This document shows, one piece after another, positions 1 to 64,000 of a stretch of 64,000 nt of DNA. The stretch covers positions 1 through 64,000 of IMG/VR virus record IMGVR_UViG_3300032309_000245, one strand, 5' to 3'. The notes beneath the pieces were generated by a model, which ran no database searches, was not told the origin of the DNA, and saw nothing but the letters and a program-made list of their open reading frames with translations. Source of the DNA: a virus. Position numbers and translations under genes: made by a program. Numbering within the stretch: the first letter of the stretch is position 1; each line of letters begins with the position of its first letter.

Positions 1-255
1 ATCCATGACGAACTTCTTGAAGTTATCCCAATCGTTCGTCGTGTAACGCTCATTAAGTTTCCTGATCACTGTGCCGCTGCCAGTACGGATGCTGCTTGCG
101 TTGGTGTCGTTGCAGATGACCAGCATCTCTTTTTCCAACGCTTCCATATCGGTCAACAACAACTTGTCGTCGGCCTCGTACTGAGTTTTCAGTGTCTCAC
201 GCTCGGTTCTAATAGTCAAGTAGGCTTTGACTAATTCTTCAAGGTTGCGTTCCAA
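1..255 (-). CDS. Conserved phage protein, C-terminal part cut by the window edge
   Basis: This leftward gene runs off the left edge; 85 codons are visible. A TTG start at 255 lies 6-12 bases after a CAGGAGTTAGGAA ribosome site and overlaps the end of the helicase gene by 17 bases. The visible protein begins MERNLEELVKAYLTIRTERE, a charged, probably coiled-coil N-terminus of about 55 residues. It continues into a segment with 'NDTNASSIRTGSGTV' and 'TNDWDNFKKF'. I recognise this pattern from uncharacterised phage proteins found next to replication genes, but I know of no function. The missing C-terminus would lie beyond the window, or at the right edge if the genome is circular. Confidence 0.75.
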   Translation of the reverse strand, partial: MERNLEELVKAYLTIRTERETLKTQYEADDKLLLTDMEALEKEMLVICNDTNASSIRTGSGTVIRKLNERYTTNDWDNFKKFVMD

Positions 256-1621
256 TTCCTAACTCCTGTTTATACAGATCCACAAGTTTTTCGTGGGATG
301 TCACTTTGCCCGCCAGCATTTCGTAGACACGCCGCTCGGCTTCTGAGCCTTGCAGGTGTACCACGGTCATACTGTTCTGCTGCCCCACACGGTCGATGCG
401 AGCAATACACTGTATGTATGTCTCTACCGAAGTGACGGGTGACCAGAACACCACGGTGTCAGCGGCAGTTAGAGTGACGCCGTGCGAAGCGGCTTGTGGT
501 TGAATAACTAATACCCTTGGATTGGGCGTTGACTGGAAACGGTTGATGATATCTGCGCGTTCCCTTGGTGGTACACTTCCGTTAATTACTTCACTAGCGA
601 CTCCTTGAGTGTTGAGAAAACGTGATACTAATTCGATGGTGTGAGTGAACGGGACAAACACCAACACCTTGTTGTCAGTCTCGTCTAGCACCTCCATCAG
701 CGCATTGAGTCGTGGGCTGATATCAAATTCAATGACATCGCCCTCGTCGGTGTACACTGCGCCGCCCGACAACTGCAACAGCTTGCTCATTTTTGCCGCC
801 GCATTGACTGCGGTGATCTGCTCACCCGCCGCTTCGATCAGCATTTGATCCTTGAGACCCTTGTAGTACCTGTTGACTTGCGGCGTCAAAGGTACGTGCC
901 GTGTCTGGTACATCACTGACGGCAGATCAAGGCAGTCTGCCTTCTTAAACCGTATCGCGGGCTGAAGTGCTGAGAAGACGTTCTTCTGAGCATCTATCTT
1001 AGGAACCCATTTGAATTGGGTGACTTGAGTCATCACCTTGTCGCGCCACGCCGTGAAGTACTGCGGCACGTAATTGGGAGAAACTAACTTTGCTAATCCG
1101 TAAGCATCGAGCGGCGATTGAGAAGCTGGCGTACCTGTCAGCATCCATAATCTGGTGGATGGTCGTAATACTTTCTTTAGGGTTTTCCAACGCTTGGTAG
1201 AAACGGTCTTGTACGCGTTTGCTTCATCGATGACTATGAGGTCGAACCCCGAGTTGTAGATCTCGTTCCACACGATGTTCACGCCGTCGTAGTTAATCAC
1301 TACAAACTCGTAGCTTCCCTTAATAATTTTCTTGCGCTTCTCTGGTGTGCCGTAGGCAACCGCAACGCTTCTGTGCATAGCCGTCTTGAAGATGTCGGCT
1401 TGCCACGCGGTGATCATGATGGAGAGCGGGCAGATAATAAGAACGCGATTGACCTGCTTTTTGTTCATCAGGTAATCAGCCGCCCAGATAACGGATGATG
1501 TTTTACCTGTACCTGCTTCGTTGAAGCAAAAAGCCCGACTGGTTGTGGCTAAGAACTCAGCCGTTGTCTTTTGGTGTTTGAACGGGGTATACAGCCCCGG
1601 CCAATTATATTCATTTACCAT
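239..1621 (-). CDS. SNF2/DEAD-type helicase (superfamily 2)
   Basis: A 460-residue superfamily 2 ATPase of the SNF2-like phage type, expected to move along or remodel DNA in replication or repair. Motif I is EAGTGKT (about residues 35-41). Motif II is DEAN (132-135), the DEAD/DEAH position. Motif III is LTGTPAS (about 161-167). The C-terminal RecA lobe ends with IARIDRVGQQ, the arginine-finger motif VI that is typical of SNF2 proteins. The ATG at 1621 is preferred over an in-frame GTG at 1633, although neither has a strong ribosome site. It is the last complete gene of the left block and overlaps the edge-truncated gene, so the two are probably co-translated. Phage homologues are usually near DNA polymerase and nuclease genes, as here. 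Confidence 0.92.
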   Translation of the reverse strand: MVNEYNWPGLYTPFKHQKTTAEFLATTSRAFCFNEAGTGKTSSVIWAADYLMNKKQVNRVLIICPLSIMITAWQADIFKTAMHRSVAVAYGTPEKRKKIIKGSYEFVVINYDGVNIVWNEIYNSGFDLIVIDEANAYKTVSTKRWKTLKKVLRPSTRLWMLTGTPASQSPLDAYGLAKLVSPNYVPQYFTAWRDKVMTQVTQFKWVPKIDAQKNVFSALQPAIRFKKADCLDLPSVMYQTRHVPLTPQVNRYYKGLKDQMLIEAAGEQITAVNAAAKMSKLLQLSGGAVYTDEGDVIEFDISPRLNALMEVLDETDNKVLVFVPFTHTIELVSRFLNTQGVASEVINGSVPPRERADIINRFQSTPNPRVLVIQPQAASHGVTLTAADTVVFWSPVTSVETYIQCIARIDRVGQQNSMTVVHLQGSEAERRVYEMLAGKVTSHEKLVDLYKQELGIGTQP

Positions 1622-1647
1622 ACTGAATCTCACTGGATAACTAAAGG

Positions 1648-1666
1648 TGACCCCTTACGGGGGTCA
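1648..1666 (-). other. Short hairpin upstream of the helicase gene
   Basis: TGACCCC and GGGGTCA form a perfect 7-bp stem around a TTACG loop, 27 bases before the helicase start. No U-tract follows on the minus strand, so a terminator is unlikely; it could be a leader structure or processing site. The rest of the 1622-1783 gap shows nothing I can assign. Confidence 0.4.
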
Positions 1667-1783
1667 GTCGATCAGGCCAGACACGTCGAGGAGAGGTGTA
1701 CAAGTAGGACGCCGCCTGATTGATGCGGTTAATTCGGGGAACCAACAAACCCCGGCGAAGTACACTCACACCTAACTACTTCG

Positions 1784-2065
1784 CTATTTTCTTTCACGTT
1801 TACTCGTCTCCGAGACCAACGCACGTTGAGAGTTTCGTTTAAACGAACGGTTTTTGGCTGGGCTTTCCAAACGGATTCCGTCAGCATTAGAACCGCCTTT
1901 ACTGAGGGCTTTAACGTGCGCAACATCTTTACCTGACCTATCAACGCCATCATGGTCTAGCTTACGTCTAGCTCGTTGACGCTCCATCCTGTCCGGGAGT
2001 TCCCCGCGCTCTTTCTGCTGCTGGTACTCCTTTTTGTATGGCCGAGGCTTGTTCACGTAGGGCAT
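1784..2065 (-). CDS. HNH-like endonuclease, probably degenerate
   Basis: A 93-residue basic protein of the small phage HNH type. The N-terminus is a charged helix (PYKKEYQQQKERGELPDRME), followed by the core 'GKDVAHVKALSKGGSN' at residues 46-60 and 'SPAKNRSFKRN' at 68-78. Relatives I know carry D-H in this core and conserve LSKGG and NRSF. Here the aspartate before the histidine is alanine (A49-H50), so metal-dependent cleavage may be weakened or lost. An in-frame TTG at 2086 would add seven residues. The ATG at 2065 fits the usual family start (MPYVNKPR). Its first 98 bases overlap the end of the 1968-2231 gene in another frame. Confidence 0.75.
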   Translation of the reverse strand: MPYVNKPRPYKKEYQQQKERGELPDRMERQRARRKLDHDGVDRSGKDVAHVKALSKGGSNADGIRLESPAKNRSFKRNSQRALVSETSKRERK

Positions 2066-2231
2066 TTTGTCTGTCTCTTTCGTCAAGGATTGCAGTGTAG
2101 ATCATGCGTACCTCAACCAACGCACTTTGCGCCGCCGAGATAGCGCCATCATAATCTTGTTCAAGCATCGCGTCATGTACATTTTGCAGAAAGAACTTTG
2201 TAGCCATGTAGGGTTCAGAATAATCAATCAT
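1968..2231 (-). CDS. Small phage protein of unknown function
   Basis: An 87-residue protein starting MIDYSEPYMATKFFLQNVHD. Residues 9-60 look like two or three amphipathic helices (AMLEQDYDGAISAAQSALVEVRMIY). The start overlaps the stop of the upstream gene as ATGA, so it is translationally coupled. The last 30 residues are encoded inside the HNH-like gene in another frame, and this tail (VPAAERARGTPGQDG) has a composition unlike the rest. No function can be assigned. Confidence 0.65.
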   Translation of the reverse strand: MIDYSEPYMATKFFLQNVHDAMLEQDYDGAISAAQSALVEVRMIYTAILDERDRQNALREQASAIQKGVPAAERARGTPGQDGASTS

Positions 2232-2476
2232 GATTTCCTCGCTAGGTTTCTAAGAATAAAATAGTGTTCGGGTTCTCTAGGCACTTCACCAACCAAAGTG
2301 TATGCCCACATAGTTCTGTTTTTGTACTTAATTTCTCGTCTGGATAATCGTTTAGCAGCGGTTAGTCTAGTAAGATAACCAGCAACAGATCTTTTGTTCA
2401 ATCCTTCAATTTGAATCTCTTGAAATGCACATTCGCCCCTTCCGGCTAAAAATTTAAGTATTAGTTCTTGGCTCAA
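2228..2476 (-). CDS. Winged-helix-like small protein
   Basis: An 82-residue protein. Residues 1-60 (LILKFLAGRGECAFQEIQIE and KRSVAGYLTRLTAAKRLSRR) read like a winged helix-turn-helix: a helix, a turn, a likely recognition helix, then a basic wing. DNA binding is an inference. The start is TTG in a TTGA overlap with the upstream stop, with AAGGAA nine bases before it. Both of its junctions are 4-base overlaps, so it sits in a tightly coupled string. Confidence 0.65.
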   Translation of the reverse strand: MSQELILKFLAGRGECAFQEIQIEGLNKRSVAGYLTRLTAAKRLSRREIKYKNRTMWAYTLVGEVPREPEHYFILRNLARKS

Positions 2477-2847
2477 GTGTTCTTTTCCTTTAATTTAGCT
2501 TCAAGTGCAACTACCATGTCTACTACATAAGGACGGTTTGCAAAACTGATTTCTTTGACTTCCTCTGGCGTCAGCCCGACCCACTGGCGCTGTGGTGGGG
2601 TGGCGTAGAGCATGGTGCCGATTGGAATGGCATCAACATCTTCTTGTTGGTAATCGATGGCGTGTTTTTCGTCAGAAGAGATTCCTTCGCACACCCACGC
2701 CACCGGCTCTTGCTCTGGCTGCGCCAATCTATCGCGCAGTGCAGTGATAGCGGTATCAGCGGTTTTTAAAGTGTTCTTTGCAAAACAAGCGGGGCGCATA
2801 ACCGTCAGCGCATCCAGCGCTTGTTGCATAAGTTCTCGGTCAGTCAT
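2473..2847 (-). CDS. Conserved small phage protein, Burkholderiales type
   Basis: A 124-residue protein with the modular layout common in Burkholderiales phages: an N-terminal helix (MTDRELMQQALDALTVMRPA), a linker with AQPEQEPVAW at about residues 42-51, an 'IGTMLYATPPQR' segment and a C-terminal 'WVGLTPEEVKEI' helix. I know no biochemical function for these proteins. It is useful mainly as a hint to the host lineage. Its ATG overlaps the preceding stop by 8 bases. Confidence 0.75.
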   Translation of the reverse strand: MTDRELMQQALDALTVMRPACFAKNTLKTADTAITALRDRLAQPEQEPVAWVCEGISSDEKHAIDYQQEDVDAIPIGTMLYATPPQRQWVGLTPEEVKEISFANRPYVVDMVVALEAKLKEKNT

Positions 2848-3154
2848 GATTCAACCCCCTTGCGCGGATGCCGGATGCAATATAAGTAGCGGTGTTGTTC
2901 GTGTTGTCGATCTCCCGCGCCACAAGGTCAGCCCACTCGGCGCACTCCTCCCGCTCCAACTCAACGGCTTTCTGCACCAATACCTTGATGTTGTATTCAA
3001 TCGCCGCCAGAACTAGTTTTGCTGCATCGTCAGCCGGGATATCGGGGTTTGCCCAGATGCCGTTAGCCGATAGGCGCATCACTTCGGTTACGCCTTGGTC
3101 GCCCCAAAATTGAATTGTGTCTTTTGGCATCTCTTGTACAGAATAATTTTTCAC
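2840..3154 (-). CDS. Small phage protein of unknown function
   Basis: A 104-residue, mostly helical protein with 'VLVQKAVELEREECAEWADL' near residues 58-77 and a C-terminal 'ASGIRARG'. That block recurs in small proteins of betaproteobacterial phages, whose function is unknown. The start is GTG, overlapping the upstream stop as GTGA, with AAGGAT eight bases before it. Confidence 0.7.
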   Translation of the reverse strand: MKNYSVQEMPKDTIQFWGDQGVTEVMRLSANGIWANPDIPADDAAKLVLAAIEYNIKVLVQKAVELEREECAEWADLVAREIDNTNNTATYIASGIRARGLNHD

Positions 3155-3318
3155 AATACTTTATCCTTGAACCCGCTCTGGCCTAGTCGTTTGTAGCAAC
3201 TCTCACATTTCCAACGGAACGAATTTCCCTTGGCTGTTATTGTTTTGTATGTGGCCGGTTTGATCCGGCACTGCTGACAATTTGGAGTGGGCTTCCCATC
3301 CTGCTGTAAATGCGTCAT
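3151..3318 (-). CDS. Small zinc-ribbon-like protein
   Basis: A 55-residue protein with two Cys pairs: CQQC at residues 14-17 and CESC at 38-41, spaced like a zinc ribbon. The C-terminus is basic (YKRLGQSGFKDK). The ATG at 3318 has an AAGGGA ribosome site; an in-frame extension to 3378 is not needed. It overlaps the next upstream gene by 116 bases in another frame, which is unusual. A metal-binding or nucleic-acid-binding role is inferred from the cysteines alone. Confidence 0.65.
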   Translation of the reverse strand: MTHLQQDGKPTPNCQQCRIKPATYKTITAKGNSFRWKCESCYKRLGQSGFKDKVL

Positions 3319-3412
3319 ACATATTCCCTTCCATCGGGTGATACCCACCCATTGGCATATTCTTGCCGTGTTTCTCATGCCACCATTTACGCCACGCTTC
3401 GCCTCTAGTCAT
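3203..3412 (-). CDS. Small phage protein with AFTAGWEAH motif
   Basis: A 69-residue protein starting MTRGEAWRKWWHEKHGK and containing MYDAFTAGWEAH at about residues 31-42. The motif is widespread in short phage proteins of unknown role. The start has an excellent AGGAGG site five bases upstream. The C-terminal half is encoded over the zinc-ribbon gene and has no recognisable pattern. Unknown function. Confidence 0.7.
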   Translation of the reverse strand: MTRGEAWRKWWHEKHGKNMPMGGYHPMEGNMYDAFTAGWEAHSKLSAVPDQTGHIQNNNSQGKFVPLEM

Positions 3413-3414
3413 GC

Positions 3415-4071
3415 TTACCTCCTGTCTTTATAGTGCTCACAAGTGGTGACGGGACACCATCCACAGAGCGGCGTTTTGTTTGGATTCCAAACGTCCGTAT
3501 CATGTGAATTTTGCAAACGCGAAAGGTCGCCGTGAAAATAAGTCCACAGGTGAGGAATATTTTCGCGCTTGTATTCTTCTTCCAAAAAACTTTCTTTGAC
3601 GATGAAGAGCAGCGCCGCGTTGATGTGCTGCACTTGCGGGAAGTGAGCAAAGGTCATCAGTGCCATCAGCTTCAACTGCTTTGAGTCAGCATATTTGTTA
3701 CTGCCGGTCTTGTAGTCAACGATGTGCGCTTTGTCACCGTTGATGACCAGCAGGTCAACGATGCCTCTGACCCAATAATCTTTTGAGTATTGAGCGGCGT
3801 TACCATCGCGGTCTAACGCCATTTTGTATTCGGGGTATTTGTCCCCTTCCATATCTACAAGCACATCAAGTACGGGTTTGAACTGCTGGTAGTTTTTGGC
3901 GAGGTCAGACCCGTCCTTGACGTAATTTTCTATCGCCTTATGTACCTCGTTTCCGTAGGTCATCTCCGGCGTGGGACGTTTATGGAACCGCTTTAATACT
4001 TTTATCTCATGGTATTGCCTTGGGCAGTTTACATAATCCTTGAGCGAGGAAAACGACCACGTGTAGTTCAT
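3415..4071 (-). CDS. Cas4/RecB-type PD-(D/E)XK nuclease
   Basis: A 218-residue nuclease of the PDDEXK superfamily. Visible active-site elements are H44 (GNEVHKAI), D106 (VRGIVDLL), D119-Y-K121 (IVDYKTG) and Q132. Cysteines C16 (NCPRQY), C203, C206 and C211 match the four ligands of the iron-sulfur cluster in Cas4 and AddB. It is therefore expected to be an Fe-S exonuclease acting on DNA ends in recombination or replication. The ATG at 4071 (MNYTWSFSSLKDY) fits the family start better than an in-frame start at 4095. No cas genes are nearby, and placement beside the polymerase argues for a phage DNA-metabolism role. Confidence 0.9.
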   Translation of the reverse strand: MNYTWSFSSLKDYVNCPRQYHEIKVLKRFHKRPTPEMTYGNEVHKAIENYVKDGSDLAKNYQQFKPVLDVLVDMEGDKYPEYKMALDRDGNAAQYSKDYWVRGIVDLLVINGDKAHIVDYKTGSNKYADSKQLKLMALMTFAHFPQVQHINAALLFIVKESFLEEEYKRENIPHLWTYFHGDLSRLQNSHDTDVWNPNKTPLCGWCPVTTCEHYKDRR

Positions 4072-4104
4072 ATCGGTTCCGTTTGTAAAGCGCAAGTGGA
4101 CATA

Positions 4105-5994
4105 TTAACATTCCCCGTAGCTATGCGCAACCTTTGCTTCGCAAGTAATCGGCAAATCCCGACCCCATGCGGGGGGTGTTGACATACATTCGATGATATA
4201 CGCGAGCGCTTGCTCTTGCTCCGATTCCGGTACTACGCACACCGCCGCGTCATGGACAGTTAGCACGACACGATAGCGACGCTGAATAGCCAGCATCTGT
4301 TCGCCCACGACTATTCTTGCCAACGCTTGAACTACGTTCTCAACTACCGTACCACCCCATAGTGGAATCTCTCCCCGGCGGGACTTGTAGACATAGTGCG
4401 ACTTGTTCTCGTCCGTCTTTTTTTCAAGTTCTGGGTAACGGATGTACAGCCCGTTGGGTAACCTGATACCAGTTTTATCGACCTTGACCACGCCATGCTC
4501 GCCGTAGTCGAACGGTATGCTCTCGTTGTCCCACGTGTATAAACCGTCGAGCATCTTGTCGCCCTCTCGCCATAGCTTGACGATCTCTTTGTTCTTGTCC
4601 CGGTAGATCTTGACGATTCGTTTGGATTCCTCGTCGTCGATCTTGACGCTGATGGGCTGCGCCGTGGCTAATGTGTGTTGCAACTTAGGCGCGCCTGTGC
4701 CGTACCCTAGCCCAAGGATGCAGGTCTTGCCAACGAACCGCTCTTCGGGGTTGGCTTTGGTGATGGGCGTGTTGTAGACCTCTGTAGCGAAGATCGAGTA
4801 CACATCTTCGCCTTTGGCAAATTGATTTACTACGTCATCCTGACCAGCCAGCCACGCGAGTATCCGCGCCTCAATCTGAGAAGAGTCACAGTTGATGACC
4901 ACATAATTATCTGGCGGACAGATAGCGTTCTTGAGTGTCTTCTTGGTTTTATCTCTTGACGGAAGGTTCTGGAAGTTCACCTTGTCCGTACCCGACCACC
5001 GGCCTGTATGCGCTCCGTAGTACTTCAACGGTATGGGGATGCGCCCTCGGTTGCGCTTGGCAACGTCTAAGAATCTTTGGCATCTTGTCTCTTCAAGAGT
5101 AGACTTGGTATCGAGCCTGACTGCGCACAACATCTGAACATCTTCACTCTCGTGCTCTAGTAGTGCAAGAAAGCCCTCGTCCTTTTTCGCCAGCGCGAGC
5201 GTAGGTTTGCCCGTCGTTGGGCTTATCTTCATCGGCGGGTCGATGCCGAACATCGTCTTGAGGATCTCTGCGAACTGTTTGTTGCTATGCAACTTCTTTG
5301 GGACTTCCTTGTAATCGATTGCTGCATCGTGTCCCCCAAGCGCCGCGTACACCTTGCCATACATGATGACTCTCTCATACGTGATCTCGGTCAACCTTTG
5401 CTCAAGCATCGCGTCGTCCACGGTCAGCACAGGCTCCGTAAACATGCGGATCGTCATGTCGATCAGATCTAGTTCTGATTGAGGGAAGTCTTTAGCCAAC
5501 AGCCCCCACAACTTGTAGGTCAGGTCTACGTCGTTGACGCAGTAGCGCCCGTATTGGTCAAGTTCTTCTTTGGTGAAGTCAACCCTGCGCTTGCCCTCGG
5601 CAGCTACTACCTCGTCACCCTTAACTCCGATGCCATACTGCAGTGCTAGTGCTGCGAGTGAACCACCCGCGTCCACCCCGTGGATCGCCCGCGCCATGCA
5701 CAACGTATCGCGCAACGCTTTGGGCTTGATGCCATATATCCAACTGAGGATCGCACCATCGAACAGCGTGTTGTGGCAGAGGACTGTACTATCGTCCCAC
5801 GGTAGGGTGGACAAGTATTTAGCGATCTCGTCTTTGGTTCCTGTAACCCACTTGGCCTCCCCCCCGTCAAACTTGACAGCGACTCCAACTACCTCAAAGC
5901 GTTTATCACGTATGTATTCCTCTGTTGTTTGGTGCTTGAACCCAAGTTTGATCTTGGAGTCGTAGTAGGTCTCAAAGTCTAAAGTTATAAACAT
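4105..5994 (-). CDS. polA: DNA polymerase I family (family A) with 3'-5' exonuclease
   Basis: The 629-residue replicative polymerase. The N-terminal proofreading domain has DFET at 6-9 (Exo I), H74-N-T-L-F78-D79 (Exo II) and Y151-C-V-N-D155 (Exo III). The polymerase domain has HTGRWSG (329-335), motif A with D370 (NCDSSQIEAR), motif B with R419, K423 and Y431, and motif C VHD at 580-582. Aligning motif B by R, K and Y puts Leu427 at the place of Phe762 in the E. coli enzyme. There is no 5' nuclease domain. A terminator hairpin lies just upstream, yet no strong ribosome site or promoter is evident, so the start rests on the ATG and the DFET spacing. Confidence 0.97.
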   Translation of the reverse strand: MFITLDFETYYDSKIKLGFKHQTTEEYIRDKRFEVVGVAVKFDGGEAKWVTGTKDEIAKYLSTLPWDDSTVLCHNTLFDGAILSWIYGIKPKALRDTLCMARAIHGVDAGGSLAALALQYGIGVKGDEVVAAEGKRRVDFTKEELDQYGRYCVNDVDLTYKLWGLLAKDFPQSELDLIDMTIRMFTEPVLTVDDAMLEQRLTEITYERVIMYGKVYAALGGHDAAIDYKEVPKKLHSNKQFAEILKTMFGIDPPMKISPTTGKPTLALAKKDEGFLALLEHESEDVQMLCAVRLDTKSTLEETRCQRFLDVAKRNRGRIPIPLKYYGAHTGRWSGTDKVNFQNLPSRDKTKKTLKNAICPPDNYVVINCDSSQIEARILAWLAGQDDVVNQFAKGEDVYSIFATEVYNTPITKANPEERFVGKTCILGLGYGTGAPKLQHTLATAQPISVKIDDEESKRIVKIYRDKNKEIVKLWREGDKMLDGLYTWDNESIPFDYGEHGVVKVDKTGIRLPNGLYIRYPELEKKTDENKSHYVYKSRRGEIPLWGGTVVENVVQALARIVVGEQMLAIQRRYRVVLTVHDAAVCVVPESEQEQALAYIIECMSTPPAWGRDLPITCEAKVAHSYGEC

Positions 5995-6017
5995 TAGATA
6001 ACGGCTAGTACAGTCAC

Positions 6018-6049
6018 AAAAAAGGGGAGTACGGTGAACCGCACCCCCC
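6018..6049 (-). terminator. Rho-independent terminator after the DUF3310 gene
   Basis: On the minus strand an 11-bp stem (with two G-U pairs) and a TTCA loop is followed by six T. It lies between the DUF3310 gene and the polymerase gene and would reduce read-through into the polymerase. Confidence 0.8.
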
Positions 6050-6054
6050 GGTCG

Positions 6055-6531
6055 TTAGACTAAATCGCGTCCGTCAGTATGATTGCTGATGGCTCGCTCA
6101 AGATACCAACGGGCCTTCTCCAGATCTTGGAGTTTATTCCCTTTGTGCTCCGCGCGAGTGACGTACTTGATCACGTTACCCAAGTTATAGTCCAGCCCCT
6201 TCGCCTCAATAAAGTCGATGGTCTCGATCCCGCCGACCTTGTAGTACGGTGGATGATTAACCGCGTCGGATTGTTCCTTCGGCAAGTTCTCGCGCAAGAA
6301 CGCCGGAATAAACGTAACCTCAGCCTCTGGTGGAAGAGTATCTTCTGCGCCAGCGCCCTCTACTGCTGCTTTGATGTCAGCCTTCGGGATGAGCGAACGC
6401 GCCTTGCCGCGCAAAACGTATGCGTAGGGTTTTTTGACTTTCATCTTAGCAATGAAATCATCTACCGACATAAACGGGTCTTTCTTGAGTAACCTAACTG
6501 CTCGATCAACATTAGTGATTTTGGTAGCCAC
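6055..6531 (-). CDS. DUF3310-family protein (SaV-like)
   Basis: A 158-residue protein. The C-terminal half is the DUF3310 domain: DAVNHPPYYKVGGIETIDFI, then NLGNVIKYVTRAEHKG and LEKARWYLERAI. The family is common in phage replication regions and resembles nucleotide kinase-associated proteins, but its function is unknown. The N-terminal half (residues 1-60) is basic and has no known domain. The GTG at 6531 is chosen because AAGGGG lies seven bases upstream and it abuts the upstream stop; the longer reading to 6570 would overlap that gene. Confidence 0.85.
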   Translation of the reverse strand: MATKITNVDRAVRLLKKDPFMSVDDFIAKMKVKKPYAYVLRGKARSLIPKADIKAAVEGAGAEDTLPPEAEVTFIPAFLRENLPKEQSDAVNHPPYYKVGGIETIDFIEAKGLDYNLGNVIKYVTRAEHKGNKLQDLEKARWYLERAISNHTDGRDLV

Positions 6532-6532
6532 T

Positions 6533-6733
6533 TTATTCCCCTTCTGGAATGGGCGATTTAACGGACACAATACCTTTCCCGGTACGTGCTTCTAACATGG
6601 AATCTGCGATACGAAACGCGGTGTAGGCTCCGTCATTGCGACCGTAGTCTTTGAATGAACCATTCATTAACATACCTAACATAGCAAACCCCGCGTATAA
6701 ATCTCGCAGAGACTCCAATTCTTTATCATCCAT
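6533..6733 (-). CDS. Small phage protein of unknown function
   Basis: A 66-residue acidic protein (MDDKELESLRDLYAGFAMLG), mainly helical, with no known motif. It overlaps the VRR-NUC gene by 8 bases and ends 2 bases before the DUF3310 start, so it is part of the same coupled string. Confidence 0.6.
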   Translation of the reverse strand: MDDKELESLRDLYAGFAMLGMLMNGSFKDYGRNDGAYTAFRIADSMLEARTGKGIVSVKSPIPEGE

Positions 6734-7034
6734 TACTAAACTCCTTCAACTGTTTGATTAACTCACGAAGATACTGTAGGTCTGAAGCGTTCTCGTTAAT
6801 GATAGCGGTGTAGCCCCCGCTCGTTTCGATGTCCTTCAAGTTCTTCTTCTGCAACTCGGTAGGCTTACCTCCATTCGCCTTAGCTTCTATCCCTAAAAAC
6901 CGTCCGTTAACACAACATAGAAAGTCCGGTATACCTGAGTTACCGAACCCTGTACCTATGGGCATCGCGTAGTAAACTCCTTCCTCTTTTAGGATGGCTT
7001 TTATTTTCATCTTAACTTTTCCTTCTGGTGTCAC
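6726..7034 (-). CDS. VRR-NUC domain nuclease
   Basis: A 102-residue stand-alone VRR-NUC nuclease. The active site reads G-I-P36-D37 then E50-A-K52, with Q62 in the following helix, as in the PDDEXK fold. Such phage enzymes act on branched or mismatched DNA. The GTG at 7034 is preferred because the sequence MTPEGKVKMKIKAILKE matches the family N-terminus. An ATG at 7010 with a good AAGGA site would remove eight residues and cannot be excluded. It overlaps the upstream gene by 23 bases. Confidence 0.88.
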   Translation of the reverse strand: MTPEGKVKMKIKAILKEEGVYYAMPIGTGFGNSGIPDFLCCVNGRFLGIEAKANGGKPTELQKKNLKDIETSGGYTAIINENASDLQYLRELIKQLKEFSNG

Positions 7035-7368
7035 CTTTCATATCCTCTAAATCTTCTTTCGGAAGTACAACACAAAAATACGAATCCGACGCTCGCCAAC
7101 CAATGTCATGCAAATCTACGGGGCCATGATTCACGTACAGTTCGTTCTTTAGAAGTTCTCCATCTTTGACAACGTACTGTTCGCTTGCAAGAATCATAGC
7201 CATGCGCATCTTAATCAAGTCGGGAAGCGTTCTGTCCGAATAGGTTCTCGTGAAGTTGTCACCTACATACACGATGTAAGTTCCGTTTTCACGTATGAGT
7301 GGAACTCTAATTAACGCCCAATTGGTTGAGTGAACAATTGGGCTTAGATGTGCAAATCTCACGGGCAT
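7012..7368 (-). CDS. Phage protein of unknown function
   Basis: A 118-residue protein from ATG 7368 (MPVRFAHLSPIVHSTNWALI), overlapping the upstream stop by 10 bases. It appears to be an alpha/beta protein with several strands (YIVYVGDNFTRTY, SYFCVVLPKEDLEDM). No motif is recognised. Confidence 0.6.
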   Translation of the reverse strand: MPVRFAHLSPIVHSTNWALIRVPLIRENGTYIVYVGDNFTRTYSDRTLPDLIKMRMAMILASEQYVVKDGELLKNELYVNHGPVDLHDIGWRASDSYFCVVLPKEDLEDMKGDTRRKS

Positions 7369-8309
7369 GGGATCATCATCCACTGCTCGCAATAATGCGT
7401 AATACTAGACGGGTAGTAATACGCAACGTCCAAGTCGCTATCGTACTCGTCGCATCTTGGCATGAACGGTGTGATCATAGTGTTGTAGCCTTCTTCCTTG
7501 GCGACCTTTGCCATAGTCAAAATGGAAACCAAGTCCGGGTAAGTTTCGTAGATAGTATCTTTAGTGATGCGATGGAAGTCCTGCACGATGGAGTTCTGCC
7601 ACATACCATTGCCGTCTTTGACCCGCTTGACCTTACCGACAATACAATGCCCACGGATGTCTGCTGCGATCAGATAGAACGGGTTATCGAATATTCTCGT
7701 GACTTCTTTCTTCCTCTCAGTCAGATTAAAATCGATCTCGTTGTATTTGTCAAGTGCCTTTTGACATTTACTTCTGTCCACGTTTGAGTGGTCTCCAAGC
7801 AGTAACGCTTTCAGTAAACTATGAAGTTCTTCTCCGTCAAACAAATCTGTTGATTTATAAGTCTTACCGAAATGCCCTTCCACCTGAACCTTCAAGCCAT
7901 CTATCGCGCGCCTAAGTTTTTTATCTACGGTGTCATCGGGAATAGCGCGATTCTTTTTCAACGCACCCATCAGCGAAGATAGTTTGTGACTAGTCCACGT
8001 GGAACGGTGCATTTCATCCTTGCCGCGTTCTTTGCTTGCGTGGGGCGAGTAGTACGCGTAATGCGTTTTCCCATCCTCCTCCCACGTATACACATGGCCC
8101 TGCGCGAACCCCTGTTGATTGACAAGGTTGAAGCTGGTGCGGTCATACGTTTGGCTCACCCTCTGATACCCTTGCGTGTGATCTAGAACTTTTAATCCGT
8201 AGTGGAAGTTCAACTCACGTATGAGGGGGAGCGTCGCCGCATCGTTGGTGATTGCGGTAATGAGCGAGTCCGTAGCGAACTCGCCGTAGATGTATTTGTG
8301 TACAGACAT
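7359..8309 (-). CDS. Phage protein of unknown function
   Basis: A 316-residue protein with a strong GAGGAG site before ATG 8309. It is rich in charged and aromatic residues, with a lysine-rich centre (about 115-150) and C-terminal 'CDEYDSDLDVAYYYPS'. No transmembrane segment or catalytic motif is visible. It lies 9 bases downstream of the VWA-metallopeptidase gene and may belong with that triad, but its function is unknown. Confidence 0.7.
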   Translation of the reverse strand: MSVHKYIYGEFATDSLITAITNDAATLPLIRELNFHYGLKVLDHTQGYQRVSQTYDRTSFNLVNQQGFAQGHVYTWEEDGKTHYAYYSPHASKERGKDEMHRSTWTSHKLSSLMGALKKNRAIPDDTVDKKLRRAIDGLKVQVEGHFGKTYKSTDLFDGEELHSLLKALLLGDHSNVDRSKCQKALDKYNEIDFNLTERKKEVTRIFDNPFYLIAADIRGHCIVGKVKRVKDGNGMWQNSIVQDFHRITKDTIYETYPDLVSILTMAKVAKEEGYNTMITPFMPRCDEYDSDLDVAYYYPSSITHYCEQWMMIPCP

Positions 8310-8318
8310 TTCTACTCC

Positions 8319-9626
8319 TCAGTCGTTGTTGATCATTACTTTCTTGCCCACCGGGGGGTGGAACGATCTACTCTCCGTTACCATCCAGAGGGTTGGAGGG
8401 ATAACGTCCCACGTGAACGAAGACTCAACGTAGCCGTCAGTGAAAACAATCACACAGTCTGCGTTAATTCTCTCTCTGACGATGTAGTTACTAACGCAAC
8501 CAACCCGAGTGCCGCCGCCACCCACAGGCTTGAGCATATCTGCCAGTCCCATGTAGTTGCCCTCGAAGATCTGCTCGCCATGAACTTCCGTGTCCCACCA
8601 CAGAACGCGAACTTTTTCCGGTTCGCACAGATCACAGATAGATGCCAGTTCTGTCGCAAACCCCGTAAGAATTTCACCAGAGATAGACCCCGACGTATCG
8701 ATGGCGACCACTACCTCGCCGACAGTCTCGTTCTCGATGCTCGGCAGATACAGATCGTTGACCAACTGACGCTTGTTCAGCCGACGCCACGTGAACTCGT
8801 CCTTGCCACGGATCGATGACGACACGATATCGCGCAACGCATCTTTCCAATCTACCTTTGGCGTAAGAAGATCACTGATAGCGCGTGGCATTTGTGCGCC
8901 CATCCGCCCAGCTAGTAATCCACCCTCACGTAGAGCTTTATCAATCGCCTCGCCCATCTTCTTGATCTCGTCAGGCTCCATGCCCTCTACTAACTTTTCA
9001 AAGTCATGCTCGTCGAACCCACCGTCAGGAATTTCCTTCAACTCGTTACCGTTGATTTTTATCTTTCCTGACCCTTCGTCTTGACCATCAGCAGGCTCAT
9101 CCTCTGAGCCACCACCCGGAGCGGGATTCCCCTCGTCGCATGGCTTATCTTTCTTTCCACGTGGAGGTGGGGGAGGATTCTGCTTCTTCAGATAGTCCCA
9201 GATCTGACGCATAGACCAGTCGTGGAACATCGAGTCGTACAGCGCCCCGTCAGGCAACTCTACGATGCGCTCGTTGCCGCTACCGATTGTTCCAGTAATG
9301 TTATAGATGATGTCGTTCACAACCAGATCAGCGGCAATATTTGCCAGCTTCCTGTTCTCCTTGAAGAAGTCGAGGTGGCGAGGGATCTGCTTGAGCGCCA
9401 CGTGCAGGTTCTCGTGCAGGATCAGACCCCGACGCTTGGCAGGGTTAGTGATCTTCTCAAGGAATTGGCGGCAATACTTCTTGTTGACGCCATCGGTGTA
9501 CGCCGTGAAGTTGCCATCTTCTACGGCACTCTCTCCCATCAGCATGACGCCTGAATACAGGGCAGTCTGTGGGTGCTTCATCAGCGCGATGTGCGCTTGC
9601 TTCAACAGGGTCTCTTGACTAGACAT
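8319..9626 (-). CDS. VWA protein with metallopeptidase-like HExxH domain (DUF2201/CobT-like)
   Basis: A 435-residue protein with two domains. Residues 1-150 contain HENLH at 71-75 and a downstream A-A-D (98-100) and N104, as in predicted metallopeptidase domains of the DUF2201 type. Residues 150-195 are a low-complexity Pro/Gly/Asp linker. Residues 303-435 are a von Willebrand A domain with the metal-ion site D310-T-S-G-S314, T373 and D397 (VFTDG). Proteins like this pair with MoxR ATPases, which remodel a target through the VWA partner. The ATG at 9626 follows AGAGGA; upstream in-frame codons to 9680 lack support. The MoxR gene precedes it by 69 bases. Confidence 0.87.
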   Translation of the reverse strand: MSSQETLLKQAHIALMKHPQTALYSGVMLMGESAVEDGNFTAYTDGVNKKYCRQFLEKITNPAKRRGLILHENLHVALKQIPRHLDFFKENRKLANIAADLVVNDIIYNITGTIGSGNERIVELPDGALYDSMFHDWSMRQIWDYLKKQNPPPPPRGKKDKPCDEGNPAPGGGSEDEPADGQDEGSGKIKINGNELKEIPDGGFDEHDFEKLVEGMEPDEIKKMGEAIDKALREGGLLAGRMGAQMPRAISDLLTPKVDWKDALRDIVSSSIRGKDEFTWRRLNKRQLVNDLYLPSIENETVGEVVVAIDTSGSISGEILTGFATELASICDLCEPEKVRVLWWDTEVHGEQIFEGNYMGLADMLKPVGGGGTRVGCVSNYIVRERINADCVIVFTDGYVESSFTWDVIPPTLWMVTESRSFHPPVGKKVMINND

Positions 9627-9695
9627 ACTATCCTCTACTTGGTTAATTAACTGTCCACCCGAGGGTGGACTTACAAACACTGGGCACGAAACGCT

Positions 9696-10808
9696 TCAGA
9701 GCAACTCGTGATTGTTCTTCGCCCACTCGCCGATCTTCGCGTTGTTACGCGCGAGTTTGATCGACCGTGGGTTGCGCATCATCATGGTGAAGAACACCGC
9801 TTGAACCTCGGACGAACTGATACGCTCGACGAACTCCATGAATGAAGAGAGTTCATCCTGAGTCGCAAGCATATCGACCGCTTGGAACATCATCATCAAC
9901 TGCGCGGCGATGTCATCCGGGACGGGGATACCTTTGGGGTTCTTGATAACGTCTGCAACATCTGTGAGATTCTTCTCCATGTCGCAGAACACCATCATGT
10001 CCTTGGCAGCAGCTAACCCGATAGTCCCGGCCATACCTGCTTGGAAGAAGCGAGTCGTCAACTGATCGCGCTTACGCACGATCACATCGTTCTTCGCCAG
10101 CGAACGCGGAGACACGAACGACAACACCCCATTCCCCGGCTTGAAGATGTAGGGATTATCTTTTGTGTGATCTCCTTCTCTGTATGACTGCAGGCACTTC
10201 GGGTACATAGCAACCCACGCACGGGTGACACGGGAGATGCCGTTCTTGCTCGCCCATGTCAACCACTCGTTTACCGTTGGCTTCGCCAACTCCACGATAC
10301 ACACACGATTACCTGCGTGAGCGAGCATCGTGTCGCCCACACCGTCTGACGCATTGTTGGATGTTGCAATAATCCACGATCCATCAGGCAGCGCCTTGTC
10401 GCCGACCATACGCTCCAGCAGCATCCGGGTGAAGATCACCTGCAGCAACTTGGGCGCTTTGTTCAACTCGTCGAGCATGATCACCTTCGGACGCGGGTCG
10501 CTCAGGTTGAACAACGACGCCACGTAGTACATAAGTTCTTTGGTGACATGATCAGGGATAGTCATGCCGATGTCCGACATGTCCTTGACGGGACAGTCTA
10601 CGTAAATATAGTCACGACTGTCGTCAGCGTAGTGCTGACCTGCTTTGCGCCACTTGTCACCGTTGTCTTCGGCGAGCATAGCCAAGAGCGAACTCTTGCC
10701 ACACCCCGGCTCGGACAGGACAACCACCGACACCTCGTCACCGATCAGGGGGATGCCCTGACGCAGATCATCGATACTGACAACTGGACGGAAATTAAGT
10801 GCAGCCAT
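9696..10808 (-). CDS. MoxR-family AAA+ ATPase
   Basis: A 370-residue AAA+ ATPase of the MoxR/CobS type. Walker A is SEPGCGKSS (32-40), Walker B is VIMLDELNKA (109-118) and sensor 1 is IIATSNN (146-152). MoxR proteins act as chaperone motors with a VWA-domain partner, and here that partner is the next gene. ATG 10808 has GAGGAG eight bases upstream. Its place between the DUF3150-like and VWA genes under one promoter suggests a single complex. Confidence 0.93.
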   Translation of the reverse strand: MAALNFRPVVSIDDLRQGIPLIGDEVSVVVLSEPGCGKSSLLAMLAEDNGDKWRKAGQHYADDSRDYIYVDCPVKDMSDIGMTIPDHVTKELMYYVASLFNLSDPRPKVIMLDELNKAPKLLQVIFTRMLLERMVGDKALPDGSWIIATSNNASDGVGDTMLAHAGNRVCIVELAKPTVNEWLTWASKNGISRVTRAWVAMYPKCLQSYREGDHTKDNPYIFKPGNGVLSFVSPRSLAKNDVIVRKRDQLTTRFFQAGMAGTIGLAAAKDMMVFCDMEKNLTDVADVIKNPKGIPVPDDIAAQLMMMFQAVDMLATQDELSSFMEFVERISSSEVQAVFFTMMMRNPRSIKLARNNAKIGEWAKNNHELL

Positions 10809-10849
10809 TTTAAATACTCCTCAATGATGTGATGGACTGTTAAATAAAC

Positions 10850-11755
10850 TCAAACACAACTGAACGAACCGAACTTCCCGAGGATGTCGTCGATATCCCC
10901 CTTCACCTGCGAGCGCACCGCGTCAGAGTCACGGATCGTATCGGCAGATACTCCCTTGATCGCATCCTCTAGCGCAGCGCGCGCTGCTTCTAGCTCTGCG
11001 TTACCCGTAAGATTGAAACTCTTGAAGGTCTCGCACATTTCACGCGCCTTCTCAAGCGTACCCTCGTAGATCTTGCGCTTGCGGATCTTGACCTCGCCGT
11101 TCTTGCCCGTTACCTCGTCGGTGTCGCAGCAGTAAGAGATGCTCTTCATCACCTCGATGAACCGATCCTGCTGATCTTTAAGGATGTTCTGAACGATCTC
11201 CTCGGTCTGCTTGCTGTATGTCTCGAAAAGATCATCAGCGATGTCCTGCGCAATCTGGCAACGGAAGTCATTCATCGGTACGTCAGACACGAACAAGCGC
11301 ATGTTGAACTTGCCACGTACTACCTCTTTGGTAGGGTAATCATTACGGTCAAACATGTCGCCTTGCGTGAACGCCATGCTCGTTACGATGTTGTCGTACT
11401 CCGCAGTAAAGGCATCCACGTGCTGATCGAACGCTATCTTGTGCATGTTGTACTCGTGCTTGAACCGTTCAAGTTCAATCTGTGGTAAGTATTGATTGCC
11501 CTTGTTCCACTCGTAGGTGCGACGCTGCAGCCAGTTGTACACGGTCTGACGATAGTTGGAGATTGCCTTGTGCTTGGGGTGATCGGCGAGCAAGTGCTGT
11601 GTGTAGCGACCGGCAGCAGCAGAGGCATTTTTAGATGAAGTCACCTCTTGCGAGACCGCCTTGTTCTGCTTGGTCGCAGACCAGACGTTGATGTCCACGC
11701 TGACCAGCATGCCGGACGTTGCAAGAGAGATGAGATGCTTGGGTTTGTTCAACAT
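10850..11755 (-). CDS. DUF3150-like protein, first gene of the MoxR triad
   Basis: A 301-residue protein that starts MLNKPKHLISLATSGMLVSV with GGAAGGT seven bases upstream. It looks helical, with an arginine- and tyrosine-rich centre and a C-terminal helical repeat (ELEAARAALEDAIKG). I place it tentatively with DUF3150 because of the 'LVSVDINVWSATKQNK' segment and because DUF3150 proteins accompany MoxR/VWA pairs. An in-frame extension to 11842 is ruled out because the promoter -10 lies at 11848-11853, so that start would be at the first transcribed bases. Function unknown; a substrate adaptor is plausible. Confidence 0.72.
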   Translation of the reverse strand: MLNKPKHLISLATSGMLVSVDINVWSATKQNKAVSQEVTSSKNASAAAGRYTQHLLADHPKHKAISNYRQTVYNWLQRRTYEWNKGNQYLPQIELERFKHEYNMHKIAFDQHVDAFTAEYDNIVTSMAFTQGDMFDRNDYPTKEVVRGKFNMRLFVSDVPMNDFRCQIAQDIADDLFETYSKQTEEIVQNILKDQQDRFIEVMKSISYCCDTDEVTGKNGEVKIRKRKIYEGTLEKAREMCETFKSFNLTGNAELEAARAALEDAIKGVSADTIRDSDAVRSQVKGDIDDILGKFGSFSCV

Positions 11756-11847
11756 GATATTTACCTTCCCACGTTCACGTGGATTACTGAATAAAGACTG
11801 AGATAAAGACTGACTTAGCGCGGCGACAAAGCGCCTTGCCAACTGAC

Positions 11848-11876
11848 ATTATACTACAAGTGTACATATGGTACAA
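11848..11876 (-). promoter_or_regulatory. Sigma-70-type promoter with built-in operator, copy 1
   Basis: On the minus strand: TTGTAC, 17 bases, TATAAT. The start of transcription would be near 11841, about 85 bases before the DUF3150-like gene. A perfect inverted repeat TGTAC-N5-GTACA (11861-11875) overlaps the -35 and part of the spacer, which suits repression by a dimeric regulator. The same block recurs at 13726-13754. Confidence 0.85.
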
Positions 11877-11894
11877 GGGTTGTGGGTAACTTTT

Positions 11895-12074
11895 TTATAC
11901 GGACAAAACCTCCTGTTCAACCTCTATGAGATACCCGAGCCTACGGATGCCGTCGAGCGTCGCAGGGGTGAGCGTTGAATGTCCCGCCATCTGCGCGAAG
12001 ATCTTGGCTTTGTCGCACATTGGGTAGACCGTGCGATTGCCATAAATATTTCTTACCCGAACAGTGATCGTCAT
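11895..12074 (-). CDS. Small conserved phage protein
   Basis: A 59-residue protein, MTITVRVRNIYGNRTVYPMC, then AKIFAQMAGHSTLTPATL and LGYLIEVEQE. Short proteins of this pattern are common in phage early regions and have no known role. ATG 12074 with AGGAGA upstream matches the usual family start. An in-frame ATG at 12110, three bases after the preceding stop, is an alternative that adds twelve residues. It is the last gene before promoter copy 1. Confidence 0.7.
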   Translation of the reverse strand: MTITVRVRNIYGNRTVYPMCDKAKIFAQMAGHSTLTPATLDGIRRLGYLIEVEQEVLSV

Positions 12075-12112
12075 AGTTGTGTCTCCTAGGTCTTTGTAAA
12101 TGCGGCTCATGA

Positions 12113-12319
12113 TTACACTCTCCCAAATCTGAAGTACTTGACGATACGATCACGGAACTGCGCCTTGTGCCGCAGGAGCAGAGAGGTCTGCAGCCGCTCC
12201 ATGTCCCATGAAATTACTTTGCAATTCATCGGCGCGGGTGGCTCGTACGCTGAACTAATCAGCGACGGCCCCCAGTCCTTTTTGAAAATTACTTGGCCGC
12301 TAATATCTTTGATTAACAT
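12113..12319 (-). CDS. Small phage protein of unknown function
   Basis: A 68-residue protein (MLIKDISGQVIFKKDWGPSL) ending in a basic tail RDRIVKYFRFGRV. Its start ATGATG overlaps the stop of the 31-residue membrane peptide gene. Unknown function. Confidence 0.6.
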   Translation of the reverse strand: MLIKDISGQVIFKKDWGPSLISSAYEPPAPMNCKVISWDMERLQTSLLLRHKAQFRDRIVKYFRFGRV

Positions 12320-12414
12320 CATCCTCTCCAGTTAAAAACATAAATTGCCCACGCGCAGAGCGCGAACACGTACGCGCACGACACCACAACAATAAAATCC
12401 ATCAACCGTTTCAT
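12319..12414 (-). CDS. 31-residue single-span membrane peptide
   Basis: A very short gene fitted exactly between its neighbours: its ATG overlaps the upstream stop as ATGA (12411-12414), and its TGA overlaps the next ATG. The peptide has a basic start (MKRLMD), one hydrophobic span FIVVVSCAYVFALCAWAIYV and a short tail. It is predicted to sit in the inner membrane. The double overlap is the main argument that it is translated. Its role is unknown; a small regulator of a host membrane protein is possible. Confidence 0.7.
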   Translation of the reverse strand: MKRLMDFIVVVSCAYVFALCAWAIYVFNWRG

Positions 12415-12725
12415 TTCTTCATCCTCTTCCATAAATCACGCACCCAACACGGCTCGCTCCAAGTCCTGTCGTCCGTCACGAACCCCTTATCAAACTCGAC
12501 ACCGTAGCGCGCCACGCGGTCGAGGTGATCATCAGCAGATAACTTCTCTTCCGAGTAGCAGGCCCAACCGACATGCGTCACCGCTCTGACCTCATCCCAC
12601 GCTCCACGCTCAGGTGGATCGAAAGGCGTGGACATGTAGTCCAATTCAACCGCAGACCCAAGTTCCGCAAACTGCAGCACGTACTCCGTTGGGAAGTCCG
12701 CTCGTCTTTTTAGTGGGGTGTTCAT
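12411..12725 (-). CDS. Small phage protein of unknown function
   Basis: A 104-residue acidic protein. ATG 12725 shares a base with the preceding TAA (TAATG). It contains 'YMSTPFDPPERGAWDEVRAV' and a C-terminal 'CWVRDLWKRMKK'. No family recognised. Confidence 0.6.
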   Translation of the reverse strand: MNTPLKRRADFPTEYVLQFAELGSAVELDYMSTPFDPPERGAWDEVRAVTHVGWACYSEEKLSADDHLDRVARYGVEFDKGFVTDDRTWSEPCWVRDLWKRMKK

Positions 12726-13120
12726 TACCAGTCCGTGATTATTTGTCTTTTGATCCAGAGCCAATTGGTATCGTATTTACCATCGGCTTTCCACTCCGTG
12801 TCCTCGTCGTTTTCACCTATACGTGCGAACACATAGCCGATGCACTCTCGGGTGTCCTCGTATGTTTCAATAGTGTCAGTAACCAAAAGGAGCAATTTTT
12901 CGTGGCCTTGAACGCACGGATCATTCTCGTACCATTTGTAGTGCTCCACGTGGAAGTTGATCTGCAATTTCTGCTCATCGATCTCGCATTGATCTAACGC
13001 CGCCCGGCAGCTATCGTTAGACTTGGCTTCAGCAATGAATGTGTAGAACGTCTGTGTGTTTAGTCTATCGTCGTCGCTTGTGAACCGGATCGTGTACGCG
13101 ACTGTTGATCTGTATCCCAT
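12725..13120 (-). CDS. Phage protein of unknown function
   Basis: A 131-residue protein starting MGYRSTVAYTIRFTSDDDRL with GGAGAA before ATG 13120. The alternating strand pattern (VAYTIRF, LQINFHVEHYKWY) and acidic C-terminus suggest an alpha/beta fold. Similar short proteins starting MGYRS occur in phages, but without a known function. Confidence 0.65.
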   Translation of the reverse strand: MGYRSTVAYTIRFTSDDDRLNTQTFYTFIAEAKSNDSCRAALDQCEIDEQKLQINFHVEHYKWYENDPCVQGHEKLLLLVTDTIETYEDTRECIGYVFARIGENDEDTEWKADGKYDTNWLWIKRQIITDW

Positions 13121-13158
13121 TTGTTTTCTCCAATATTGTTTTGGCGTTATGAATGGCT

Positions 13159-13359
13159 TCATGTATTGATTGTTTTGGGGTTGAGTTGCTTGAGCATCTC
13201 CCGGTCAAAGCACGGGAAGTAGTGGGACTTGTTCAGCGGCACGATAGTCCGTGTGCGCTTTTTGGCCCTCATCTCCCCGCATGGGAGACAACAGTCATAC
13301 TCAAGCATCCACCGCTCGGTGGAGTACTCTTCACCGCAATCGACGCATTGTGGAGTCAT
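13159..13359 (-). CDS. Small zinc-finger-like protein
   Basis: A 66-residue protein with CVDC at residues 5-8 and CLPC at 24-27, a probable zinc site, followed by a basic segment RAKKRTRTIVPLNKSHYF. The start overlaps the upstream stop as ATGA. A nucleic-acid-binding role is inferred from the cysteines and basic tail. Confidence 0.7.
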   Translation of the reverse strand: MTPQCVDCGEEYSTERWMLEYDCCLPCGEMRAKKRTRTIVPLNKSHYFPCFDREMLKQLNPKTINT

Positions 13360-13640
13360 GCTGCAGAACCCCTCATAACGTCATACGCGTGCATCACCTC
13401 GTACCCTTGAACCTCGTACTTGAAGCGCTCGTTGTAGTCCGAGAGTTGATCACCAGCAATGTAGGACAGTCTGTCGAGGTGCGCTGACGCCTCGTCTGAG
13501 TACACCCCCATCACGTGGCGCTCTGTGTTGGGGTGCTCGCTGCACCAGAGAATAAATACTTGGGGGAGATCGGGACACCCCATCTCGTCCTCGGTCATCT
13601 GGCTGATCTCTTCGTGATAGAACGCTTTCATCTTGCTCAT
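13356..13640 (-). CDS. Small phage protein of unknown function, first gene after promoter copy 2
   Basis: A 94-residue protein from ATG 13640 (MSKMKAFYHEEISQMTEDEM), with GGAGGTGGA upstream. It is acidic and has no recognisable domain. It is the first gene downstream of the promoter at 13726-13754 and begins a coupled series that runs to 11895. Confidence 0.65.
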   Translation of the reverse strand: MSKMKAFYHEEISQMTEDEMGCPDLPQVFILWCSEHPNTERHVMGVYSDEASAHLDRLSYIAGDQLSDYNERFKYEVQGYEVMHAYDVMRGSAA

Positions 13641-13725
13641 GAATTCCACCTCCACGTGGGAAACTAATTAAAGACGCAGGTCACGGCACGGGCTAAGGTG
13701 TTGAGAACTCGCCGTGCCAATTCAC

Positions 13726-13754
13726 ATTATACTACAAGTGTACATATGGTACAA
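13726..13754 (-). promoter_or_regulatory. Sigma-70-type promoter with built-in operator, copy 2
   Basis: Identical in layout to copy 1: TTGTAC, 17 bases, TATAAT on the minus strand, with TGTAC-N5-GTACA at 13739-13753. Transcription would begin near 13719 and give an 80-base leader before the 13356-13640 gene. Identity with copy 1 extends beyond the core elements, which suggests selection or recent duplication. Confidence 0.85.
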
Positions 13755-13800
13755 GGGTTTGAGATAACTTTTTTTCGTGGGGCTGGCAGGGTGTTTTTGG

Positions 13801-14280
13801 AGATAGAAAATTTGGTTTCAGAAATGAAGTTTTGGGGTGGATTTTTGTTCCATTTGTTCCATTTGTTCCAATTTTGAAACTTTACGTAAGTCTACAATTT
13901 TCGTTGAAAAAACTAGGACGATCGTTTGTAAGTGCTTGATTTTTAATATAAAATATATACTATATTATATATAATAGTAGTAATTTAGTAGGTTTGTTCC
14001 GTTGTTCCATGTTTTTTAGGGGGAGGGGGGGTTTTGTGGTGTTTTTGGAGGAAAAGTTTTGCAGCGGCTGGGCCTGACGTGACGCCCCAGAAAAAACGCG
14101 ATAAAAGGGTCACCCCCTAAAAATCGTGGAACAAATGGAACAAACGGAACAAGCCTTTGTAATCAAAGACTTACAGCGTACTTCTCTGTTCCTACTTTAA
14201 GTATGCTTGGAACAAAAAAAGATAGAAAATTTGGTTTCAGAAATGAAGTCGGAGATACTTTATTTGGTTTCTAAAATGAA
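13801..14280. repeat. Iteron-like repeat region, candidate replication origin
   Basis: No gene fits in 13641-14436. The segment has three perfect tandem copies of TTTGTTCCA (13844-13870), two partial copies near 13993-14010, and three tandem copies of the complement TGGAACAAA/CGGAACAAG (14127-14153), with one more at 14208-14216. An AT-rich stretch lies between the two sets (about 13938-13990). A 30-base direct repeat flanks everything (13801-13830 and 14220-14249, identical), with a degenerate third copy at 14262-14280. Tandem iterons in opposite orientation around an AT-rich core are typical of origins; this is inference from layout. Confidence 0.6.
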
Positions 14281-14350
14281 ATTCCATCACCACGTGGAAC
14301 ACTATTTATCGAGCTAGCCTCGCGCACACCAAGCACGCTAAACGCGCGCG

Positions 14351-14370
14351 ACCACAAAGAACTGGCATCA
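14351..14370 (-). repeat. Cassette-linking element, copy 1
   Basis: Plus-strand ACCACAAAGAACTGGCATCA. Two near-identical copies occur at 15248 and 15908. Each copy lies just past a terminator on the minus strand. Confidence 0.75.
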
Positions 14371-14383
14371 GCCTTGCGGGGCC

Positions 14384-14421
14384 AAAAAAAAGGGGCCGCT
14401 GACCTTGCGGCCAGCGACCCC
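14384..14421 (-). terminator. Rho-independent terminator of the 216-residue gene
   Basis: A 13-bp stem on the minus strand (two G-U pairs) with a GCAA loop, followed by eight T. It begins 16 bases after the stop of the 14437-15087 gene. Confidence 0.88.
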
Positions 14422-14436
14422 CTTGTCGGTAATTAA

Positions 14437-15087
14437 TTACCTATTAGACCAAGCATTTACAAACGCTTCGATTGCAATGCCTAATGCTTTACTGTCTGCC
14501 GTGGGATCACCACGACTTGCAGCCGTCTTGCATTTAGATTTTAGATCATCTAATGCTTCTGACACTCTTACATCAAACCCTTTGGTAGCGCTACGTTCAC
14601 GCTTTTCACCTTTGATTTCTTTTTGTAATTGCCTTGCTTCGGCTGTTAGTTTACCTAACTTATTGCTCGCATAGGTAGAAAAATTATCACGCCATTGTTT
14701 TACTACTCTATGCTTTGCGGGTTCGGTATCTTTAAGACTACCGAATGATTGGCTAGAGAATGACATCGCAAAATCAACCCCGATAAAAGCTCTTTCGAGT
14801 TTATCGCATAGTTTTTTCTGTTTATCATCTAAGCCGTCGAAAACAACATAGTTGCCATCGACTATGACATATTCAACCTTTGGGTTATTTTCGTTATACC
14901 GAAGCTGATAACCCGAATAAAGTGTTGCTTTATCCGTTTTACTGATTTCTTCTGGAAACCCGACAATATTATCTAGGGCATATTTAGCCATTGTCCTGAG
15001 TGTATCACCCGTGACGGCTTGCTTATAACCCATATCCGCAATTGACGAATAAGAAGTGTAATCAATGGAAAGGTTGGTTTGTGACAT
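14437..15087 (-). CDS. Unknown protein in an autonomous cassette
   Basis: A 216-residue protein starting MSQTNLSIDYTSYSSIADMG with AGGGGA before the ATG. The first half is mixed alpha/beta (KVEYVIVDGNYVVFDGL). Residues 125-190 are a lysine- and arginine-rich helical region (KLTAEARQLQKEIKGEKRER). It has its own promoter and terminator, and its codon and base use is more AT-rich than the neighbouring genes, so it may have been acquired separately. No family recognised. Confidence 0.75.
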   Translation of the reverse strand: MSQTNLSIDYTSYSSIADMGYKQAVTGDTLRTMAKYALDNIVGFPEEISKTDKATLYSGYQLRYNENNPKVEYVIVDGNYVVFDGLDDKQKKLCDKLERAFIGVDFAMSFSSQSFGSLKDTEPAKHRVVKQWRDNFSTYASNKLGKLTAEARQLQKEIKGEKRERSATKGFDVRVSEALDDLKSKCKTAASRGDPTADSKALGIAIEAFVNAWSNR

Positions 15088-15157
15088 TTTAATCCCCTAA
15101 TAAATGGGTTGAAATAAAATATCGCAAATCGCATGTCAAGCAACTTGCGATGAATTG

Positions 15158-15185
15158 ACATTACCACAATGGGTATTAATGTAAA
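15158..15185 (-). promoter_or_regulatory. Cassette promoter, copy 1
   Basis: On the minus strand: TTTACA, 16 bases, TAATGT, preceded by CCCCGTGGAAC. The GGAACTTTACAT block is shared with the promoter at 15829 and nearly so with that at 16643. Transcription would start near 15151, 64 bases before the gene. Confidence 0.65.
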
Positions 15186-15247
15186 GTTCCACGGGGGGGT
15201 GACATGCTATATAGCGCGATTGCCCACGCCCGCACTGCACGCACGCG

Positions 15248-15267
15248 ACGACAAATAACTGGCATCA
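15248..15267 (-). repeat. Cassette-linking element, copy 2
   Basis: Plus-strand ACGACAAATAACTGGCATCA, one base different from copy 3. It lies between the terminator at 15280 and the promoter at 15158 in the direction of transcription. Confidence 0.75.
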
Positions 15268-15279
15268 AAACGTGGGCGC

Positions 15280-15310
15280 AAAAAAAGGGCAGGGGCCGAA
15301 GCCCCTGCCC
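15280..15310 (-). terminator. Rho-independent terminator of the 155-residue gene
   Basis: A perfect 10-bp GC-rich stem with a TTCG loop on the minus strand, then seven T. It starts 5 bases after the stop of the 15316-15783 gene. Confidence 0.92.
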
Positions 15311-15315
15311 TTAGA

Positions 15316-15783
15316 TCAATCTTCGCAGACGATCTTGTAGGTCTCTACCGTTTGGGTCTCAGTACCAACCAGCACCTTGCGGCACGTCGGACTGTCTGAT
15401 CTTACGTAAGCGCAAATGCTGACTGTGATCGTGTCGTACCACGACGGCCCGTACTTGAACTCAAACCGGAAGTCTCGGTTTAGCATGCTAGGGTACTCAG
15501 CCGTTGACATCGGTTCAAGACCGTCAACGTAGAGCAGGCTGTCCAAGATCATGGTCAACTTGCGATCAGTGAACCCGTCCAGATTCGGCAGATAGCAGTG
15601 AACCCGACCGCTAGAGCTGATGCTGACATCGCCGTCGCCAAGATCGTGTTGGAAGCACGACAAGATCTGACGGTAGACTTTCTTGTGGGCCAAAAAGTCC
15701 TTGATCTGTTTAGCGGCGCGCACCTTGTCGTAGCGCATTTTGCTGAGACCCGACGCGAGCAGTTCTGTAGGCTTGATTGCCAT
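15316..15783 (-). CDS. Unknown protein in an autonomous cassette
   Basis: A 155-residue protein from ATG 15783 (MAIKPTELLASGLSKMRYDK), with GGAGAA upstream. The N-terminal 45 residues are a basic helical region (KVRAAKQIKDFLAHKKVYRQ). The rest looks like a beta-rich domain (SSSGRVHCYLPNL, FRFEFKYGPSWYDTITVSI). It is flanked by its own promoter (15829) and terminator (15280). No family recognised. Confidence 0.75.
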   Translation of the reverse strand: MAIKPTELLASGLSKMRYDKVRAAKQIKDFLAHKKVYRQILSCFQHDLGDGDVSISSSGRVHCYLPNLDGFTDRKLTMILDSLLYVDGLEPMSTAEYPSMLNRDFRFEFKYGPSWYDTITVSICAYVRSDSPTCRKVLVGTETQTVETYKIVCED

Positions 15784-15828
15784 TTCATTCTCCAAAGTCT
15801 GCGACAGGGAATCCATCGCATTGAGTTC

Positions 15829-15857
15829 ACCTTACCCAAACCCGTATTAAATGTAAA
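15829..15857 (-). promoter_or_regulatory. Cassette promoter, copy 2
   Basis: On the minus strand: TTTACA, 17 bases, TAAGGT, preceded by CCCCGTGGAAC. About 70 bases around it are strongly similar to the region at 16610-16686. Transcription would start near 15822, some 40 bases before the gene. Confidence 0.7.
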
Positions 15858-15907
15858 GTTCCACGGGGGGGAGACCCACGCTGGCCTGCACGCGCCACAC
15901 GCGCCCG

Positions 15908-15927
15908 ACGACAAAGAACTGGCATCA
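15908..15927 (-). repeat. Cassette-linking element, copy 3
   Basis: Plus-strand ACGACAAAGAACTGGCATCA. It lies about 50 bases upstream (transcription sense) of the -35 of cassette promoter 2, just past a terminator. Confidence 0.75.
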
Positions 15928-15941
15928 GATGTGTAGGCCAC

Positions 15942-15974
15942 AAAAAAAGGGACAGGAGCCAAAGCTCCTGCCCC
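15942..15974 (-). terminator. Rho-independent terminator after the small-protein cassette
   Basis: An 11-bp stem with one G-U pair and a TTTG loop on the minus strand, followed by seven T. It follows the stop of the 15980-16177 gene by 5 bases. Confidence 0.9.
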
Positions 15975-15979
15975 TCAGA

Positions 15980-16177
15980 TCACTGCACTCTTACGATCTT
16001 GCGCAACTTGCCGTATCGCGCCCAGACTTGCGTCCCTTCGGGAACGTCTCGCTTTGAAACGTATCTCCCGTGGATCAGGAAGTCCTTGCCACCATGCCAG
16101 TCCTCTTTGACCAGCATCGCGCTCTTGTAATCCCGCCCGTAGGCGGGCGTGACGTGGAGATCAGCCGTAGATTGCAT
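15980..16177 (-). CDS. Small phage protein of unknown function
   Basis: A 65-residue protein (MQSTADLHVTPAYGRDYKSA) with the segment 'DFLIHGRYVSKRDVPEG' and a basic end 'YGKLRKIVRV'. A good AGGAG site sits inside the end of the upstream gene, which it overlaps by 17 bases. Last gene of the third cassette. Confidence 0.65.
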   Translation of the reverse strand: MQSTADLHVTPAYGRDYKSAMLVKEDWHGGKDFLIHGRYVSKRDVPEGTQVWARYGKLRKIVRVQ

Positions 16178-16385
16178 AGTGCATCTCCTCTTTCATGTCA
16201 CTCCAAATCTCTAGGATTTTGGAGTGAGACTCAGGCGCAACGCCTGATACGTAAGCAGCAGCGTGCGTAGGCTCAACGCCCCACGTGCAAGCTATCAGGT
16301 GTGGACCGGCTTTATACAAGCCGCCACCGACGAGGCCTTCCTCGATCAGTTGGATTTCGTGTCCGTCGTATTCTCCGTAGTACAT
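16161..16385 (-). CDS. Small phage protein of unknown function
   Basis: A 74-residue acidic protein (MYYGEYDGHEIQLIEEGLVG) with AGGAGA five bases before its ATG. It contains 'AAAYVSGVAPESHSKILEIW'. No family recognised. Middle gene of the third cassette. Confidence 0.6.
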   Translation of the reverse strand: MYYGEYDGHEIQLIEEGLVGGGLYKAGPHLIACTWGVEPTHAAAYVSGVAPESHSKILEIWSDMKEEMHYAIYG

Positions 16386-16401
16386 GCTACTCTCCTAAGT
16401 T

Positions 16402-16419
16402 GGGGGGCCGAAGCCCCCC
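16402..16419 (-). other. UUCG-capped hairpin between two cassette genes
   Basis: A perfect 7-bp stem GGGGGGC-TTCG-GCCCCCC on the minus strand, without a following T-tract. It lies between the 56-residue gene and the 16161 gene. It probably stabilises or tunes the shared transcript rather than ending it. Confidence 0.6.
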
Positions 16420-16424
16420 GAGGG

Positions 16425-16595
16425 TTAGATCAATCGGATCGCAAGGACCAGATCAATCACAAACAACACACCGAACGCAACCCCGAGGGTTGCATCGGGG
16501 AAGATTGGCTCAGCGCGCTGAGTACGATACGCAGACCAGCCGATCTGCCCGACGCGGAAGAAGTGGATTCCTCCGACTTTGCGATATGAAACCAT
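16425..16595 (-). CDS. 56-residue membrane protein, first gene of the third cassette
   Basis: A short gene with AGGAGA seven bases before ATG 16595. The protein starts MVSYRKVGGIHFFRVGQIGW and ends in one hydrophobic span (ATLGVAFGVLFVIDLVLAIR). It is likely an inner-membrane protein with its N-terminus and a short loop on one side. It lies about 40 bases after the predicted start of transcription of the third cassette promoter. Unknown function; possibly host-directed. Confidence 0.7.
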   Translation of the reverse strand: MVSYRKVGGIHFFRVGQIGWSAYRTQRAEPIFPDATLGVAFGVLFVIDLVLAIRLI

Positions 16596-16642
16596 GACGG
16601 TCTCTCCTGAGTCTGCTGCGAGGGATTCGCTGCATTGAGATC

Positions 16643-16671
16643 AACCTACCAAAACCCGTGGCAAATGTAAA
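16643..16671 (-). promoter_or_regulatory. Cassette promoter, copy 3
   Basis: On the minus strand: TTTACA, 17 bases, TAGGTT, preceded by CCCCCGTAAAAC. It resembles the promoters at 15158 and 15829. It is the first leftward promoter of the divergent region 16596-17002; the remainder of that stretch is low-complexity C-rich and AT-rich sequence without a gene. Confidence 0.65.
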
Positions 16672-16967
16672 GTTTTACGGGGGGGAGCACCGAAATCGCC
16701 CCGATCCGGCCCCCCATGCCCCCCACCCCCCGGATTCCCGCGATGGGACCCGCTCCCCCTATACCCTTGAATACGCACAAATAACCACAGAATTTCCCAA
16801 ATCTCACATGGTTAAACACATCGTTAGGCCCCCTTATGTAAATTTTTCTAAAAATTCTCCCAATCATATGTAAACTTACACCCCCAAAAACTCCCTTTTT
16901 CCAACTCGTCCCCACCCCTTGTTCTATAGAAATACCCCCCTTATGGGACCCAAACCTCCCCTTACTC

Positions 16968-16995
16968 TTGCATAAATATATTTTTGTGATACATT
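16968..16995 (+). promoter_or_regulatory. Candidate rightward promoter for the packaging genes
   Basis: TTGCAT, 16 bases, TACATT lies just upstream of the small-terminase gene in an AT-rich segment. It is the only rightward candidate I see before 17003. The predicted transcript would start only a few bases before the ATG, so the leader would be very short; treat as tentative. Confidence 0.4.
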
Positions 16996-17002
16996 TGCAG
17001 TC

Positions 17003-17572
17003 ATGACTACCATTGTTCCTCCTATCGAAGAGAACATTCCTCTTCCAGATAATGCGCGGGAAGCTTTTCCTGAGTTGACGCCTACTCAGGAATTGAACAT
17101 GCGTGCGAATGTTGTGAAGCTAATGGCTGATTTGACCGGCCAAGTGCTCGCACCCACACAGGAGAACGTGGATCAAGCCAACGATTTGGCTCGTCAGATG
17201 ATGGCTGACCCCAAGCACCGCCCAGAATTTGGCCGGTATCCAAATGAGACCCTTGCGTATCTCGCAGGGATGGTCGCTCAGATGAACGTATCTATCGTTG
17301 ATGAGCTTTCAGACCTGAAGATGTACGTGGTCAATAGGCTGGTGATGGAGGTCGAGAACGCCAAGGACTCAAAGAATCGTATTTCTGCCCTATCTAAGCT
17401 AGGGGAAGTCGATGGCGTTGATGCGTTTAAGAAACGCAGCGAGATGACGGTCAAGGTGCAGACCATTGAAGAGGTTGAGAAAGAACTTTTGCTCACTCTA
17501 GATAGTCTAGAGTCCAAAGTAATTGATGTAGAGGCTAGAGAAATCGTAAGTAAAGATGCAACTAACTCCTGA
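17003..17572 (+). CDS. terS: Terminase small subunit-like protein
   Basis: A 189-residue protein immediately before, and overlapping by 17 bases, the large terminase gene. Residues 95-150 (ELSDLKMYVVNRLVMEVENA, then SKNRISALSKLGEVDGVDAF) resemble the C-terminal oligomerisation part of phage small terminases, which recognise the genome and regulate the motor. The N-terminal 60 residues would carry DNA binding, but no clear HTH is visible. Position and helix pattern are the main evidence. Confidence 0.75.
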   Translation: MTTIVPPIEENIPLPDNAREAFPELTPTQELNMRANVVKLMADLTGQVLAPTQENVDQANDLARQMMADPKHRPEFGRYPNETLAYLAGMVAQMNVSIVDELSDLKMYVVNRLVMEVENAKDSKNRISALSKLGEVDGVDAFKKRSEMTVKVQTIEEVEKELLLTLDSLESKVIDVEAREIVSKDATNS

Positions 17573-19070
17573 AAAGCTGTTTAAGTTGCGGCAGGCTCTC
17601 CCTTCTATGCCGGAGAAGCAAAAAAGGCGCACGTTAGAGCTAATTAAGACTTACGAAGCGGGTATAACTCAGACTATTGCCCGAGATTCGTTCCTAGATT
17701 TCGTAAAACATGTCTATCCGGGCTACAAAGTAGGCCCACACCACCTGAAATTGGCTCAAATCTTCCAAGATATAGCCAAAGGGGTGAAAAAACGCGTGAT
17801 TGTTAACATCGCGCCGCGACATGGTAAGTCGGAACTCATATCCTATCTCGCCCCAGCATGGTTTTTGGGCAAACACCCCGAGAAAAAGATCATCATGTCC
17901 TCACACACTGCCGATTTGGCAGTGAATTTTGGCCGAAGAGTGCGAAACCTAGTGGGGTCAGAGAACTATCGGGATATTTTTCCTCAGATAGAACTACAGG
18001 CTGACTCTAAATCGGCCTCAAGATGGGGTACGAACTTCAATGGTGAATATTTTGCTATTGGTGTTGGAGGTGCTCTCGCTGGTCGGGGCGCTGATTTGTT
18101 CATTATTGACGATCCACATTCTGAACAAGAAGCTAAAACCGGACGACCCGACGTTTTTCTACCTGCTTGGGAGTGGTTCCAGTCTGGGCCTCTTCAGCGG
18201 CTTATGCCGGGTGGCGCGATCATTGTTGTGATGACCAGATGGTCCAAATTGGACCTAACGGGGCAGATCGTGTCCCAGATGAACCGGGAAGAAGGTGTAG
18301 ATAAGTGGGAAGTGATTGAGTTTCCCGCGATCAAAGATAACGATGAGGCGTTATGGCCTGAGTTTTGGCCGATTGAGGAGCTTCTTGCTAAAAAAGCGGC
18401 TCTTGATGTGCGGTATTGGAACGCCCAATACATGCAGAACCCTACCTCTGAAGAGGGGGCGTTAATTAAGAGGGAATGGTGGAACATCTGGGATAAAGAT
18501 GATCCTCCGCAGTGCGAGTTTGTGATTATGAGTCTGGACGCGGCGCAAGAGACCAATAATAGGTCTGACTATAACGCGCTCACCACTTGGGGGGTCTTTT
18601 ATAATGAAGAGACCAATAATCACGCCATTATTTTGCTCAATGCCATCAAAAAACGGATGGAGTACCCAGACCTCAAAAAGATGGTGCTAGAGGAGTACAA
18701 AGATTGGGAGCCGGACGCGTTTATGGTGGAGAAGAAGTCTAATGGCTCTCCCCTTTACCAAGAATTTAGGCGTATGGGCATCCCGTGTCAGGAGTTTACT
18801 CCGGGTAAAGGGCAGGATAAGATAGCTAGGGTAAACGCAGTAAGTGATTTATTTGCATCAGGTATTGTTCACGCGCCTGACCGTAGGTGGGCCAAAGAAG
18901 TTATTGAAGAGTGTAATGACTTCCCAAGTGGCGCTAATGACGACCTCGTGGACAGTACGACCCTTGCACTGTTAAGATTCAGGCAGGGTGGATTTTTGCG
19001 TTTGCCGTCAGACGAGCCAGATGAAGTATTTAGCTTCTTCAAATCACGCAAACGCGCCGCTTATTACTAA
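17556..19070 (+). CDS. terL: Terminase large subunit
   Basis: The 504-residue packaging ATPase-nuclease. Walker A is APRHGKSE (86-93), Walker B is LFIIDDPHS (181-189) and the coupling motif is VVMTRWS (about 225-231). The C-terminal RNase H-like nuclease shows the first acidic residue in MSLDAAQE, a central KKSNGSPLYQEF segment and the last acidic pair in NDDLVDSTTLAL. The length is normal. It would bind the portal encoded by the next gene. Confidence 0.97.
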   Translation: MQLTPEKLFKLRQALPSMPEKQKRRTLELIKTYEAGITQTIARDSFLDFVKHVYPGYKVGPHHLKLAQIFQDIAKGVKKRVIVNIAPRHGKSELISYLAPAWFLGKHPEKKIIMSSHTADLAVNFGRRVRNLVGSENYRDIFPQIELQADSKSASRWGTNFNGEYFAIGVGGALAGRGADLFIIDDPHSEQEAKTGRPDVFLPAWEWFQSGPLQRLMPGGAIIVVMTRWSKLDLTGQIVSQMNREEGVDKWEVIEFPAIKDNDEALWPEFWPIEELLAKKAALDVRYWNAQYMQNPTSEEGALIKREWWNIWDKDDPPQCEFVIMSLDAAQETNNRSDYNALTTWGVFYNEETNNHAIILLNAIKKRMEYPDLKKMVLEEYKDWEPDAFMVEKKSNGSPLYQEFRRMGIPCQEFTPGKGQDKIARVNAVSDLFASGIVHAPDRRWAKEVIEECNDFPSGANDDLVDSTTLALLRFRQGGFLRLPSDEPDEVFSFFKSRKRAAYY

Positions 19071-19079
19071 GGACAAAGA

Positions 19080-21683
19080 ATGGATATCGCCAAGGCGTTG
19101 TATCAAGCCCCTCAAGGACTAGATCAAATAATGAGTGGGGAAGAGGAGCCTATTGAGATCCAGATCGAAGATCCTGAATCAGTGAACATCCGCATGGGCG
19201 ACGTTGAAATCGATATAGAACCAGAAGAAGACGAGGACGAATTCAGCAAAAATTTGGCTGAAGACATGGATGAAGGCGAGTTACAGAAACTTGCCGGAGA
19301 CCTGATTGGTGACTTTGATACAGACATTTCAAGCCGCAAAGATTGGATTCAGACCTACGTAGACGGTCTGGAACTCTTGGGTTTGAAGATCGAAGAGCGC
19401 ATGGAGCCTTGGCCCGGAGCATGTGGTGTGTATCACCCGTTGCTTGCAGAATCCGTTGTCAAGTTCCAAGCTGAAACAATGATGGAGACCTTCCCCGCTG
19501 CGGGGCCGGTCAAAACCCAAATTATTGGGAAAGAGACTCCAGAGAAGAAAAAAGCCGCAGAGCGAGTTCGTGACGACATGAACTACCAGCTTACGGACGT
19601 AATGAAGGAATATCGCCCAGAACATGAACGGATGTTGTGGGGCCTAGGGCTGGCGGGCAACGCCTTCAAGAAAGTATATTTTGATCCATCTCTAAATCGA
19701 CAAGTGTCGATGTACGTGCCCGCCGAAGATGTGGTGGTCCCGTACGGCGCGTCGAGTCTTGAGTCGGCGGAGCGTGTTACCCACGTGATGCGTAAGACTG
19801 AGAACGATGTGCGGCGGCTCCAGCACGAGGGGTTCTATCGGGACGTTGACTTGGGCGAGCCTGTCCGTACGATGGACGAGGTAGAGAAGAAAATCGCTGA
19901 GAAGTTAGGGTTCCGTGCCACTGAAGATAACCGGTTCAAACTGTTAGAGATGCAGGTAGAGCTTGACCTGCCGGGGTACGAGCACGCGGATGAAGATGAC
20001 GAGAAGACTGGGATCGCCCTGCCGTATATCGTCACAATGGAGAAGAATACAAACACCATCCTAGCGATTAGAAGGAATTGGAATCCCGACGATGAAACGC
20101 AACAAAAACGCGCTCATTTCGTCCATTACCCATACATTCCGGGCTTTGGATTCTACGCATTTGGTCTTATTCATCTTATTGGCGCTTATGCTAAGTCTGG
20201 TACTAGTATTATTAGACAGCTTGTTGATGCTGGTACTCTTGCAAACCTCCCCGGCGGATTCAAAACCCGTGGACTACGCACCAAAGGAGATGACACTCCC
20301 ATCTCTCCGGGAGAGTTCCGCGACGTAGACGTACCAAGCGGTACGATCAAAGATAACCTGATGACGCTCCCATACAAGGAGCCAAGTCAGACTTTGATGG
20401 CGTTGCTTCAGCAGATCATCGAAGAAGGCCGCAGATTCGCGGGTTCGGCTCAGCTTGAGATCTCGGATATGTCCGCTCAAGCTCCGGTCGGGACAACGCT
20501 TGCCATTCTAGAGCGCACTCTGAAGATGATGAGTGCTGTTCAGGCGCGTATCCACTACGCGATGAAGCAGGAGTTCAAGCTCCTCAAAGACATCATCCGT
20601 GACTACACGCCAGAAGAGTATAGCTACGAGCCAGAAGAAGGCGACCGTAAAGCCAAGCAGTCTGACTACGATATGGTGGACGTTATCCCCGTGTCGGACC
20701 CCAACGCGGCGACGATGGCTCAGAAGGTTGTTCAGTATCAGGCTGCTCTACAGCTTGCTCAGGGAGCACCTCAGTTATACGACTTGCCGCTATTGCACCG
20801 TCAGATGTTAGAGGTTCTGGGGATTAAGAATTACCAGAAGCTGGTGCCGATTGAAGATGAGATGAAGCCGCGTGATCCGATCACGGAGAACCAGAACATT
20901 CTCCGAGGTAAACCGGTCAAGGCGTTCATGTACCAAGACCATCAGGCGCATATTCAGGTGCATATGTCGGCTACGCAAGATCCAAAAATCATGGAGATTA
21001 TCGGTAAAGATCCGGCGTTGGCGCAGAAAGTTCAGGCTGCGATGTCCGCGCATATTGCGGATCACTTGGGTATGGAGTACCGCAAACAGCTTGAGCAGCG
21101 CATGGGTATGCCGCTACCTGCGTACGAGGATGATCGTGATGAGCAGATGATGCCACCAGAAATGGAGGTTCAGGTCTCGCAGATGGCGGCGCAAGCGGCT
21201 CAGCAGTTGTCGCAGCAGAATCAGCAAGAGGCTCAGAACAAGAAGAATCAAGAGATGGCTCAAGATCCGCTCATCATGCTCCAGAAGCAGGAGTTGGAGA
21301 TCAAAGCCAAAGATCTTGAGCGTAAAGCCAAGAAGGATAGCGACGATCTGCAGGCGAAAATGGCCCAACTTCAGGTTGAAGTGCAGCGGTTGCAGGCCCA
21401 GCACGAGTTGGAGCAGCAGAAGATTGATTTGCAGCATGAGGTTGAAGGGGCTAAGACTGCGCTCAAGATGTATAGCGAGCAGAGCCAGCGAGAAGCTCAG
21501 CAGGAGCAGATGGGGCACTCAGCGGGTGTTGATCTCATAAAGCACCGTAGTCAGCTAGAACATCAGCGCGAGACTGAACGTGAAAGACGCGCACACGAGT
21601 ACACGAGCGCTAAAGAAGAGCGCGAGCATCAGCAGAAACAAGCTGAACAGAAACCCAAACCTAAAAATGAGAAAGCTAAATGA
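19080..21683 (+). CDS. Portal protein
   Basis: An 867-residue portal, the dodecameric head vertex through which DNA enters and leaves. It is longer than usual. Residues 25-75 are very acidic (IEPEEDEDEF). The body includes 'EPWPGACGVYHPLLAESVVK' and 'YVPAEDVVVPYGASSLESAE', characteristic of the large portals of environmental podophages. Residues 690-865 are a glutamine-, lysine- and glutamate-rich coiled coil, probably the barrel that projects into the head. Assigned by position after terL and by these segments. Confidence 0.9.
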   Translation: MDIAKALYQAPQGLDQIMSGEEEPIEIQIEDPESVNIRMGDVEIDIEPEEDEDEFSKNLAEDMDEGELQKLAGDLIGDFDTDISSRKDWIQTYVDGLELLGLKIEERMEPWPGACGVYHPLLAESVVKFQAETMMETFPAAGPVKTQIIGKETPEKKKAAERVRDDMNYQLTDVMKEYRPEHERMLWGLGLAGNAFKKVYFDPSLNRQVSMYVPAEDVVVPYGASSLESAERVTHVMRKTENDVRRLQHEGFYRDVDLGEPVRTMDEVEKKIAEKLGFRATEDNRFKLLEMQVELDLPGYEHADEDDEKTGIALPYIVTMEKNTNTILAIRRNWNPDDETQQKRAHFVHYPYIPGFGFYAFGLIHLIGAYAKSGTSIIRQLVDAGTLANLPGGFKTRGLRTKGDDTPISPGEFRDVDVPSGTIKDNLMTLPYKEPSQTLMALLQQIIEEGRRFAGSAQLEISDMSAQAPVGTTLAILERTLKMMSAVQARIHYAMKQEFKLLKDIIRDYTPEEYSYEPEEGDRKAKQSDYDMVDVIPVSDPNAATMAQKVVQYQAALQLAQGAPQLYDLPLLHRQMLEVLGIKNYQKLVPIEDEMKPRDPITENQNILRGKPVKAFMYQDHQAHIQVHMSATQDPKIMEIIGKDPALAQKVQAAMSAHIADHLGMEYRKQLEQRMGMPLPAYEDDRDEQMMPPEMEVQVSQMAAQAAQQLSQQNQQEAQNKKNQEMAQDPLIMLQKQELEIKAKDLERKAKKDSDDLQAKMAQLQVEVQRLQAQHELEQQKIDLQHEVEGAKTALKMYSEQSQREAQQEQMGHSAGVDLIKHRSQLEHQRETERERRAHEYTSAKEEREHQQKQAEQKPKPKNEKAK

Positions 21684-21883
21684 GTTATGAGCTTCACAAG
21701 GCCATGACGCTACTGGCTAAACGAATTGACGATAAAGTCAAACATCTTGAAGAGTCGCTAGGCGCGAAAGCAGCTAGGGATTACAACGAGTACTCGGGGA
21801 TGTGTGGGGAAATTACAGGTCTCCTCACCGCTAGATCCTTCATGCAAGACCTGACGCACGACATGGAAGAACTTGATGAGTGA
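21680..21883 (+). CDS. Small phage protein of unknown function
   Basis: A 67-residue helical protein (MSYELHKAMTLLAKRIDDKV, then SFMQDLTHDMEELDE). It overlaps the portal stop as ATGA and the next gene by 8 bases. Small proteins of this pattern follow the portal gene in related phages; no function is known. Confidence 0.65.
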   Translation: MSYELHKAMTLLAKRIDDKVKHLEESLGAKAARDYNEYSGMCGEITGLLTARSFMQDLTHDMEELDE

Positions 21884-22223
21884 AGATAAGGCAACACAAT
21901 TGCCCAAGCCTAGCGGCTACAAGATCCTTTGCGCGATCCCCGAAGCAGAGAAAGAGTTCGAGAGTGGCATCATCAAAGCTGATGAAACTATTCGATACGA
22001 CGAACTGCTGACTACCGTCCTGTTTGTGGTCTCTATGGGGCCAGATTGCTACATGGACAAAGCCAAGTTCCCCACTGGACCTTGGTGTAAACAGGGTGAT
22101 TTCATCCTAATCCGCCCAAACGCGGGTACACGTTTGGTGATTCATGGGAAGGAATTCCGAATCATCAACGACGACAATGTTGAGGGGACGGTTGAAGATC
22201 CTCGCGGCATCAAACGTAAATAA
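21876..22223 (+). CDS. GroES-like co-chaperonin
   Basis: A 115-residue protein of the GroES/Cpn10 fold. It has LPKPSGYKILCAIPEAEKEF at residues 9-28, a possible mobile loop at 24-42 (ESGIIKADETIRY), VVSMGPDCY and 'CKQGDFILIRPNAGTRLVIH' at 71-90. It ends with the strand GKEFRIINDDNVEGTV. Phage versions replace host GroES for folding the capsid protein, and this gene lies between portal and scaffold, which fits. ATG 21876 is used; a TTG three bases earlier is possible. Confidence 0.85.
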   Translation: MSEDKATQLPKPSGYKILCAIPEAEKEFESGIIKADETIRYDELLTTVLFVVSMGPDCYMDKAKFPTGPWCKQGDFILIRPNAGTRLVIHGKEFRIINDDNVEGTVEDPRGIKRK

Positions 22224-22232
22224 GGACCAGCC

Positions 22233-23183
22233 ATGCCTAAATTTGGTGACGAATACAAATTCCCTGACGAAGAAGACAAAGTTGAAATCACTGTAGAAGG
22301 TGATGAAGAGATCACGGTGGACATCGTTGATGATGCCCCCCCAGAAGATCGCAACGTCAATCCTTTGCCAGAAGCCATCAAGGAAGATCTGGAGAAAGCC
22401 GACGAGTCAGACGACTACTCCAAAAACGTAAAGCAGAAGTTTACGCAATACAAAAAAGCATGGCATGACGAACGCCGTGCTAAAGAGGCTGCACTACGTG
22501 AACAGCAGGAAGCGCTTTCTGCGGCCCAGCGGATTCTTGATGAAAACAACAGGCTGAAGAATATTCTCCATAACGGCGAGAAGGAGTTGATATCCACATA
22601 TCAGACTACCGCCGAGATGGAATTGGACAAAGCGGAGCGTAGTTACAAGGAGGCTTATGACTCCGGTGATTCCGAGAAACTGCTTGATGCCCAAAAAGAA
22701 ATTGTTCGTGCCCAGATTAAACTGGATAAAGCGAAAAACTTTCAACCTACTGTACAGCCGCAGCAAACCGATGTACAGTATCAACAACCTGTCCAACAGC
22801 AGTTAGATCCAAAGGTTGCAAACTGGGTTTCAAAGAACCAATGGTTTGTTGATCCTAATAAGCGTGCTATGCGTAGGTATGCTGAAGGGATTCATGAGGA
22901 TCTTGAATCGCGTTTTGGCAGAGGGTATATTGGCACAGATGAATACTATGCTAATATCGACAAAGAAGTAAAAGCTAGATTTCCAGAAGAATTTGGCGGA
23001 TCTTCAAAAAACGAGGCAAGTCCTCGTACAAAGCCAAGTACGGTGGTAGCGCCAGTAAAACGCAGCACTGCTCCCAAACAAGTAGTCCTGACTAAAACCG
23101 CCGCAAATATCGCCAAAAAGCTTGGCATTACTCCTCAGCAATACGCTAAGGAATTTCTGAAATTGGAGGCCAATAATGGCTGA
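22233..23183 (+). CDS. Head scaffolding protein
   Basis: A 316-residue acidic, helical protein. Residues 1-60 are Asp/Glu-rich. Residues 75-165 form a long coiled coil (KEAALREQQEALSAAQRILD), followed by a glutamine/proline linker. The C-terminus, residues 260-316, is basic (KLGITPQQYAKEFLK) and probably binds the coat protein. Composition, length and position between portal and capsid genes support scaffolding. Confidence 0.85.
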   Translation: MPKFGDEYKFPDEEDKVEITVEGDEEITVDIVDDAPPEDRNVNPLPEAIKEDLEKADESDDYSKNVKQKFTQYKKAWHDERRAKEAALREQQEALSAAQRILDENNRLKNILHNGEKELISTYQTTAEMELDKAERSYKEAYDSGDSEKLLDAQKEIVRAQIKLDKAKNFQPTVQPQQTDVQYQQPVQQQLDPKVANWVSKNQWFVDPNKRAMRRYAEGIHEDLESRFGRGYIGTDEYYANIDKEVKARFPEEFGGSSKNEASPRTKPSTVVAPVKRSTAPKQVVLTKTAANIAKKLGITPQQYAKEFLKLEANNG

Positions 23184-23625
23184 AAGCAGACTTGAACGCG
23201 AGATGACCGTTAGGACTGAGCAGGAGCGCCCCAAAAGCTGGCGACCCGCTGAGACTTTGCCGGAGCCGGATAAACAGCCGGGATACGCGTACAGATGGGT
23301 TCGCACCGCTACTTTGAATGAGCTTGACCAACGTAACATCTCGGGAAAACTCCGCGAGGGTTGGGAGCCTGTGGCAATTGAAGAACAGCCTAAATTTCGG
23401 TTTATGGTCGATCCAAATAGCCGCTTCAAAGACAACATCGAGATTGGTGGACTATTGCTTTGCAAAACCCCCACGGAATTTGTCAAACAGCGTTCGGAAT
23501 ACTTTGCGGACATTACCCGTAAGCAGACTGAAGCTGTAGACAATAATCTAATGCGCCAGAGTGACCCGCGTATGCCTATTTTCCAAGAGCGGCGTTCGTC
23601 GGTGAGCTTCGGCAAAGGCACTTAA
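23176..23625 (+). CDS. Conserved structural-region protein of unknown function
   Basis: A 149-residue protein overlapping the scaffold stop by 8 bases, with GGAGG upstream. It contains 'YAYRWVRTATLNELDQRNIS' and 'LREGWEPV', plus a C-terminal half with 'GGLLLCKTPTEFVKQR'. Homologues sit between scaffold and capsid genes in environmental podophages. It may be virion-associated, but the role is unknown. Confidence 0.7.
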   Translation: MAESRLEREMTVRTEQERPKSWRPAETLPEPDKQPGYAYRWVRTATLNELDQRNISGKLREGWEPVAIEEQPKFRFMVDPNSRFKDNIEIGGLLLCKTPTEFVKQRSEYFADITRKQTEAVDNNLMRQSDPRMPIFQERRSSVSFGKGT

Positions 23626-23642
23626 ATCTTTTGGAGTCTTAA

Positions 23643-24467
23643 ATGGCTTATCCAGTTGTTGACGCGCCCTATGGGCTAAAGCCGATCAATTTGATCGGTG
23701 GTCAGGTTTTTGCGGGTTCCACCCGTGATTACCCGATCACTAATGGTTACAGCACGGCAATCTTCTACGGTGATTATGTAGGTTTGTCCCGTGGTGAAAT
23801 CGTCCGTCTGTCTGTGTCTACGGGCACCGCAGGTAACCAAACCGGTATCTTTTTGGGATGCCGTTATACCAGCCCCATCACCAAACAGTTGACTTTCTCG
23901 CAATACTGGCCCGCGTCAACTGCGGCTGGTGATGCAGTAGCTATTGTTGCTGACGATCCTGATCAAGTGTTCAAGGGCGTTGTTTGCTCTGCTACTACCG
24001 CTGTTGCTTCTGGCGCTCGCGCCATGATCGGCCAAAACTTGGCTATGATCAACAACACGGGTAGCACTGCAACCGGCAATTCCAAGAACGCTATCTTGGC
24101 TCCTAGTGATACTCCCGCCACCACTTCGTCTTTGCCCGTTCGCGTGCTTGGCTTGGTGCCTGATACGTCTGTTTCTCTGGGAACTGCAACCTACACCAGC
24201 ATTTCGACTGCTACTGTGACTTGTTCGGCTTTGCCGTTCGCGTTGCCAGTGGGTACTGATGTTGGCTCGATAGACTCGAACGGCAATTATGTTTCTTCGG
24301 GTTCTTTTGTTGACACCGCCGCTTCTGCCGGTGCTACCTCGTTTATTTTGAACCAAGCTCCTGTTGCTACTTTGAACTCAACTATTGTGTTCATTCAGTA
24401 CCCAGAGATTCTGGTCAAGATCAACTTTGGTCAGCATCAGTATTATGCTGGCACCAGCATCGCCTAA
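23643..24467 (+). CDS. Probable capsid decoration or minor head protein
   Basis: A 274-residue beta-rich protein starting MAYPVVDAPYGLKPINLIGG. It contains 'FAGSTRDYPI', 'YGDYVGLSRGEIVRLSV' and a Ser/Thr/Ala-rich C-terminal half. The protein is conserved directly before the major capsid gene in related phages. A decoration or head-stabilising role is inferred from position and composition. The ribosome site is GGAG nine bases upstream. Confidence 0.7.
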   Translation: MAYPVVDAPYGLKPINLIGGQVFAGSTRDYPITNGYSTAIFYGDYVGLSRGEIVRLSVSTGTAGNQTGIFLGCRYTSPITKQLTFSQYWPASTAAGDAVAIVADDPDQVFKGVVCSATTAVASGARAMIGQNLAMINNTGSTATGNSKNAILAPSDTPATTSSLPVRVLGLVPDTSVSLGTATYTSISTATVTCSALPFALPVGTDVGSIDSNGNYVSSGSFVDTAASAGATSFILNQAPVATLNSTIVFIQYPEILVKINFGQHQYYAGTSIA

Positions 24468-24480
24468 GGAGTAACTTAAA

Positions 24481-25392
24481 ATGGCAATTTCACGCGCCCA
24501 ACTACTTAAGGAACTCCTGCCGGGGCTTAATGCTCTGTTTGGTTTGGAGTATTCCCGCTACGGCGAAGAGCACAAGGAAATCTACGAAATCGAGAGTTCC
24601 GAGCGTTCTTTTGAAGAAGAGACCAAGCTTTCGGGCTTCTCCGCTGCACCAGTCAAAAACGAAGGCGCTGCCATCGCTTATGACAATGCACAGGAAGCTT
24701 GGACGGCTCGCTACAACCACGAAACCATTGCTCTGGGTTTCTCGCTGACCGAAGAGGCCATCGAGGACAACCTGTACGACAGCTTGTCTGCTCGTTACAC
24801 CAAAGCTCTGGCTCGTGCGATGGCTTACACCAAGCAGGTGAAAGGTGCTTCGGTTCTAAACAACGGCTTCAATTCTGCCTATCTTGGCGGCGATGCACGG
24901 CCTTTGTTTAGCACGACGCATCCGCTGGTTTCTGGTGGCACCAACAGCAACACGCCTTCTACTCAGGCTGACCTGAACGAAACTTCGTTGGAAAACGCGG
25001 TTATTCAGATCGCTGCGTGGACGGACGAACGTGGTCTGCTGATCGCTGCTAAGCCTAAGAAGCTGGTCATCCCACCCGCGCTTCAGTTCGTTGCTACCCG
25101 TCTGTTGGAAACCAGCCTGCGCGTTGGTACGACTGACAACGATATCAACGCTCTGAAGAACAACGGTTCGATCCCAGAAGGGTACACTCAGAACCACTTC
25201 TTGACCGATACGAACGCATGGTTCCTTACCACTGATGTTCCTAACGGCATGAAGATGTTCGAGCGTATTCCACTGTCCAATAGCATGGACGGTGACTTCG
25301 ACACGGGTAACGTCCGTTATAAGTCCCGCGAGCGTTATTCGTTCGGCTGGTCTGATCCGCTTGGAATGTACGGTTCTTCCGGTTCAAGCTGA
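24481..25392 (+). CDS. Major capsid protein (Mu gpT-like)
   Basis: A 303-residue coat protein with a strong AAGGAG site. Segments such as 'KELLPGLNALFGLEYSRYGE', 'NHETIALGFSLTEEAIEDNL', 'LFSTTHPLVSGGTNSN' and 'GDFDTGNVRYKSRERYSFGW' are typical of the Mu gpT-like HK97-fold capsid family. It is followed by a strong terminator, consistent with a high-level head-gene transcript ending here. Confidence 0.9.
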   Translation: MAISRAQLLKELLPGLNALFGLEYSRYGEEHKEIYEIESSERSFEEETKLSGFSAAPVKNEGAAIAYDNAQEAWTARYNHETIALGFSLTEEAIEDNLYDSLSARYTKALARAMAYTKQVKGASVLNNGFNSAYLGGDARPLFSTTHPLVSGGTNSNTPSTQADLNETSLENAVIQIAAWTDERGLLIAAKPKKLVIPPALQFVATRLLETSLRVGTTDNDINALKNNGSIPEGYTQNHFLTDTNAWFLTTDVPNGMKMFERIPLSNSMDGDFDTGNVRYKSRERYSFGWSDPLGMYGSSGSS

Positions 25393-25397
25393 TAGAA

Positions 25398-25430
25398 GAA
25401 AAGGGGGCCAAAAGCCCCCTTTTCTTTTTT
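25398..25430 (+). terminator. Rho-independent terminator after the capsid gene
   Basis: A 10-bp stem (AAAAGGGGGC / GCCCCCTTTT, extended by a G-C pair) with a CAAAA loop, then six T. It ends 38 bases after the capsid stop. The following 100 bases up to 25533 hold no gene; a promoter there is possible, but I cannot define one. Confidence 0.92.
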
Positions 25431-25533
25431 ATATGTATGTGTTATAAAGTGGCATACCTAGACCACCCGACTTGCTAACTGACTAGGCAGACTCTCCTCA
25501 AGAGATAGCAAGTTTTGATTTGAGGACTTTATT

Positions 25534-26016
25534 ATGGGTTTCGCTTCCCACCTTGGCCCTTGGCTGCTTGGCACTAACAAGTACACAACGGGCACGACTT
25601 CTGGCACGATCCAGAACATGGGCGCAACGATTGTTGCCCAGACTGACAGAGTTACATTTGCTGATACAACGGCGACCAATGCAGCGGTGCTCCCTGCTGG
25701 AGCTTGCATTACTGCTGTTCAGCTTGTTATTGATAGTGTTGTGTTTAACGGCACTTCGCCTACGCTGACTATTAAAAACGGCACCACGACGATTGGTACG
25801 ATCACGCCTACTTCTGGTACTGGTGGTACATACGCAATGACCGCCACCACTACGGTTGCAGATGCTGCGCTAATTACCAACGTCGGTGCTACGGATGCGA
25901 TTATCACTGTTACGGTTAGCGGCACAACGGTGACGACCGGTTCTGGCACATTGATTATTGCTTATATCGTCCGTGGCTCTGACGGCGCGATGTACCCAAC
26001 CAGCACCCAAAACTAA
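25534..26016 (+). CDS. Beta-rich virion protein, probable decoration protein
   Basis: A 160-residue Thr/Gly/Ala-rich protein with alternating strands (TLTIKNGTTTIGTITPTSGT) and no charged clusters. This composition is typical of phage head decoration or tail-surface proteins. It follows the capsid terminator. No family name can be given. Confidence 0.65.
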   Translation: MGFASHLGPWLLGTNKYTTGTTSGTIQNMGATIVAQTDRVTFADTTATNAAVLPAGACITAVQLVIDSVVFNGTSPTLTIKNGTTTIGTITPTSGTGGTYAMTATTTVADAALITNVGATDAIITVTVSGTTVTTGSGTLIIAYIVRGSDGAMYPTSTQN

Positions 26017-26029
26017 GTAGGGGGCTGTA

Positions 26030-26293
26030 ATGGCTAAAACTAATTACAGTCCCACTTTCCCGATGTTTCCGGGTGGGGCTACGACCTTCACCAAGAGCGA
26101 CACCATCAATCTTCCCACCCCATCAGTCATTTATGTTGGCGGGGCGGGAAGCACCGGCACGGTAAGGGTACTCACCGCACAGGGTGATGACGTTACTTTT
26201 ATCGGCTTGACGGCGGGAAGTGTGGTCCCTGTACAAGTAATCCGGGTGTTTAACACCACGACAGACGCGACCAATCTGCTGCGGATTTACTAA
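26030..26293 (+). CDS. Small conserved virion-region protein
   Basis: An 87-residue protein with a beta-barrel-like pattern: IYVGGAGSTGTVRVLTAQGD, then GLTAGSVVPVQVIRVFNTTT. It is widely seen in environmental phages next to decoration proteins; role unknown. Confidence 0.7.
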   Translation: MAKTNYSPTFPMFPGGATTFTKSDTINLPTPSVIYVGGAGSTGTVRVLTAQGDDVTFIGLTAGSVVPVQVIRVFNTTTDATNLLRIY

Positions 26294-26294
26294 A

Positions 26295-27206
26295 ATGGCC
26301 CTTGGGTTCGGGCTTGCCCTAACAAGCTACAGGAAAGCCGCTGGCGGTGGTGGCGGCACCCAGAAAGCTATTTTTGGGTATGGAGATCCCTTTACCGCAA
26401 TAACTAATTTAGTTAGTAATGCAGGGGTTGTTGCAACGAACACTACTGGCGTAGGCACGGTTAGGCGAAGATTGGCCGCTGCTGGTTATGGTAGCGATAA
26501 GGCTATTTTTGGTTATGGGCAGGACAATTCATTCAATTATGTTTCTATCACCAACTTAGTCAGTAATACCGGCGTAGTTGCTACAGACACCACAGGCGTT
26601 GGCACTGGTAGGAGTGTTTTAGCAGCGGCTGGTTACGGCGGCGATAAGGCCATATTTGGTTATGGAGACACCGGATCAAATACTGCTATAACTAATTTGG
26701 TCAGCAACACCGGAGTAGTTGCTACAGACACCGCAGGTGTTGGTACCGCTAGACGGGAGTTAGCCGCTGCTGGTTATGGTACGGATAAAGCAATATTTGG
26801 GTATGGCACGGGGCCAACAGCAGTAACCAACTTAGTCAGCAACACTGGGGTTGTAGCAACGGATACCACTGGTGTTGGTACCGCTAGACCCGCACTAGCA
26901 GCCGCTGGATATGGCACAGATAAGGCTATTTTTGGTTACGGGTATTCTGGCGGTGCAGTGTCTATAACCAATTTAGTTAGTAACGCGGGGGTTGTTTCAA
27001 CTGACACAACTGGTGTTGGCACAGCCCGATATGGCCTCGCCGCTGCCGGTTATGGTGGCGATAAAGCTATTTTCGGTTACGGAACTACTGGTTCTAATAC
27101 TGCCATAACTAATCTGGTTAGTAGCACTGGGGTTGTAGCAACGGATACTGCTGGGGTAGGTACGGCAAGGCAATACCTCGCCGCAGCAGGGTATTCCCTA
27201 ACTTAA
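26295..27206 (+). CDS. Six-repeat propeller-like protein, paralogue 1
   Basis: A 303-residue protein with a short leader MALGFGLALTSYRKAA and a glycine stretch, followed by six repeats of about 45 residues. Each repeat runs KAIFGYG, a variable loop, TNLVSNTGVVATDT, GVGTAR, two variable residues, LAAAGYG. Six such units fit a kelch-like six-bladed propeller. Conserved strands with variable loops suggest a binding surface, perhaps for a host or head-surface ligand. The adjacent gene is a paralogue with the same leader. Confidence 0.75.
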   Translation: MALGFGLALTSYRKAAGGGGGTQKAIFGYGDPFTAITNLVSNAGVVATNTTGVGTVRRRLAAAGYGSDKAIFGYGQDNSFNYVSITNLVSNTGVVATDTTGVGTGRSVLAAAGYGGDKAIFGYGDTGSNTAITNLVSNTGVVATDTAGVGTARRELAAAGYGTDKAIFGYGTGPTAVTNLVSNTGVVATDTTGVGTARPALAAAGYGTDKAIFGYGYSGGAVSITNLVSNAGVVSTDTTGVGTARYGLAAAGYGGDKAIFGYGTTGSNTAITNLVSSTGVVATDTAGVGTARQYLAAAGYSLT

Positions 27207-27210
27207 AGTC

Positions 27211-28146
27211 ATGGCACTAGGTTTTGGATTAGCACTGACAAGTTACCGAAAAGCCGCTGGCGGGGGTGGTGGGGGTGGCGGCACGCAGAAGGCTATATTT
27301 GGGTTTGGGTATAGTTCAAGTGTTACTGCCGTAACTAATTTAGTTAGCAGCACCGGTGTCGTTGCTACAGACACTGCTGGTGTTGGTACAGCGCGATATG
27401 GGCCAGCCGCTGCTGGTTATGGCACAGATAAAGCTATATTCGGTTATGGGTATAATGGCAGTGTTACTGTCTCAGTCACAAATTTGGTCAGTAACGCCGG
27501 GATTGTCGCAACGGATACTACTGGTGTTGGAACGGCAAGGCAGTATCTCGCCGCTGCTGGTTACGGGACCGATAAAGCTATTTTTGGGTATGGAGATACC
27601 GGAACAAATACTGCAATAACCAATCTTATTAGCAACACTGGAGTTGTTGCAACCAATACTGCCGGAGTTGGTTCGGCCAGAAATGCGCTTGCCGCATCGG
27701 GATATGGTGGTGATAAAGCCATATTTGGCTATGGAGATACCGGTTCAAAGACTGCTGTAACCAACCTAGTCAGCAATACCGGAGTAGTTGCTACAGACAC
27801 TACTGGCGTTGGTTCTGCTCGATTTAGATTAGCCGCTGCCGGTTATGGAACAGATAAAGCGATATTTGGTTATGGGGATTTGTCTTCTTTTGTTTATACA
27901 TCTATAACCAATCTTGTTAGCAATACCGGCGTAGTTGCCACTGACACCGCCGGTGTTGGTACCTCTAGGATGTATTTAGCAGCGGCGGGCTACGGTGGTG
28001 ATAAGGCCATATTTGGTTATGGGTATGCTGGTTTTGCAATTTCTAGCACTAATTTAGTTAGCAACACCGGAGTTGTTGCCACTGACACCGCCGTTGTTGG
28101 TACGGCTCGATGGTCGTTAGCCGCAGCAGGTTACTCACTTACTTAA
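27211..28146 (+). CDS. Six-repeat propeller-like protein, paralogue 2
   Basis: A 311-residue paralogue of the preceding protein, 4 bases downstream. It has the same leader MALGFGLALTSYRKAA, a longer glycine run and six repeats of the same consensus. The loops after KAIFGYG differ between blades and between paralogues (GSVTVS, SSFVYTS, AGFAISS). The leaders are identical in protein but differ at most synonymous positions, so the duplication is not recent. Confidence 0.75.
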   Translation: MALGFGLALTSYRKAAGGGGGGGGTQKAIFGFGYSSSVTAVTNLVSSTGVVATDTAGVGTARYGPAAAGYGTDKAIFGYGYNGSVTVSVTNLVSNAGIVATDTTGVGTARQYLAAAGYGTDKAIFGYGDTGTNTAITNLISNTGVVATNTAGVGSARNALAASGYGGDKAIFGYGDTGSKTAVTNLVSNTGVVATDTTGVGSARFRLAAAGYGTDKAIFGYGDLSSFVYTSITNLVSNTGVVATDTAGVGTSRMYLAAAGYGGDKAIFGYGYAGFAISSTNLVSNTGVVATDTAVVGTARWSLAAAGYSLT

Positions 28147-28151
28147 AACCA

Positions 28152-28763
28152 ATGGCATCAAACTTAAATTCAGAGTTCAACTATCGCTACCAAGTTATGG
28201 GTAGCACCCCTTGGGAGAAGCTCAAGCATTTGCAGAACTTCCTTGTGGGCAGGAAACGCGCTGCCGTTCTGGAGCAGTGCTCGCAGTTGAAGCACCAAGC
28301 CAAGCTGGAAGAGTTAAAGCATCTCAAGGAAGTCCCGGCGCTGCCGCACATCATCTTGAACCTGCAAGCAGAGATTCTTGAACTTGAGTCGCACTTGGAT
28401 GATCAGGCCCATGCGTTCCGGCTCAACCGCACCGAGATCGCCATACTGGAAAAACTGATTGCTGAGTTGTACGCCGAAGTGGAGCCAACCCGACTCAAGC
28501 ACCCGGATGGCACCCCGTACACTGACGATGAGATGTTTGAGGCAAACGCCAACTTTGAATTCACCGTCATGATCACGCGGGAAATTCAAGCAGAGATTAT
28601 TGCCAACGAACGACCCAGCCCTGCCAAGCTGCTTAATGCCATGAGTAACCCACAAACCCTTGAAGCATTGCAGCAAGCGGGTATACTACCGAAAGAGATT
28701 GTGCCGATCACTTATCAGACTCCGGCACTGCAATTGGCTGCTCCCACTTTGATGGTGAAGTGA
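28152..28763 (+). CDS. Helical protein, possible assembly factor
   Basis: A 203-residue protein from ATG 28152 (MASNLNSEFNYRYQVMGSTP). The centre is a coiled coil (LEELKHLKEVPALPHIILNL, then EILELESHLDDQAHAFRLNR). It follows the propeller genes and precedes a small W-rich protein. It could be a chaperone or connector for the preceding proteins; no family recognised. Confidence 0.65.
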   Translation: MASNLNSEFNYRYQVMGSTPWEKLKHLQNFLVGRKRAAVLEQCSQLKHQAKLEELKHLKEVPALPHIILNLQAEILELESHLDDQAHAFRLNRTEIAILEKLIAELYAEVEPTRLKHPDGTPYTDDEMFEANANFEFTVMITREIQAEIIANERPSPAKLLNAMSNPQTLEALQQAGILPKEIVPITYQTPALQLAAPTLMVK

Positions 28764-28969
28764 TGATTGACCAAACTCCCCCTACGCCGGAGCAGCTTGC
28801 ACAAGCAAGGGAATCAGCTTTGGCCGCGCAACATCCTGACTCTTGGGTTTGGGATGAAGATGCAGTTAGTTGGGTAGCACCCGTTGCAGCACCTGCCGAT
28901 GGGTTTCCTTATTTGTGGGACGAAGCGGCTAAAAGCTGGACGCCGTTCCCAAATTACCCAAGGAACTAA
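28763..28969 (+). CDS. Small acidic protein with two W-x-W-D-E motifs
   Basis: A 68-residue protein overlapping the preceding stop (TGATG). It carries two related motifs, DSWVWDEDAVSWV and FPYLWDEAAKSW, with a proline-rich tail. The motif recurs in phage tail-region proteins. Role unknown. Confidence 0.65.
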   Translation: MIDQTPPTPEQLAQARESALAAQHPDSWVWDEDAVSWVAPVAAPADGFPYLWDEAAKSWTPFPNYPRN

Positions 28970-28970
28970 A

Positions 28971-29216
28971 ATGGCTAAGTCCCCTGCATGGCAGCGCAAA
29001 GAAGGGAAGAACCCTGCCGGTGGTTTAAACGCCAAGGGCAGGGCATCAGCCAAGGCGCAAGGCATGGATCTCAAACCTCCCCAGCCTGAAGGGGGTTCGC
29101 GCAAGAAGTCATTCTGCGCCAGAATGTCAGGCATGAAGAAGAAGTTGACTTCTGCTAAAACCGCAAACGATCCAGATTCTCGTATTAACAAGAGCCTTCG
29201 GGCATGGAAGTGCTAA
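28971..29216 (+). CDS. DUF6321-like basic protein
   Basis: An 81-residue Lys/Gly-rich protein with AAGGAA before the ATG. It contains 'PAWQRKEGKNPAGGLNAKGR', then 'KSFCARMSGMKKKLTSAKTA' and 'DPDSRINKSLRAWKC'. This matches my memory of DUF6321, a conserved phage protein of unknown function that may bind DNA or sit in the virion. Confidence 0.75.
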   Translation: MAKSPAWQRKEGKNPAGGLNAKGRASAKAQGMDLKPPQPEGGSRKKSFCARMSGMKKKLTSAKTANDPDSRINKSLRAWKC

Positions 29217-29453
29217 GTGGAAGCCCAGCTTTGGAATGTAATTTTATCGGTTGCCACTGGTGCGATTGGCTTTATCGTGAAGAATCTGTTCGACGAATTA
29301 AAGCGTATTCAAATTCTTGTCAACCGAACACGTGAAGAGTTACCGAAAGAGTATGTAACCAGAGCGCAACTTGACGCAGATATTAGGCTTATCTTTGACA
29401 GACTTGACCGTCTTGAAGTTAAAATTGATAAGCTGATGGAAAAGCACAACTAA
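29217..29453 (+). CDS. Small membrane-anchored coiled-coil protein
   Basis: A 78-residue protein with a GTG start directly after the preceding stop. Residues 5-25 are a hydrophobic span (WNVILSVATGAIGFIVKNLF). Residues 26-78 are a charged coiled coil (IFDRLDRLEVKIDKLMEK). A membrane or lysis-accessory role is possible; it resembles the 42696-43001 protein in layout. Confidence 0.65.
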   Translation: MEAQLWNVILSVATGAIGFIVKNLFDELKRIQILVNRTREELPKEYVTRAQLDADIRLIFDRLDRLEVKIDKLMEKHN

Positions 29454-29467
29454 CCAAAGGATCAATC

Positions 29468-29806
29468 ATGGCAAAGGGACGTAGAACAGCAGCATTAGCC
29501 GGACTCGCTACCGGTTTGTCGATGGACGACAACGAAAAAAGACAAACCCTAAAAAACTTGGGTTCAGCGGCGGATTTAGGTATCAGCGCCGCTACTGACT
29601 TTGTTAAAAATCCAGCTAAATTTATCAGCGAAGTAGGTGAACCAGTAAAAAAACTTAGCCGTGAAGAAACGCAAGCGTATTATGACAGTAAAAAATCTGG
29701 CATGAAAAAAGGCGGGATGGTCAAAAAGATGGCTAAAGGCGGGTCGGCCTCTTCTCGTGGTGACGGCTGTGCTCAGCGTGGCAAGACCCGAGGGAAGTTC
29801 GTCTAA
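29468..29806 (+). CDS. Lys/Gly-rich small virion-region protein
   Basis: A 112-residue protein. The N-terminal two thirds is helical. The C-terminus is a basic glycine tail, KKGGMVKKMAKGGSASS followed by RGDGCAQRGKTRG. The next protein has almost the same tail. The function is unknown; DNA or protein packing inside the head is plausible. Confidence 0.7.
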   Translation: MAKGRRTAALAGLATGLSMDDNEKRQTLKNLGSAADLGISAATDFVKNPAKFISEVGEPVKKLSREETQAYYDSKKSGMKKGGMVKKMAKGGSASSRGDGCAQRGKTRGKFV

Positions 29807-30210
29807 TGCCTTCCGTTAGCAAGAAGCAGCATTATTTTATGGAAGCTGTGGCTCATAACCCAGCGTTTGCTAGAAAAGCTGGTGTTCCCCAGTCTGTTGG
29901 TAAAGAGTTTGCAGCGGCTGATAAAGGCCATAAATTTTCAAAAGGTGGTGATGTGAAAAAGAAAATGACGATGCCTATGGGCGCAGGTGCTCCTATGCGT
30001 AAGCCGATGCCTCCCGCTATGCCTGCGGGCGGTGGAATGGCTCCTCCTATGCCTCCGGGCGGTGGCGCTCCTCCGATGGGCATGAAGAAAGGCGGCGCTA
30101 CAAAGAAAATGGCTTCTGGTGGTTCGGCTTCCAGCCGTGCCGATGGTATTGCTCAAAAAGGCAAAACCAAAGGTACGCAGGTTCGGATGGCTGGCGGCGG
30201 CAAGTGCTGA
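29806..30210 (+). CDS. Lys/Gly-rich protein with proline-methionine repeats
   Basis: A 134-residue protein in a TAATG overlap with the previous gene. An N-terminal 'KKQHYFMEAVAHNPAFARKA' domain is followed by KGGDVKKKM, a Pro/Met/Gly-rich run (residues 55-92), and a tail KKGGATKKMASGGSASS plus RADGIAQKGKTKG. The tail duplicates that of the previous protein. Unknown function. Confidence 0.7.
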   Translation: MPSVSKKQHYFMEAVAHNPAFARKAGVPQSVGKEFAAADKGHKFSKGGDVKKKMTMPMGAGAPMRKPMPPAMPAGGGMAPPMPPGGGAPPMGMKKGGATKKMASGGSASSRADGIAQKGKTKGTQVRMAGGGKC

Positions 30211-30214
30211 GATG

Positions 30215-30463
30215 ATGCCAAGCCGTGGGATGGGCGATATTCGCCCGTCCAAGATGCCCAAAGCCAAGACGGTTGTTCGCAAAGACAACCCGAACGACGT
30301 TGAGGTATACAAAAAAGGTGGCCCTGTTGGCTTGTACGCCAATATCCATGCTAAACAGCAACGCATCAAAGCAGGATCTGGCGAGAAGATGCGCAAGCCC
30401 GGATCTAAAGGCGCGCCTTCTAAACAAGACTTTATTAAGTCTGCTAAAACGGCGAAAAAATAA
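30215..30463 (+). CDS. DUF5872-like basic protein
   Basis: An 82-residue basic protein from ATG 30215 (an ATG at 30212 is equally possible). It includes 'VYKKGGPVGLYANIHAKQQR' and 'AGSGEKMRKPGSKGAP', the pattern I associate with DUF5872. Such proteins recur in phages; the role is unknown. A longer in-frame reading from 30119 would overlap the previous gene and is not needed. Confidence 0.7.
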   Translation: MPSRGMGDIRPSKMPKAKTVVRKDNPNDVEVYKKGGPVGLYANIHAKQQRIKAGSGEKMRKPGSKGAPSKQDFIKSAKTAKK

Positions 30464-31668
30464 TGACCAGTTACGCTCCCGGTTATGCCCCTAGCTCCCC
30501 CGGCGGTAAAGGCGGAAGCGCTCCTAGTTCTCCCGGTGGGAAAGGTGGTGGTGGCGGGTATAGTCCCGGCGCTGAACCTAGTCCAGCATATGGCGGCGGC
30601 GCTCCCACTTCCCCCGGCGGTAAAGGCGGCGGTCCTAGCACATTCAATAGTTTTCCTGATCCCAGAATGGGACGGGGGGCTTCCCCCGGCGGAAAAGGCG
30701 GCGGTGGCTACGGCCCTGACGACCGCTTTATGCCACAACAACAGTATCAGCAGCCGTTCCAACAGCAGTTCGGTCAACAGCAACCCCAGCGTCCGGCTTT
30801 CTTAGATAATCCTGAGTATCAAGGGTATCAAAAGCAGGCTCAAGATTTGAATAACCAACTGAACGATTACACAAAGCAGTCTCCGATATTTCAGCAGTTG
30901 CAGGATCTACAGGGCAAACTGCGCGGGTTTGAAAGTCCGCAGCAACAACAAACATCCTTGCCACCGGGGACTATGGTCGCTCTGTCACGAGAAGAAGCAC
31001 AACGGCTAAATCAAGCACAACAAACACAACAGTCGCCTAACGCAGGATATGGCGAGGTCCGCGCGGCAGTTATGCCGGAAGGTTACGCTACTACAATGCC
31101 GGTAGATGACAGCGGCATGGGGCGGGGGGAATATCAAGGCATGTCTCAAGACGAGCGTATCCATGCACAGAAATACGGTATGCCTTCCACGCAAAACCCA
31201 AACGTACTTTACACGCCCGATCATTATCAACAACGAATGCTAGAGAACAACCGGCGGGTCATGCAACAAACGCCGCAGGAGCGGCAGCGCATTCAACAGG
31301 AACTTATGGTTAACCCGTTGAACGGGAATCAACAGCCGCGCGGAATGACTATGGACATGCCGCAACGATACGGCAGACAGCAACAACTGCCACAGTACGG
31401 CCAAAGCGGGCTTGGGATTTCGCAACTTGGCAACATGGCTAATATGCTCAGGGGTAACCCGATGCAGCGGATGCAACAGCCGCAACAGAACCAATACCAA
31501 AGCCAACTACAAGCCGCACAACAATTTAATATGCAGCGCGCTAATATGGCAAACCAACAGCAGCGGCAACTCGCGCAGCAGTATCAGCGGCAGCAATCAC
31601 AAATGTCGGCACGCAAGGCTCTTGAGCAAGCGCAAGGGCAATATGACTTTGGTTCAGGTGCGGGTTAA
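30463..31668 (+). CDS. Low-complexity SPGGKGG and Gln-rich virion protein
   Basis: A 401-residue protein of two low-complexity parts. Residues 10-85 carry five copies of (S/T/A)SPGGKGG. From residue 90 onward it is glutamine-rich (for example QQQYQQPFQQQFGQQQPQR) with helical stretches. The composition resembles disordered virion proteins or assembly glue. It starts in a TAATG overlap. No enzymatic motif is seen. Confidence 0.7.
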   Translation: MTSYAPGYAPSSPGGKGGSAPSSPGGKGGGGGYSPGAEPSPAYGGGAPTSPGGKGGGPSTFNSFPDPRMGRGASPGGKGGGGYGPDDRFMPQQQYQQPFQQQFGQQQPQRPAFLDNPEYQGYQKQAQDLNNQLNDYTKQSPIFQQLQDLQGKLRGFESPQQQQTSLPPGTMVALSREEAQRLNQAQQTQQSPNAGYGEVRAAVMPEGYATTMPVDDSGMGRGEYQGMSQDERIHAQKYGMPSTQNPNVLYTPDHYQQRMLENNRRVMQQTPQERQRIQQELMVNPLNGNQQPRGMTMDMPQRYGRQQQLPQYGQSGLGISQLGNMANMLRGNPMQRMQQPQQNQYQSQLQAAQQFNMQRANMANQQQRQLAQQYQRQQSQMSARKALEQAQGQYDFGSGAG

Positions 31669-31670
31669 CA

Positions 31671-32594
31671 ATGGCATACACTACTGGCCTTGCTACGTTT
31701 GATCTTGACCTCAATGATCTCATTGAGGAGGCGTACGAGCGCGCCGGTATTGAGGTGCGTTCTGGCTATGAGTTTCGTACGGCACGTCGCTCACTGAACC
31801 TACTAACTATTGAGTGGGCTAATAGAGGTATAAACCTCTGGACGATTCAAGAAGGCCAGATCGCACTAAACTCTGGGCAGCTTATTTATCCTCTGCCAGC
31901 AGATACGATTGACCTACTAGATCACGTTATTCGCCAAAACACCGCGTCATCTAGCAATCAGACCGACATCAACATCAGCAGGATTTCAGAGTCCACGTAC
32001 TCCACGATCCCCAACAAGTTGACCCAAGGGCGGCCTATTCAGGTCTGGGTTAACCGGCAAACAGCTCAGACAAACGCTACAACTGTTACGCTTAGCAGCA
32101 CGATAACTAGCGCTGGCACAAATATCACTGTTAGCAGTGTGTCTAATTTAACAACCACTGGGTTTGTGAAGATTGATTCAGAAACCATCAGCTACACAAA
32201 TATTGTTGGCAACACTCTTACCAATTGCTGGCGGGGGCAGAACGGTACTACGGCGGCGGCGCACACGGCTGGAGCGTCGATCTACGTTCAGAACCTCCCC
32301 TGCATCAATGTTTGGCCTTCACCTGATGCTGGTGGCAATTATACTTTTGTGTACTGGAGGCTTCGTCGCCTTCAGGATGCTGGGAATGGCGTAAACGTAG
32401 AAGACATTCCGTTCCGGCTAGTGCCTTGCATGGTAGCTGGAATGGCGTTCTATATTGCCATGAAACGCTCGGACGTTGATCCCGGTCGCGTGGCTATGTT
32501 GAAAGATGAATACGAACAGCAATGGTTGCTTGCTTCACAAGAGGATCGTGACAAAGCAGCGGATCGTTTCGTTCCTCGTCAATTGTTCTACTAA
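31671..32594 (+). CDS. Conserved podophage neck or tail protein
   Basis: A 307-residue protein starting MAYTTGLATFDLDLNDLIEE, with 'RSGYEFRTARRSLNLLTIEW' and 'ISESTYSTIPNKLTQGRPIQ'. It is very common in environmental podophages between capsid and tail genes. A beta-rich insertion lies at about residues 125-205. A neck or head-tail connector role is inferred from position. It resembles in pattern the adaptor encoded at 33446. Confidence 0.7.
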   Translation: MAYTTGLATFDLDLNDLIEEAYERAGIEVRSGYEFRTARRSLNLLTIEWANRGINLWTIQEGQIALNSGQLIYPLPADTIDLLDHVIRQNTASSSNQTDINISRISESTYSTIPNKLTQGRPIQVWVNRQTAQTNATTVTLSSTITSAGTNITVSSVSNLTTTGFVKIDSETISYTNIVGNTLTNCWRGQNGTTAAAHTAGASIYVQNLPCINVWPSPDAGGNYTFVYWRLRRLQDAGNGVNVEDIPFRLVPCMVAGMAFYIAMKRSDVDPGRVAMLKDEYEQQWLLASQEDRDKAADRFVPRQLFY

Positions 32595-32596
32595 TC

Positions 32597-32986
32597 ATGC
32601 CGTCAAAGTTTGCATCAGGCAAATATTCGATTGCGGAGTGTGACCGATGTGGGCAACGGTATAAACTCAAAGAACTGAAGAAAGAGGTCATCAAGACCAA
32701 GCTCTTCAACATTAAAGTTTGTCCCACGTGTTGGGACCCAGATCAACCTCAGTTATCTCTCGGTCTGTATCCAGTCAATGATCCGCAAGCAGTTCGTGAA
32801 CCCAGACCTGATGTGAGTTATACGTTATCTGGGACTTTAAACGATGGGTATCCCGGTGGCGGCAGTAGGATTTTTCAGTGGGGATGGAATCCAGTCGGTG
32901 GGGCTAGTGCGTTTGACACGTTACTAACTCCAAATAATTTGGTTTTGCAGGTGCAATTGGGTACAGTAACGGTTGTGGTTTCATAA
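32597..32986 (+). CDS. Zinc-ribbon protein of the structural region
   Basis: A 129-residue protein with CDRCG at residues 15-19 and CPTCWDPDQPQL at about 42-53, a typical phage zinc ribbon. 'NDPQAVREPRPDVSYTL' follows and then a Gly-rich C-terminus. Proteins with this CxxC pair are widespread in tailed phages beside connector genes. Function unknown. Confidence 0.75.
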   Translation: MPSKFASGKYSIAECDRCGQRYKLKELKKEVIKTKLFNIKVCPTCWDPDQPQLSLGLYPVNDPQAVREPRPDVSYTLSGTLNDGYPGGGSRIFQWGWNPVGGASAFDTLLTPNNLVLQVQLGTVTVVVS

Positions 32987-32994
32987 GGATTATC

Positions 32995-33180
32995 ATGGAA
33001 AAGTCAGATTTAGCCCAAGACAAGGCGATGATCAAAAAAGCCGTCAAGCAACATGACGCGCAAAAGCACAAGGGTAGCGGAGCTACGTCCTTGAAGCTCA
33101 AAAAGGGTGGTCCAACTACGGATGACCGCATGAAGTACGGGAAGAACATGTCCCGTGTCATGAACCAAGGTAAAAAATAA
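32995..33180 (+). CDS. Small Lys-rich protein
   Basis: A 61-residue basic protein with AAGGAT upstream (KAVKQHDAQKHKGSGATSLK, then LKKGGPTTDDRMKYGKN). It shares the KKGG element with its neighbours and is probably a small virion or DNA-binding protein; this is inference. Confidence 0.65.
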   Translation: MEKSDLAQDKAMIKKAVKQHDAQKHKGSGATSLKLKKGGPTTDDRMKYGKNMSRVMNQGKK

Positions 33181-33449
33181 TGGCTAAGTTCAGCATGAAA
33201 AAGGGTGGCAAAGAGGTCGGCTCGGCTGATGTCTACGCACCTCCGCACAATATGGCGGGCGGCGCAGGGACGGACTTGAGCAACAATGGCTACGGTCCCA
33301 ATCCAAAACGCTCGTTGCTAGAAGATACTTCGATTGGCGTTGGTGAATTCCGTAGCAGACCATATCCAGATGTAAAAACAACTGGCATCAAAACTCGCGG
33401 CAACGGATGCGCGACTAAGGGCGTGATGGCTCGGGGACCGATGGCGTGA
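33180..33449 (+). CDS. Small Lys/Gly-rich protein with TRGNGCATKG tail
   Basis: An 89-residue protein starting MAKFSMKKGGKEVGSADVYA. The tail KTTGIKTRGNGCATKGVMAR resembles the R/K-G-D-G-C/I-A-Q/T tails of the proteins at 29468 and 29806. It overlaps the adaptor gene by 4 bases. Unknown function. Confidence 0.7.
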   Translation: MAKFSMKKGGKEVGSADVYAPPHNMAGGAGTDLSNNGYGPNPKRSLLEDTSIGVGEFRSRPYPDVKTTGIKTRGNGCATKGVMARGPMA

Positions 33450-34108
33450 ACTATTTGGATCTTGTAACCGCTGTTCAGAACTACACGGAGAATAGCTTCG
33501 ACTATTCTTCTGACCCTGTTCCGATGAATACGTTCATCAAGCAGGCGGAACAGCGCATCTACAACACGATCCAATTTCCGTCCTTGCGCAAAAACGTGAC
33601 GGGGCTGACCACTACCAACAACAAGTACTTGTCTTGCCCTGCGGACTTCCTGTCTGTCTACTCGATGGCGGTATATCCAGACAACGGGGAGTACACGTAC
33701 CTGCTCAACAAGGATGTTAACTTCATCCGCGAAGCGTACCCTCAGCCCACGGACACGGCCAAGCCAAAGTACTACGCGCTGTTTGGGCCGCAGTCATCGT
33801 TGCTGACCGAGTTGACCTTTATCCTTGGCCCTACGCCAGACGCCATCTATAACGTAGAGCTACATTATTTTTATTATCCTGAGTCTATCGTCACTTCGAC
33901 GACAAGCTGGCTTGGGGATAATTTTGATACGGTGCTGCTGTACGGCACGTTGGTCGAAGCCTACACGTTCATGAAGGGTGAACCGGATATGCTTCAGTTG
34001 TACGACGGCAAGTACAAAGAAGCTCTTACTCTTGCCAAACGTCTGGGCGACGGTCTTGAGAGACAAGACGCATATCGTTCTGGTCAATACCGTGAGGCAG
34101 TGAAGTAA
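33446..34108 (+). CDS. Head-tail adaptor (SU10/T7 gp11-like)
   Basis: A 220-residue protein with a GTG start overlapping the preceding stop as GTGA. It begins MNYLDLVTAVQNYTENSFDY and contains 'FIKQAEQRIYNTIQFPSLRK', 'YLSCPADFLSVYSMAV' and 'LYGTLVEAYTFMKGEPDMLQ'. This matches podophage adaptor or tail-tubular A proteins, which bind below the portal. Confidence 0.83.
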   Translation: MNYLDLVTAVQNYTENSFDYSSDPVPMNTFIKQAEQRIYNTIQFPSLRKNVTGLTTTNNKYLSCPADFLSVYSMAVYPDNGEYTYLLNKDVNFIREAYPQPTDTAKPKYYALFGPQSSLLTELTFILGPTPDAIYNVELHYFYYPESIVTSTTSWLGDNFDTVLLYGTLVEAYTFMKGEPDMLQLYDGKYKEALTLAKRLGDGLERQDAYRSGQYREAVK

Positions 34109-34545
34109 TGGCGTTTACCGGTAATTGGACAACCAACACGTTTCTAACCGGGCTTCCTAGCGGGACGTTCAACTTCAACACGGGCACGACGGATGTGTAC
34201 AAGATTGCCTTGTATACCAACGCTGCCACGTTGGGCGCTTCCACTACCGCTTACACGAGCACGGGCGAAGTTGTTGCTGCCGGGTATACCGCTGGGGGCC
34301 AGATCCTTGTTATCAATCAAGTCCCTACGACGGGGGCAACAGGCAGTGTTGCTTACTGGTCATTCACTAATACTTCTTGGACCGGAGCCATTACGGCTCG
34401 CGGAGCGCTAATCTATAAGTACAACGGAACCACTAACCCAGCAGTTTGCGTGCTGGACTTTGGCAACGACAAGACTTCTACTACTACATTTACTGTTCAA
34501 TTCCCGGCGGCTACTAATACGTCCGCAATCATTCGTCTGGGGTAA
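34108..34545 (+). CDS. Beta-rich tail-region protein
   Basis: A 145-residue protein in a TAATG overlap. It contains 'TGTTDVYKIALYTNAATLGA' and 'GARGALIYKYNG'-type strands (seen here as TARGALIYKYNG) and ends in an aliphatic strand. The family is common in environmental phages before fibre genes. A tail baseplate or fibre-attachment role is possible. Confidence 0.7.
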   Translation: MAFTGNWTTNTFLTGLPSGTFNFNTGTTDVYKIALYTNAATLGASTTAYTSTGEVVAAGYTAGGQILVINQVPTTGATGSVAYWSFTNTSWTGAITARGALIYKYNGTTNPAVCVLDFGNDKTSTTTFTVQFPAATNTSAIIRLG

Positions 34546-34547
34546 TC

Positions 34548-35066
34548 ATGGAAAACGCATTGGCATCTGGCCGCTTTCACGTTCTTTGCTATGACAAAGA
34601 CGGAAACCTGAAATGGGAAGAAGGTAATAACAACTTGGTTGTTAATGCCGGTATTCAGTATATGGCTGGCGTGGCTTTAACTGGTACAACGCAAATTCTT
34701 AACGCAAGCTGGTATCTTGGGCTTGTAACGGGACCGGGGTCAGGCACTACTTTTGCCGCTGCCGACACAATGTCAAGCCATGCTGGTTGGACTGAGTTTA
34801 CGGGCTACAGTCAATCAACCCGAGTTTCCCCTTCTTTTACTGCGGCCACCAACGCAAACCCTTCGGTTGTTACCAACGCATCCCCTGCGGTGTTTAGCAT
34901 TAACGCTAGTGGTACGGTTGCTGGTGCGTTCTTAACCAGCGGCAGTGCAAAATCGGGCACCTCTGGAACGCTATTTTCTGGTTCAGATTTTACCGGCGGC
35001 GACCGTACTGTTGTCAACGGCGACACTCTCAACGTAACTTACACGTTTAGCTTAACGGCGACTTAA
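34548..35066 (+). CDS. Conserved tail-region structural protein
   Basis: A 172-residue protein, MENALASGRFHVLCYDKDGN, then LVVNAGIQYMAGVALTGTTQ and SWYLGLVTGPGSGTTFAAAD. Homologues are frequent in phages beside fibre genes. The fold appears all-beta. Probably a virion component; exact role unknown. Confidence 0.72.
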   Translation: MENALASGRFHVLCYDKDGNLKWEEGNNNLVVNAGIQYMAGVALTGTTQILNASWYLGLVTGPGSGTTFAAADTMSSHAGWTEFTGYSQSTRVSPSFTAATNANPSVVTNASPAVFSINASGTVAGAFLTSGSAKSGTSGTLFSGSDFTGGDRTVVNGDTLNVTYTFSLTAT

Positions 35067-35068
35067 TT

Positions 35069-38000
35069 ATGGCCTTTGTTGTTGCTGATAGGGTAAAGGA
35101 AACTACCACCACAGTCGGCACAGGGGCAGTAGCTTTAGCCGGGGCGGTCACAGGGTTTCGCACCTTTGCGTCTGGTATTGGGAACAGCAATACCACTTAC
35201 TACACCATTGCTCATCAGACCGCAAATGAGTGGGAAGTTGGGTTTGGCACCCTTGACTCTACCAGCGCCAACCTAGCGCGTACGACCGTCCTTGCATCGA
35301 GCAATAGCGGTTCATTAGTCACGTTCTCAGCGGGAACGAAGGACGTATTCGTCACGCAATCAGCCGCCCGGACTCTAGTCCAAGCCAGCGGCGGCACCAC
35401 CACTAACGGGGTTCTCTACTACACCGGATCAGGCGTTGCCACCGGGGGTAGTGCGCTGACGTTTGATGGGACTACGCTAAACACAACGGGCAATATCACT
35501 CTAAACGGCAGCCAAGTTCTTGCCGCTAGTAACTACAACTCTTATGCCCCCACTTTAACAGGCACCGGCGCTTCGGGTACTTGGGGTATTAACGTAACTG
35601 GAACTTCCGGATCAATTTCTGGATTTAACAATCCAACTACTGCGGCAACAGCAAACACTATTGCTTACCGTGATAGCGGGGGTGATATTTATCAGCGCTA
35701 TAGTTTCGCGGTACATTTTAATCAGTCTAGCGGCAACACGGAAAATCCTTCAATTGCAGCATTCTGGACAAACAGCGCGTCCGATAACTACAACCGCAAG
35801 TCCTCACCAGCGCACGTTATTAGCCAGCTTGGATTGCTTACAACAAGCAACTACAACTCCTACGCCCCTACCCTGACTGGTACCGGAGCATCCGGCACTT
35901 GGAGTATTAACGTCACGGGTAGCGCAGGGTCTGCGTCAAGTGCAACTAACGCGACTAATTTATATGGTGCTGCTGGGTATATCCAATCAACAACGACCGG
36001 AACCTCATACTCAAATGCGTATCAGGTGCGAGAGGCTTTGGGCGGCAGCGGTAACACCAGTGCTATCTATACACCAAGATTAGCTTGGCATTGGAGCGGT
36101 GTTGTTGCGTCTTCGATTGGTATGGAAGCTAGTGGTCGGATTGCAATTTTTAATAACCCCGGCACAAGTTACGAAAACCTTGTTTGTAATCAATTTCAAA
36201 GCGACCGTACATACGGGCTTACAGACATTCGCTCGCCAATCTTCTACGATTATAATGACACGGGATATTACGTTGACCCTAACAATGTTTCTTTTTTAAA
36301 TAATCTAATAGTTAATGGAGGTGCAGTTAGCAATAATAACAACGGCTTGCGGAATGTGATGCCCACCGGAGGCTCTTATGTAACAGGTTCATCTTCTGTG
36401 TCCGGCGCTATTGTCATTACGTTGCCTCAAACTGTTTACCCAATGATTAAGTTCAGGGTTTCTGTTTATACCTACGATGGCTTGTCATTTGATATTTACT
36501 GCGGCGGACACACATCAAGTGGACTTTGGTACTACACGTTTGCGTACATGGGAACGCAAAACAGAAGTCCGCTAAATGTGAGGTTTACTTACGGTAGCGG
36601 ATTAATGTATGTGTATATTGGCGAGCTTGGTTCAGTTTGGAGCTATCCGCAAGTTTTCATTACAGATGTTCAAGTTGGCTACACCAACTACGAGTACGAT
36701 AGATGGGATAATGGTTGGACTATAAGTTTTAATTCGTCCACATACAACAACATTTTATCAACTCATCTTGTTAATCCGCCACCACAGTCAACTAGTAATT
36801 ACAGTGCTATTTATGCGCCTATTTTATACGACTATAATGACACGGGGTATTACGTAGACCCTGCTAGTACATCAAATATAAACGCCATGACGGGCGTAGG
36901 AAATTGGTATACGTCAGCATATGTTGGTTCAACTGTTGTCCATATTCGCGGTGATTCGCTTGAAGATCGTACATCCGCATCTGATTCAGGAGCGGTCGTT
37001 GTTAATTACTACGGTTACCAAGTAGGCACAACATATTATCGCAACTTTATTGTATACGACGGCAAGGGTAGCCCAAGGCTAACAACTTACGGTTCAGGCA
37101 ATTACACGCAAGCTACCGGCTCACTTCGTGCTCCGCTTTTTTACGACAGCGACAACACGAGCTTTTACTTAGATCCGAACAGCGGTTCTAATCTTAATAC
37201 TATAACCGTTAACAATTGGATTTATAGTAATGGAGCCGTAGGCTGGTACAACAACACCTACGGTGGCGGCATCTACATGAATGATGCCACCTATGTCCGG
37301 GTGTATGCCAGCAAAGCGTTTTTGGTTGAAAACACAATCCAACACCAGACTGCTGGAGGTGTGGCCGAAGCATTTAAGGCGGTGAACACTACTTCAGCCA
37401 CAACTACACAGTCAATAATTAGATTTAGCAGAACCACAGCACCAACCGGCATTGGTAGCTTTTATGGTGGGATGGTTGATTGGATTCAAACCAAGCCAGA
37501 CGCGGTAACGACTAGCACCGCGCAAATTTTTGCCCGCAATAGTATGTTTGGTGGCATTAATAACACAATTGCTACTGGATTTTTATACCTCAAAGCAAAT
37601 TCAGTAAATACTAGCAATGTTGAGTTTAATTCGGTTCAACTTGCTTTAAACGGCAGCTATAGCGGAACCGGGTCTTTTACCGTTAGTGGTTACGATGGTG
37701 CTGTTGCCGCCGAAACTACTTGGTATACCCTAGCGCCTACAAATCTTCGCCCACAAACAGATAACTATGCTTCGCTTGGGGTATCTTCCTTACGGTGGAC
37801 GGTTGTTTATGCTACAACCGGCACAATCAACACTTCTGACCGCACCCAAAAAGACGAAATACGCGATCTGGAAACCGCTGAAAAAGCAGTGGCGGTGCGA
37901 ATCAAGTCTTTGTTTAAAGCGTTCAAGTTCAAAGACGCCATTCAGAAGAAAGGCGACAATGCTCGCATCCACGTTGGCGTGATTGCCCAAGACGTTCGGG

Positions 38001-38191
38001 ATGCGTTTATTGCTGAAGGGCTAGATCCAAACCGCTACGCGCTGTTTTGCTCTGACACGTTCAAAGTAGTGAACGATGTTCCAGTTGATCGAGACGAAGT
38101 AACCAACGAATACCCAGCAGATGCCGTGGATAAGACCGTGCTTGGCGTACGGTATGATGAACTCCTTGCTTTTGTTATCTCTGCCATATAA
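35069..38191 (+). CDS. Long tail fibre with S74 intramolecular chaperone
   Basis: A 1040-residue fibre. Residues 1-110 form an attachment part (VADRVKETTTTVGTGAVALA). Repeats 'NYNSYAPTLTGTGASGTW' occur twice. The motif Y-D-x-N-D-T-G-Y-Y-V-D-P occurs near residues 391 and 587, with a variant near 690. The last ~118 residues are a peptidase S74 domain: catalytic S923-D924 and K928 (SDRTQKDEI), then 'HVGVIAQDVRDAF'. This domain trimerises the fibre and cuts itself off before S923. The region between 700 and 900 probably holds the receptor-binding tip. Confidence 0.93.
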   Translation: MAFVVADRVKETTTTVGTGAVALAGAVTGFRTFASGIGNSNTTYYTIAHQTANEWEVGFGTLDSTSANLARTTVLASSNSGSLVTFSAGTKDVFVTQSAARTLVQASGGTTTNGVLYYTGSGVATGGSALTFDGTTLNTTGNITLNGSQVLAASNYNSYAPTLTGTGASGTWGINVTGTSGSISGFNNPTTAATANTIAYRDSGGDIYQRYSFAVHFNQSSGNTENPSIAAFWTNSASDNYNRKSSPAHVISQLGLLTTSNYNSYAPTLTGTGASGTWSINVTGSAGSASSATNATNLYGAAGYIQSTTTGTSYSNAYQVREALGGSGNTSAIYTPRLAWHWSGVVASSIGMEASGRIAIFNNPGTSYENLVCNQFQSDRTYGLTDIRSPIFYDYNDTGYYVDPNNVSFLNNLIVNGGAVSNNNNGLRNVMPTGGSYVTGSSSVSGAIVITLPQTVYPMIKFRVSVYTYDGLSFDIYCGGHTSSGLWYYTFAYMGTQNRSPLNVRFTYGSGLMYVYIGELGSVWSYPQVFITDVQVGYTNYEYDRWDNGWTISFNSSTYNNILSTHLVNPPPQSTSNYSAIYAPILYDYNDTGYYVDPASTSNINAMTGVGNWYTSAYVGSTVVHIRGDSLEDRTSASDSGAVVVNYYGYQVGTTYYRNFIVYDGKGSPRLTTYGSGNYTQATGSLRAPLFYDSDNTSFYLDPNSGSNLNTITVNNWIYSNGAVGWYNNTYGGGIYMNDATYVRVYASKAFLVENTIQHQTAGGVAEAFKAVNTTSATTTQSIIRFSRTTAPTGIGSFYGGMVDWIQTKPDAVTTSTAQIFARNSMFGGINNTIATGFLYLKANSVNTSNVEFNSVQLALNGSYSGTGSFTVSGYDGAVAAETTWYTLAPTNLRPQTDNYASLGVSSLRWTVVYATTGTINTSDRTQKDEIRDLETAEKAVAVRIKSLFKAFKFKDAIQKKGDNARIHVGVIAQDVRDAFIAEGLDPNRYALFCSDTFKVVNDVPVDRDEVTNEYPADAVDKTVLGVRYDELLAFVISAI

Positions 38192-38200
38192 AGGACAATC

Positions 38201-38554
38201 ATGGCAATCACTTACACATGGGCTGTTACCGGCCTAAAGACTACGACCGAAGGGCAATACTCTGAAGTGGTTGTGCAAACGTACTGGACCAAGACCGGCA
38301 CGGATGAGAACGGCAACACGGGTACGTTTGCTGGGGCTACGCCATTTACGGCGTCTTCTGTTACTCCGGGCACGTTCGTTCCGTTCAACGAACTTACTCA
38401 AGACATCGTGCTTGGCTGGATTCAGCCGGTTGTCGTTGGGGCTTACGCTGAACACGTTGACGAACAAATCGCAAAGCAGATTGCTGCTAAGATCGACCCC
38501 GTGGTAGAACAGCCACTTCCTTGGGCACCCGCCCCTATTCCACCAACCCCGTAA
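38201..38554 (+). CDS. DUF7936-like protein paired with the first fibre
   Basis: A 117-residue protein 9 bases after the fibre gene. It starts MAITYTWAVTGLKTTTEGQY, has a 'VVVQTYWTKTG' strand, 'NELTQDIVLGWI' and ends near PLPWAPAP. The protein at 42377, directly after the second fibre, is a clear paralogue. The family name is from memory. A fibre assembly or capping role is inferred from the repeated pairing. Confidence 0.7.
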   Translation: MAITYTWAVTGLKTTTEGQYSEVVVQTYWTKTGTDENGNTGTFAGATPFTASSVTPGTFVPFNELTQDIVLGWIQPVVVGAYAEHVDEQIAKQIAAKIDPVVEQPLPWAPAPIPPTP

Positions 38555-38566
38555 TCGGACTCCCTA

Positions 38567-38710
38567 ATGGAAAACATCACCCTTACCCTGACCGTCAACC
38601 AGCTTAATGTCGTTATGGCCGCGCTGGGCAAAGCCCCTTATGAAGCAGTTGCAGAGCTTATTCAGGTGCTACGCGATCAGGCTCTTCCACAAATTAACAA
38701 GCCTGAGTAG
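38567..38710 (+). CDS. 47-residue phage protein
   Basis: A short gene reading MENITLTLTVNQLNVVMAAL then GKAPYEAVAELIQVLRDQAL. Tiny proteins with this pattern (a strand, then a helix after LGKxPY) are frequent in phage fibre regions. It fills the gap between the DUF7936-like gene and the 14-repeat gene. Function unknown. Confidence 0.75.
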   Translation: MENITLTLTVNQLNVVMAALGKAPYEAVAELIQVLRDQALPQINKPE

Positions 38711-38712
38711 TT

Positions 38713-39786
38713 GTGCTGTACGGCGACGGTCCATACAGTGCTGCGCCGTATTCGTCCACCGCTGCGGGTTTCTACAGCGTAAACATCTCAGAATCGGCAT
38801 CGGGTGTAGATGCGGTTTCTGTTGTTGTTTCAATGTTGGTTTCCATTTCAGAAACAGCGTCTGGGGTGGATGTTCAGACTTCACGCGTAGATTTTGTTGT
38901 TACTGCGGCTGAGTCGGCTTCTGGTCTAGACTCTGTTATTGCTGGCCTATCGTTTGTTGTTTCTGTTAGCGAAACTGCATCCGGTATAGATGCAGTATCA
39001 AACCTAGCCGTTTTTGTTTCGTCCGTGTTGGAGTCAGCCTCTGGTGCAGATGCTGTTTCTTCGCTTGCTTCATTTAATAGCGCAGTATCAGAAGCATCTT
39101 CCGGAGTAGATCAAACTTCTACAATTGGCACATTCAACATCAGCGTCTCAGAGACTGCGTCTGGGGTTGATTCAACCTCAACAGCGGCGGTCTTCCTTTC
39201 GGCTGTAACTGAAACAGCGTCTGGGCTTGATGCCATCTCCTCTCTTGTGGACTTTAGGTCCGATGTCACGGAATCTGCGTCCGGTCTAGACGCAGTATCT
39301 TCTTTAGCGATCTTTGTTTCGTCGGTTTCTGAAAGCGCGTCGGGGGCGGACTCCGTTTCCTCCACCGCTACATTAAACCTTGCGATTGACGAGTCCGCAT
39401 CTGGTGCAGACGTTCAGACCTCTAGGGTTGATTTTGTTGTCTCAATTGATGAGGCGGCGTCCGGGCTTGACGCACTTACCAATGTTGGAATTTTTGGCGT
39501 ACAGATTTCCGAGGCAGTGTCAGGGCTTGACACCCTGTCCAATATTGGTACATTCAACGTATCTCTTAGCGAAGCCGCAACTGGTATCGCAGCGTTTACT
39601 GCAAGGCTTTTGTGGGAGATCATTGATGACTCACAGACGGTAAGTTGGCAGCTAATAAACAACTCGCAGTCCACAACGTGGACTACAATTAACAACTCCC
39701 AGACTGTTGTCTGGCAGAACATTGGTACGGCGCAGAACCCCAACTGGGTGCTAATCAGCAACCCGCAATCACCGAACTGGAATTGA
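38713..39786 (+). CDS. Protein with fourteen exact 20-residue repeats
   Basis: A 357-residue protein with a GTG start two bases after the preceding stop. Residues 27-306 are fourteen consecutive units of exactly 20 residues with consensus E-(S/T)-A-S-G-x-D-A-V-S-x-x-x-x-F-x-x-x-V-S. The C-terminal 50 residues contain a different short repeat (S-Q-x-x-x-W-x-x-I-N-N). Regular spacing suggests a beta-solenoid or fibrous shaft. Lying between two fibre genes, it is probably a fibre or connector component. Confidence 0.8.
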
Positions 39787-39787
39787 T

Positions 39788-42373
39788 ATGGCGACTTCTT
39801 TTACCTCCCTTCTAGGACTTGCTCTTCCAGTTCAAGGCGAATTGTCTGGGGTGTGGGGCGATACGGTTAACAACTACATCACAACGTATCTTGATTCAGC
39901 GATTGCTGGGTCAAACGCTATTTCTTTGACGGCAGACACGGCGTTAACCAAACAGACAAACGCAAGTCTTACCGGATCATCGTCGCAGTACGCCATCCTA
40001 AACGTGACGCCAAACGCAAGCACATGGACGCTAACCGTCCCTGCGGCAAGCCAAGTTTACGTTGTTCACAATCTGTCGGGCACGCACACCTTTTCGTTTA
40101 AAGGATCTGGCGGGACGGCTGTTACGTTTGCTGCTAATGAAAAAGCGGTGATGGCGTGGAACGGATCGAACTTCATCAAGGTCGCGTCCAGCGCTATTTC
40201 CAACTTAACCGGAATTGTGCCAGCCGCAAACGGTGGTACGGGGGTGGCTAATAACGCGGCGAGTACGCTTACGATTGCGGGGGCGTATGGCACAACGCTT
40301 ACCGTATCTGGGACAACGGCACTTACCCTGCCAACCTCTGGGACTTTGGCTACGCTTGCTGGTACAGAGACTCTAACCAACAAGACGCTTACTGCTCCCA
40401 CATTAACTGCTCCCGTTCTGGGAACTCCTGCCAGCGGCACGCTAACCAATGCAACTGGATTGCCTATATCTACGGGTGTTTCGGGTCTGGGCACGGGAGT
40501 AGCTACGTTTTTAGGAACCCCAACTAGCGCAAACTTAGCTGTGACGATTACAGATGAGACGGGTTCAGGTTCCCTAGTATTTGCAAACAGCCCCACACTT
40601 GTAACACCCGCGCTGGGCACCCCCACCGCTGCTGTACTAACAAACGCTACTGGGTTGCCATTGTCCACCGGCGTCACAGGATTTTTGGGAGTGGGGAATG
40701 GCGGCACTGGGCTTACGGGAGGTACTTCTGGCGGTGTTCCTTATTACTCAGCAACCAACACATTAGCCTCTAGTGGGGCGTTGGGTGTAAACGGCGTGGT
40801 GTATGGAGGTGGTGCGGGGGCTGCGCCATCAACAACTTCGGCGGGTTCAACCAATCAGGTATTGTTGGGCAATACCGCATCTCCGCCTTCTTGGGGGCAA
40901 GTTAATTTAGCAACTGCCGTAACCGGCAACTTGCCGGTTACTAATTTAAACAGTGGAACCAGCGCCTCTGCGACCACATTCTGGCGCGGTGATGGTACGT
41001 GGGGCACACCGGCGGGTTCCGGCGGAACGGTTACTGGCGTTGGAGCTACTGCACCTATTGCTTCCAGCGGGGGCACTTCCCCGGTTATTAGTATCAATGC
41101 TAATTACGGCGACACACAAAATCCATATGCCAGCAAGACGCAAAACTACGTTCTGGCTGCGCCAAACGGCACAGGCGGAGTTCCTACATTCCGGGCGCTT
41201 GTAGCGGCGGATATTCCCACGCTAAATCAAAACACGACTGGAACCGCCGCTGATTTGTCGGCTACTCTTGCAGCAAATAAAGGGGGGACGGGGGTAGCTA
41301 ACAACGCAGCCAATACCATTACCTTTACTGGTGCGTACTCTCTCGGTTTGACCCTTTCCGCTAATACGGCGCTTACCCTGCCAACTTCTGGAACTTTGGT
41401 CACGCTCGCCGGGACGGAAACGCTCACTAACAAAACGCTTACTTCTCCAACGCTAACTGCTCCCGCACTTGGCACCCCAGCGTCTGGCAATTTAATAAAT
41501 TGCGGATTCCCTACGCTTAATCAGAATACTACGGGGTCCGCTGCTAGCTTATCGGCTAACCTTCCTGTAAGTAATCTCAATAGCGGGACAGGCGCTTCGG
41601 CTTCTACGTATTGGCGCGGAGATGGCACATGGGCAAGCGTGACAGCTTCCGCTGCGGGTTCTGATACGCAGATCCAATACAACAGCAGTGGGTCACTAGC
41701 AGGATCGGCTAATTTAATATTTAACGGAACCAATCTTGCTGTTGGCGCTAGTGGCATTAGTTCTTGGGGAGCTAATTATAGAGCAATTGAGTTTGGCTCT
41801 TATGGGATCACCTTATCATATTTCAATACGACGTGGCCTACGTTAAATTTATCTTCTAACGCATATAACAACGGCACTAACTGGATATTTAAATACCCTA
41901 GTACACAGTACGCTGCTTTATATCAACAATACAACGGCGCCCACTATTGGTCCTATTCTTCCGCAACGGGTTCGTCGGGAGGGACAATATCTTTTACTTC
42001 AGCAATGACACTGACTTCTGGTGGAAACCTGCAAGTTGGTACAACTTCAAACAATGGCAGCACGGGGAACAGCACAAGTGTAATTGGGGGCTTGTTTACA
42101 ACTGCTAACGGTACGTTATCCTCAGTTGCTACCGGCTCTTCAACCAGCATGGTTTCAATTGCCCCAAGCCGCGCGTACATAGTTATGGCTTTTTGCGATA
42201 CAACTAGCTCGTTCATAATTGCATCTGCGGTTGGGTATGGAACAGCCGTGCAGTTTGGAACTATTGCTAGTAGCAACATGTCTTTCTCTAATACGAATCT
42301 AACAATTTTTGTTACCCAAACTACTGGGTCCACGCAGAACATTAAGTATTCCGTACTCAACATTGCAGGATAA
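39788..42373 (+). CDS. Second long tail fibre
   Basis: An 861-residue fibre. N-terminal segments '[20 protein letters not shown]' and '[14 protein letters not shown]' form the attachment part. The shaft carries repeated TLTNKTLT and LGTPASG units and N-G-G-T-G-V-A-N-N turns. The tip (about 650-861) is aromatic- and Gly/Ser-rich and differs from the first fibre. No S74 domain is present. It is probably a trimeric receptor-binding fibre. Confidence 0.88.
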
Positions 42374-42376
42374 ACC

Positions 42377-42694
42377 ATGACCACTTTTACTTGGGAAGTC
42401 TCCCAACTCGACTGTTATCCGCAAGCTGAAGGGCAAACGGATGTAGTATTTACTGTTCATTGGCGCTGCGCTGGCACGAACGGAACCTATTTAGCTTCAG
42501 TTTATTCAACCTGTCTAATACCCGCGCCAACCAATTCTTTTACTCCCTACGCCAACTTAACTAGGGAGCAAGTTCTCGGGTGGATTTGGTCTAACGGCGT
42601 GGATCAAGCGGCCATTGAAGCCGCCGTTCAACAGAGAATCAACGATCAAATTACCCCTCCTGTGATCAGTCCACCGCTTCCTTGGAGTAGCTAA
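42377..42694 (+). CDS. DUF7936-like protein paired with the second fibre
   Basis: A 105-residue paralogue of the 38201 protein, 3 bases after the second fibre gene. It starts MTTFTWEVSQLDCYPQAEGQ, has VVFTVHWRCAG and 'NLTREQVLGWIWSNGVDQAA', and ends PPLPWSS. Shared elements are the opening F/Y-T-W strand, LGWI and the PLPW end. A role in fibre folding or attachment is inferred. Confidence 0.7.
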   Translation: MTTFTWEVSQLDCYPQAEGQTDVVFTVHWRCAGTNGTYLASVYSTCLIPAPTNSFTPYANLTREQVLGWIWSNGVDQAAIEAAVQQRINDQITPPVISPPLPWSS

Positions 42695-42695
42695 A

Positions 42696-43001
42696 ATGAC
42701 TGAAAAACTTGAAGCCAAAAGCCAGTTGATTGAGAAGACTGCCTTTGCAGTGCTTCCTATTCTTTTCACCTGCGTTGTGTACCTTATGTCTGCGTTAGAC
42801 AAGATCACGCACGACGTAACGGTACTCAACGCCAAGATCAGTCTGGTGGTCACATCAGACAACAAGCAAGCTGCTAACTCTGGCGCAGAACTAGCGCGGG
42901 AAAAATTGCGGCAAGATTTGGAAAAGCAGATTCATGAGAACCGGGAACTAATTCACTTAAACCGCGAACGTATTGTCATACTTGAACAAAAGGTGAAGTA
43001 A
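42696..43001 (+). CDS. Single-span membrane protein with coiled coil, lysis region
   Basis: A 101-residue protein with one hydrophobic span at about residues 14-32 (FAVLPILFTCVVYLMSAL) and a charged coiled coil at 60-101 (LAREKLRQDLEKQIHENREL). The layout suits an inner-membrane lysis accessory (i-spanin-like or holin regulator) just before the endolysin. No lipobox or outer-membrane partner is visible, so the assignment is tentative. Confidence 0.65.
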   Translation: MTEKLEAKSQLIEKTAFAVLPILFTCVVYLMSALDKITHDVTVLNAKISLVVTSDNKQAANSGAELAREKLRQDLEKQIHENRELIHLNRERIVILEQKVK

Positions 43002-43514
43002 ATGGCGCAGTTTGAGCCAGCATTTGAAGAAATGCTGAAGGACGAAGGCGGCTATCAACTAACCACCCTAGCGGGTGACACAGGAGGGATGACTTATGCC
43101 GGAATCGCAAGAAACCCCAACCCAACTTGGGAAGGCTGGGCCTTGGTGGATCGTAAAGAATTTGGTGGCGAGCTTACTGCGATGGTTCGTCGATTCTATA
43201 AAACTACTTTCTGGGATCGCCTCCGAGGTGACGAAATTGCGAGCCAAGAAATAGCCGCAAGTATCTTCAATTTTGGGGTCAATGCTGGCGTCGGTATGGC
43301 TGCAAAGTTGGCGCAGATTGTAGTGGGCGCTACGCCTGACGGGGGGATCGGCCCCAAAACGGTCGAGATGCTCAACCGCTACGACCCCAAGCATTTCAAG
43401 AAAGACTACGCGTTGGCAAAAATCGCGCGATATGTTGAGATTTGTAATAGGGACAAAGTTCAGGACCGCTTCCTTCGCGGTTGGATCAATCGCACACTGC
43501 GGGGGCTGAAATAA
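43002..43514 (+). CDS. Endolysin, glycoside hydrolase family 108
   Basis: A 170-residue muramidase that cuts peptidoglycan at lysis. The catalytic glutamate is in D-E15-G-G-Y18, followed by GDTGGMTYAGI (25-35), the GH108 signature. The C-terminal 'IGPKTVEMLN' and 'FLRGWINR' segments form the peptidoglycan-binding helical part. There is no signal peptide, so release depends on the holin encoded next. Confidence 0.93.
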   Translation: MAQFEPAFEEMLKDEGGYQLTTLAGDTGGMTYAGIARNPNPTWEGWALVDRKEFGGELTAMVRRFYKTTFWDRLRGDEIASQEIAASIFNFGVNAGVGMAAKLAQIVVGATPDGGIGPKTVEMLNRYDPKHFKKDYALAKIARYVEICNRDKVQDRFLRGWINRTLRGLK

Positions 43515-43951
43515 TGGACTTGATGGGAATTGGCTCAATCATCGAGGGAGTGGGGAAAGTTGCAGGTGACCTCATCACAACGGATAAAGAACGCCTACAG
43601 ATGGCACTTGAAGAGCGGAAGCTCGACTTGGAAGAAAAGAAGATTGATCAGGCAACCGACCTCGCGCAGGTGGATATCAATAAGATCGAAGCTGCAAGTT
43701 CTAGCGTATTTGTCTCTGGTTGGCGTCCTGCTGTTGGTTGGGTTGGGGTACTTGGTCTGGCTTATCAATTCCTTGGCTACCCTCTGATGCAGTGGTGTTG
43801 GGCTTTTGGGCAAGGTGTGGATATAATTCCAAAAGAGCTTCACGCGCCGCCCGACCTTGACGTTGAACAACTCATGACGCTCCTTGCGGGCCTGTTGGGT
43901 TTTGGTGGGATGCGCAGCTTCGAGAAGCATAAAGGCGTTGCGAGTAAATAA
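43514..43951 (+). CDS. Holin-like membrane protein
   Basis: A 145-residue protein from ATG 43514, sharing a base with the endolysin stop. Residues 1-60 are a charged amphipathic region (ERLQMALEERKLDLEEKKID). Then 'VSGWRPAVGWVGVLGLAYQF' and the following residues form hydrophobic spans at 71-95, with another at 118-132. This is the pattern of the GTA-type three-span holins. It would form membrane lesions that let the endolysin out. Confidence 0.85.
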   Translation: MDLMGIGSIIEGVGKVAGDLITTDKERLQMALEERKLDLEEKKIDQATDLAQVDINKIEAASSSVFVSGWRPAVGWVGVLGLAYQFLGYPLMQWCWAFGQGVDIIPKELHAPPDLDVEQLMTLLAGLLGFGGMRSFEKHKGVASK

Positions 43952-46191
43952 TGCCACTCAAAAAACTGCTATTCAAACCGGGGGTTAACCGCGAGAACAC
44001 GCGGTACACCAACGAAGGCGGGTACTTTGAATCTGACAAGATTCGATTTCGCCAAGGCACACCAGAGAAAATTGGCGGTTGGAAGCAGCTATCAGGTAAT
44101 ATTTTCGCTGGCGTTTGCCGGTCCTTATGGACTTGGATCACGTTAGGCTTTCAAAAGCTAACGGGAGTTGGGACTAACCTAAAGTTCTACGTTGAGAACC
44201 AAGGGTATTTTTACGACATCACGCCGATTCGTTACACCAGTACGTTAGTTAATAAATTAGAAACCGACACAGCTACAAACAGCGGCGGCTACACCACAAT
44301 CGAGGTTACCGACGTTAATCTTGACCCTGATGGGAACACGTTTGCAGATGGCGATTACGTTACGCTTTATGGATCTGCCGGGAATATAACGGTTGGTGGC
44401 GTAACGATTACTTCCGGTTCGGAATATCAGCTTACTAAAACGAGCACTACAACTTACACAATTAGTGTTTTAGGTACGGCAACATCCAACGTGACGGGTG
44501 GCGGCACCATATACGCGGTGTACCAAATCAATACTGGCTCAGCTACCGTAACTCCCGTCGCTGGATGGGGTGCTGGAACGTGGGGCACGCCTCCAGCTTA
44601 TTCTCCTCCGTCGCTTGTTGGAACTTGGGGGTACGGTACGCAATCCAATACGTCTTTGCGGCTATGGAACCAGCAAAACGTATATCAAGAAGATTTGCTG
44701 TATGGCCCACGAGGTGGCCCTCTTTACTGGTGGGTGCCAACTATTGGCTATAGCCCAAGTGCTGTAACAATAAGTTTTGGTGTCCCTGCCGTAGTAACTT
44801 CTACTATAGCTTTAGATGAATACACTCCAATTACGTTTACCACTACTGGTTACCTACCCCCGCCGCTTTTGCCGGGGGTTATTTATTACGTAACTAACAC
44901 AACGGGTGTTACATTTAATCTCGCCGCTACTGCTGGTGGAACTCCTATAAATACCACCGCTGCGGGGTCTGGCACGCAATACATTTCCCCTCGCGGGGTT
45001 TTGTTGTCTAGTCTGTATGGCACTTTTGTTGACGACGCAAACTTTACTGGCTGGATTCTTACGTCTGATGTGCCGTTGTACCAAAACTATATGCTTGTGT
45101 CGGACATCAATGAGTATGCAATCTGTTTTGGGACAAACCTTCCCGGCGAGACAACCCTAAATCCTATGGCCGTTCGTTGGTCAACTTCTGGGAGGGTCAC
45201 GGATTGGGAGCCTAATCCAAATACTTACGCAAACGATGCTGGATTTCAGATTTTGTCCCACGGCTCAAGAATCGTAACCGCTGTACAAAGTCGGCAAGAG
45301 ATTACGGTTTTTACGGATTCTTCGCTTTATTCCATGCAGTTTCTTGGTGGGGATATTGTTTGGAATTTCCAACTGCTGGGTGACAACATTTCCATCATGG
45401 GGCCAAACGCTGCGGTTGTAGCTTCAGACGCTTTGTATTGGATGGGAGTAGATAAGTTCTACCGGTACGACGGACGTATAAGTACGTTGCGTTGCGATTT
45501 ACGTAATTTTATTTTTGAAAACATCAACAAAACCCAATCAGAACAAGTGTTTTGTAGCACCAACGAAGGATTTAACGAAATTTGGTGGTTCTACTGCGTC
45601 GGTTCATCTGATGTAATCACTAACTACGTTGTCTACAACTACGCTGAAGATCTGTGGTACTACGGCACGATGGGCCGCACTGCTTGGCTAGATAGCGGGT
45701 TGAACAATTACCCCCTCGCGGCTACTTATATTAATAATTTAGTAGAGCACGAAAACGGTATTGATGATCTCTCGACCGGTACTCCTGCGGCTATTGAGGC
45801 GTACATTCTGTCGTCTGAATTTGATATTGACGATGGCGACCGGTTCGGGTTTGTATGGCGTGTTGTGCCCGACATTACGTTTAGGCAGTCTACCGCTGCA
45901 AATCCTTCGGTTACGATGACGCTACTACCTATGCAGAATTCCGGTTCTGGATATAACAATCCGGCTTCTGTTGGTGGTCAGGCTTACGCTTCTGTTACCG
46001 GAACCAACACGGCCAATTATCAGACCATCACGGTTGGCGGCAAGGCTTACGAAATTGAACGCTTTACCGGACAAATTTACACCCGAGTGCGGGGGCGGCA
46101 AATGGCGTTTTCTGTTTGGTCTAATCAAGTCGGCACAACGTGGCAGCTTGGCGCTCCCCGTATGGATATCCGTCAGGATGGACGTAGATGA
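43951..46191 (+). CDS. Conserved tail structural protein, nozzle candidate
   Basis: A 746-residue beta-rich protein starting MPLKKLLFKPGVNRENTRYT, with 'DKIRFRQGTPEKIGGWKQLS' and 'FAGVCRSLWTWITL'. A very aromatic C-terminal half contains 'FTDSSLYSMQFLGGDIVWNF'. It is widespread in podophages. Size, composition and place in the tail module suggest a tail nozzle or tubular B-like protein; the exact match is uncertain. Confidence 0.7.
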   Translation: MPLKKLLFKPGVNRENTRYTNEGGYFESDKIRFRQGTPEKIGGWKQLSGNIFAGVCRSLWTWITLGFQKLTGVGTNLKFYVENQGYFYDITPIRYTSTLVNKLETDTATNSGGYTTIEVTDVNLDPDGNTFADGDYVTLYGSAGNITVGGVTITSGSEYQLTKTSTTTYTISVLGTATSNVTGGGTIYAVYQINTGSATVTPVAGWGAGTWGTPPAYSPPSLVGTWGYGTQSNTSLRLWNQQNVYQEDLLYGPRGGPLYWWVPTIGYSPSAVTISFGVPAVVTSTIALDEYTPITFTTTGYLPPPLLPGVIYYVTNTTGVTFNLAATAGGTPINTTAAGSGTQYISPRGVLLSSLYGTFVDDANFTGWILTSDVPLYQNYMLVSDINEYAICFGTNLPGETTLNPMAVRWSTSGRVTDWEPNPNTYANDAGFQILSHGSRIVTAVQSRQEITVFTDSSLYSMQFLGGDIVWNFQLLGDNISIMGPNAAVVASDALYWMGVDKFYRYDGRISTLRCDLRNFIFENINKTQSEQVFCSTNEGFNEIWWFYCVGSSDVITNYVVYNYAEDLWYYGTMGRTAWLDSGLNNYPLAATYINNLVEHENGIDDLSTGTPAAIEAYILSSEFDIDDGDRFGFVWRVVPDITFRQSTAANPSVTMTLLPMQNSGSGYNNPASVGGQAYASVTGTNTANYQTITVGGKAYEIERFTGQIYTRVRGRQMAFSVWSNQVGTTWQLGAPRMDIRQDGRR

Positions 46192-46838
46192 GTTACGTCA
46201 TTACGAGCGAAAATGTCCTTAGTCGGGTCGTCGCCCCACGTATGCCTAACGCTACGCAAGAATACGATCCGCGCTATCTTGACCAGCTTAACAACATCCT
46301 GCGGCTGTACTTCAACCAGATCGATGCAATTTTAGGGCAGTTAACTGCGTCAACTCAGGCAGCAGCTATTAACGTGCCGTATCTTGCGGTGCAGGATACC
46401 GTTAGCCATACTGTCACTGCGAACACCGCAAACGCCATGACGTTTAATACGGTGGACTACTCTAACGACTGTTCATTAGTTTCAAACAGCCAATTTACGG
46501 TTACCTACGCTGGCATCTACAACCTCCAGTTTAGTACGCAGTTTCAGAATACAGACACTCAGCTACACGATGCAAGCATTTGGTTGCGTAAGAACGGAAC
46601 GGATATTGCTGGTTCGACTGGGCTTGTTTCTGTCCCAAACAAGCACGGGGGAGTAAACGGGCACGCTATTGTTGGGTGGAACTTCTACTTGTCACTCGCT
46701 GCTGGCGATTACATTCAGCTTTACTGGTCTACAACTAACGCTGCAATTACTATACAGGCATATCCAGTTGGCACATCTCCAACTCGACCCGCCACGGCGT
46801 CTAATGTGGCAACTTTAACTTTTGTATCGGCGCTATGA
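46188..46838 (+). CDS. Tail protein with C1q/TNF-like jelly-roll domain
   Basis: A 216-residue protein overlapping the preceding stop by 4 bases. Residues 1-55 are a helical stem (DPRYLDQLNNILRLYFNQID). Residues 70-216 show the jelly-roll signature: 'FTVTYAGIYNLQFSTQFQNT', then 'ASIWLRKNGTDIAG' and 'LSLAAGDYIQLYWSTT'. Such trimeric domains often bind receptors or end a spike. It is probably a virion surface protein. Confidence 0.78.
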   Translation: MSYVITSENVLSRVVAPRMPNATQEYDPRYLDQLNNILRLYFNQIDAILGQLTASTQAAAINVPYLAVQDTVSHTVTANTANAMTFNTVDYSNDCSLVSNSQFTVTYAGIYNLQFSTQFQNTDTQLHDASIWLRKNGTDIAGSTGLVSVPNKHGGVNGHAIVGWNFYLSLAAGDYIQLYWSTTNAAITIQAYPVGTSPTRPATASNVATLTFVSAL

Positions 46839-47164
46839 AACGAATTGAACCTAACTACGTAGAGTTTGCCGAGGTCGATGACATTTGGGTCCGGGCATAC
46901 AGCGTAGCTAAAGCTAATACTGTCATGTCCCAACATGTACACACCCATGACCATATTACTTTGGTATCAAGCGGTTCCGTTGAGGCATGGCAGGACGGTG
47001 AAAGTATCGGTGTATTTAACGCACCATCTATTGTTAAAATACCTGCTGGCAAAAAGCACGCATTTCTAGCACTTACGGACAACGTGGTTGTCTGTTGTTT
47101 ACATAATCTTCGTGGCATCGGGCTGGATCAGCCAGAAACTAAAGAGGCTCAATCATGCCAATGA
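46835..47164 (+). CDS. Cupin-domain protein
   Basis: A 109-residue single-domain cupin. Histidines H34, H36, H38 and H40 with E50 form the first motif (QHVHTHDHITLVSSGSVEAW). H75 in PAGKKHAFLAL provides the second. A metal-binding site is therefore likely, but the substrate is unknown. Its position among tail genes, overlapping both neighbours, is odd for an enzyme and points to a virion-linked or host-acting role. Confidence 0.78.
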   Translation: MKRIEPNYVEFAEVDDIWVRAYSVAKANTVMSQHVHTHDHITLVSSGSVEAWQDGESIGVFNAPSIVKIPAGKKHAFLALTDNVVVCCLHNLRGIGLDQPETKEAQSCQ

Positions 47165-48915
47165 TGGCTATTTTTGCAGTAGAAACAGCCGCTGAAATCG
47201 CCGCCGCTGCCGAAGCCGCCGCCGCAGCCGAAGCCGCCGCTGCCACTGCCGCCGCTACTACCGCCGCTGAAACCGCCGCCGCCCAACAAGCCGCTCAAGC
47301 CGCCGCCGCTACTACTGCTGCCCAAGCGGGCGCTACTGCTGGCTCTGGGATTATGTCTGCCGCCCCCACAGCCGCTGCCGTTGCTGGACCAGAAAGTGCT
47401 ATGGCGGCTCAAGCCGCACAAGGTGGAGTAGGCGCAGCCGCAGGCGCTCCCCCCGCAGGATTAGAACAACTAACTCAAGGAACATTAACTCAACCCGGCG
47501 CTGGACTGGAGCAAGCAAACTTTGCGGCAAGGGGATTGCAGCCCCCACCCGGAGGACTAGGAGAAATACCTGTGAGTGGGCCTCCCGGCGGTGCGCCTAT
47601 TGTTGATGGCAGAATCCCCGGTGCGTCTGCTGCTGTCCCCCCCGGCCCTCCTCAACCCGGATCTCCCGGTATTTTTGGCGAATTAACTGGAGCAAATGCT
47701 TATACTGCAGTGGCTCCCGGAAGTGACATGCTCGTTATTCCCGGTGAAGCGGGTACCGCCGCTGCCCCTAAATCTGCATTTATGCGCGGCTTAGATAGTG
47801 CAATGCAGTTTGTCGATAAGTACCCTAAAACTTCGATGGCTGGTGCGTATCTTGGCGCGAGTGCTTTGGGGCTGCTCAATCCAAAAGACGGCAATTTTAA
47901 TAGTGAGCCGTACACTGGCCCGTTAAGCAAATACAAACTGTCGGAGAACTACAAACCGGGGTCCGCTAACCCTGCCCAGTTCCAATATAAACCTCGATAT
48001 GCCGAAGGCGGCATCATGCAGATGGCTCAAGGGGGTATTACGGGCAGTGGAAATTTGAATTTGAACATACCTCTGGATCTGGGTGGTGGACAGAACAGTA
48101 CGCAAGCGACCCCAGACTTTGCATTTGGCAACGAAAATTCAGGCGCAAACACCGGATATTTTGGTGGTAACAGCGGGTTGCTGCAACAATTGCGGCAGTT
48201 CAGTTCCAATTTTCAGACTAATAATTCTCAGTCTGAGTCGAACCCTATCAATGTAGGCGGTTCGGCTGGTTCGTCTGATGTGCAAAGTTCGCATGACATG
48301 CAAAATTTTGCTGCCGGTGGACCAACAGGTAACTTGTCTAGTACTTTGGAGTACTACACCAAAATGATGGAAGGCGAAAAGCCTAAGATCCCAGCACAGC
48401 ATCCCACCGATTCGGGTATCTATCGTGATACTGACCCGGACACTCGTAGCCTTGATGCGTACTCCGCTGCCCGGACTCGTCAAGGCAAAATTAATAAACG
48501 CGCTTACGTAGCGGCTCCGAAAGGCCCAGAACCGTACGCGGGTGGTCAGTTAAATGTTAATCCTCCCGGCGTTAAAGCTAATGCCGATACTCAGTATCAA
48601 GAAGCCGCAAAGGGCGGTATTATGGGGGTTAGCAATCTTGGGGGGTATGCCGCTGGTGGAAATCCACGTTTGCTAAAAGGACCGGGAGATGGAATGTCGG
48701 ATAACATTCCGGCGACCATCAATGGGCGACAACCGGCTCGATTGGCTGACGGGGAATTTGTGATTCCCGCTGATGTGGTCTCCCATCTTGGGAATGGCTC
48801 AACAGAAGCTGGAGCCAAAGTGCTTCACCAGATGATGACCAAGGTACGGCAAGAGCGTACGGGCAACCCACGCCAAGGTAAACAAATCAACCCACGTAAG
48901 TACATGCCACGATGA
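47155..48915 (+). CDS. Ala/Gly-rich virion protein with conserved C-terminal domain
   Basis: A 586-residue protein. Residues 8-65 are extremely alanine-rich and probably helical. The middle is Pro/Gly-rich with AEGGIMQMAQGGI. The C-terminal 100 residues contain 'GPGDGMSDNIPATINGRQPA', 'ADGEFVIPADVVSHLGNGST' and a basic end. That last domain recurs in environmental podophage structural proteins. Probably an internal or tail protein; no enzymatic motif. Confidence 0.72.
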   Translation: MPMMAIFAVETAAEIAAAAEAAAAAEAAAATAAATTAAETAAAQQAAQAAAATTAAQAGATAGSGIMSAAPTAAAVAGPESAMAAQAAQGGVGAAAGAPPAGLEQLTQGTLTQPGAGLEQANFAARGLQPPPGGLGEIPVSGPPGGAPIVDGRIPGASAAVPPGPPQPGSPGIFGELTGANAYTAVAPGSDMLVIPGEAGTAAAPKSAFMRGLDSAMQFVDKYPKTSMAGAYLGASALGLLNPKDGNFNSEPYTGPLSKYKLSENYKPGSANPAQFQYKPRYAEGGIMQMAQGGITGSGNLNLNIPLDLGGGQNSTQATPDFAFGNENSGANTGYFGGNSGLLQQLRQFSSNFQTNNSQSESNPINVGGSAGSSDVQSSHDMQNFAAGGPTGNLSSTLEYYTKMMEGEKPKIPAQHPTDSGIYRDTDPDTRSLDAYSAARTRQGKINKRAYVAAPKGPEPYAGGQLNVNPPGVKANADTQYQEAAKGGIMGVSNLGGYAAGGNPRLLKGPGDGMSDNIPATINGRQPARLADGEFVIPADVVSHLGNGSTEAGAKVLHQMMTKVRQERTGNPRQGKQINPRKYMPR

Positions 48916-49343
48916 TTCAAGTCTCAATGGTCCCAAAAAATTTAATTGGCACATGTTGGGATGCTGTTGGGCCATATCTTGATCGTGCGGCAAAATATAC
49001 TTATGGCAGATACACTGTAGACGATATCTACAACGCAATAGTAGATTACGATCATGAGCTATGGGTTGCGTTTGAAGGTAGCGAAATCAAAGGCGCAGTG
49101 GTCACTAATTTCATGCACTATCCCAAGCGTAAAGTTCTATCTATGACTTTTTGCGGCGGTGTGGAGCTTAGTAAATGGAAAGATCCTATGCTAGACCTAC
49201 TACGTCGGTACGCTAAAGACATGGGATGTGACGGGATCGAGGCCACCGCTCGTCGCGGTTGGGCTAAAATATTTCAAAACGACGGGCATAAAAGCCTATG
49301 GGCAACATTTGAACTGCCCCTCGAAGGAGTAAATCATGGGTAA
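48912..49343 (+). CDS. GNAT-like protein, analogue of T7 gp13
   Basis: A 143-residue protein overlapping its neighbours by 4 and 8 bases. The pattern 'DYDHELWVAFEGSEIKGAVV', 'MTFCGGVELSKWKDPMLDLL' and 'CDGIEATARRGWAKIF' resembles an acetyltransferase fold. The acetyl-CoA loop is not clear, so activity is doubtful. In T7, gp13 with a related fold sits directly before the ejected internal proteins, as here. The correspondence is inferred from order and pattern. Confidence 0.68.
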   Translation: MIQVSMVPKNLIGTCWDAVGPYLDRAAKYTYGRYTVDDIYNAIVDYDHELWVAFEGSEIKGAVVTNFMHYPKRKVLSMTFCGGVELSKWKDPMLDLLRRYAKDMGCDGIEATARRGWAKIFQNDGHKSLWATFELPLEGVNHG

Positions 49344-52300
49344 GGGCGGCGGTGGCGGTGGTCAGACTACTTCTACGGTAACGAATAGCAATATCCCCGA
49401 TTATGCTCGTGGCTATGTAGAGAACATGCTGGGCGCGACCCAGCATCAGTTGTTCAACACAACTACAGACGAACAAGGTAATACTGTTTTAGGGTCGCCC
49501 AAACCCTATCAAGCGTACGGCGGCACATATGACGCCCAAGGTAATCAGACTTCCTACGACCCAAGCAAAGGAATTGCTGGGTTTAGCCCGTTGCAACAGC
49601 AGGCCCAACAAGGGATTGCTGGTATGCAGATGCCGGGTAACTTTGACGTTGCTACTCAATACACCGCCGACGCAATGCAGCGCGCGGCTAACGCTGGGTA
49701 TAACCCAACTCAGTTTGGGATGGATCGGCTGCGGGGACAAACTGCTCAAGGCGTTAATTTAGGTAGTGCCCCAACCGCCCAAGCACAGACCGGCGAAGCT
49801 GCTCAGCTTGGAAACGCGCCCATTTACCAAGGGCAACAATTTAATCAGCCATCGAATGTAGGTATTGAGCGGGTAAGTGCGCCTAATTTACAAAACTTGC
49901 AGATGCAAGGCGCAAAAGATGTTGGCACGCGTAGCTTTACTGATCCGGGCGCGCGTCAGCAATACATGGACCCCTACATGCAGGACGTTGTTGACGCCCA
50001 AATTAGGGAAGAACAGCGCGCTGCTAGTAAAGCCGAAATTGCACGAAGGGGCATAAATCGGCAAGCGGGGACATATGGTGGTTCCGCCGCAGCTTTACAA
50101 AAAGCAGAGAACGCACGTAACCTAAATACTCGAATTGGGGATATTCGGGCTAAAGGTCTTCAGTCCGCGTATCAGTCGGGTATGGGCCAATACAATACTG
50201 AGGCACAGAATCGGCTTCAGGCAGACCTCGCTAATCAGCAAGCCCAACAGCAGACGGGGGTGCAGAATCTTAGCGCTGCATTGCAGACTCAAGGTCTTGG
50301 CGCGCAGACTGGCCTTACCGCTCAACAGCTTAATCAGGCGTCGGGGTTGCAAGCTGATCTTGCCAATCAGCAGATGGGCTACAACTCTGGATTGCAAAAT
50401 GCACAACTAAGGCAACAACAGCAACTTGCTAACCAAGGGCTGCAAGGGCAGTACGGGCTACAACAAGGCCAGATGAATCAGCAGATGGCGATGGGTAACG
50501 TCGCCAATCGTCAGCAAACGGCGTTGGCTAATCAAGGGTTGCAGGGCCAGTACGGTTTGGCTCAAGGCCAGATGGGGCAAGCGAACCAGCAGTTCAACGC
50601 CCAACAGCGCCAAGCAGCTAATCTTGCTAACCAGCAGATGCGCTATAACACCCAACAAGCTGCCGAACAATCTCGTCAGTTTGGTGCTGGGTACGGCCAG
50701 CAGATGAACGCCCAGCAACTTGCTGCGGCGCAACAACTTGGTGGGTTAGGGCAGAATTATCTAAACGCCCAACAAGGACTCTACGGATTCCAGAACCAGA
50801 TTGGTGGGCAACAGCAACAGCAGCAACAGCAGATCCTTAACCAAGCTATTCAGGATTACTCTAACTCGCAACAGTACCCGCTGATGCAGTTGGGTACGAT
50901 GTCCAATATGCTGCGTGGGCTGCCGATGCAAGCCGCTACCACCAATATGTATCAGGCTGCTCCTAATGCCATCACTCAGGGTATTGGTGCGATTGGTGCA
51001 TATGGTGCGCTGAACAATGCTTTTGGTTCACCGTCTGGTGGGGCCAGACCATATAAAGAAGGCGGCGCTGTTGATGGCGGCATCATGGCTTACGATGTCG
51101 GTGGCCGCGTTGAAAACACGCTAGAAGATATGGGCGTGGATGAGTTGAAAAAGTACGCTAAAGAATCTTCTAGTCCATCCATCAAACGAATGGCCGCGCG
51201 GATGATTCAAGAAAAGTCGATGCCAGTTCCTCGCATGGCGCGCGGTGGCATCCTTGCGTTTGCTAAGTCTACTGATGAAAACAACCAAAGTTTGGTGGAA
51301 TCAGATAGTGGAGTTATGAGTGAGCCTCCTTCTAGAGCCAGTATTTTAGAAGCCGCTAGAAGAAAAATCTCTGCCGCGATTGGGCAAAAGGCTCCACCTA
51401 AAATTGAGTTTGCTAGTGACCGCGCAGAGAATCCTCCTGCTCCTCCTGCTAGGCCCGCTGCTCCTACTTTACCGCCAAATTATGATTTTGATGCGGCGGA
51501 AAGGGGTGCTACCACAAGAAAAGCGGCTCCTCGTCCTATTGCCCCTGCTCCCGCCCCCGCCCCCGCCCCTGCTCCCGCTCCCACTCCCGCTACCGCCCCT
51601 GCTGGTATCGCTCAAGCTGCTGCCGCTACCGCTCCGGCTCCTCGTCCACCTGCTGGTCCACCTGCTGGTCCGGCTCTCGCTCCTACTGGTCCGGCTCCCG
51701 CTTCCGCTCCTACTGGTCCCGTCCCCGCTGGCCCTGCTCCTGCTGGTATTACTAGCGCACCTGATTATCCCGGTAGGCCAGATATACCAGACACCCCAGA
51801 ACATACTGCCTACAGAGAACAAGCAGCGGCGGCTAACGCCAACGCAAATAAAACCGTGGCGCAGCATTTAGCAGATATAAAAGCCGAACAAGTAGCGGCT
51901 GGCCTTGATCCCGAAAACAGAGGGATGCAAGAGTATCGCAGCAAAATTATGGCTGAGCGTGCCAATATGGACGACGAAGCCAAACGCCAAAAGAATCTTC
52001 GCCTTGCCGAATTCTTTGCAAGCTGGGGTTCAACCCCCGGTGCTACTCTTGTAGCGGGGATGACTGCGCTTAAGAAAACCATTCCTACTCTGATCGAAGA
52101 TGAGAAGGAACGCAAAAAGGCTATGCGTGAGGCCGATAAAATTATTTATGAACTTGAACAATCTGAGCGGCTTGAGAAAAAAGGCAATATTAATGCTGCC
52201 GCAGATAGAAAGCAAAATGCGGCTAAAATCGCGGAGCCGTTTAATTCAACTTTGGCGAAACTTGCCCAAGATAAAACCACTGCATCTATTACTGCTCAAG

Positions 52301-52821
52301 GAGATAAGGCAAGGTTTATGTCGCAAATTTTCGGCTCTCAACTTTCTGCCGAATCTAGTAGATATTCTGCGGACAAGAGTCTTGAAGGTACTACGTACGC
52401 GGCAAATGCTAATGTTCGGGCAGCGCAAATACGAGAACAATCTGCTCATGCGGATCGTGTAGCAAATCGGCAGACTGCTGACGAAAATAGACGCTTTGGG
52501 CAATACCAAGCTGCGGCTGAACAAGAGCGTCGAGCATTAAGTCGAATTGCAACTGAAGAAAACGGTGATCAATACAAAGCCGATGTTCGGCTGTTAGAGT
52601 CTGGGGCGAATTCTACTAACCCTACGATGATAGAGATGCGGAAGCAAGCTGAAGAGCGCGTCAATGCTCGAAAAAAAGAATGGAATACTATTAGAGATAA
52701 TGCCAAAAGAGATACTGAGTTAGCATACAGTCGCCTTGAAATGCAAGGGGCGCCACCTAGAAATACTACGAATATTCCAGAAACTCCGCCCCAAGGTGCG
52801 GTCAGACTGAAGAGTAAATAA
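49336..52821 (+). CDS. Large internal virion (ejection) protein, Gln-rich
   Basis: A 1161-residue protein with AAGGAG before the ATG. Residues 200-290 (DPYMQDVVDAQIREEQRAAS, then AGTYGGSAAALQKAENARNL) are a conserved feature of phage ejection proteins. Residues 290-520 are a glutamine/asparagine-rich helical region with two copies of QGLQGQYGL. Residues 560-660 hold glycine motifs (YKEGGAVDGGIMAYDVGG). Residues 730-810 are an Ala/Pro run. The C-terminus is a long coiled coil. It probably leaves the head with the DNA and helps build the trans-envelope channel. Confidence 0.8.
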   Translation: MGKGGGGGGQTTSTVTNSNIPDYARGYVENMLGATQHQLFNTTTDEQGNTVLGSPKPYQAYGGTYDAQGNQTSYDPSKGIAGFSPLQQQAQQGIAGMQMPGNFDVATQYTADAMQRAANAGYNPTQFGMDRLRGQTAQGVNLGSAPTAQAQTGEAAQLGNAPIYQGQQFNQPSNVGIERVSAPNLQNLQMQGAKDVGTRSFTDPGARQQYMDPYMQDVVDAQIREEQRAASKAEIARRGINRQAGTYGGSAAALQKAENARNLNTRIGDIRAKGLQSAYQSGMGQYNTEAQNRLQADLANQQAQQQTGVQNLSAALQTQGLGAQTGLTAQQLNQASGLQADLANQQMGYNSGLQNAQLRQQQQLANQGLQGQYGLQQGQMNQQMAMGNVANRQQTALANQGLQGQYGLAQGQMGQANQQFNAQQRQAANLANQQMRYNTQQAAEQSRQFGAGYGQQMNAQQLAAAQQLGGLGQNYLNAQQGLYGFQNQIGGQQQQQQQQILNQAIQDYSNSQQYPLMQLGTMSNMLRGLPMQAATTNMYQAAPNAITQGIGAIGAYGALNNAFGSPSGGARPYKEGGAVDGGIMAYDVGGRVENTLEDMGVDELKKYAKESSSPSIKRMAARMIQEKSMPVPRMARGGILAFAKSTDENNQSLVESDSGVMSEPPSRASILEAARRKISAAIGQKAPPKIEFASDRAENPPAPPARPAAPTLPPNYDFDAAERGATTRKAAPRPIAPAPAPAPAPAPAPTPATAPAGIAQAAAATAPAPRPPAGPPAGPALAPTGPAPASAPTGPVPAGPAPAGITSAPDYPGRPDIPDTPEHTAYREQAAAANANANKTVAQHLADIKAEQVAAGLDPENRGMQEYRSKIMAERANMDDEAKRQKNLRLAEFFASWGSTPGATLVAGMTALKKTIPTLIEDEKERKKAMREADKIIYELEQSERLEKKGNINAAADRKQNAAKIAEPFNSTLAKLAQDKTTASITAQGDKARFMSQIFGSQLSAESSRYSADKSLEGTTYAANANVRAAQIREQSAHADRVANRQTADENRRFGQYQAAAEQERRALSRIATEENGDQYKADVRLLESGANSTNPTMIEMRKQAEERVNARKKEWNTIRDNAKRDTELAYSRLEMQGAPPRNTTNIPETPPQGAVRLKSK

Positions 52822-55800
52822 TGCCTACATATGATGTTGACGTTGGTGGCTCTACGTATGAAGTAGACGCTCCCGATGAAAATACCGCGTGGAAATGGGC
52901 TAGATCAACTCATCTGCAACAAAATAAAGCCCCTAAACCAATAGCGACTACCCCTGCGCCAACCCCGGTCCCGGAACAACAGGGGCCGCGCGTCCTGCCG
53001 CCGGAAGATACCTCCAGTGATCTTTTCCGTGGGTTTACCAACTACGGTCCTCAGTTACAAGAAACTTTTGGTGGTTTTCAAGTTCTGACCGGACGCCTTG
53101 CTCAGAAAGTTGGTGCTGAAGAAACTGGAACCGGCTTGATTAAGCGCGGGGTTGAGAATCTGCAAAAAGCGGAAGCGAAAACCGTATCCAAGAAGACTGA
53201 CGAATTTACCGAAGCCCTTAAAGAAGGGATCATTCCCCTGATTACTGACTGGCTCCCATATCAGATTGGTTCGGGTGCGGCTAACTTGGCCGAAACGCTT
53301 GGTGTAATGGCAGTCGGTGCGGGTGTTGGCGCGGCTACTGGCGCGGGCGTCGGTGCGCTCCCCGGTGCGATCTCTGGTGCGGTTGCTAAAAATTTGGTCA
53401 AAAAAGGCATCATTGAAGAAGCTAAAAAGCTAAGCAAAGATAAGGCCGAGGAATACATCCTCAAAGAAGCCAAAAAAGAACTCATTACTATGGGTAGCGT
53501 GGCTGGCATGGGGGGCCAAGCGGTCCTACATGGCGCTGGCGAAACTACAAGTCGGGCGGTGCAGGAAGCACAACGCAATAACCAGACCCCCGAAGACATC
53601 AATCTTGGACGCCTTGTCCCTGCCGCAATTGTTCATTCGGTTGCAGACTTCTTCGTTAACAAGATTGGGGTCGATGCACTCAAAGTTGGTGAGAAAGCTT
53701 CTAATTCATTAATTGCTGAAGTCGCTAAACGTATTGCCGTCACCGGTGGCAAAGAGATTCTCCCCGAAGAAATTCAGTCGGTGGCAGAGCGCTTTGGTGC
53801 AAACCTTTCGGTTGCTGATGCAGAAGCGCTAAAAGAGTACGTCAATACCGCCGCCGCTTCGTTTGGTATGGCGGTTGTCCCCGGTGGGGTCGGGGGAGCG
53901 CGAAACTACTTTAGCAATCAGTTCGCCAAAGCCGCTAAAGAACAGGCCGAAAGAGAAGCTGCGGATAAACTCAAGCAGCAACAAACGCAACAAACGGCTC
54001 CCCCTCCAGCCGCCCCCACAACGCCAGCCGACGCAGCGGCGCAAGCAGAACTCGATAGCCTGCTGAATCTTCAGAACGCACCGCCGCCCCCACCACCGGG
54101 GGCTGCTACAACTGCGCCGGGAACCCCGCCGCCACCACCTCCGGGAACCCCTGCTGGAGAAGCCGGAACCACGCCCCCTGCGGAAACCAAACCAAAACTT
54201 CAAAACGCGCCAATCCCTAGTAAAGTAGACATTGAGGCTGACCCAATTGCTACTGCAACGAAGTATCTTGAAGATTTGGCTTCAACTGGTGGTAGAGCAA
54301 ACGCGTTGCCACTGAAGCAATTTACAAAACTTTTTGGGTTGACGGTCCAAAGTGGTGAAGGCTTTAACCAACGCGCGCTAGACGCAATTAAGCAACATCT
54401 TGCTCAACAAGGAGCACCCAATGCCCCTACAGGAACTGTCGAGACCCCAACTGGAACAAGCGCTGGCGTGGCTGGCGTCCCCGATACAGGAACCGCCACC
54501 GAAGTCGCTACCACCCCTGACACAAATGGAGTGGGCGGTACTGAACCAAGCACTACATCAACTGATGTCGGAGAAGGAACTGAATCCACTTCAGTAGGCC
54601 CGTACGCTCATCTATCTGAGGATCAAAGAGAAGAGTTATTTAACGCGCGCATGGGTTACTACAACGACGTAGCCTCTGGAGAAGTTTCACAGAAAGCGTT
54701 GGATAGAAGGCGGGCGCGGCTGAACGAACTTGAGACTCAGTTTGATGTTTTGCTTACCGAAGCAAGTGCGGGGCTTCCATCTATATCAGGCGGAACTGAC
54801 CTTGGCGGCACAAACTTTGTCTGGCATGAAATCCCTGATGACCAGAACATAGCCGCTGAAGCTGCGAAGACTCCCAGCTATTCTATATTTAAACCGTTGG
54901 CTGGTTGGACGCAGGACTTTGCAAGGCAAGTTCGCATGGCGTTTGCTCGTCGCGTAGAAGAAAAAGAAACCGCTTCTGCCGAAGAAGAGCGTAAATCTAA
55001 TTTAATTCTGTCAAATAAATTGACACTGGGGCCGTACTTTTCAAAAGGAAAAAACGCCAAAGAAACCCTTGCATCGGCTAAAACAAAATATGAAGAAGCG
55101 CGAGATATAGTTAATTCGTTAGCGGAAGAATCAAACGAAGACCGTACTTTGTTGGTTGAAGCGCGTCAGGCGGCCAAAGCCCAACTCCCGGTAGCGCGAA
55201 AAGAACATGACGCGTTCATGGATAAGTATGATGAGCAAGCCGAACCCATCGAAGCCGAAATCGCAAAAGCGGTACGGGAAAAAAATAACGACCGCGTTAA
55301 TTTGCTGGGCAAACAACTTGCGGCATTACAGCAAGCCAAAGAAGCTGCTGATCAAGCACTCAGAGAAGCGCAAAACGCATACAGAGAAGCTGCGGTTGCC
55401 GTAGAGAAACACGACGAAGAGCATGGCGGGCAAGTTTTAATGTTGCCTGAATGGAACGATAAGGGTGATTTTGCCGCTCATTTAAAAGATGTTTACTACA
55501 GCAATGTGCGAGACATAGGTTCTATCCAAGAAAATCTACGCGCCGCTAGGATTTTGCAGCAACACTTGCGTACGCTTAGCTCTGAATATGGAAATACGGA
55601 AGGGCGCGCAGAAGAAATGCGCGTTGCCAACAATTACAACGAAAACCGCGATACTGCTAGTCGGGCGTTTGGAGTTTATTTCCCTAAATGGGCCGACCTG
55701 TCAGAAAAAGCCCGAGAGCTTTATTCTGATTACATCGTAAATCACTCTGGTCTACAGCAAGATTTGGCGTTTACAAAACTTGCTTCAAATATGGCCGCTG

Positions 55801-58800
55801 AAAAATACGGCAAAGACTCTAAAGAAGCCAAAAAAGTTGAGGCTGAAGTAAAGGCGCGACAAGAGCGCATTGCTGAAGAAGGTAAAAAGCAACAAAAGAA
55901 ATTTCAAGAACAACGTGAAAAAATGCCGCCGCCTATTCCTCGGGTCAAAGACCATGAGAATGCTCGGGCGCAAAGGGCGTTGACTCAGCGTGCGCTCAAG
56001 GCTATCAAAGAAGGGAAGATCCAAGATCTCCTAGATGCCTTGCGTGATAAGGTAGTAAAGAACGAAACCCGCGACGGCAAACTGAACGCGGCGCTTGCCA
56101 ACATATTGCATGGGCTAAATCTCAAAACCAAGATCCGAATGGTTGAGAGTTTGACCGGCAATAACGGTGCTCGTGCCGATGGCATGTACGATCCTGTAAA
56201 GGATGAGATTCTTATTGCTAGGTACGCGTTCTTTGAAGACACGGTGCTGCACGAAATCGTACACGCGGCGACCGTACAAGTCCTCAACAAGTTCAACAAG
56301 GGCGGTGCGGAAAGGGCTTCTTTGACGGAAGAACAACGGCAAGCTGTCCAGCAGTTGTACGACATCATGTACGAAACCAAGGACGTTCTTGGTGAAAAAT
56401 TCCCTAATGCGTACGCAAACGTGTTTGAGTTTGTGTCTTACGGGATGACGGATCAGTCATTCAAGACTGCTCTTCAAAGTATTAAATCTCAGGGTGTTGC
56501 TGAAACAATCAACGCCGTTGCCGAAGCACAAAAGCTAGTTAGCGCAGCGCCACATAAAGTTTGGCGAGCAGCCAGAATTATCGATACCCTAATTCCAGTT
56601 AAAAACAAATGGTCTGAGTTTGTAAAAGCCGTTGCCAAAGCTGTAGGGTATACCGGCAAAGCTGCGCCGCCTCCGTTTTTGAAAGTCCTTGGTAAACAGT
56701 ACCAACGGATGGAAGGTGGTGTGTACGGCGAAGAAGAGCGGATGAGTCTGCCTACTTCCGTGCAGCCTATCTTTGAAATCAACTATGTGATGGAGATTGC
56801 CAACGCGTTTGAAAGGATCATGTCGGTCCCAACCGGTGGCATCGAGTTGCAAGAGCAACTTCTTGCCCAACCACAACAGATCCAACAAACGCCACCACGT
56901 GCCGGACCACAGCCAAAGCAAGCGCCCCCACTGCGTACTATTGATCTTGATGATGACGCTGATTCAAACTACACGCGGTTTAGAGGAGAAAAAGTTCCGT
57001 TAACCACGGCGCTTAAAAATGCGTTTACTACCAAACAAGGGTTCGTAGCGCTAGCCACTAAGTTCGCAAACAACCGATATGCGGTCAAGGCGTGGGAGAC
57101 TGCACGCGAGCGCGCCAAGTTAATTAATTTTAGCGGCCCAAATATCAACGCCATCTACACGTTGCTGACACTTGCGCCAGCGCGAGGTAGGTCTATATTT
57201 AATGAAGAGATTGCTCCAATCGCTGACGAACTTCGTGGCTCAATAGAAGAATACGCAAAAGCCATGAATACTGATGTGGACAAGGTGCTTGCCCGCTTGC
57301 ACAAAATCATGGAGGTTCTGCACAACCCGGAACGTAGCATGGTGAAGTTCTTGTTGTCGGCTCCGCTTGCTAATGATGCTAACAACAAACCTTTCATAGT
57401 TAACGGCCAGCCAGATACGGCGGCTGGTGTACGTACAGCCATACTTAATCAGCTTAATAGAAGCCAGAGCATGACGCAGGCGCAGGCTCTTCAACTGCGG
57501 TCTACGTTAGAAAGCATCGTATTCCAGACCCAAGTGAATCCGTCTGGTCAAGTTGAGATCATGCGCGATGCGAACGGCAATCCGCTCGTTAATACAAACA
57601 ACGTGGTGGCTACTGGAGAAAGCCCAGACGGTATGAAGGAGATTGATCCTTCCCATCAGACGTACAACATGACGAATCTTGATCCTGCAAGTATCAGTAG
57701 AGTCACTAGCCAATATCTCAACGACCCGCACAAGGCGTTGGTAGACAAGATCGTTGGCGATATGCGACGGCTCAATGAAAAGACTATTGAGCTAGACAAG
57801 CAGTCCAACTATTGGTCAAAGCCCGTCGATAATCGGAAGAACTTCTACAACTTCCAAAACTACATCTCGTTCAAAGGTAAAGACTCCCATACTGAAACTG
57901 ATCAGATGTTAGATTTTGAAACCATGAAAACGGGTGGCAAAGAATACCAAGAGATCGAAAGACCAATGTCTGGCCGAACAACCGCTGGTGACAATCCGGT
58001 GCTTCATGCTATGGCATATGCCACACAAGCTGCGCTACGTGCTGGCCGTAAAGATGTGACGCTTGCAATTAAGAACGCGATTGAACAGAAACTAATTAAT
58101 GGAAAAGTTGGCGCTAAAGTGCCGTTTGAAGATCGAGACAAAAAGGATTTTATTGACAGTCTTAACCGCGAACGCACCGTCTTCCATTTTAATGACGATG
58201 GTAGTCTTCAGGTTCTTGAGATCTCTGACCCAACACTACGTGAGTCGATTCGCCGTACGTTCGAGTCTTCAAACACTCTTGTTACCGCAGCTAACTGGCT
58301 GACCAGCAAAGTGGGCGCGATGCACACTCGGTATAACTTTAACTTTGCGCCGATGAACTTCACGCGCGATGCGTTGACTAACGCGGGTGCGATTGGTGCG
58401 GACATGGGTCCGAAGAAAGCTGCTGAATATTTAGGCGCAATGTCTGCCCTTGTAGCCAACGGTGGCTTGATGAAGGCGATGAAGGTCGCCATTCTGTACG
58501 ACAAGACAGATGCTACAAGCCAACAAACTCTTAGAGGTCTGGCTAACTCTGACCCGTTCATTGCAAACATGGTTGAGTTCATCAAAGAGGGCGGCATGGT
58601 GTCGTACCTTCACGGGCTGACCATCAAGTCAAACTTTGAGCAACTCTACAAAGAGATCGGTCGGTCAGGGATCATCAAGAAAAAAGAACAGCTAGAGAAG
58701 TTCATCGATGTTTGGACGGACATGTTTGAATTGGCAAGCCGCTCTGCTGCATACAGTGTGGCTAAAGCTGACGCAACCGCTAATGGATATACTGGTGATG

Positions 58801-60128
58801 CAGCAAAAACAAAGGCTGCGGCGTACGCCAAAAACTTAGCCAACTTTGAGCAGGTCGGTGATTGGGGTAAAGCCCTAGGCTCCCTGTACATGTTCTTCCG
58901 CCCCTCTGCTACAGGTGCGTTGCGGGCCATCGAAGCAATTGCCCCGGCCTTCCGTACGGCAGATCGCGCTTTGTTGAGCCTAGAAGCAGAATTACCTAAA
59001 GATTACTTTACGCAAAACCCTAACGCCAAAGCTGAGTTTTTGGCTAACTACAATAAAAACCGTAAGAACGCTCAGATAATGACCGCTGGCTTGATGGGCC
59101 TTGGCGCGCTGGCATATACGATGGCGTTTATGTTCTCTGACGATGACGATGACTTGGGGCGCAATCCGGTCGGTACGGACAATATGCAGCAGTGGACTCG
59201 CTACGCGCGGTTCCATGTCCCCAAAGTTCTCAGCGAAGAGATTGGGCTGAAGAACCCACTGATACTCCAGATGCCGTGGGGCTTTGGGCTTGGAGCGTTC
59301 GCTGCGTCGGGCGCACAGTTGGCGGCAGCGGTTGGTGGTAAACAATCTTTTGGTGACGCACTAGCCAACATCTTCCTTCAGATCTCGTTGGACTCGTTTG
59401 TGCCGATTCCAATCTCGCGTATGCCAGCTACGGATATGCCGGGGGCGTTTGCTCTGGATTCGATTGCGCCTAGCGTACTACGCCCAGTGTTTGAGTTCGT
59501 CATCAATAAAAATGGTCTTGGACAAGAAATCTACAACGACCAGAACCGCCGCATGGGCGACGCCTACACGGGTGGCGATCACATCCCAGAGATCTACAAG
59601 TCTGCTGCGCGATGGATGGCGAACAATACTGTTGGCGACATCGACATCAGTCCCAACACCTTGTACTTCTTGGCTAATAGCTACTTAGATGGCGTTTCTA
59701 AATTCTTTGAAGTTGGTAACGACGCCTCGCTTCTGCTTAGTGGCAGCAAAGACTTCAAACCAAAAACCGATTTGCCGCTGTTCAGTTCGTTCTTTGGGTC
59801 ACGCTCAAACGTAGACTCCCGCGAGTTCTCTGCGGTTGAAAAGAAGATTGAAGACATCGAAAAAAATATTAAGCAGTTTGATACAGATCCGTTGATGGCT
59901 GCAAAATACGATATCAAGCATCCGATGCACCGTGCTCTGGTAGACATGTACAACCATGACAAAAACCAAGAGTTACGGGACTTACGGCAGCAAGCTAAAC
60001 AGATTCGGCTTAACACCGCGTTTGATCCAAAAGACCGTGATGCGATGATCAAGATTGTTAACCTGCAACAAAACTTGGTTAAGTACAGGTTGGTTCAGAT
60101 CTACAAAGCCTACGGTGTAGAACCCTAA
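52821..60128 (+). CDS. Giant internal virion protein with HExxH metallopeptidase motif
   Basis: A 2435-residue protein, the largest in the window, in a TAATG overlap. Order of regions: a short N-terminal domain (PTYDVDVGGSTYEVDAPDEN), helices with 'LPEEIQSVAERFGANL' (about 310), a Pro-rich linker (390-460), and long coiled coils (760-1090). A metallopeptidase motif LHEIVHAAT follows with H1144, E1145 and H1148. Next come a large helical part with 'NFNFAPMNFTRDALTNAGAI' near 1838, a hydrophobic span near 2085-2106, and a coiled C-terminus. Such polyvalent proteins are ejected into the host. A role in crossing the envelope and local proteolysis is inferred. Confidence 0.82.
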   Translation: MPTYDVDVGGSTYEVDAPDENTAWKWARSTHLQQNKAPKPIATTPAPTPVPEQQGPRVLPPEDTSSDLFRGFTNYGPQLQETFGGFQVLTGRLAQKVGAEETGTGLIKRGVENLQKAEAKTVSKKTDEFTEALKEGIIPLITDWLPYQIGSGAANLAETLGVMAVGAGVGAATGAGVGALPGAISGAVAKNLVKKGIIEEAKKLSKDKAEEYILKEAKKELITMGSVAGMGGQAVLHGAGETTSRAVQEAQRNNQTPEDINLGRLVPAAIVHSVADFFVNKIGVDALKVGEKASNSLIAEVAKRIAVTGGKEILPEEIQSVAERFGANLSVADAEALKEYVNTAAASFGMAVVPGGVGGARNYFSNQFAKAAKEQAEREAADKLKQQQTQQTAPPPAAPTTPADAAAQAELDSLLNLQNAPPPPPPGAATTAPGTPPPPPPGTPAGEAGTTPPAETKPKLQNAPIPSKVDIEADPIATATKYLEDLASTGGRANALPLKQFTKLFGLTVQSGEGFNQRALDAIKQHLAQQGAPNAPTGTVETPTGTSAGVAGVPDTGTATEVATTPDTNGVGGTEPSTTSTDVGEGTESTSVGPYAHLSEDQREELFNARMGYYNDVASGEVSQKALDRRRARLNELETQFDVLLTEASAGLPSISGGTDLGGTNFVWHEIPDDQNIAAEAAKTPSYSIFKPLAGWTQDFARQVRMAFARRVEEKETASAEEERKSNLILSNKLTLGPYFSKGKNAKETLASAKTKYEEARDIVNSLAEESNEDRTLLVEARQAAKAQLPVARKEHDAFMDKYDEQAEPIEAEIAKAVREKNNDRVNLLGKQLAALQQAKEAADQALREAQNAYREAAVAVEKHDEEHGGQVLMLPEWNDKGDFAAHLKDVYYSNVRDIGSIQENLRAARILQQHLRTLSSEYGNTEGRAEEMRVANNYNENRDTASRAFGVYFPKWADLSEKARELYSDYIVNHSGLQQDLAFTKLASNMAAEKYGKDSKEAKKVEAEVKARQERIAEEGKKQQKKFQEQREKMPPPIPRVKDHENARAQRALTQRALKAIKEGKIQDLLDALRDKVVKNETRDGKLNAALANILHGLNLKTKIRMVESLTGNNGARADGMYDPVKDEILIARYAFFEDTVLHEIVHAATVQVLNKFNKGGAERASLTEEQRQAVQQLYDIMYETKDVLGEKFPNAYANVFEFVSYGMTDQSFKTALQSIKSQGVAETINAVAEAQKLVSAAPHKVWRAARIIDTLIPVKNKWSEFVKAVAKAVGYTGKAAPPPFLKVLGKQYQRMEGGVYGEEERMSLPTSVQPIFEINYVMEIANAFERIMSVPTGGIELQEQLLAQPQQIQQTPPRAGPQPKQAPPLRTIDLDDDADSNYTRFRGEKVPLTTALKNAFTTKQGFVALATKFANNRYAVKAWETARERAKLINFSGPNINAIYTLLTLAPARGRSIFNEEIAPIADELRGSIEEYAKAMNTDVDKVLARLHKIMEVLHNPERSMVKFLLSAPLANDANNKPFIVNGQPDTAAGVRTAILNQLNRSQSMTQAQALQLRSTLESIVFQTQVNPSGQVEIMRDANGNPLVNTNNVVATGESPDGMKEIDPSHQTYNMTNLDPASISRVTSQYLNDPHKALVDKIVGDMRRLNEKTIELDKQSNYWSKPVDNRKNFYNFQNYISFKGKDSHTETDQMLDFETMKTGGKEYQEIERPMSGRTTAGDNPVLHAMAYATQAALRAGRKDVTLAIKNAIEQKLINGKVGAKVPFEDRDKKDFIDSLNRERTVFHFNDDGSLQVLEISDPTLRESIRRTFESSNTLVTAANWLTSKVGAMHTRYNFNFAPMNFTRDALTNAGAIGADMGPKKAAEYLGAMSALVANGGLMKAMKVAILYDKTDATSQQTLRGLANSDPFIANMVEFIKEGGMVSYLHGLTIKSNFEQLYKEIGRSGIIKKKEQLEKFIDVWTDMFELASRSAAYSVAKADATANGYTGDAAKTKAAAYAKNLANFEQVGDWGKALGSLYMFFRPSATGALRAIEAIAPAFRTADRALLSLEAELPKDYFTQNPNAKAEFLANYNKNRKNAQIMTAGLMGLGALAYTMAFMFSDDDDDLGRNPVGTDNMQQWTRYARFHVPKVLSEEIGLKNPLILQMPWGFGLGAFAASGAQLAAAVGGKQSFGDALANIFLQISLDSFVPIPISRMPATDMPGAFALDSIAPSVLRPVFEFVINKNGLGQEIYNDQNRRMGDAYTGGDHIPEIYKSAARWMANNTVGDIDISPNTLYFLANSYLDGVSKFFEVGNDASLLLSGSKDFKPKTDLPLFSSFFGSRSNVDSREFSAVEKKIEDIEKNIKQFDTDPLMAAKYDIKHPMHRALVDMYNHDKNQELRDLRQQAKQIRLNTAFDPKDRDAMIKIVNLQQNLVKYRLVQIYKAYGVEP

Positions 60129-60331
60129 TTTGTGCGCCAAGCACGGACACCCATGTGTCCGTCTTTGCTTGATGGGTAGACCTTAAACCGCATCCCTTCC
60201 CTTTTGGCTGCGGTTTCTATGGCGTATATCATTTGCGATGCGCGCAAGGTGGGGATAAAGAAACTATCCCCAACCCTCATTCCAATGAACGGGAAAACCC
60301 ACTCAGGCTCCTTGATTAGATCCGGCGTCAA
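60125..60331 (-). CDS. Small conserved phage protein
   Basis: A 68-residue protein with a TTG start five bases after a strong GGAGGA site, overlapping the primase stop by 29 bases. It contains 'VGDSFFIPTLRASQMIYAIE' and 'RFKVYPSSKDGHMGVRAWRT', a pattern of small phage replication-region proteins. It converges on the giant protein gene and shares 4 bases with it, with no terminator between. Unknown function. Confidence 0.75.
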   Translation of the reverse strand: MTPDLIKEPEWVFPFIGMRVGDSFFIPTLRASQMIYAIETAAKREGMRFKVYPSSKDGHMGVRAWRTN

Positions 60332-63137
60332 ACCATTCCTCCGGGATCTGGGTCTTGAACCAATACAGGTGAGTCGGATCTACGCTGATTGAAGTTTTCC
60401 AACCCGTAGTCAGGCGACCCTTTTTGTCGTCAACCAAAATGTTCTGCGCCTTCATCTCAAACTCAAACTCGCGTGAGCTAATCTGCCGCTCGTTGAGGTA
60501 CTTCTTGAAGTCAGTTTTGGAGACCTGCAAGAGACTCTGCTCGCTGACTATGCGCCCAACAATAGAGCCTCGTGGCTCCATCGTCACCTTGCCATCCTTA
60601 ATGACTAGGATGTTGCCCATGTTCTTGTTGACGTAATCACCGATCACAGACGGGTAGTCAGTGCGGTTGATCTTGACCACGTTGTCACGAATCTCAATCA
60701 TCGAACGGATGACCTCGTGGTAGATACGGTCGAGGTCTAGTTTAAAAATGTTTGCATTGTTGCCAACCGTACCCGCCGTGAAGACCGCCGCCACAAGGTT
60801 CTGGTAAAAACGGTACGTCGAGCTATCGCCAAAGTCTTTGAGGAACCGAGTGTTCCACTTGCTGATCTCTTCGATGATCCACGCATCACCTAACTTAAAA
60901 AGTTCTTTGATGAAAAGTGGTCCTGCAAACCCGTAGTTGTATGTGAAGGTATCAAAGATCTTTGCCCCCAAAGCAGCACCGCCCTCTTCTTCAAGTACGT
61001 CAGGTTTGTGAACTAGGAACTCAATCAATCGAGCCGCCTCTCCGTCAGGGTTTGCTTTGAACTGCTCAAACTTGCTGTAGATCGACTGGTTTGTGGTAAA
61101 GATAGCAATCAGCGATGCTGACATCTCGTGCTCACGCTCAGCGTTAACCGAACTCTGCATCCTGATCTTCGCCTTGCCGTGGGATATCTTATGCACCAAC
61201 TGCGACGTTGGTTTGGCTTCGCGGTTCGACACCTCGTCCAATCCGAACGGCAGGTTCTTCAGCCCAAGGTAGCGCCCTGTCAATCCATTCTCTGTGGCGT
61301 CAAACACAGACAACTCTTTAGGGTTCCCAAACGCGCTCAAAGCTGCGTACAAAGCACCGGTCTTGCCACACCCCGACTTCCCTAAAAGGGACATTACGAC
61401 GCCGGAAGTTGACGTATAGGGCATCAAAACCGTACCAAAACCAGCCATACCAGCGAACGCATGTAGTTCAAATTGTGGTCGATTTAGCTCGTCAAACGAA
61501 CTGCGCCACCTCTCGTACGTACCTTGTGGTTTGAGATATTTAGCGATGCCTTTAACGAAAGGGGAGGAGGGCGCGTCCAAAGTTTCTCCGTTGTAGTTAA
61601 TCTCCTTGTTGCCGATGACGAAGCTGCGCGTTGCCCAGTTTTCGCCTGTGATTTCCTCTGTCCATCCCATCTGCATACGCATGGTTTCAGCGGTGGTATT
61701 TGTCTGCATGTATTGGCCCCACTTCACAACGTAGTCCATTAAAAGTTTAGTGTTGAGCGTTGAGGCAAGTACACCGTTGTACGCCATCATTGCTTTGAAA
61801 GTTTCCTGCGCATACACGTGCTTCAAGGGGAGAAGAAACTCCCGCATCGAGTCTCGTGGCAGCACCAGCCGCATGAGTAAACACTCGCCATCGTGAGGAC
61901 TCATCATCCTCCTGACCGGGAAGAACTCATGTGGCAAGACTAGGATTGGATCGTTTTGATGCTTAATGCCTTTTTTGTCTATGGTGGGTGCTGGTAAAAA
62001 GTAAATCCCTCCGTTATGGCCCCGAACAAACGGCATCAGGAATTCGGGGAAGTCTGGAATAGTTTTGGTATCCGGTTGCGTCCAAACTGATTCCGTCTGA
62101 TCGGACGGTGGGGCAACTTTGAGTTCTCGTCCAAGGAGAATGGGACTTGCAATCTTCCCCCTGTGCTGACATCCATCACATCCGGCAGGGTATTGGCTGA
62201 TAAACCATTCGCACTTTCGAGGGGCAGGAATAGGTTGAGCTTTTTGTTCTGTTTTAGCATGGTCATATTCCGGGTGGTCTTCTGACATCAAGTGGATAGC
62301 AGTCGCACCGTCCTCACAAAACTTGGCTATCGACAGTCCGGCAAACCATAAAGGCTCCTCTATGGTCGCGGCGTTCACCAGAATATTTTTTATCTGATTA
62401 CAACCGTTACCCTCAATACTTTCTGCCGCTATTTTGCTGAAATTTTTGGTGAAGTTGTCCAGCTTCAGCATCTGAAGAGTGTCTTCATCCAACCCCTTCG
62501 ACGCTACTTCAAGGACGGACGCTTCGGTCTTTAACGGTTCTTCACCAAAAAACTCTTTGAACTCCTGCCAGTCGTAGAGCGGAAACTCTTCGCTAACAAA
62601 TGCCGTAGGAAGCGGGGGATTGAATTTATGGTTAAAAGTTTCTGGCGCTCTCATGATCCGTGAGGCGTCTGCCGTAACCACGGGGTCAATACTGATGTGC
62701 TCCATGCAGAGGGCTTTGAATCTCTCTGCAAATACTTTCCATTCATCAACCGGAATGTCCCGATCCATCAGCCAGTAAGCGTGTAGCCCACCACCTGAAT
62801 CAACAACAATTGGATCGGGTAAACCCGTAGCGCCTATCAGCTTAAATATTGCTACGTGAGCGTCGCCTTTCTCACCGTACGCCTTGTTGTCGCCTACATC
62901 AAGATCAATAAAGAATGACTTAACGTATAAGCAATCAGCGGATTTCCTGCTGTAGCCATCAAAGGAGCCTAGGGCTACGAATACATTGAGATCTTTGCTC
63001 TTAAACTTTTCAATTTCTTCCAAAACACCGTCGAGTGTCTCTGCGTACCGGTTCTTGATGTTGCCGTGTAAATCAATCCCGCTAACACAATAGACACCCT
63101 GCGTGGGCAATGCTTTCTCGTAAAATTGTTTTAACAT
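60303..63137 (-). CDS. Primase-helicase (archaeo-eukaryotic primase plus DUF927-type ATPase)
   Basis: A 944-residue replication protein. The N-terminal primase-like domain has D78-L-D80 (FFIDLDVG), S114-G-G-G-L-H119 and DPVVTADASRIMR (151-163), the three catalytic elements of archaeo-eukaryotic primases. Cysteines C309, C320 and C323 with H325 may bind zinc. The helicase part is DUF927-like: Walker A GKSGCGKT (586-593), Walker B region FGLDEV (631-636) and FTTNQS as sensor 1. It probably primes and unwinds at the phage origin. The start has only a weak ribosome site. Confidence 0.88.
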   Translation of the reverse strand: MLKQFYEKALPTQGVYCVSGIDLHGNIKNRYAETLDGVLEEIEKFKSKDLNVFVALGSFDGYSRKSADCLYVKSFFIDLDVGDNKAYGEKGDAHVAIFKLIGATGLPDPIVVDSGGGLHAYWLMDRDIPVDEWKVFAERFKALCMEHISIDPVVTADASRIMRAPETFNHKFNPPLPTAFVSEEFPLYDWQEFKEFFGEEPLKTEASVLEVASKGLDEDTLQMLKLDNFTKNFSKIAAESIEGNGCNQIKNILVNAATIEEPLWFAGLSIAKFCEDGATAIHLMSEDHPEYDHAKTEQKAQPIPAPRKCEWFISQYPAGCDGCQHRGKIASPILLGRELKVAPPSDQTESVWTQPDTKTIPDFPEFLMPFVRGHNGGIYFLPAPTIDKKGIKHQNDPILVLPHEFFPVRRMMSPHDGECLLMRLVLPRDSMREFLLPLKHVYAQETFKAMMAYNGVLASTLNTKLLMDYVVKWGQYMQTNTTAETMRMQMGWTEEITGENWATRSFVIGNKEINYNGETLDAPSSPFVKGIAKYLKPQGTYERWRSSFDELNRPQFELHAFAGMAGFGTVLMPYTSTSGVVMSLLGKSGCGKTGALYAALSAFGNPKELSVFDATENGLTGRYLGLKNLPFGLDEVSNREAKPTSQLVHKISHGKAKIRMQSSVNAEREHEMSASLIAIFTTNQSIYSKFEQFKANPDGEAARLIEFLVHKPDVLEEEGGAALGAKIFDTFTYNYGFAGPLFIKELFKLGDAWIIEEISKWNTRFLKDFGDSSTYRFYQNLVAAVFTAGTVGNNANIFKLDLDRIYHEVIRSMIEIRDNVVKINRTDYPSVIGDYVNKNMGNILVIKDGKVTMEPRGSIVGRIVSEQSLLQVSKTDFKKYLNERQISSREFEFEMKAQNILVDDKKGRLTTGWKTSISVDPTHLYWFKTQIPEEWFDAGSNQGA

Positions 63138-63151
63138 GTCTCGCAGAGTTG

Positions 63152-63176
63152 AAAAAAGCGAGGTCGCCCTCGCTTT
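63152..63176 (-). terminator. Terminator or attenuator between the HTH and primase genes
   Basis: A perfect 9-bp stem AAAGCGAGG / CCTCGCTTT with a GCGA loop on the minus strand, then three more T. It lies in the 68-base gap before the primase start and could limit read-through from the HTH gene into the primase. Confidence 0.8.
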
Positions 63177-63185
63177 GTTAGTACA

Positions 63186-63203
63186 ACGGGGGTTGCCCCC
63201 CGT
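63186..63203 (-). other. Second hairpin after the HTH gene
   Basis: A perfect 7-bp stem ACGGGGG / CCCCCGT with a GCAA loop, without a T-tract, directly before the terminator. The two together could form a pause-then-terminate structure or protect the upstream message. Confidence 0.55.
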
Positions 63204-63205
63204 AA

Positions 63206-63529
63206 CTATTTTCTTCCGTTAAGTTCTCTCCCTACTACTCTTTCGAGGTAAAGTTTTGCTTCTGAAACGCTCCTTGCAGGGAGTATTTCTTTAGCCGTGT
63301 CGCTTTCAATGATGTCCGTCAAAGTCTCAACCTTCAAGATGTTTTTCTCTCGAATTTGATTTCCGTGGAACCAATTGAAAATCGTCATCCGACTTACGTC
63401 AAGAGCATCAGCCACGTACTTGGCTGGCAGGTTAGCCTTGACGCAAGCCAGAGCCAAAGCAACCCCCGGTTTATGGGGGTTGTCCTTGAACAGCTTAATC
63501 AAAAAGGGTTCGCTGTACGTTCTAGACAT
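63206..63529 (-). CDS. Helix-turn-helix regulator
   Basis: A 107-residue protein. Residues 32-57 (NLPAKYVADALDVSRMTIFN then WFHG) form a Cro/CI-type helix-turn-helix with the recognition helix starting at SRMTIF. The C-terminal 45 residues are helical and may dimerise. The start overlaps the upstream stop as TAATG. It is the only clear transcription regulator in the window, so it is a candidate ligand for the paired inverted repeats at 11861 and 13739; that link is untested. Confidence 0.78.
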   Translation of the reverse strand: MSRTYSEPFLIKLFKDNPHKPGVALALACVKANLPAKYVADALDVSRMTIFNWFHGNQIREKNILKVETLTDIIESDTAKEILPARSVSEAKLYLERVVGRELNGRK

Positions 63530-64000
63530 TACTTCTTAGACCACTTTTTCACCACATCCGAGATATCCTTCTCAGGAACTTCAGCGGGTTTGGCAACCGG
63601 ACGCTTCTGCGGCTCAGGCTCACCCTCGCCCTCGTCGGTCTGGAACACGTTCATTTTAATCGCAGCTTCAGCCGCCGCGCTCTTCGCCTGACGCGCAATA
63701 GTCTCCAACTCAACTTCAGGCACTGCACCGGCTGGCGAGAACAACACCTTCGGCGTTGGCGATTTAGTGTCAAACGCCATCTTGGTCACAATGCGCCCCG
63801 CCGATACGTTGTGCGACGCCAAGTGTTGTACGTACGGACGGAACGGGAACCTACCGTTATCTTCTTTCCCGAAGGTAGAAGTTGCTGGCAAGACAAGTTG
63901 CATCACATCCCCGGATGGATCGTTAGGCAACACCACTGCCGTGCGCCACGACAAGCGGCAAGCACTACCCAAACCGCCTTGGCCTGAACCCTTGACCGAC
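63529..64000 (-). CDS. Conserved replication-region protein, N-terminus beyond the window
   Basis: The frame stays open to the right edge, so the true start is outside. A TTG at 63972 is an internal codon: codons upstream of it read SVKGSGQGGLGSACRLSW without a stop. Visible features are 'GQGGLGSACRLSWRTAVVLP', 'MAFDTKSPTPKVLFSPAG', and a C-terminal acidic-then-basic tail (GEGEPEPQKRPVAKPAEVPE then KKWSKK). The charged tail after a compact beta domain recalls single-strand DNA-binding proteins, but I would not name it so on this evidence. Confidence 0.72.
   Translation of the reverse strand, partial: SVKGSGQGGLGSACRLSWRTAVVLPNDPSGDVMQLVLPATSTFGKEDNGRFPFRPYVQHLASHNVSAGRIVTKMAFDTKSPTPKVLFSPAGAVPEVELETIARQAKSAAAEAAIKMNVFQTDEGEGEPEPQKRPVAKPAEVPEKDISDVVKKWSKK

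Follow-up and report, generated by a model that had tools for sequence, protein, structure and literature searches.

A chained array of promoter-gene-terminator cassettes beside the terminase gene of a phage lineage known from metagenomes

The locus described here raises the question of whether three small, consecutive transcription units, each apparently provided with its own promoter and terminator, form an array of exchangeable gene cassettes. It occupies positions 14342-16690 of the window, by which we mean the whole stretch of DNA analyzed (64,000 bases out of a 64,640-base virus record). In the window, the genes for the terminase large subunit (17556+), the portal protein (19080+) and structural proteins run rightward, and those for a DNA polymerase A (family A), a helicase, an exonuclease and an AAA/VWA pair run leftward. 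The array is bounded by a divergent terminase small-subunit gene (TerS; 17003-17572, plus strand), recognized by a weak PHROG match and with a homologue in 108 loci. The terminase large subunit (TerL) was closest to those of Pelagibacter phages HTVC023P/027P and of phage DSL-LC04, at best with 48-52% identity; neither these neighbors nor the family-A DNA polymerase place the phage among the T4-like myoviruses. No match was obtained when the array DNA was compared with phage records in a near-mode search, and the array sits in a phage lineage known here from metagenomes alone. The genes scanned gave no sign of a prophage lifestyle.

Each of the three tandem units, all on the minus strand, comprised a promoter, its gene or genes, a hairpin-T terminator and, after the latter, a copy of a motif termed EL. 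All elements named in an earlier note, which had proposed three such units, were recovered, and the products that it listed, of 216, 155, 65, 74 and 56 amino acids (aa), agreed with the open reading frame list. Unit 1, on the terminase side, has a predicted promoter (16643-16671) consisting of TTTACA (16671-16666), a 17-nt spacer and TAGGTT (16648-16643), the last being a weak match to a -10 box. Downstream of it lie genes for products of 56 aa (16425-16595), 74 aa (16161-16385) and 65 aa (15980-16177), a hairpin with T-tract (15947-15976; RNA folding z -5.4) and a 31-nt EL copy (15899-15929; PWM score 46.9). In unit 2, the predicted promoter (TTTACA, 17 nt, TAAGGT; 15829-15857) is followed, 2 nt from the predicted +1, by a putative 5' mRNA hairpin, TGCGATGGATTCCCTGTCGCA (15800-15820), the c9 gene (155 aa; 15316-15783), a terminator recognized in the list of terminator-like sites and by RNA folding (15285-15312) and the second EL copy (15239-15269; PWM score 50.6). 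A palindrome of the class YTAWWTAR, CTATATAG (15207-15214), separates this copy from the predicted promoter of unit 3 (TTTACA, 16 nt, TAATGT; 15158-15185), which is succeeded by a predicted 12-bp 5' mRNA hairpin at the putative +1 (15121-15151), the c10 gene (216 aa; 14437-15087), a terminator (14389-14424; z -5.8) and a third EL copy 3' of the last unit (14342-14372; PWM score 43.7). Beyond the latter, an inverted repeat, TTCCA...TGGAA, was observed at 14282-14299.

The putative promoters had been assigned to 15158, 15829 and 16643, and their sequences are indeed present, although these numbers mark the ends of the -10 boxes. The promoter block that they share was located at 15178-15198 and 15850-15870 and, with two changes, at 16664-16684, in agreement with the small changes previously noticed in the third copy. 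Further, units 1 and 2 have in common an 85-nt promoter-plus-leader repeat (repeat D13, 76%). The terminators, described as strong, ranked top among the terminator-like sites in 16 kb (14424-14389, 15312-15285 and 15976-15947), with folding z-scores of -5.4 to -5.8. The element reported to follow every terminator, and to precede the next promoter in two of the three cases, does exactly so; its three minus-strand copies were confirmed, while its length proved to be about 31 nt instead of 20. With at most one mismatch, it was seen at 14349-14370, 15246-15267 and 15906-15927 of the minus strand, as against 0 occurrences in 100 shuffles, and no fourth copy was detected in the window, where the next best site had a PWM score of -2.5.

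How widespread such arrangements are was apparent from IMG/VR, in which the 20-base pattern was found in 25 stretches and a looser 17-base pattern in at least 119. EL hence offers a search handle that flags one accessory-gene locus in more than 100 uncultured phage contigs. The arrays carry 1-4 EL copies and nearly always lie between an opposite-strand terS-like gene (108 loci) and an iteron region or early genes. From 196 non-redundant copies, a consensus of about 31 nt, spanning -1 to about +28, was derived, TTGATRCCAGTTMTKTGTCGTCGCGCGCGTG, in which CCAGT, the seed of the scan, is invariant by construction; the core is asymmetric and comprises 23 bp. A terminator-like stem (at least 7 bp, with a T-rich tail) directly preceded 143 of the 196 copies, compared to 12 in shuffles. 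In line with this, the mean folding z upstream of EL was -4.2, while EL itself (+0.9; a single example, +0.2) lacks RNA structure, which rules it out as an RNA hairpin. On its 3' side, a G/C- and GT-rich stretch leads to a YTAWWTAR palindrome in 105/196 copies (4.2 in shuffles), and 6-bp dyads were present in 81/196 of the downstream regions (25.9 in shuffles). No EL control region was found in known phages, where distant matches covered the terminator end of the query only; similarly, Rfam gave only sub-threshold matches, on the terminator hairpins. Cellular genomes gave no evidence of EL, as a 16-base pattern yielded 105 scattered matches in unrelated phyla, at about chance level.

With regard to gene content, profile searches of the EL loci detected c10 in 110 and c9 in 45 (about 40% of loci), and the recurring order was TerS(-), unit(s), EL, c9, EL, c10, EL. 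Common array types were EL-c9-EL-c10-EL, EL-c10-EL, EL-c10-EL-c10-EL and c9-EL-c10-EL, and many relatives carry two to three tandem c10 paralogues. Since most loci had been fetched by EL, its association with c10 is partly so by construction; a c10 protein search that made no use of EL gave 13 loci, and all of them had EL on whichever flank or flanks of c10 the contig covered, these loci being one clade with several contigs already in the set. The dN/dS values of c9 and c10 ranged from 0.06 to 0.13 (about 0.08 for c9 against the relative L004, and about 0.12 for c10), and we regard both, from these sequence comparisons, as real genes under purifying selection between close relatives. The array genes had been called unrelated, which does not apply to c9 and c10, conserved families that occur in fixed order, c9 before c10, the latter being near-universal in these arrays.

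This fixed order, and the uniformity of the array in some groups, such as that of L169, might be taken to indicate an ordinary conserved early operon whose separate promoters arose by chance duplication, without any cassette dynamics. We consider this unlikely given the whole-unit insertions and deletions, with hybrid repeats, between relatives whose TerS genes are about 80% or more identical at the DNA level. The eight loci nearest the window displayed at least six arrangements, with repeated differences in unit content. L008 carries two extra units compared to L011 and L028, in which a single hybrid repeat, some 120 nt long, joins the left and right sides. A c10 unit of 690-770 nt that is present in L169, L188, L220, L223 and L225 is missing from L235, where the junction overlap measures 34-108 nt and is centered 0-19 nt from EL. 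The first unit of L187 has no counterpart in L143, the breakpoints lying in promoters, and L007 and L020 lack the c9 unit, their common right block beginning 38-54 nt before EL; the block common to L007 and the window begins inside the unit 2 terminator, at 15305. Altogether, comparisons of close relatives gave 25 indel records, 13 of them at EL, which with 60-nt flanks makes up 10.8% of the array sequence; these records are not independent, and most of those away from EL fall within the variable first unit. The simplest reading of the indels, as far as the alignments go, is homologous recombination between control repeats, and they offer a set of naturally arisen cases of units gained and lost on which this model can be tested. 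The idea of an exchangeable cassette array thus stood as regards chained, self-contained units of varying content with breakpoints in the repeat, but not as regards free exchange: strong variation is limited to the terminase-side unit or units, and it is mainly there that content varies between conserved elements, whereas the order of c9 and c10 is fixed. Loci with the same genes in fixed order and the repeats gone did not occur, as the fixed-order genes retain their repeats.

Taken together, these data favor, with a probability of about 0.7, an array of autonomous, probably early, cassettes that recombine at their repeats and keep a fixed core and a variable slot, with EL as a binding site. 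Host sigma70 RNA polymerase would read each unit from its predicted promoter, through one to three small genes, as far as the hairpin terminator. A sigma70-type consensus, AACTTKACA-17-TATAAT, was indeed found at many internal positions. A promoter for a single-subunit phage RNA polymerase was also considered but found no support: the scanned genes yielded no polymerase of this type, and EL does not occur outside the array.

Most c9 and c10 transcripts are predicted to begin with a 5' hairpin, by which the message would be protected, an effect of 5' hairpins known from ompA-type leaders. The predicted +1 to +45 leaders of c9 and c10 units had a mean folding z of -2.2, with 68% below -1.5, compared to -0.26 and 14% for an in-gene control. 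The stem sequences are very different from unit to unit, and L004 retains the unit 2 leader hairpin with altered stem bases, TGCAACGGATTCCCCGTTGCA. Within the window, the leader hairpin is strong in unit 3 (z -5.2), moderate in unit 2 (-1.7) and non-significant in unit 1 (-1.0), and the combination of a weak -10 box and a weak leader hairpin in unit 1 counts against the favored explanation. EL and its downstream palindromes come after each terminator, so that terminator, EL, palindrome, promoter and leader together make a composite repeat; since this repeat is common to neighboring units, homologous recombination could duplicate or delete whole units. This would leave c10, often joined by c9, as a fixed core and, next to the terminase gene, a slot whose content changes rapidly.

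EL itself persisted 3' of the last unit, although good promoters were usually missing there (good promoters at 8/72 such sites vs. 35/90 internal sites), and therefore goes with unit 3' ends; ahead of the first unit, it is absent. Since EL comes after the terminators, is asymmetric and deeply conserved and lacks RNA structure, it most likely acts as a DNA site to which a protein binds at the 3' boundary of units, and not as an RNA structure. Tentatively, EL and the palindromes could be an undescribed phage DNA element, to which a dedicated factor would bind where strong early units end on their 3' side. The element would insulate neighboring units and, through its repetition, maintain a tandem array that can evolve and that consists of rapidly evolving genes for interaction with the host. 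It is possible, though not probable, that EL acts specifically as a transcription roadblock, a supercoil insulator or a replication-fork barrier, for which the equality of EL and unit counts, the placement nearly always 3' of a hairpin, the asymmetric 23-bp core and the persistence after a last unit lacking a promoter would all be suitable; however, EL could not be related in sequence to any known barrier, REP or Ter site, and no trans factor is known. REP/BIME sequences are repeated elements found after terminators or at operon ends in E. coli, a position comparable to that of EL just past terminators, although EL has an asymmetric, unstructured core and is restricted to one locus.

Alternatively, EL and the palindromes might be operators, to which a phage regulator, perhaps c10, binds near the promoters and switches the units together. 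The presence of c10 in nearly all EL arrays and in the 13 loci of the c10 protein search, the basic character of the protein (family median pI 9.0; net charge of about +8 in the C-terminal half) and the fairly regular distance from EL to the -35 box (median 57 nt) are in line with this. We nevertheless hold it to be rather doubtful, as EL also follows last units devoid of a good promoter, is not found ahead of the first unit and tracks TerS rather than c10 in its similarity (partial r of 0.50 vs. 0.005). The latter correlation bears on yet another proposal, in which EL serves DNA packaging and TerS recognizes EL copies or the neighboring iterons. The array adjoins terS, and TerS identity is tracked by EL similarity when TerL is accounted for (partial r 0.34) and by iteron type when c10 is accounted for (partial r 0.29). 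However, TerS may simply resolve phylogeny better than the conserved TerL, besides being physically linked, and the variable copy number, 650-900 nt spacing and strict terminator coupling of EL are unlike those of known pac or cos sites. A packaging role is accordingly very improbable in our judgment, and the co-variation of EL and TerS may reflect linkage and phylogeny, or packaging.

The boundary-site reading of EL within a recombining array invites comparison with known systems. Morons are self-contained promoter-gene-terminator insertions, and the array units likewise have their own predicted promoter and terminator; the two extra units of L008 are an insertion between genes that are adjacent in L011 and L028. 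Morons are, however, single inserted genes, whereas the array is chained and has common control repeats and conserved core genes. Integron cassettes form a row of genes with a conserved 3' element after each, the attC site, which folds. The array resembles them in its row of genes and in the conserved element 3' of each, but a separate promoter is predicted for every unit, EL shows no attC-like folding (z +0.9) and the changes resemble homologous recombination; no integrase was found among the window proteins scanned, which represent part of the genes.

Closer parallels are offered by the PeSLs (promoter early stem-loops), composite promoter-terminator motifs of T4-like myoviruses that lie between small accessory genes and reportedly bring about the shuffling of genes among related phages (PMC4503421, citing Arbiol et al. 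2010 and Comeau et al. 2014). The array shares with them a repeated intergenic stem-loop terminator joined to an early-type promoter ("early" being deduced from the sigma70-type promoters), as well as small genes that are gained, lost or shuffled among close relatives. It differs in belonging to a phage lineage unrelated to the T4-like phages, in being chained at one locus beside terS and in having an EL of 23-31 nt without a match in the phage collection, a retained core gene and 5' leader hairpins. On the grounds of anatomy and dynamics, the array works like a PeSL system, by analogy, and is not filed as a member. The shuffling of promoter-terminator cassettes would thereby extend from T4-like phages to an unrelated, apparently abundant lineage without a close record in a collection of 50,697 phage records.

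The products of the array gave few clues in database comparisons. No match to the c9 and c10 families was found in those 50,697 phage records (tblastn), nor in PHROGs, Pfam or the PDB, and c10 was not found in plasmids. For the array proteins as a whole, nothing convincing was retrieved from PADLOC, which spans defence and not anti-defence, Pfam or PHROGs. Structure models of the two core proteins were confident (pLDDT 88.6 and 91.9); a fold search with c10 gave no match, and a DNA-polymerase-lambda-like assignment of c9 was not accepted, being founded on weak matches (TM 0.37, E at least 0.004). As a candidate iteron- or EL-binding protein, c10 was not singled out by the co-variation tests. 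Mean identity between genomes was 31% for c10, compared to 52% for TerS and, in a larger set, 79% for TerL, a rapid divergence compatible with a host-facing role of c10. Together with the variable first-unit genes, c9 and c10 represent new families to be screened for anti-defence or host-takeover functions. Among these first-unit genes, that for the 65-aa product had no database match, and the one for the 74-aa product (family f22) is also present in unit 1 of L007 and in L008, where it forms a separate unit. Clustering of first-unit open reading frames was contaminated by overlapping frames (cluster f1), and the locus count for the 56-aa gene was left unused. The sequence of the 56-aa product suggests a small membrane protein, and L006, L020 and L023 have motif-sharing relatives of this gene (RVGG...F.RVG type) in their first unit.

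Directly beyond the last copy of EL, the conserved motif of about 31 nt that follows each cassette terminator, lies an AT-rich, non-coding region (13660-14340) dense in TTGTTCC/GGAACAA iterons. In most relatives, the same place holds a lineage-specific word (GTTCCA, GTTCTA, GTTCAA, ATTCCA or GTTACA), present in approximately 8-20 copies vs. approximately 4 in shuffled sequences. The iteron type tracks the terminase small subunit, TerS, and not c10, the 216-aa core gene family of the array. The iteron region is a candidate replication origin or packaging/operator site.

A direct repeat of 72 nt (11825-11896 and 13703-13774; 86% identical) was also observed, which contains TTGTAC-17-TATAAT on the minus strand. 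The leftward operon would thus have a promoter region of sigma70 type that is present in duplicate.

Elsewhere, a VWA/metallopeptidase-like (DUF2201) gene adjoins an ATPase gene (8319-10808), two neighbouring proteins (26295-28146) contain numerous degenerate repeats of approximately 141 nt, and a protein of 2435 aa (52821-60128) carries an LPD38 'large polyvalent protein' domain at its C-terminal end.
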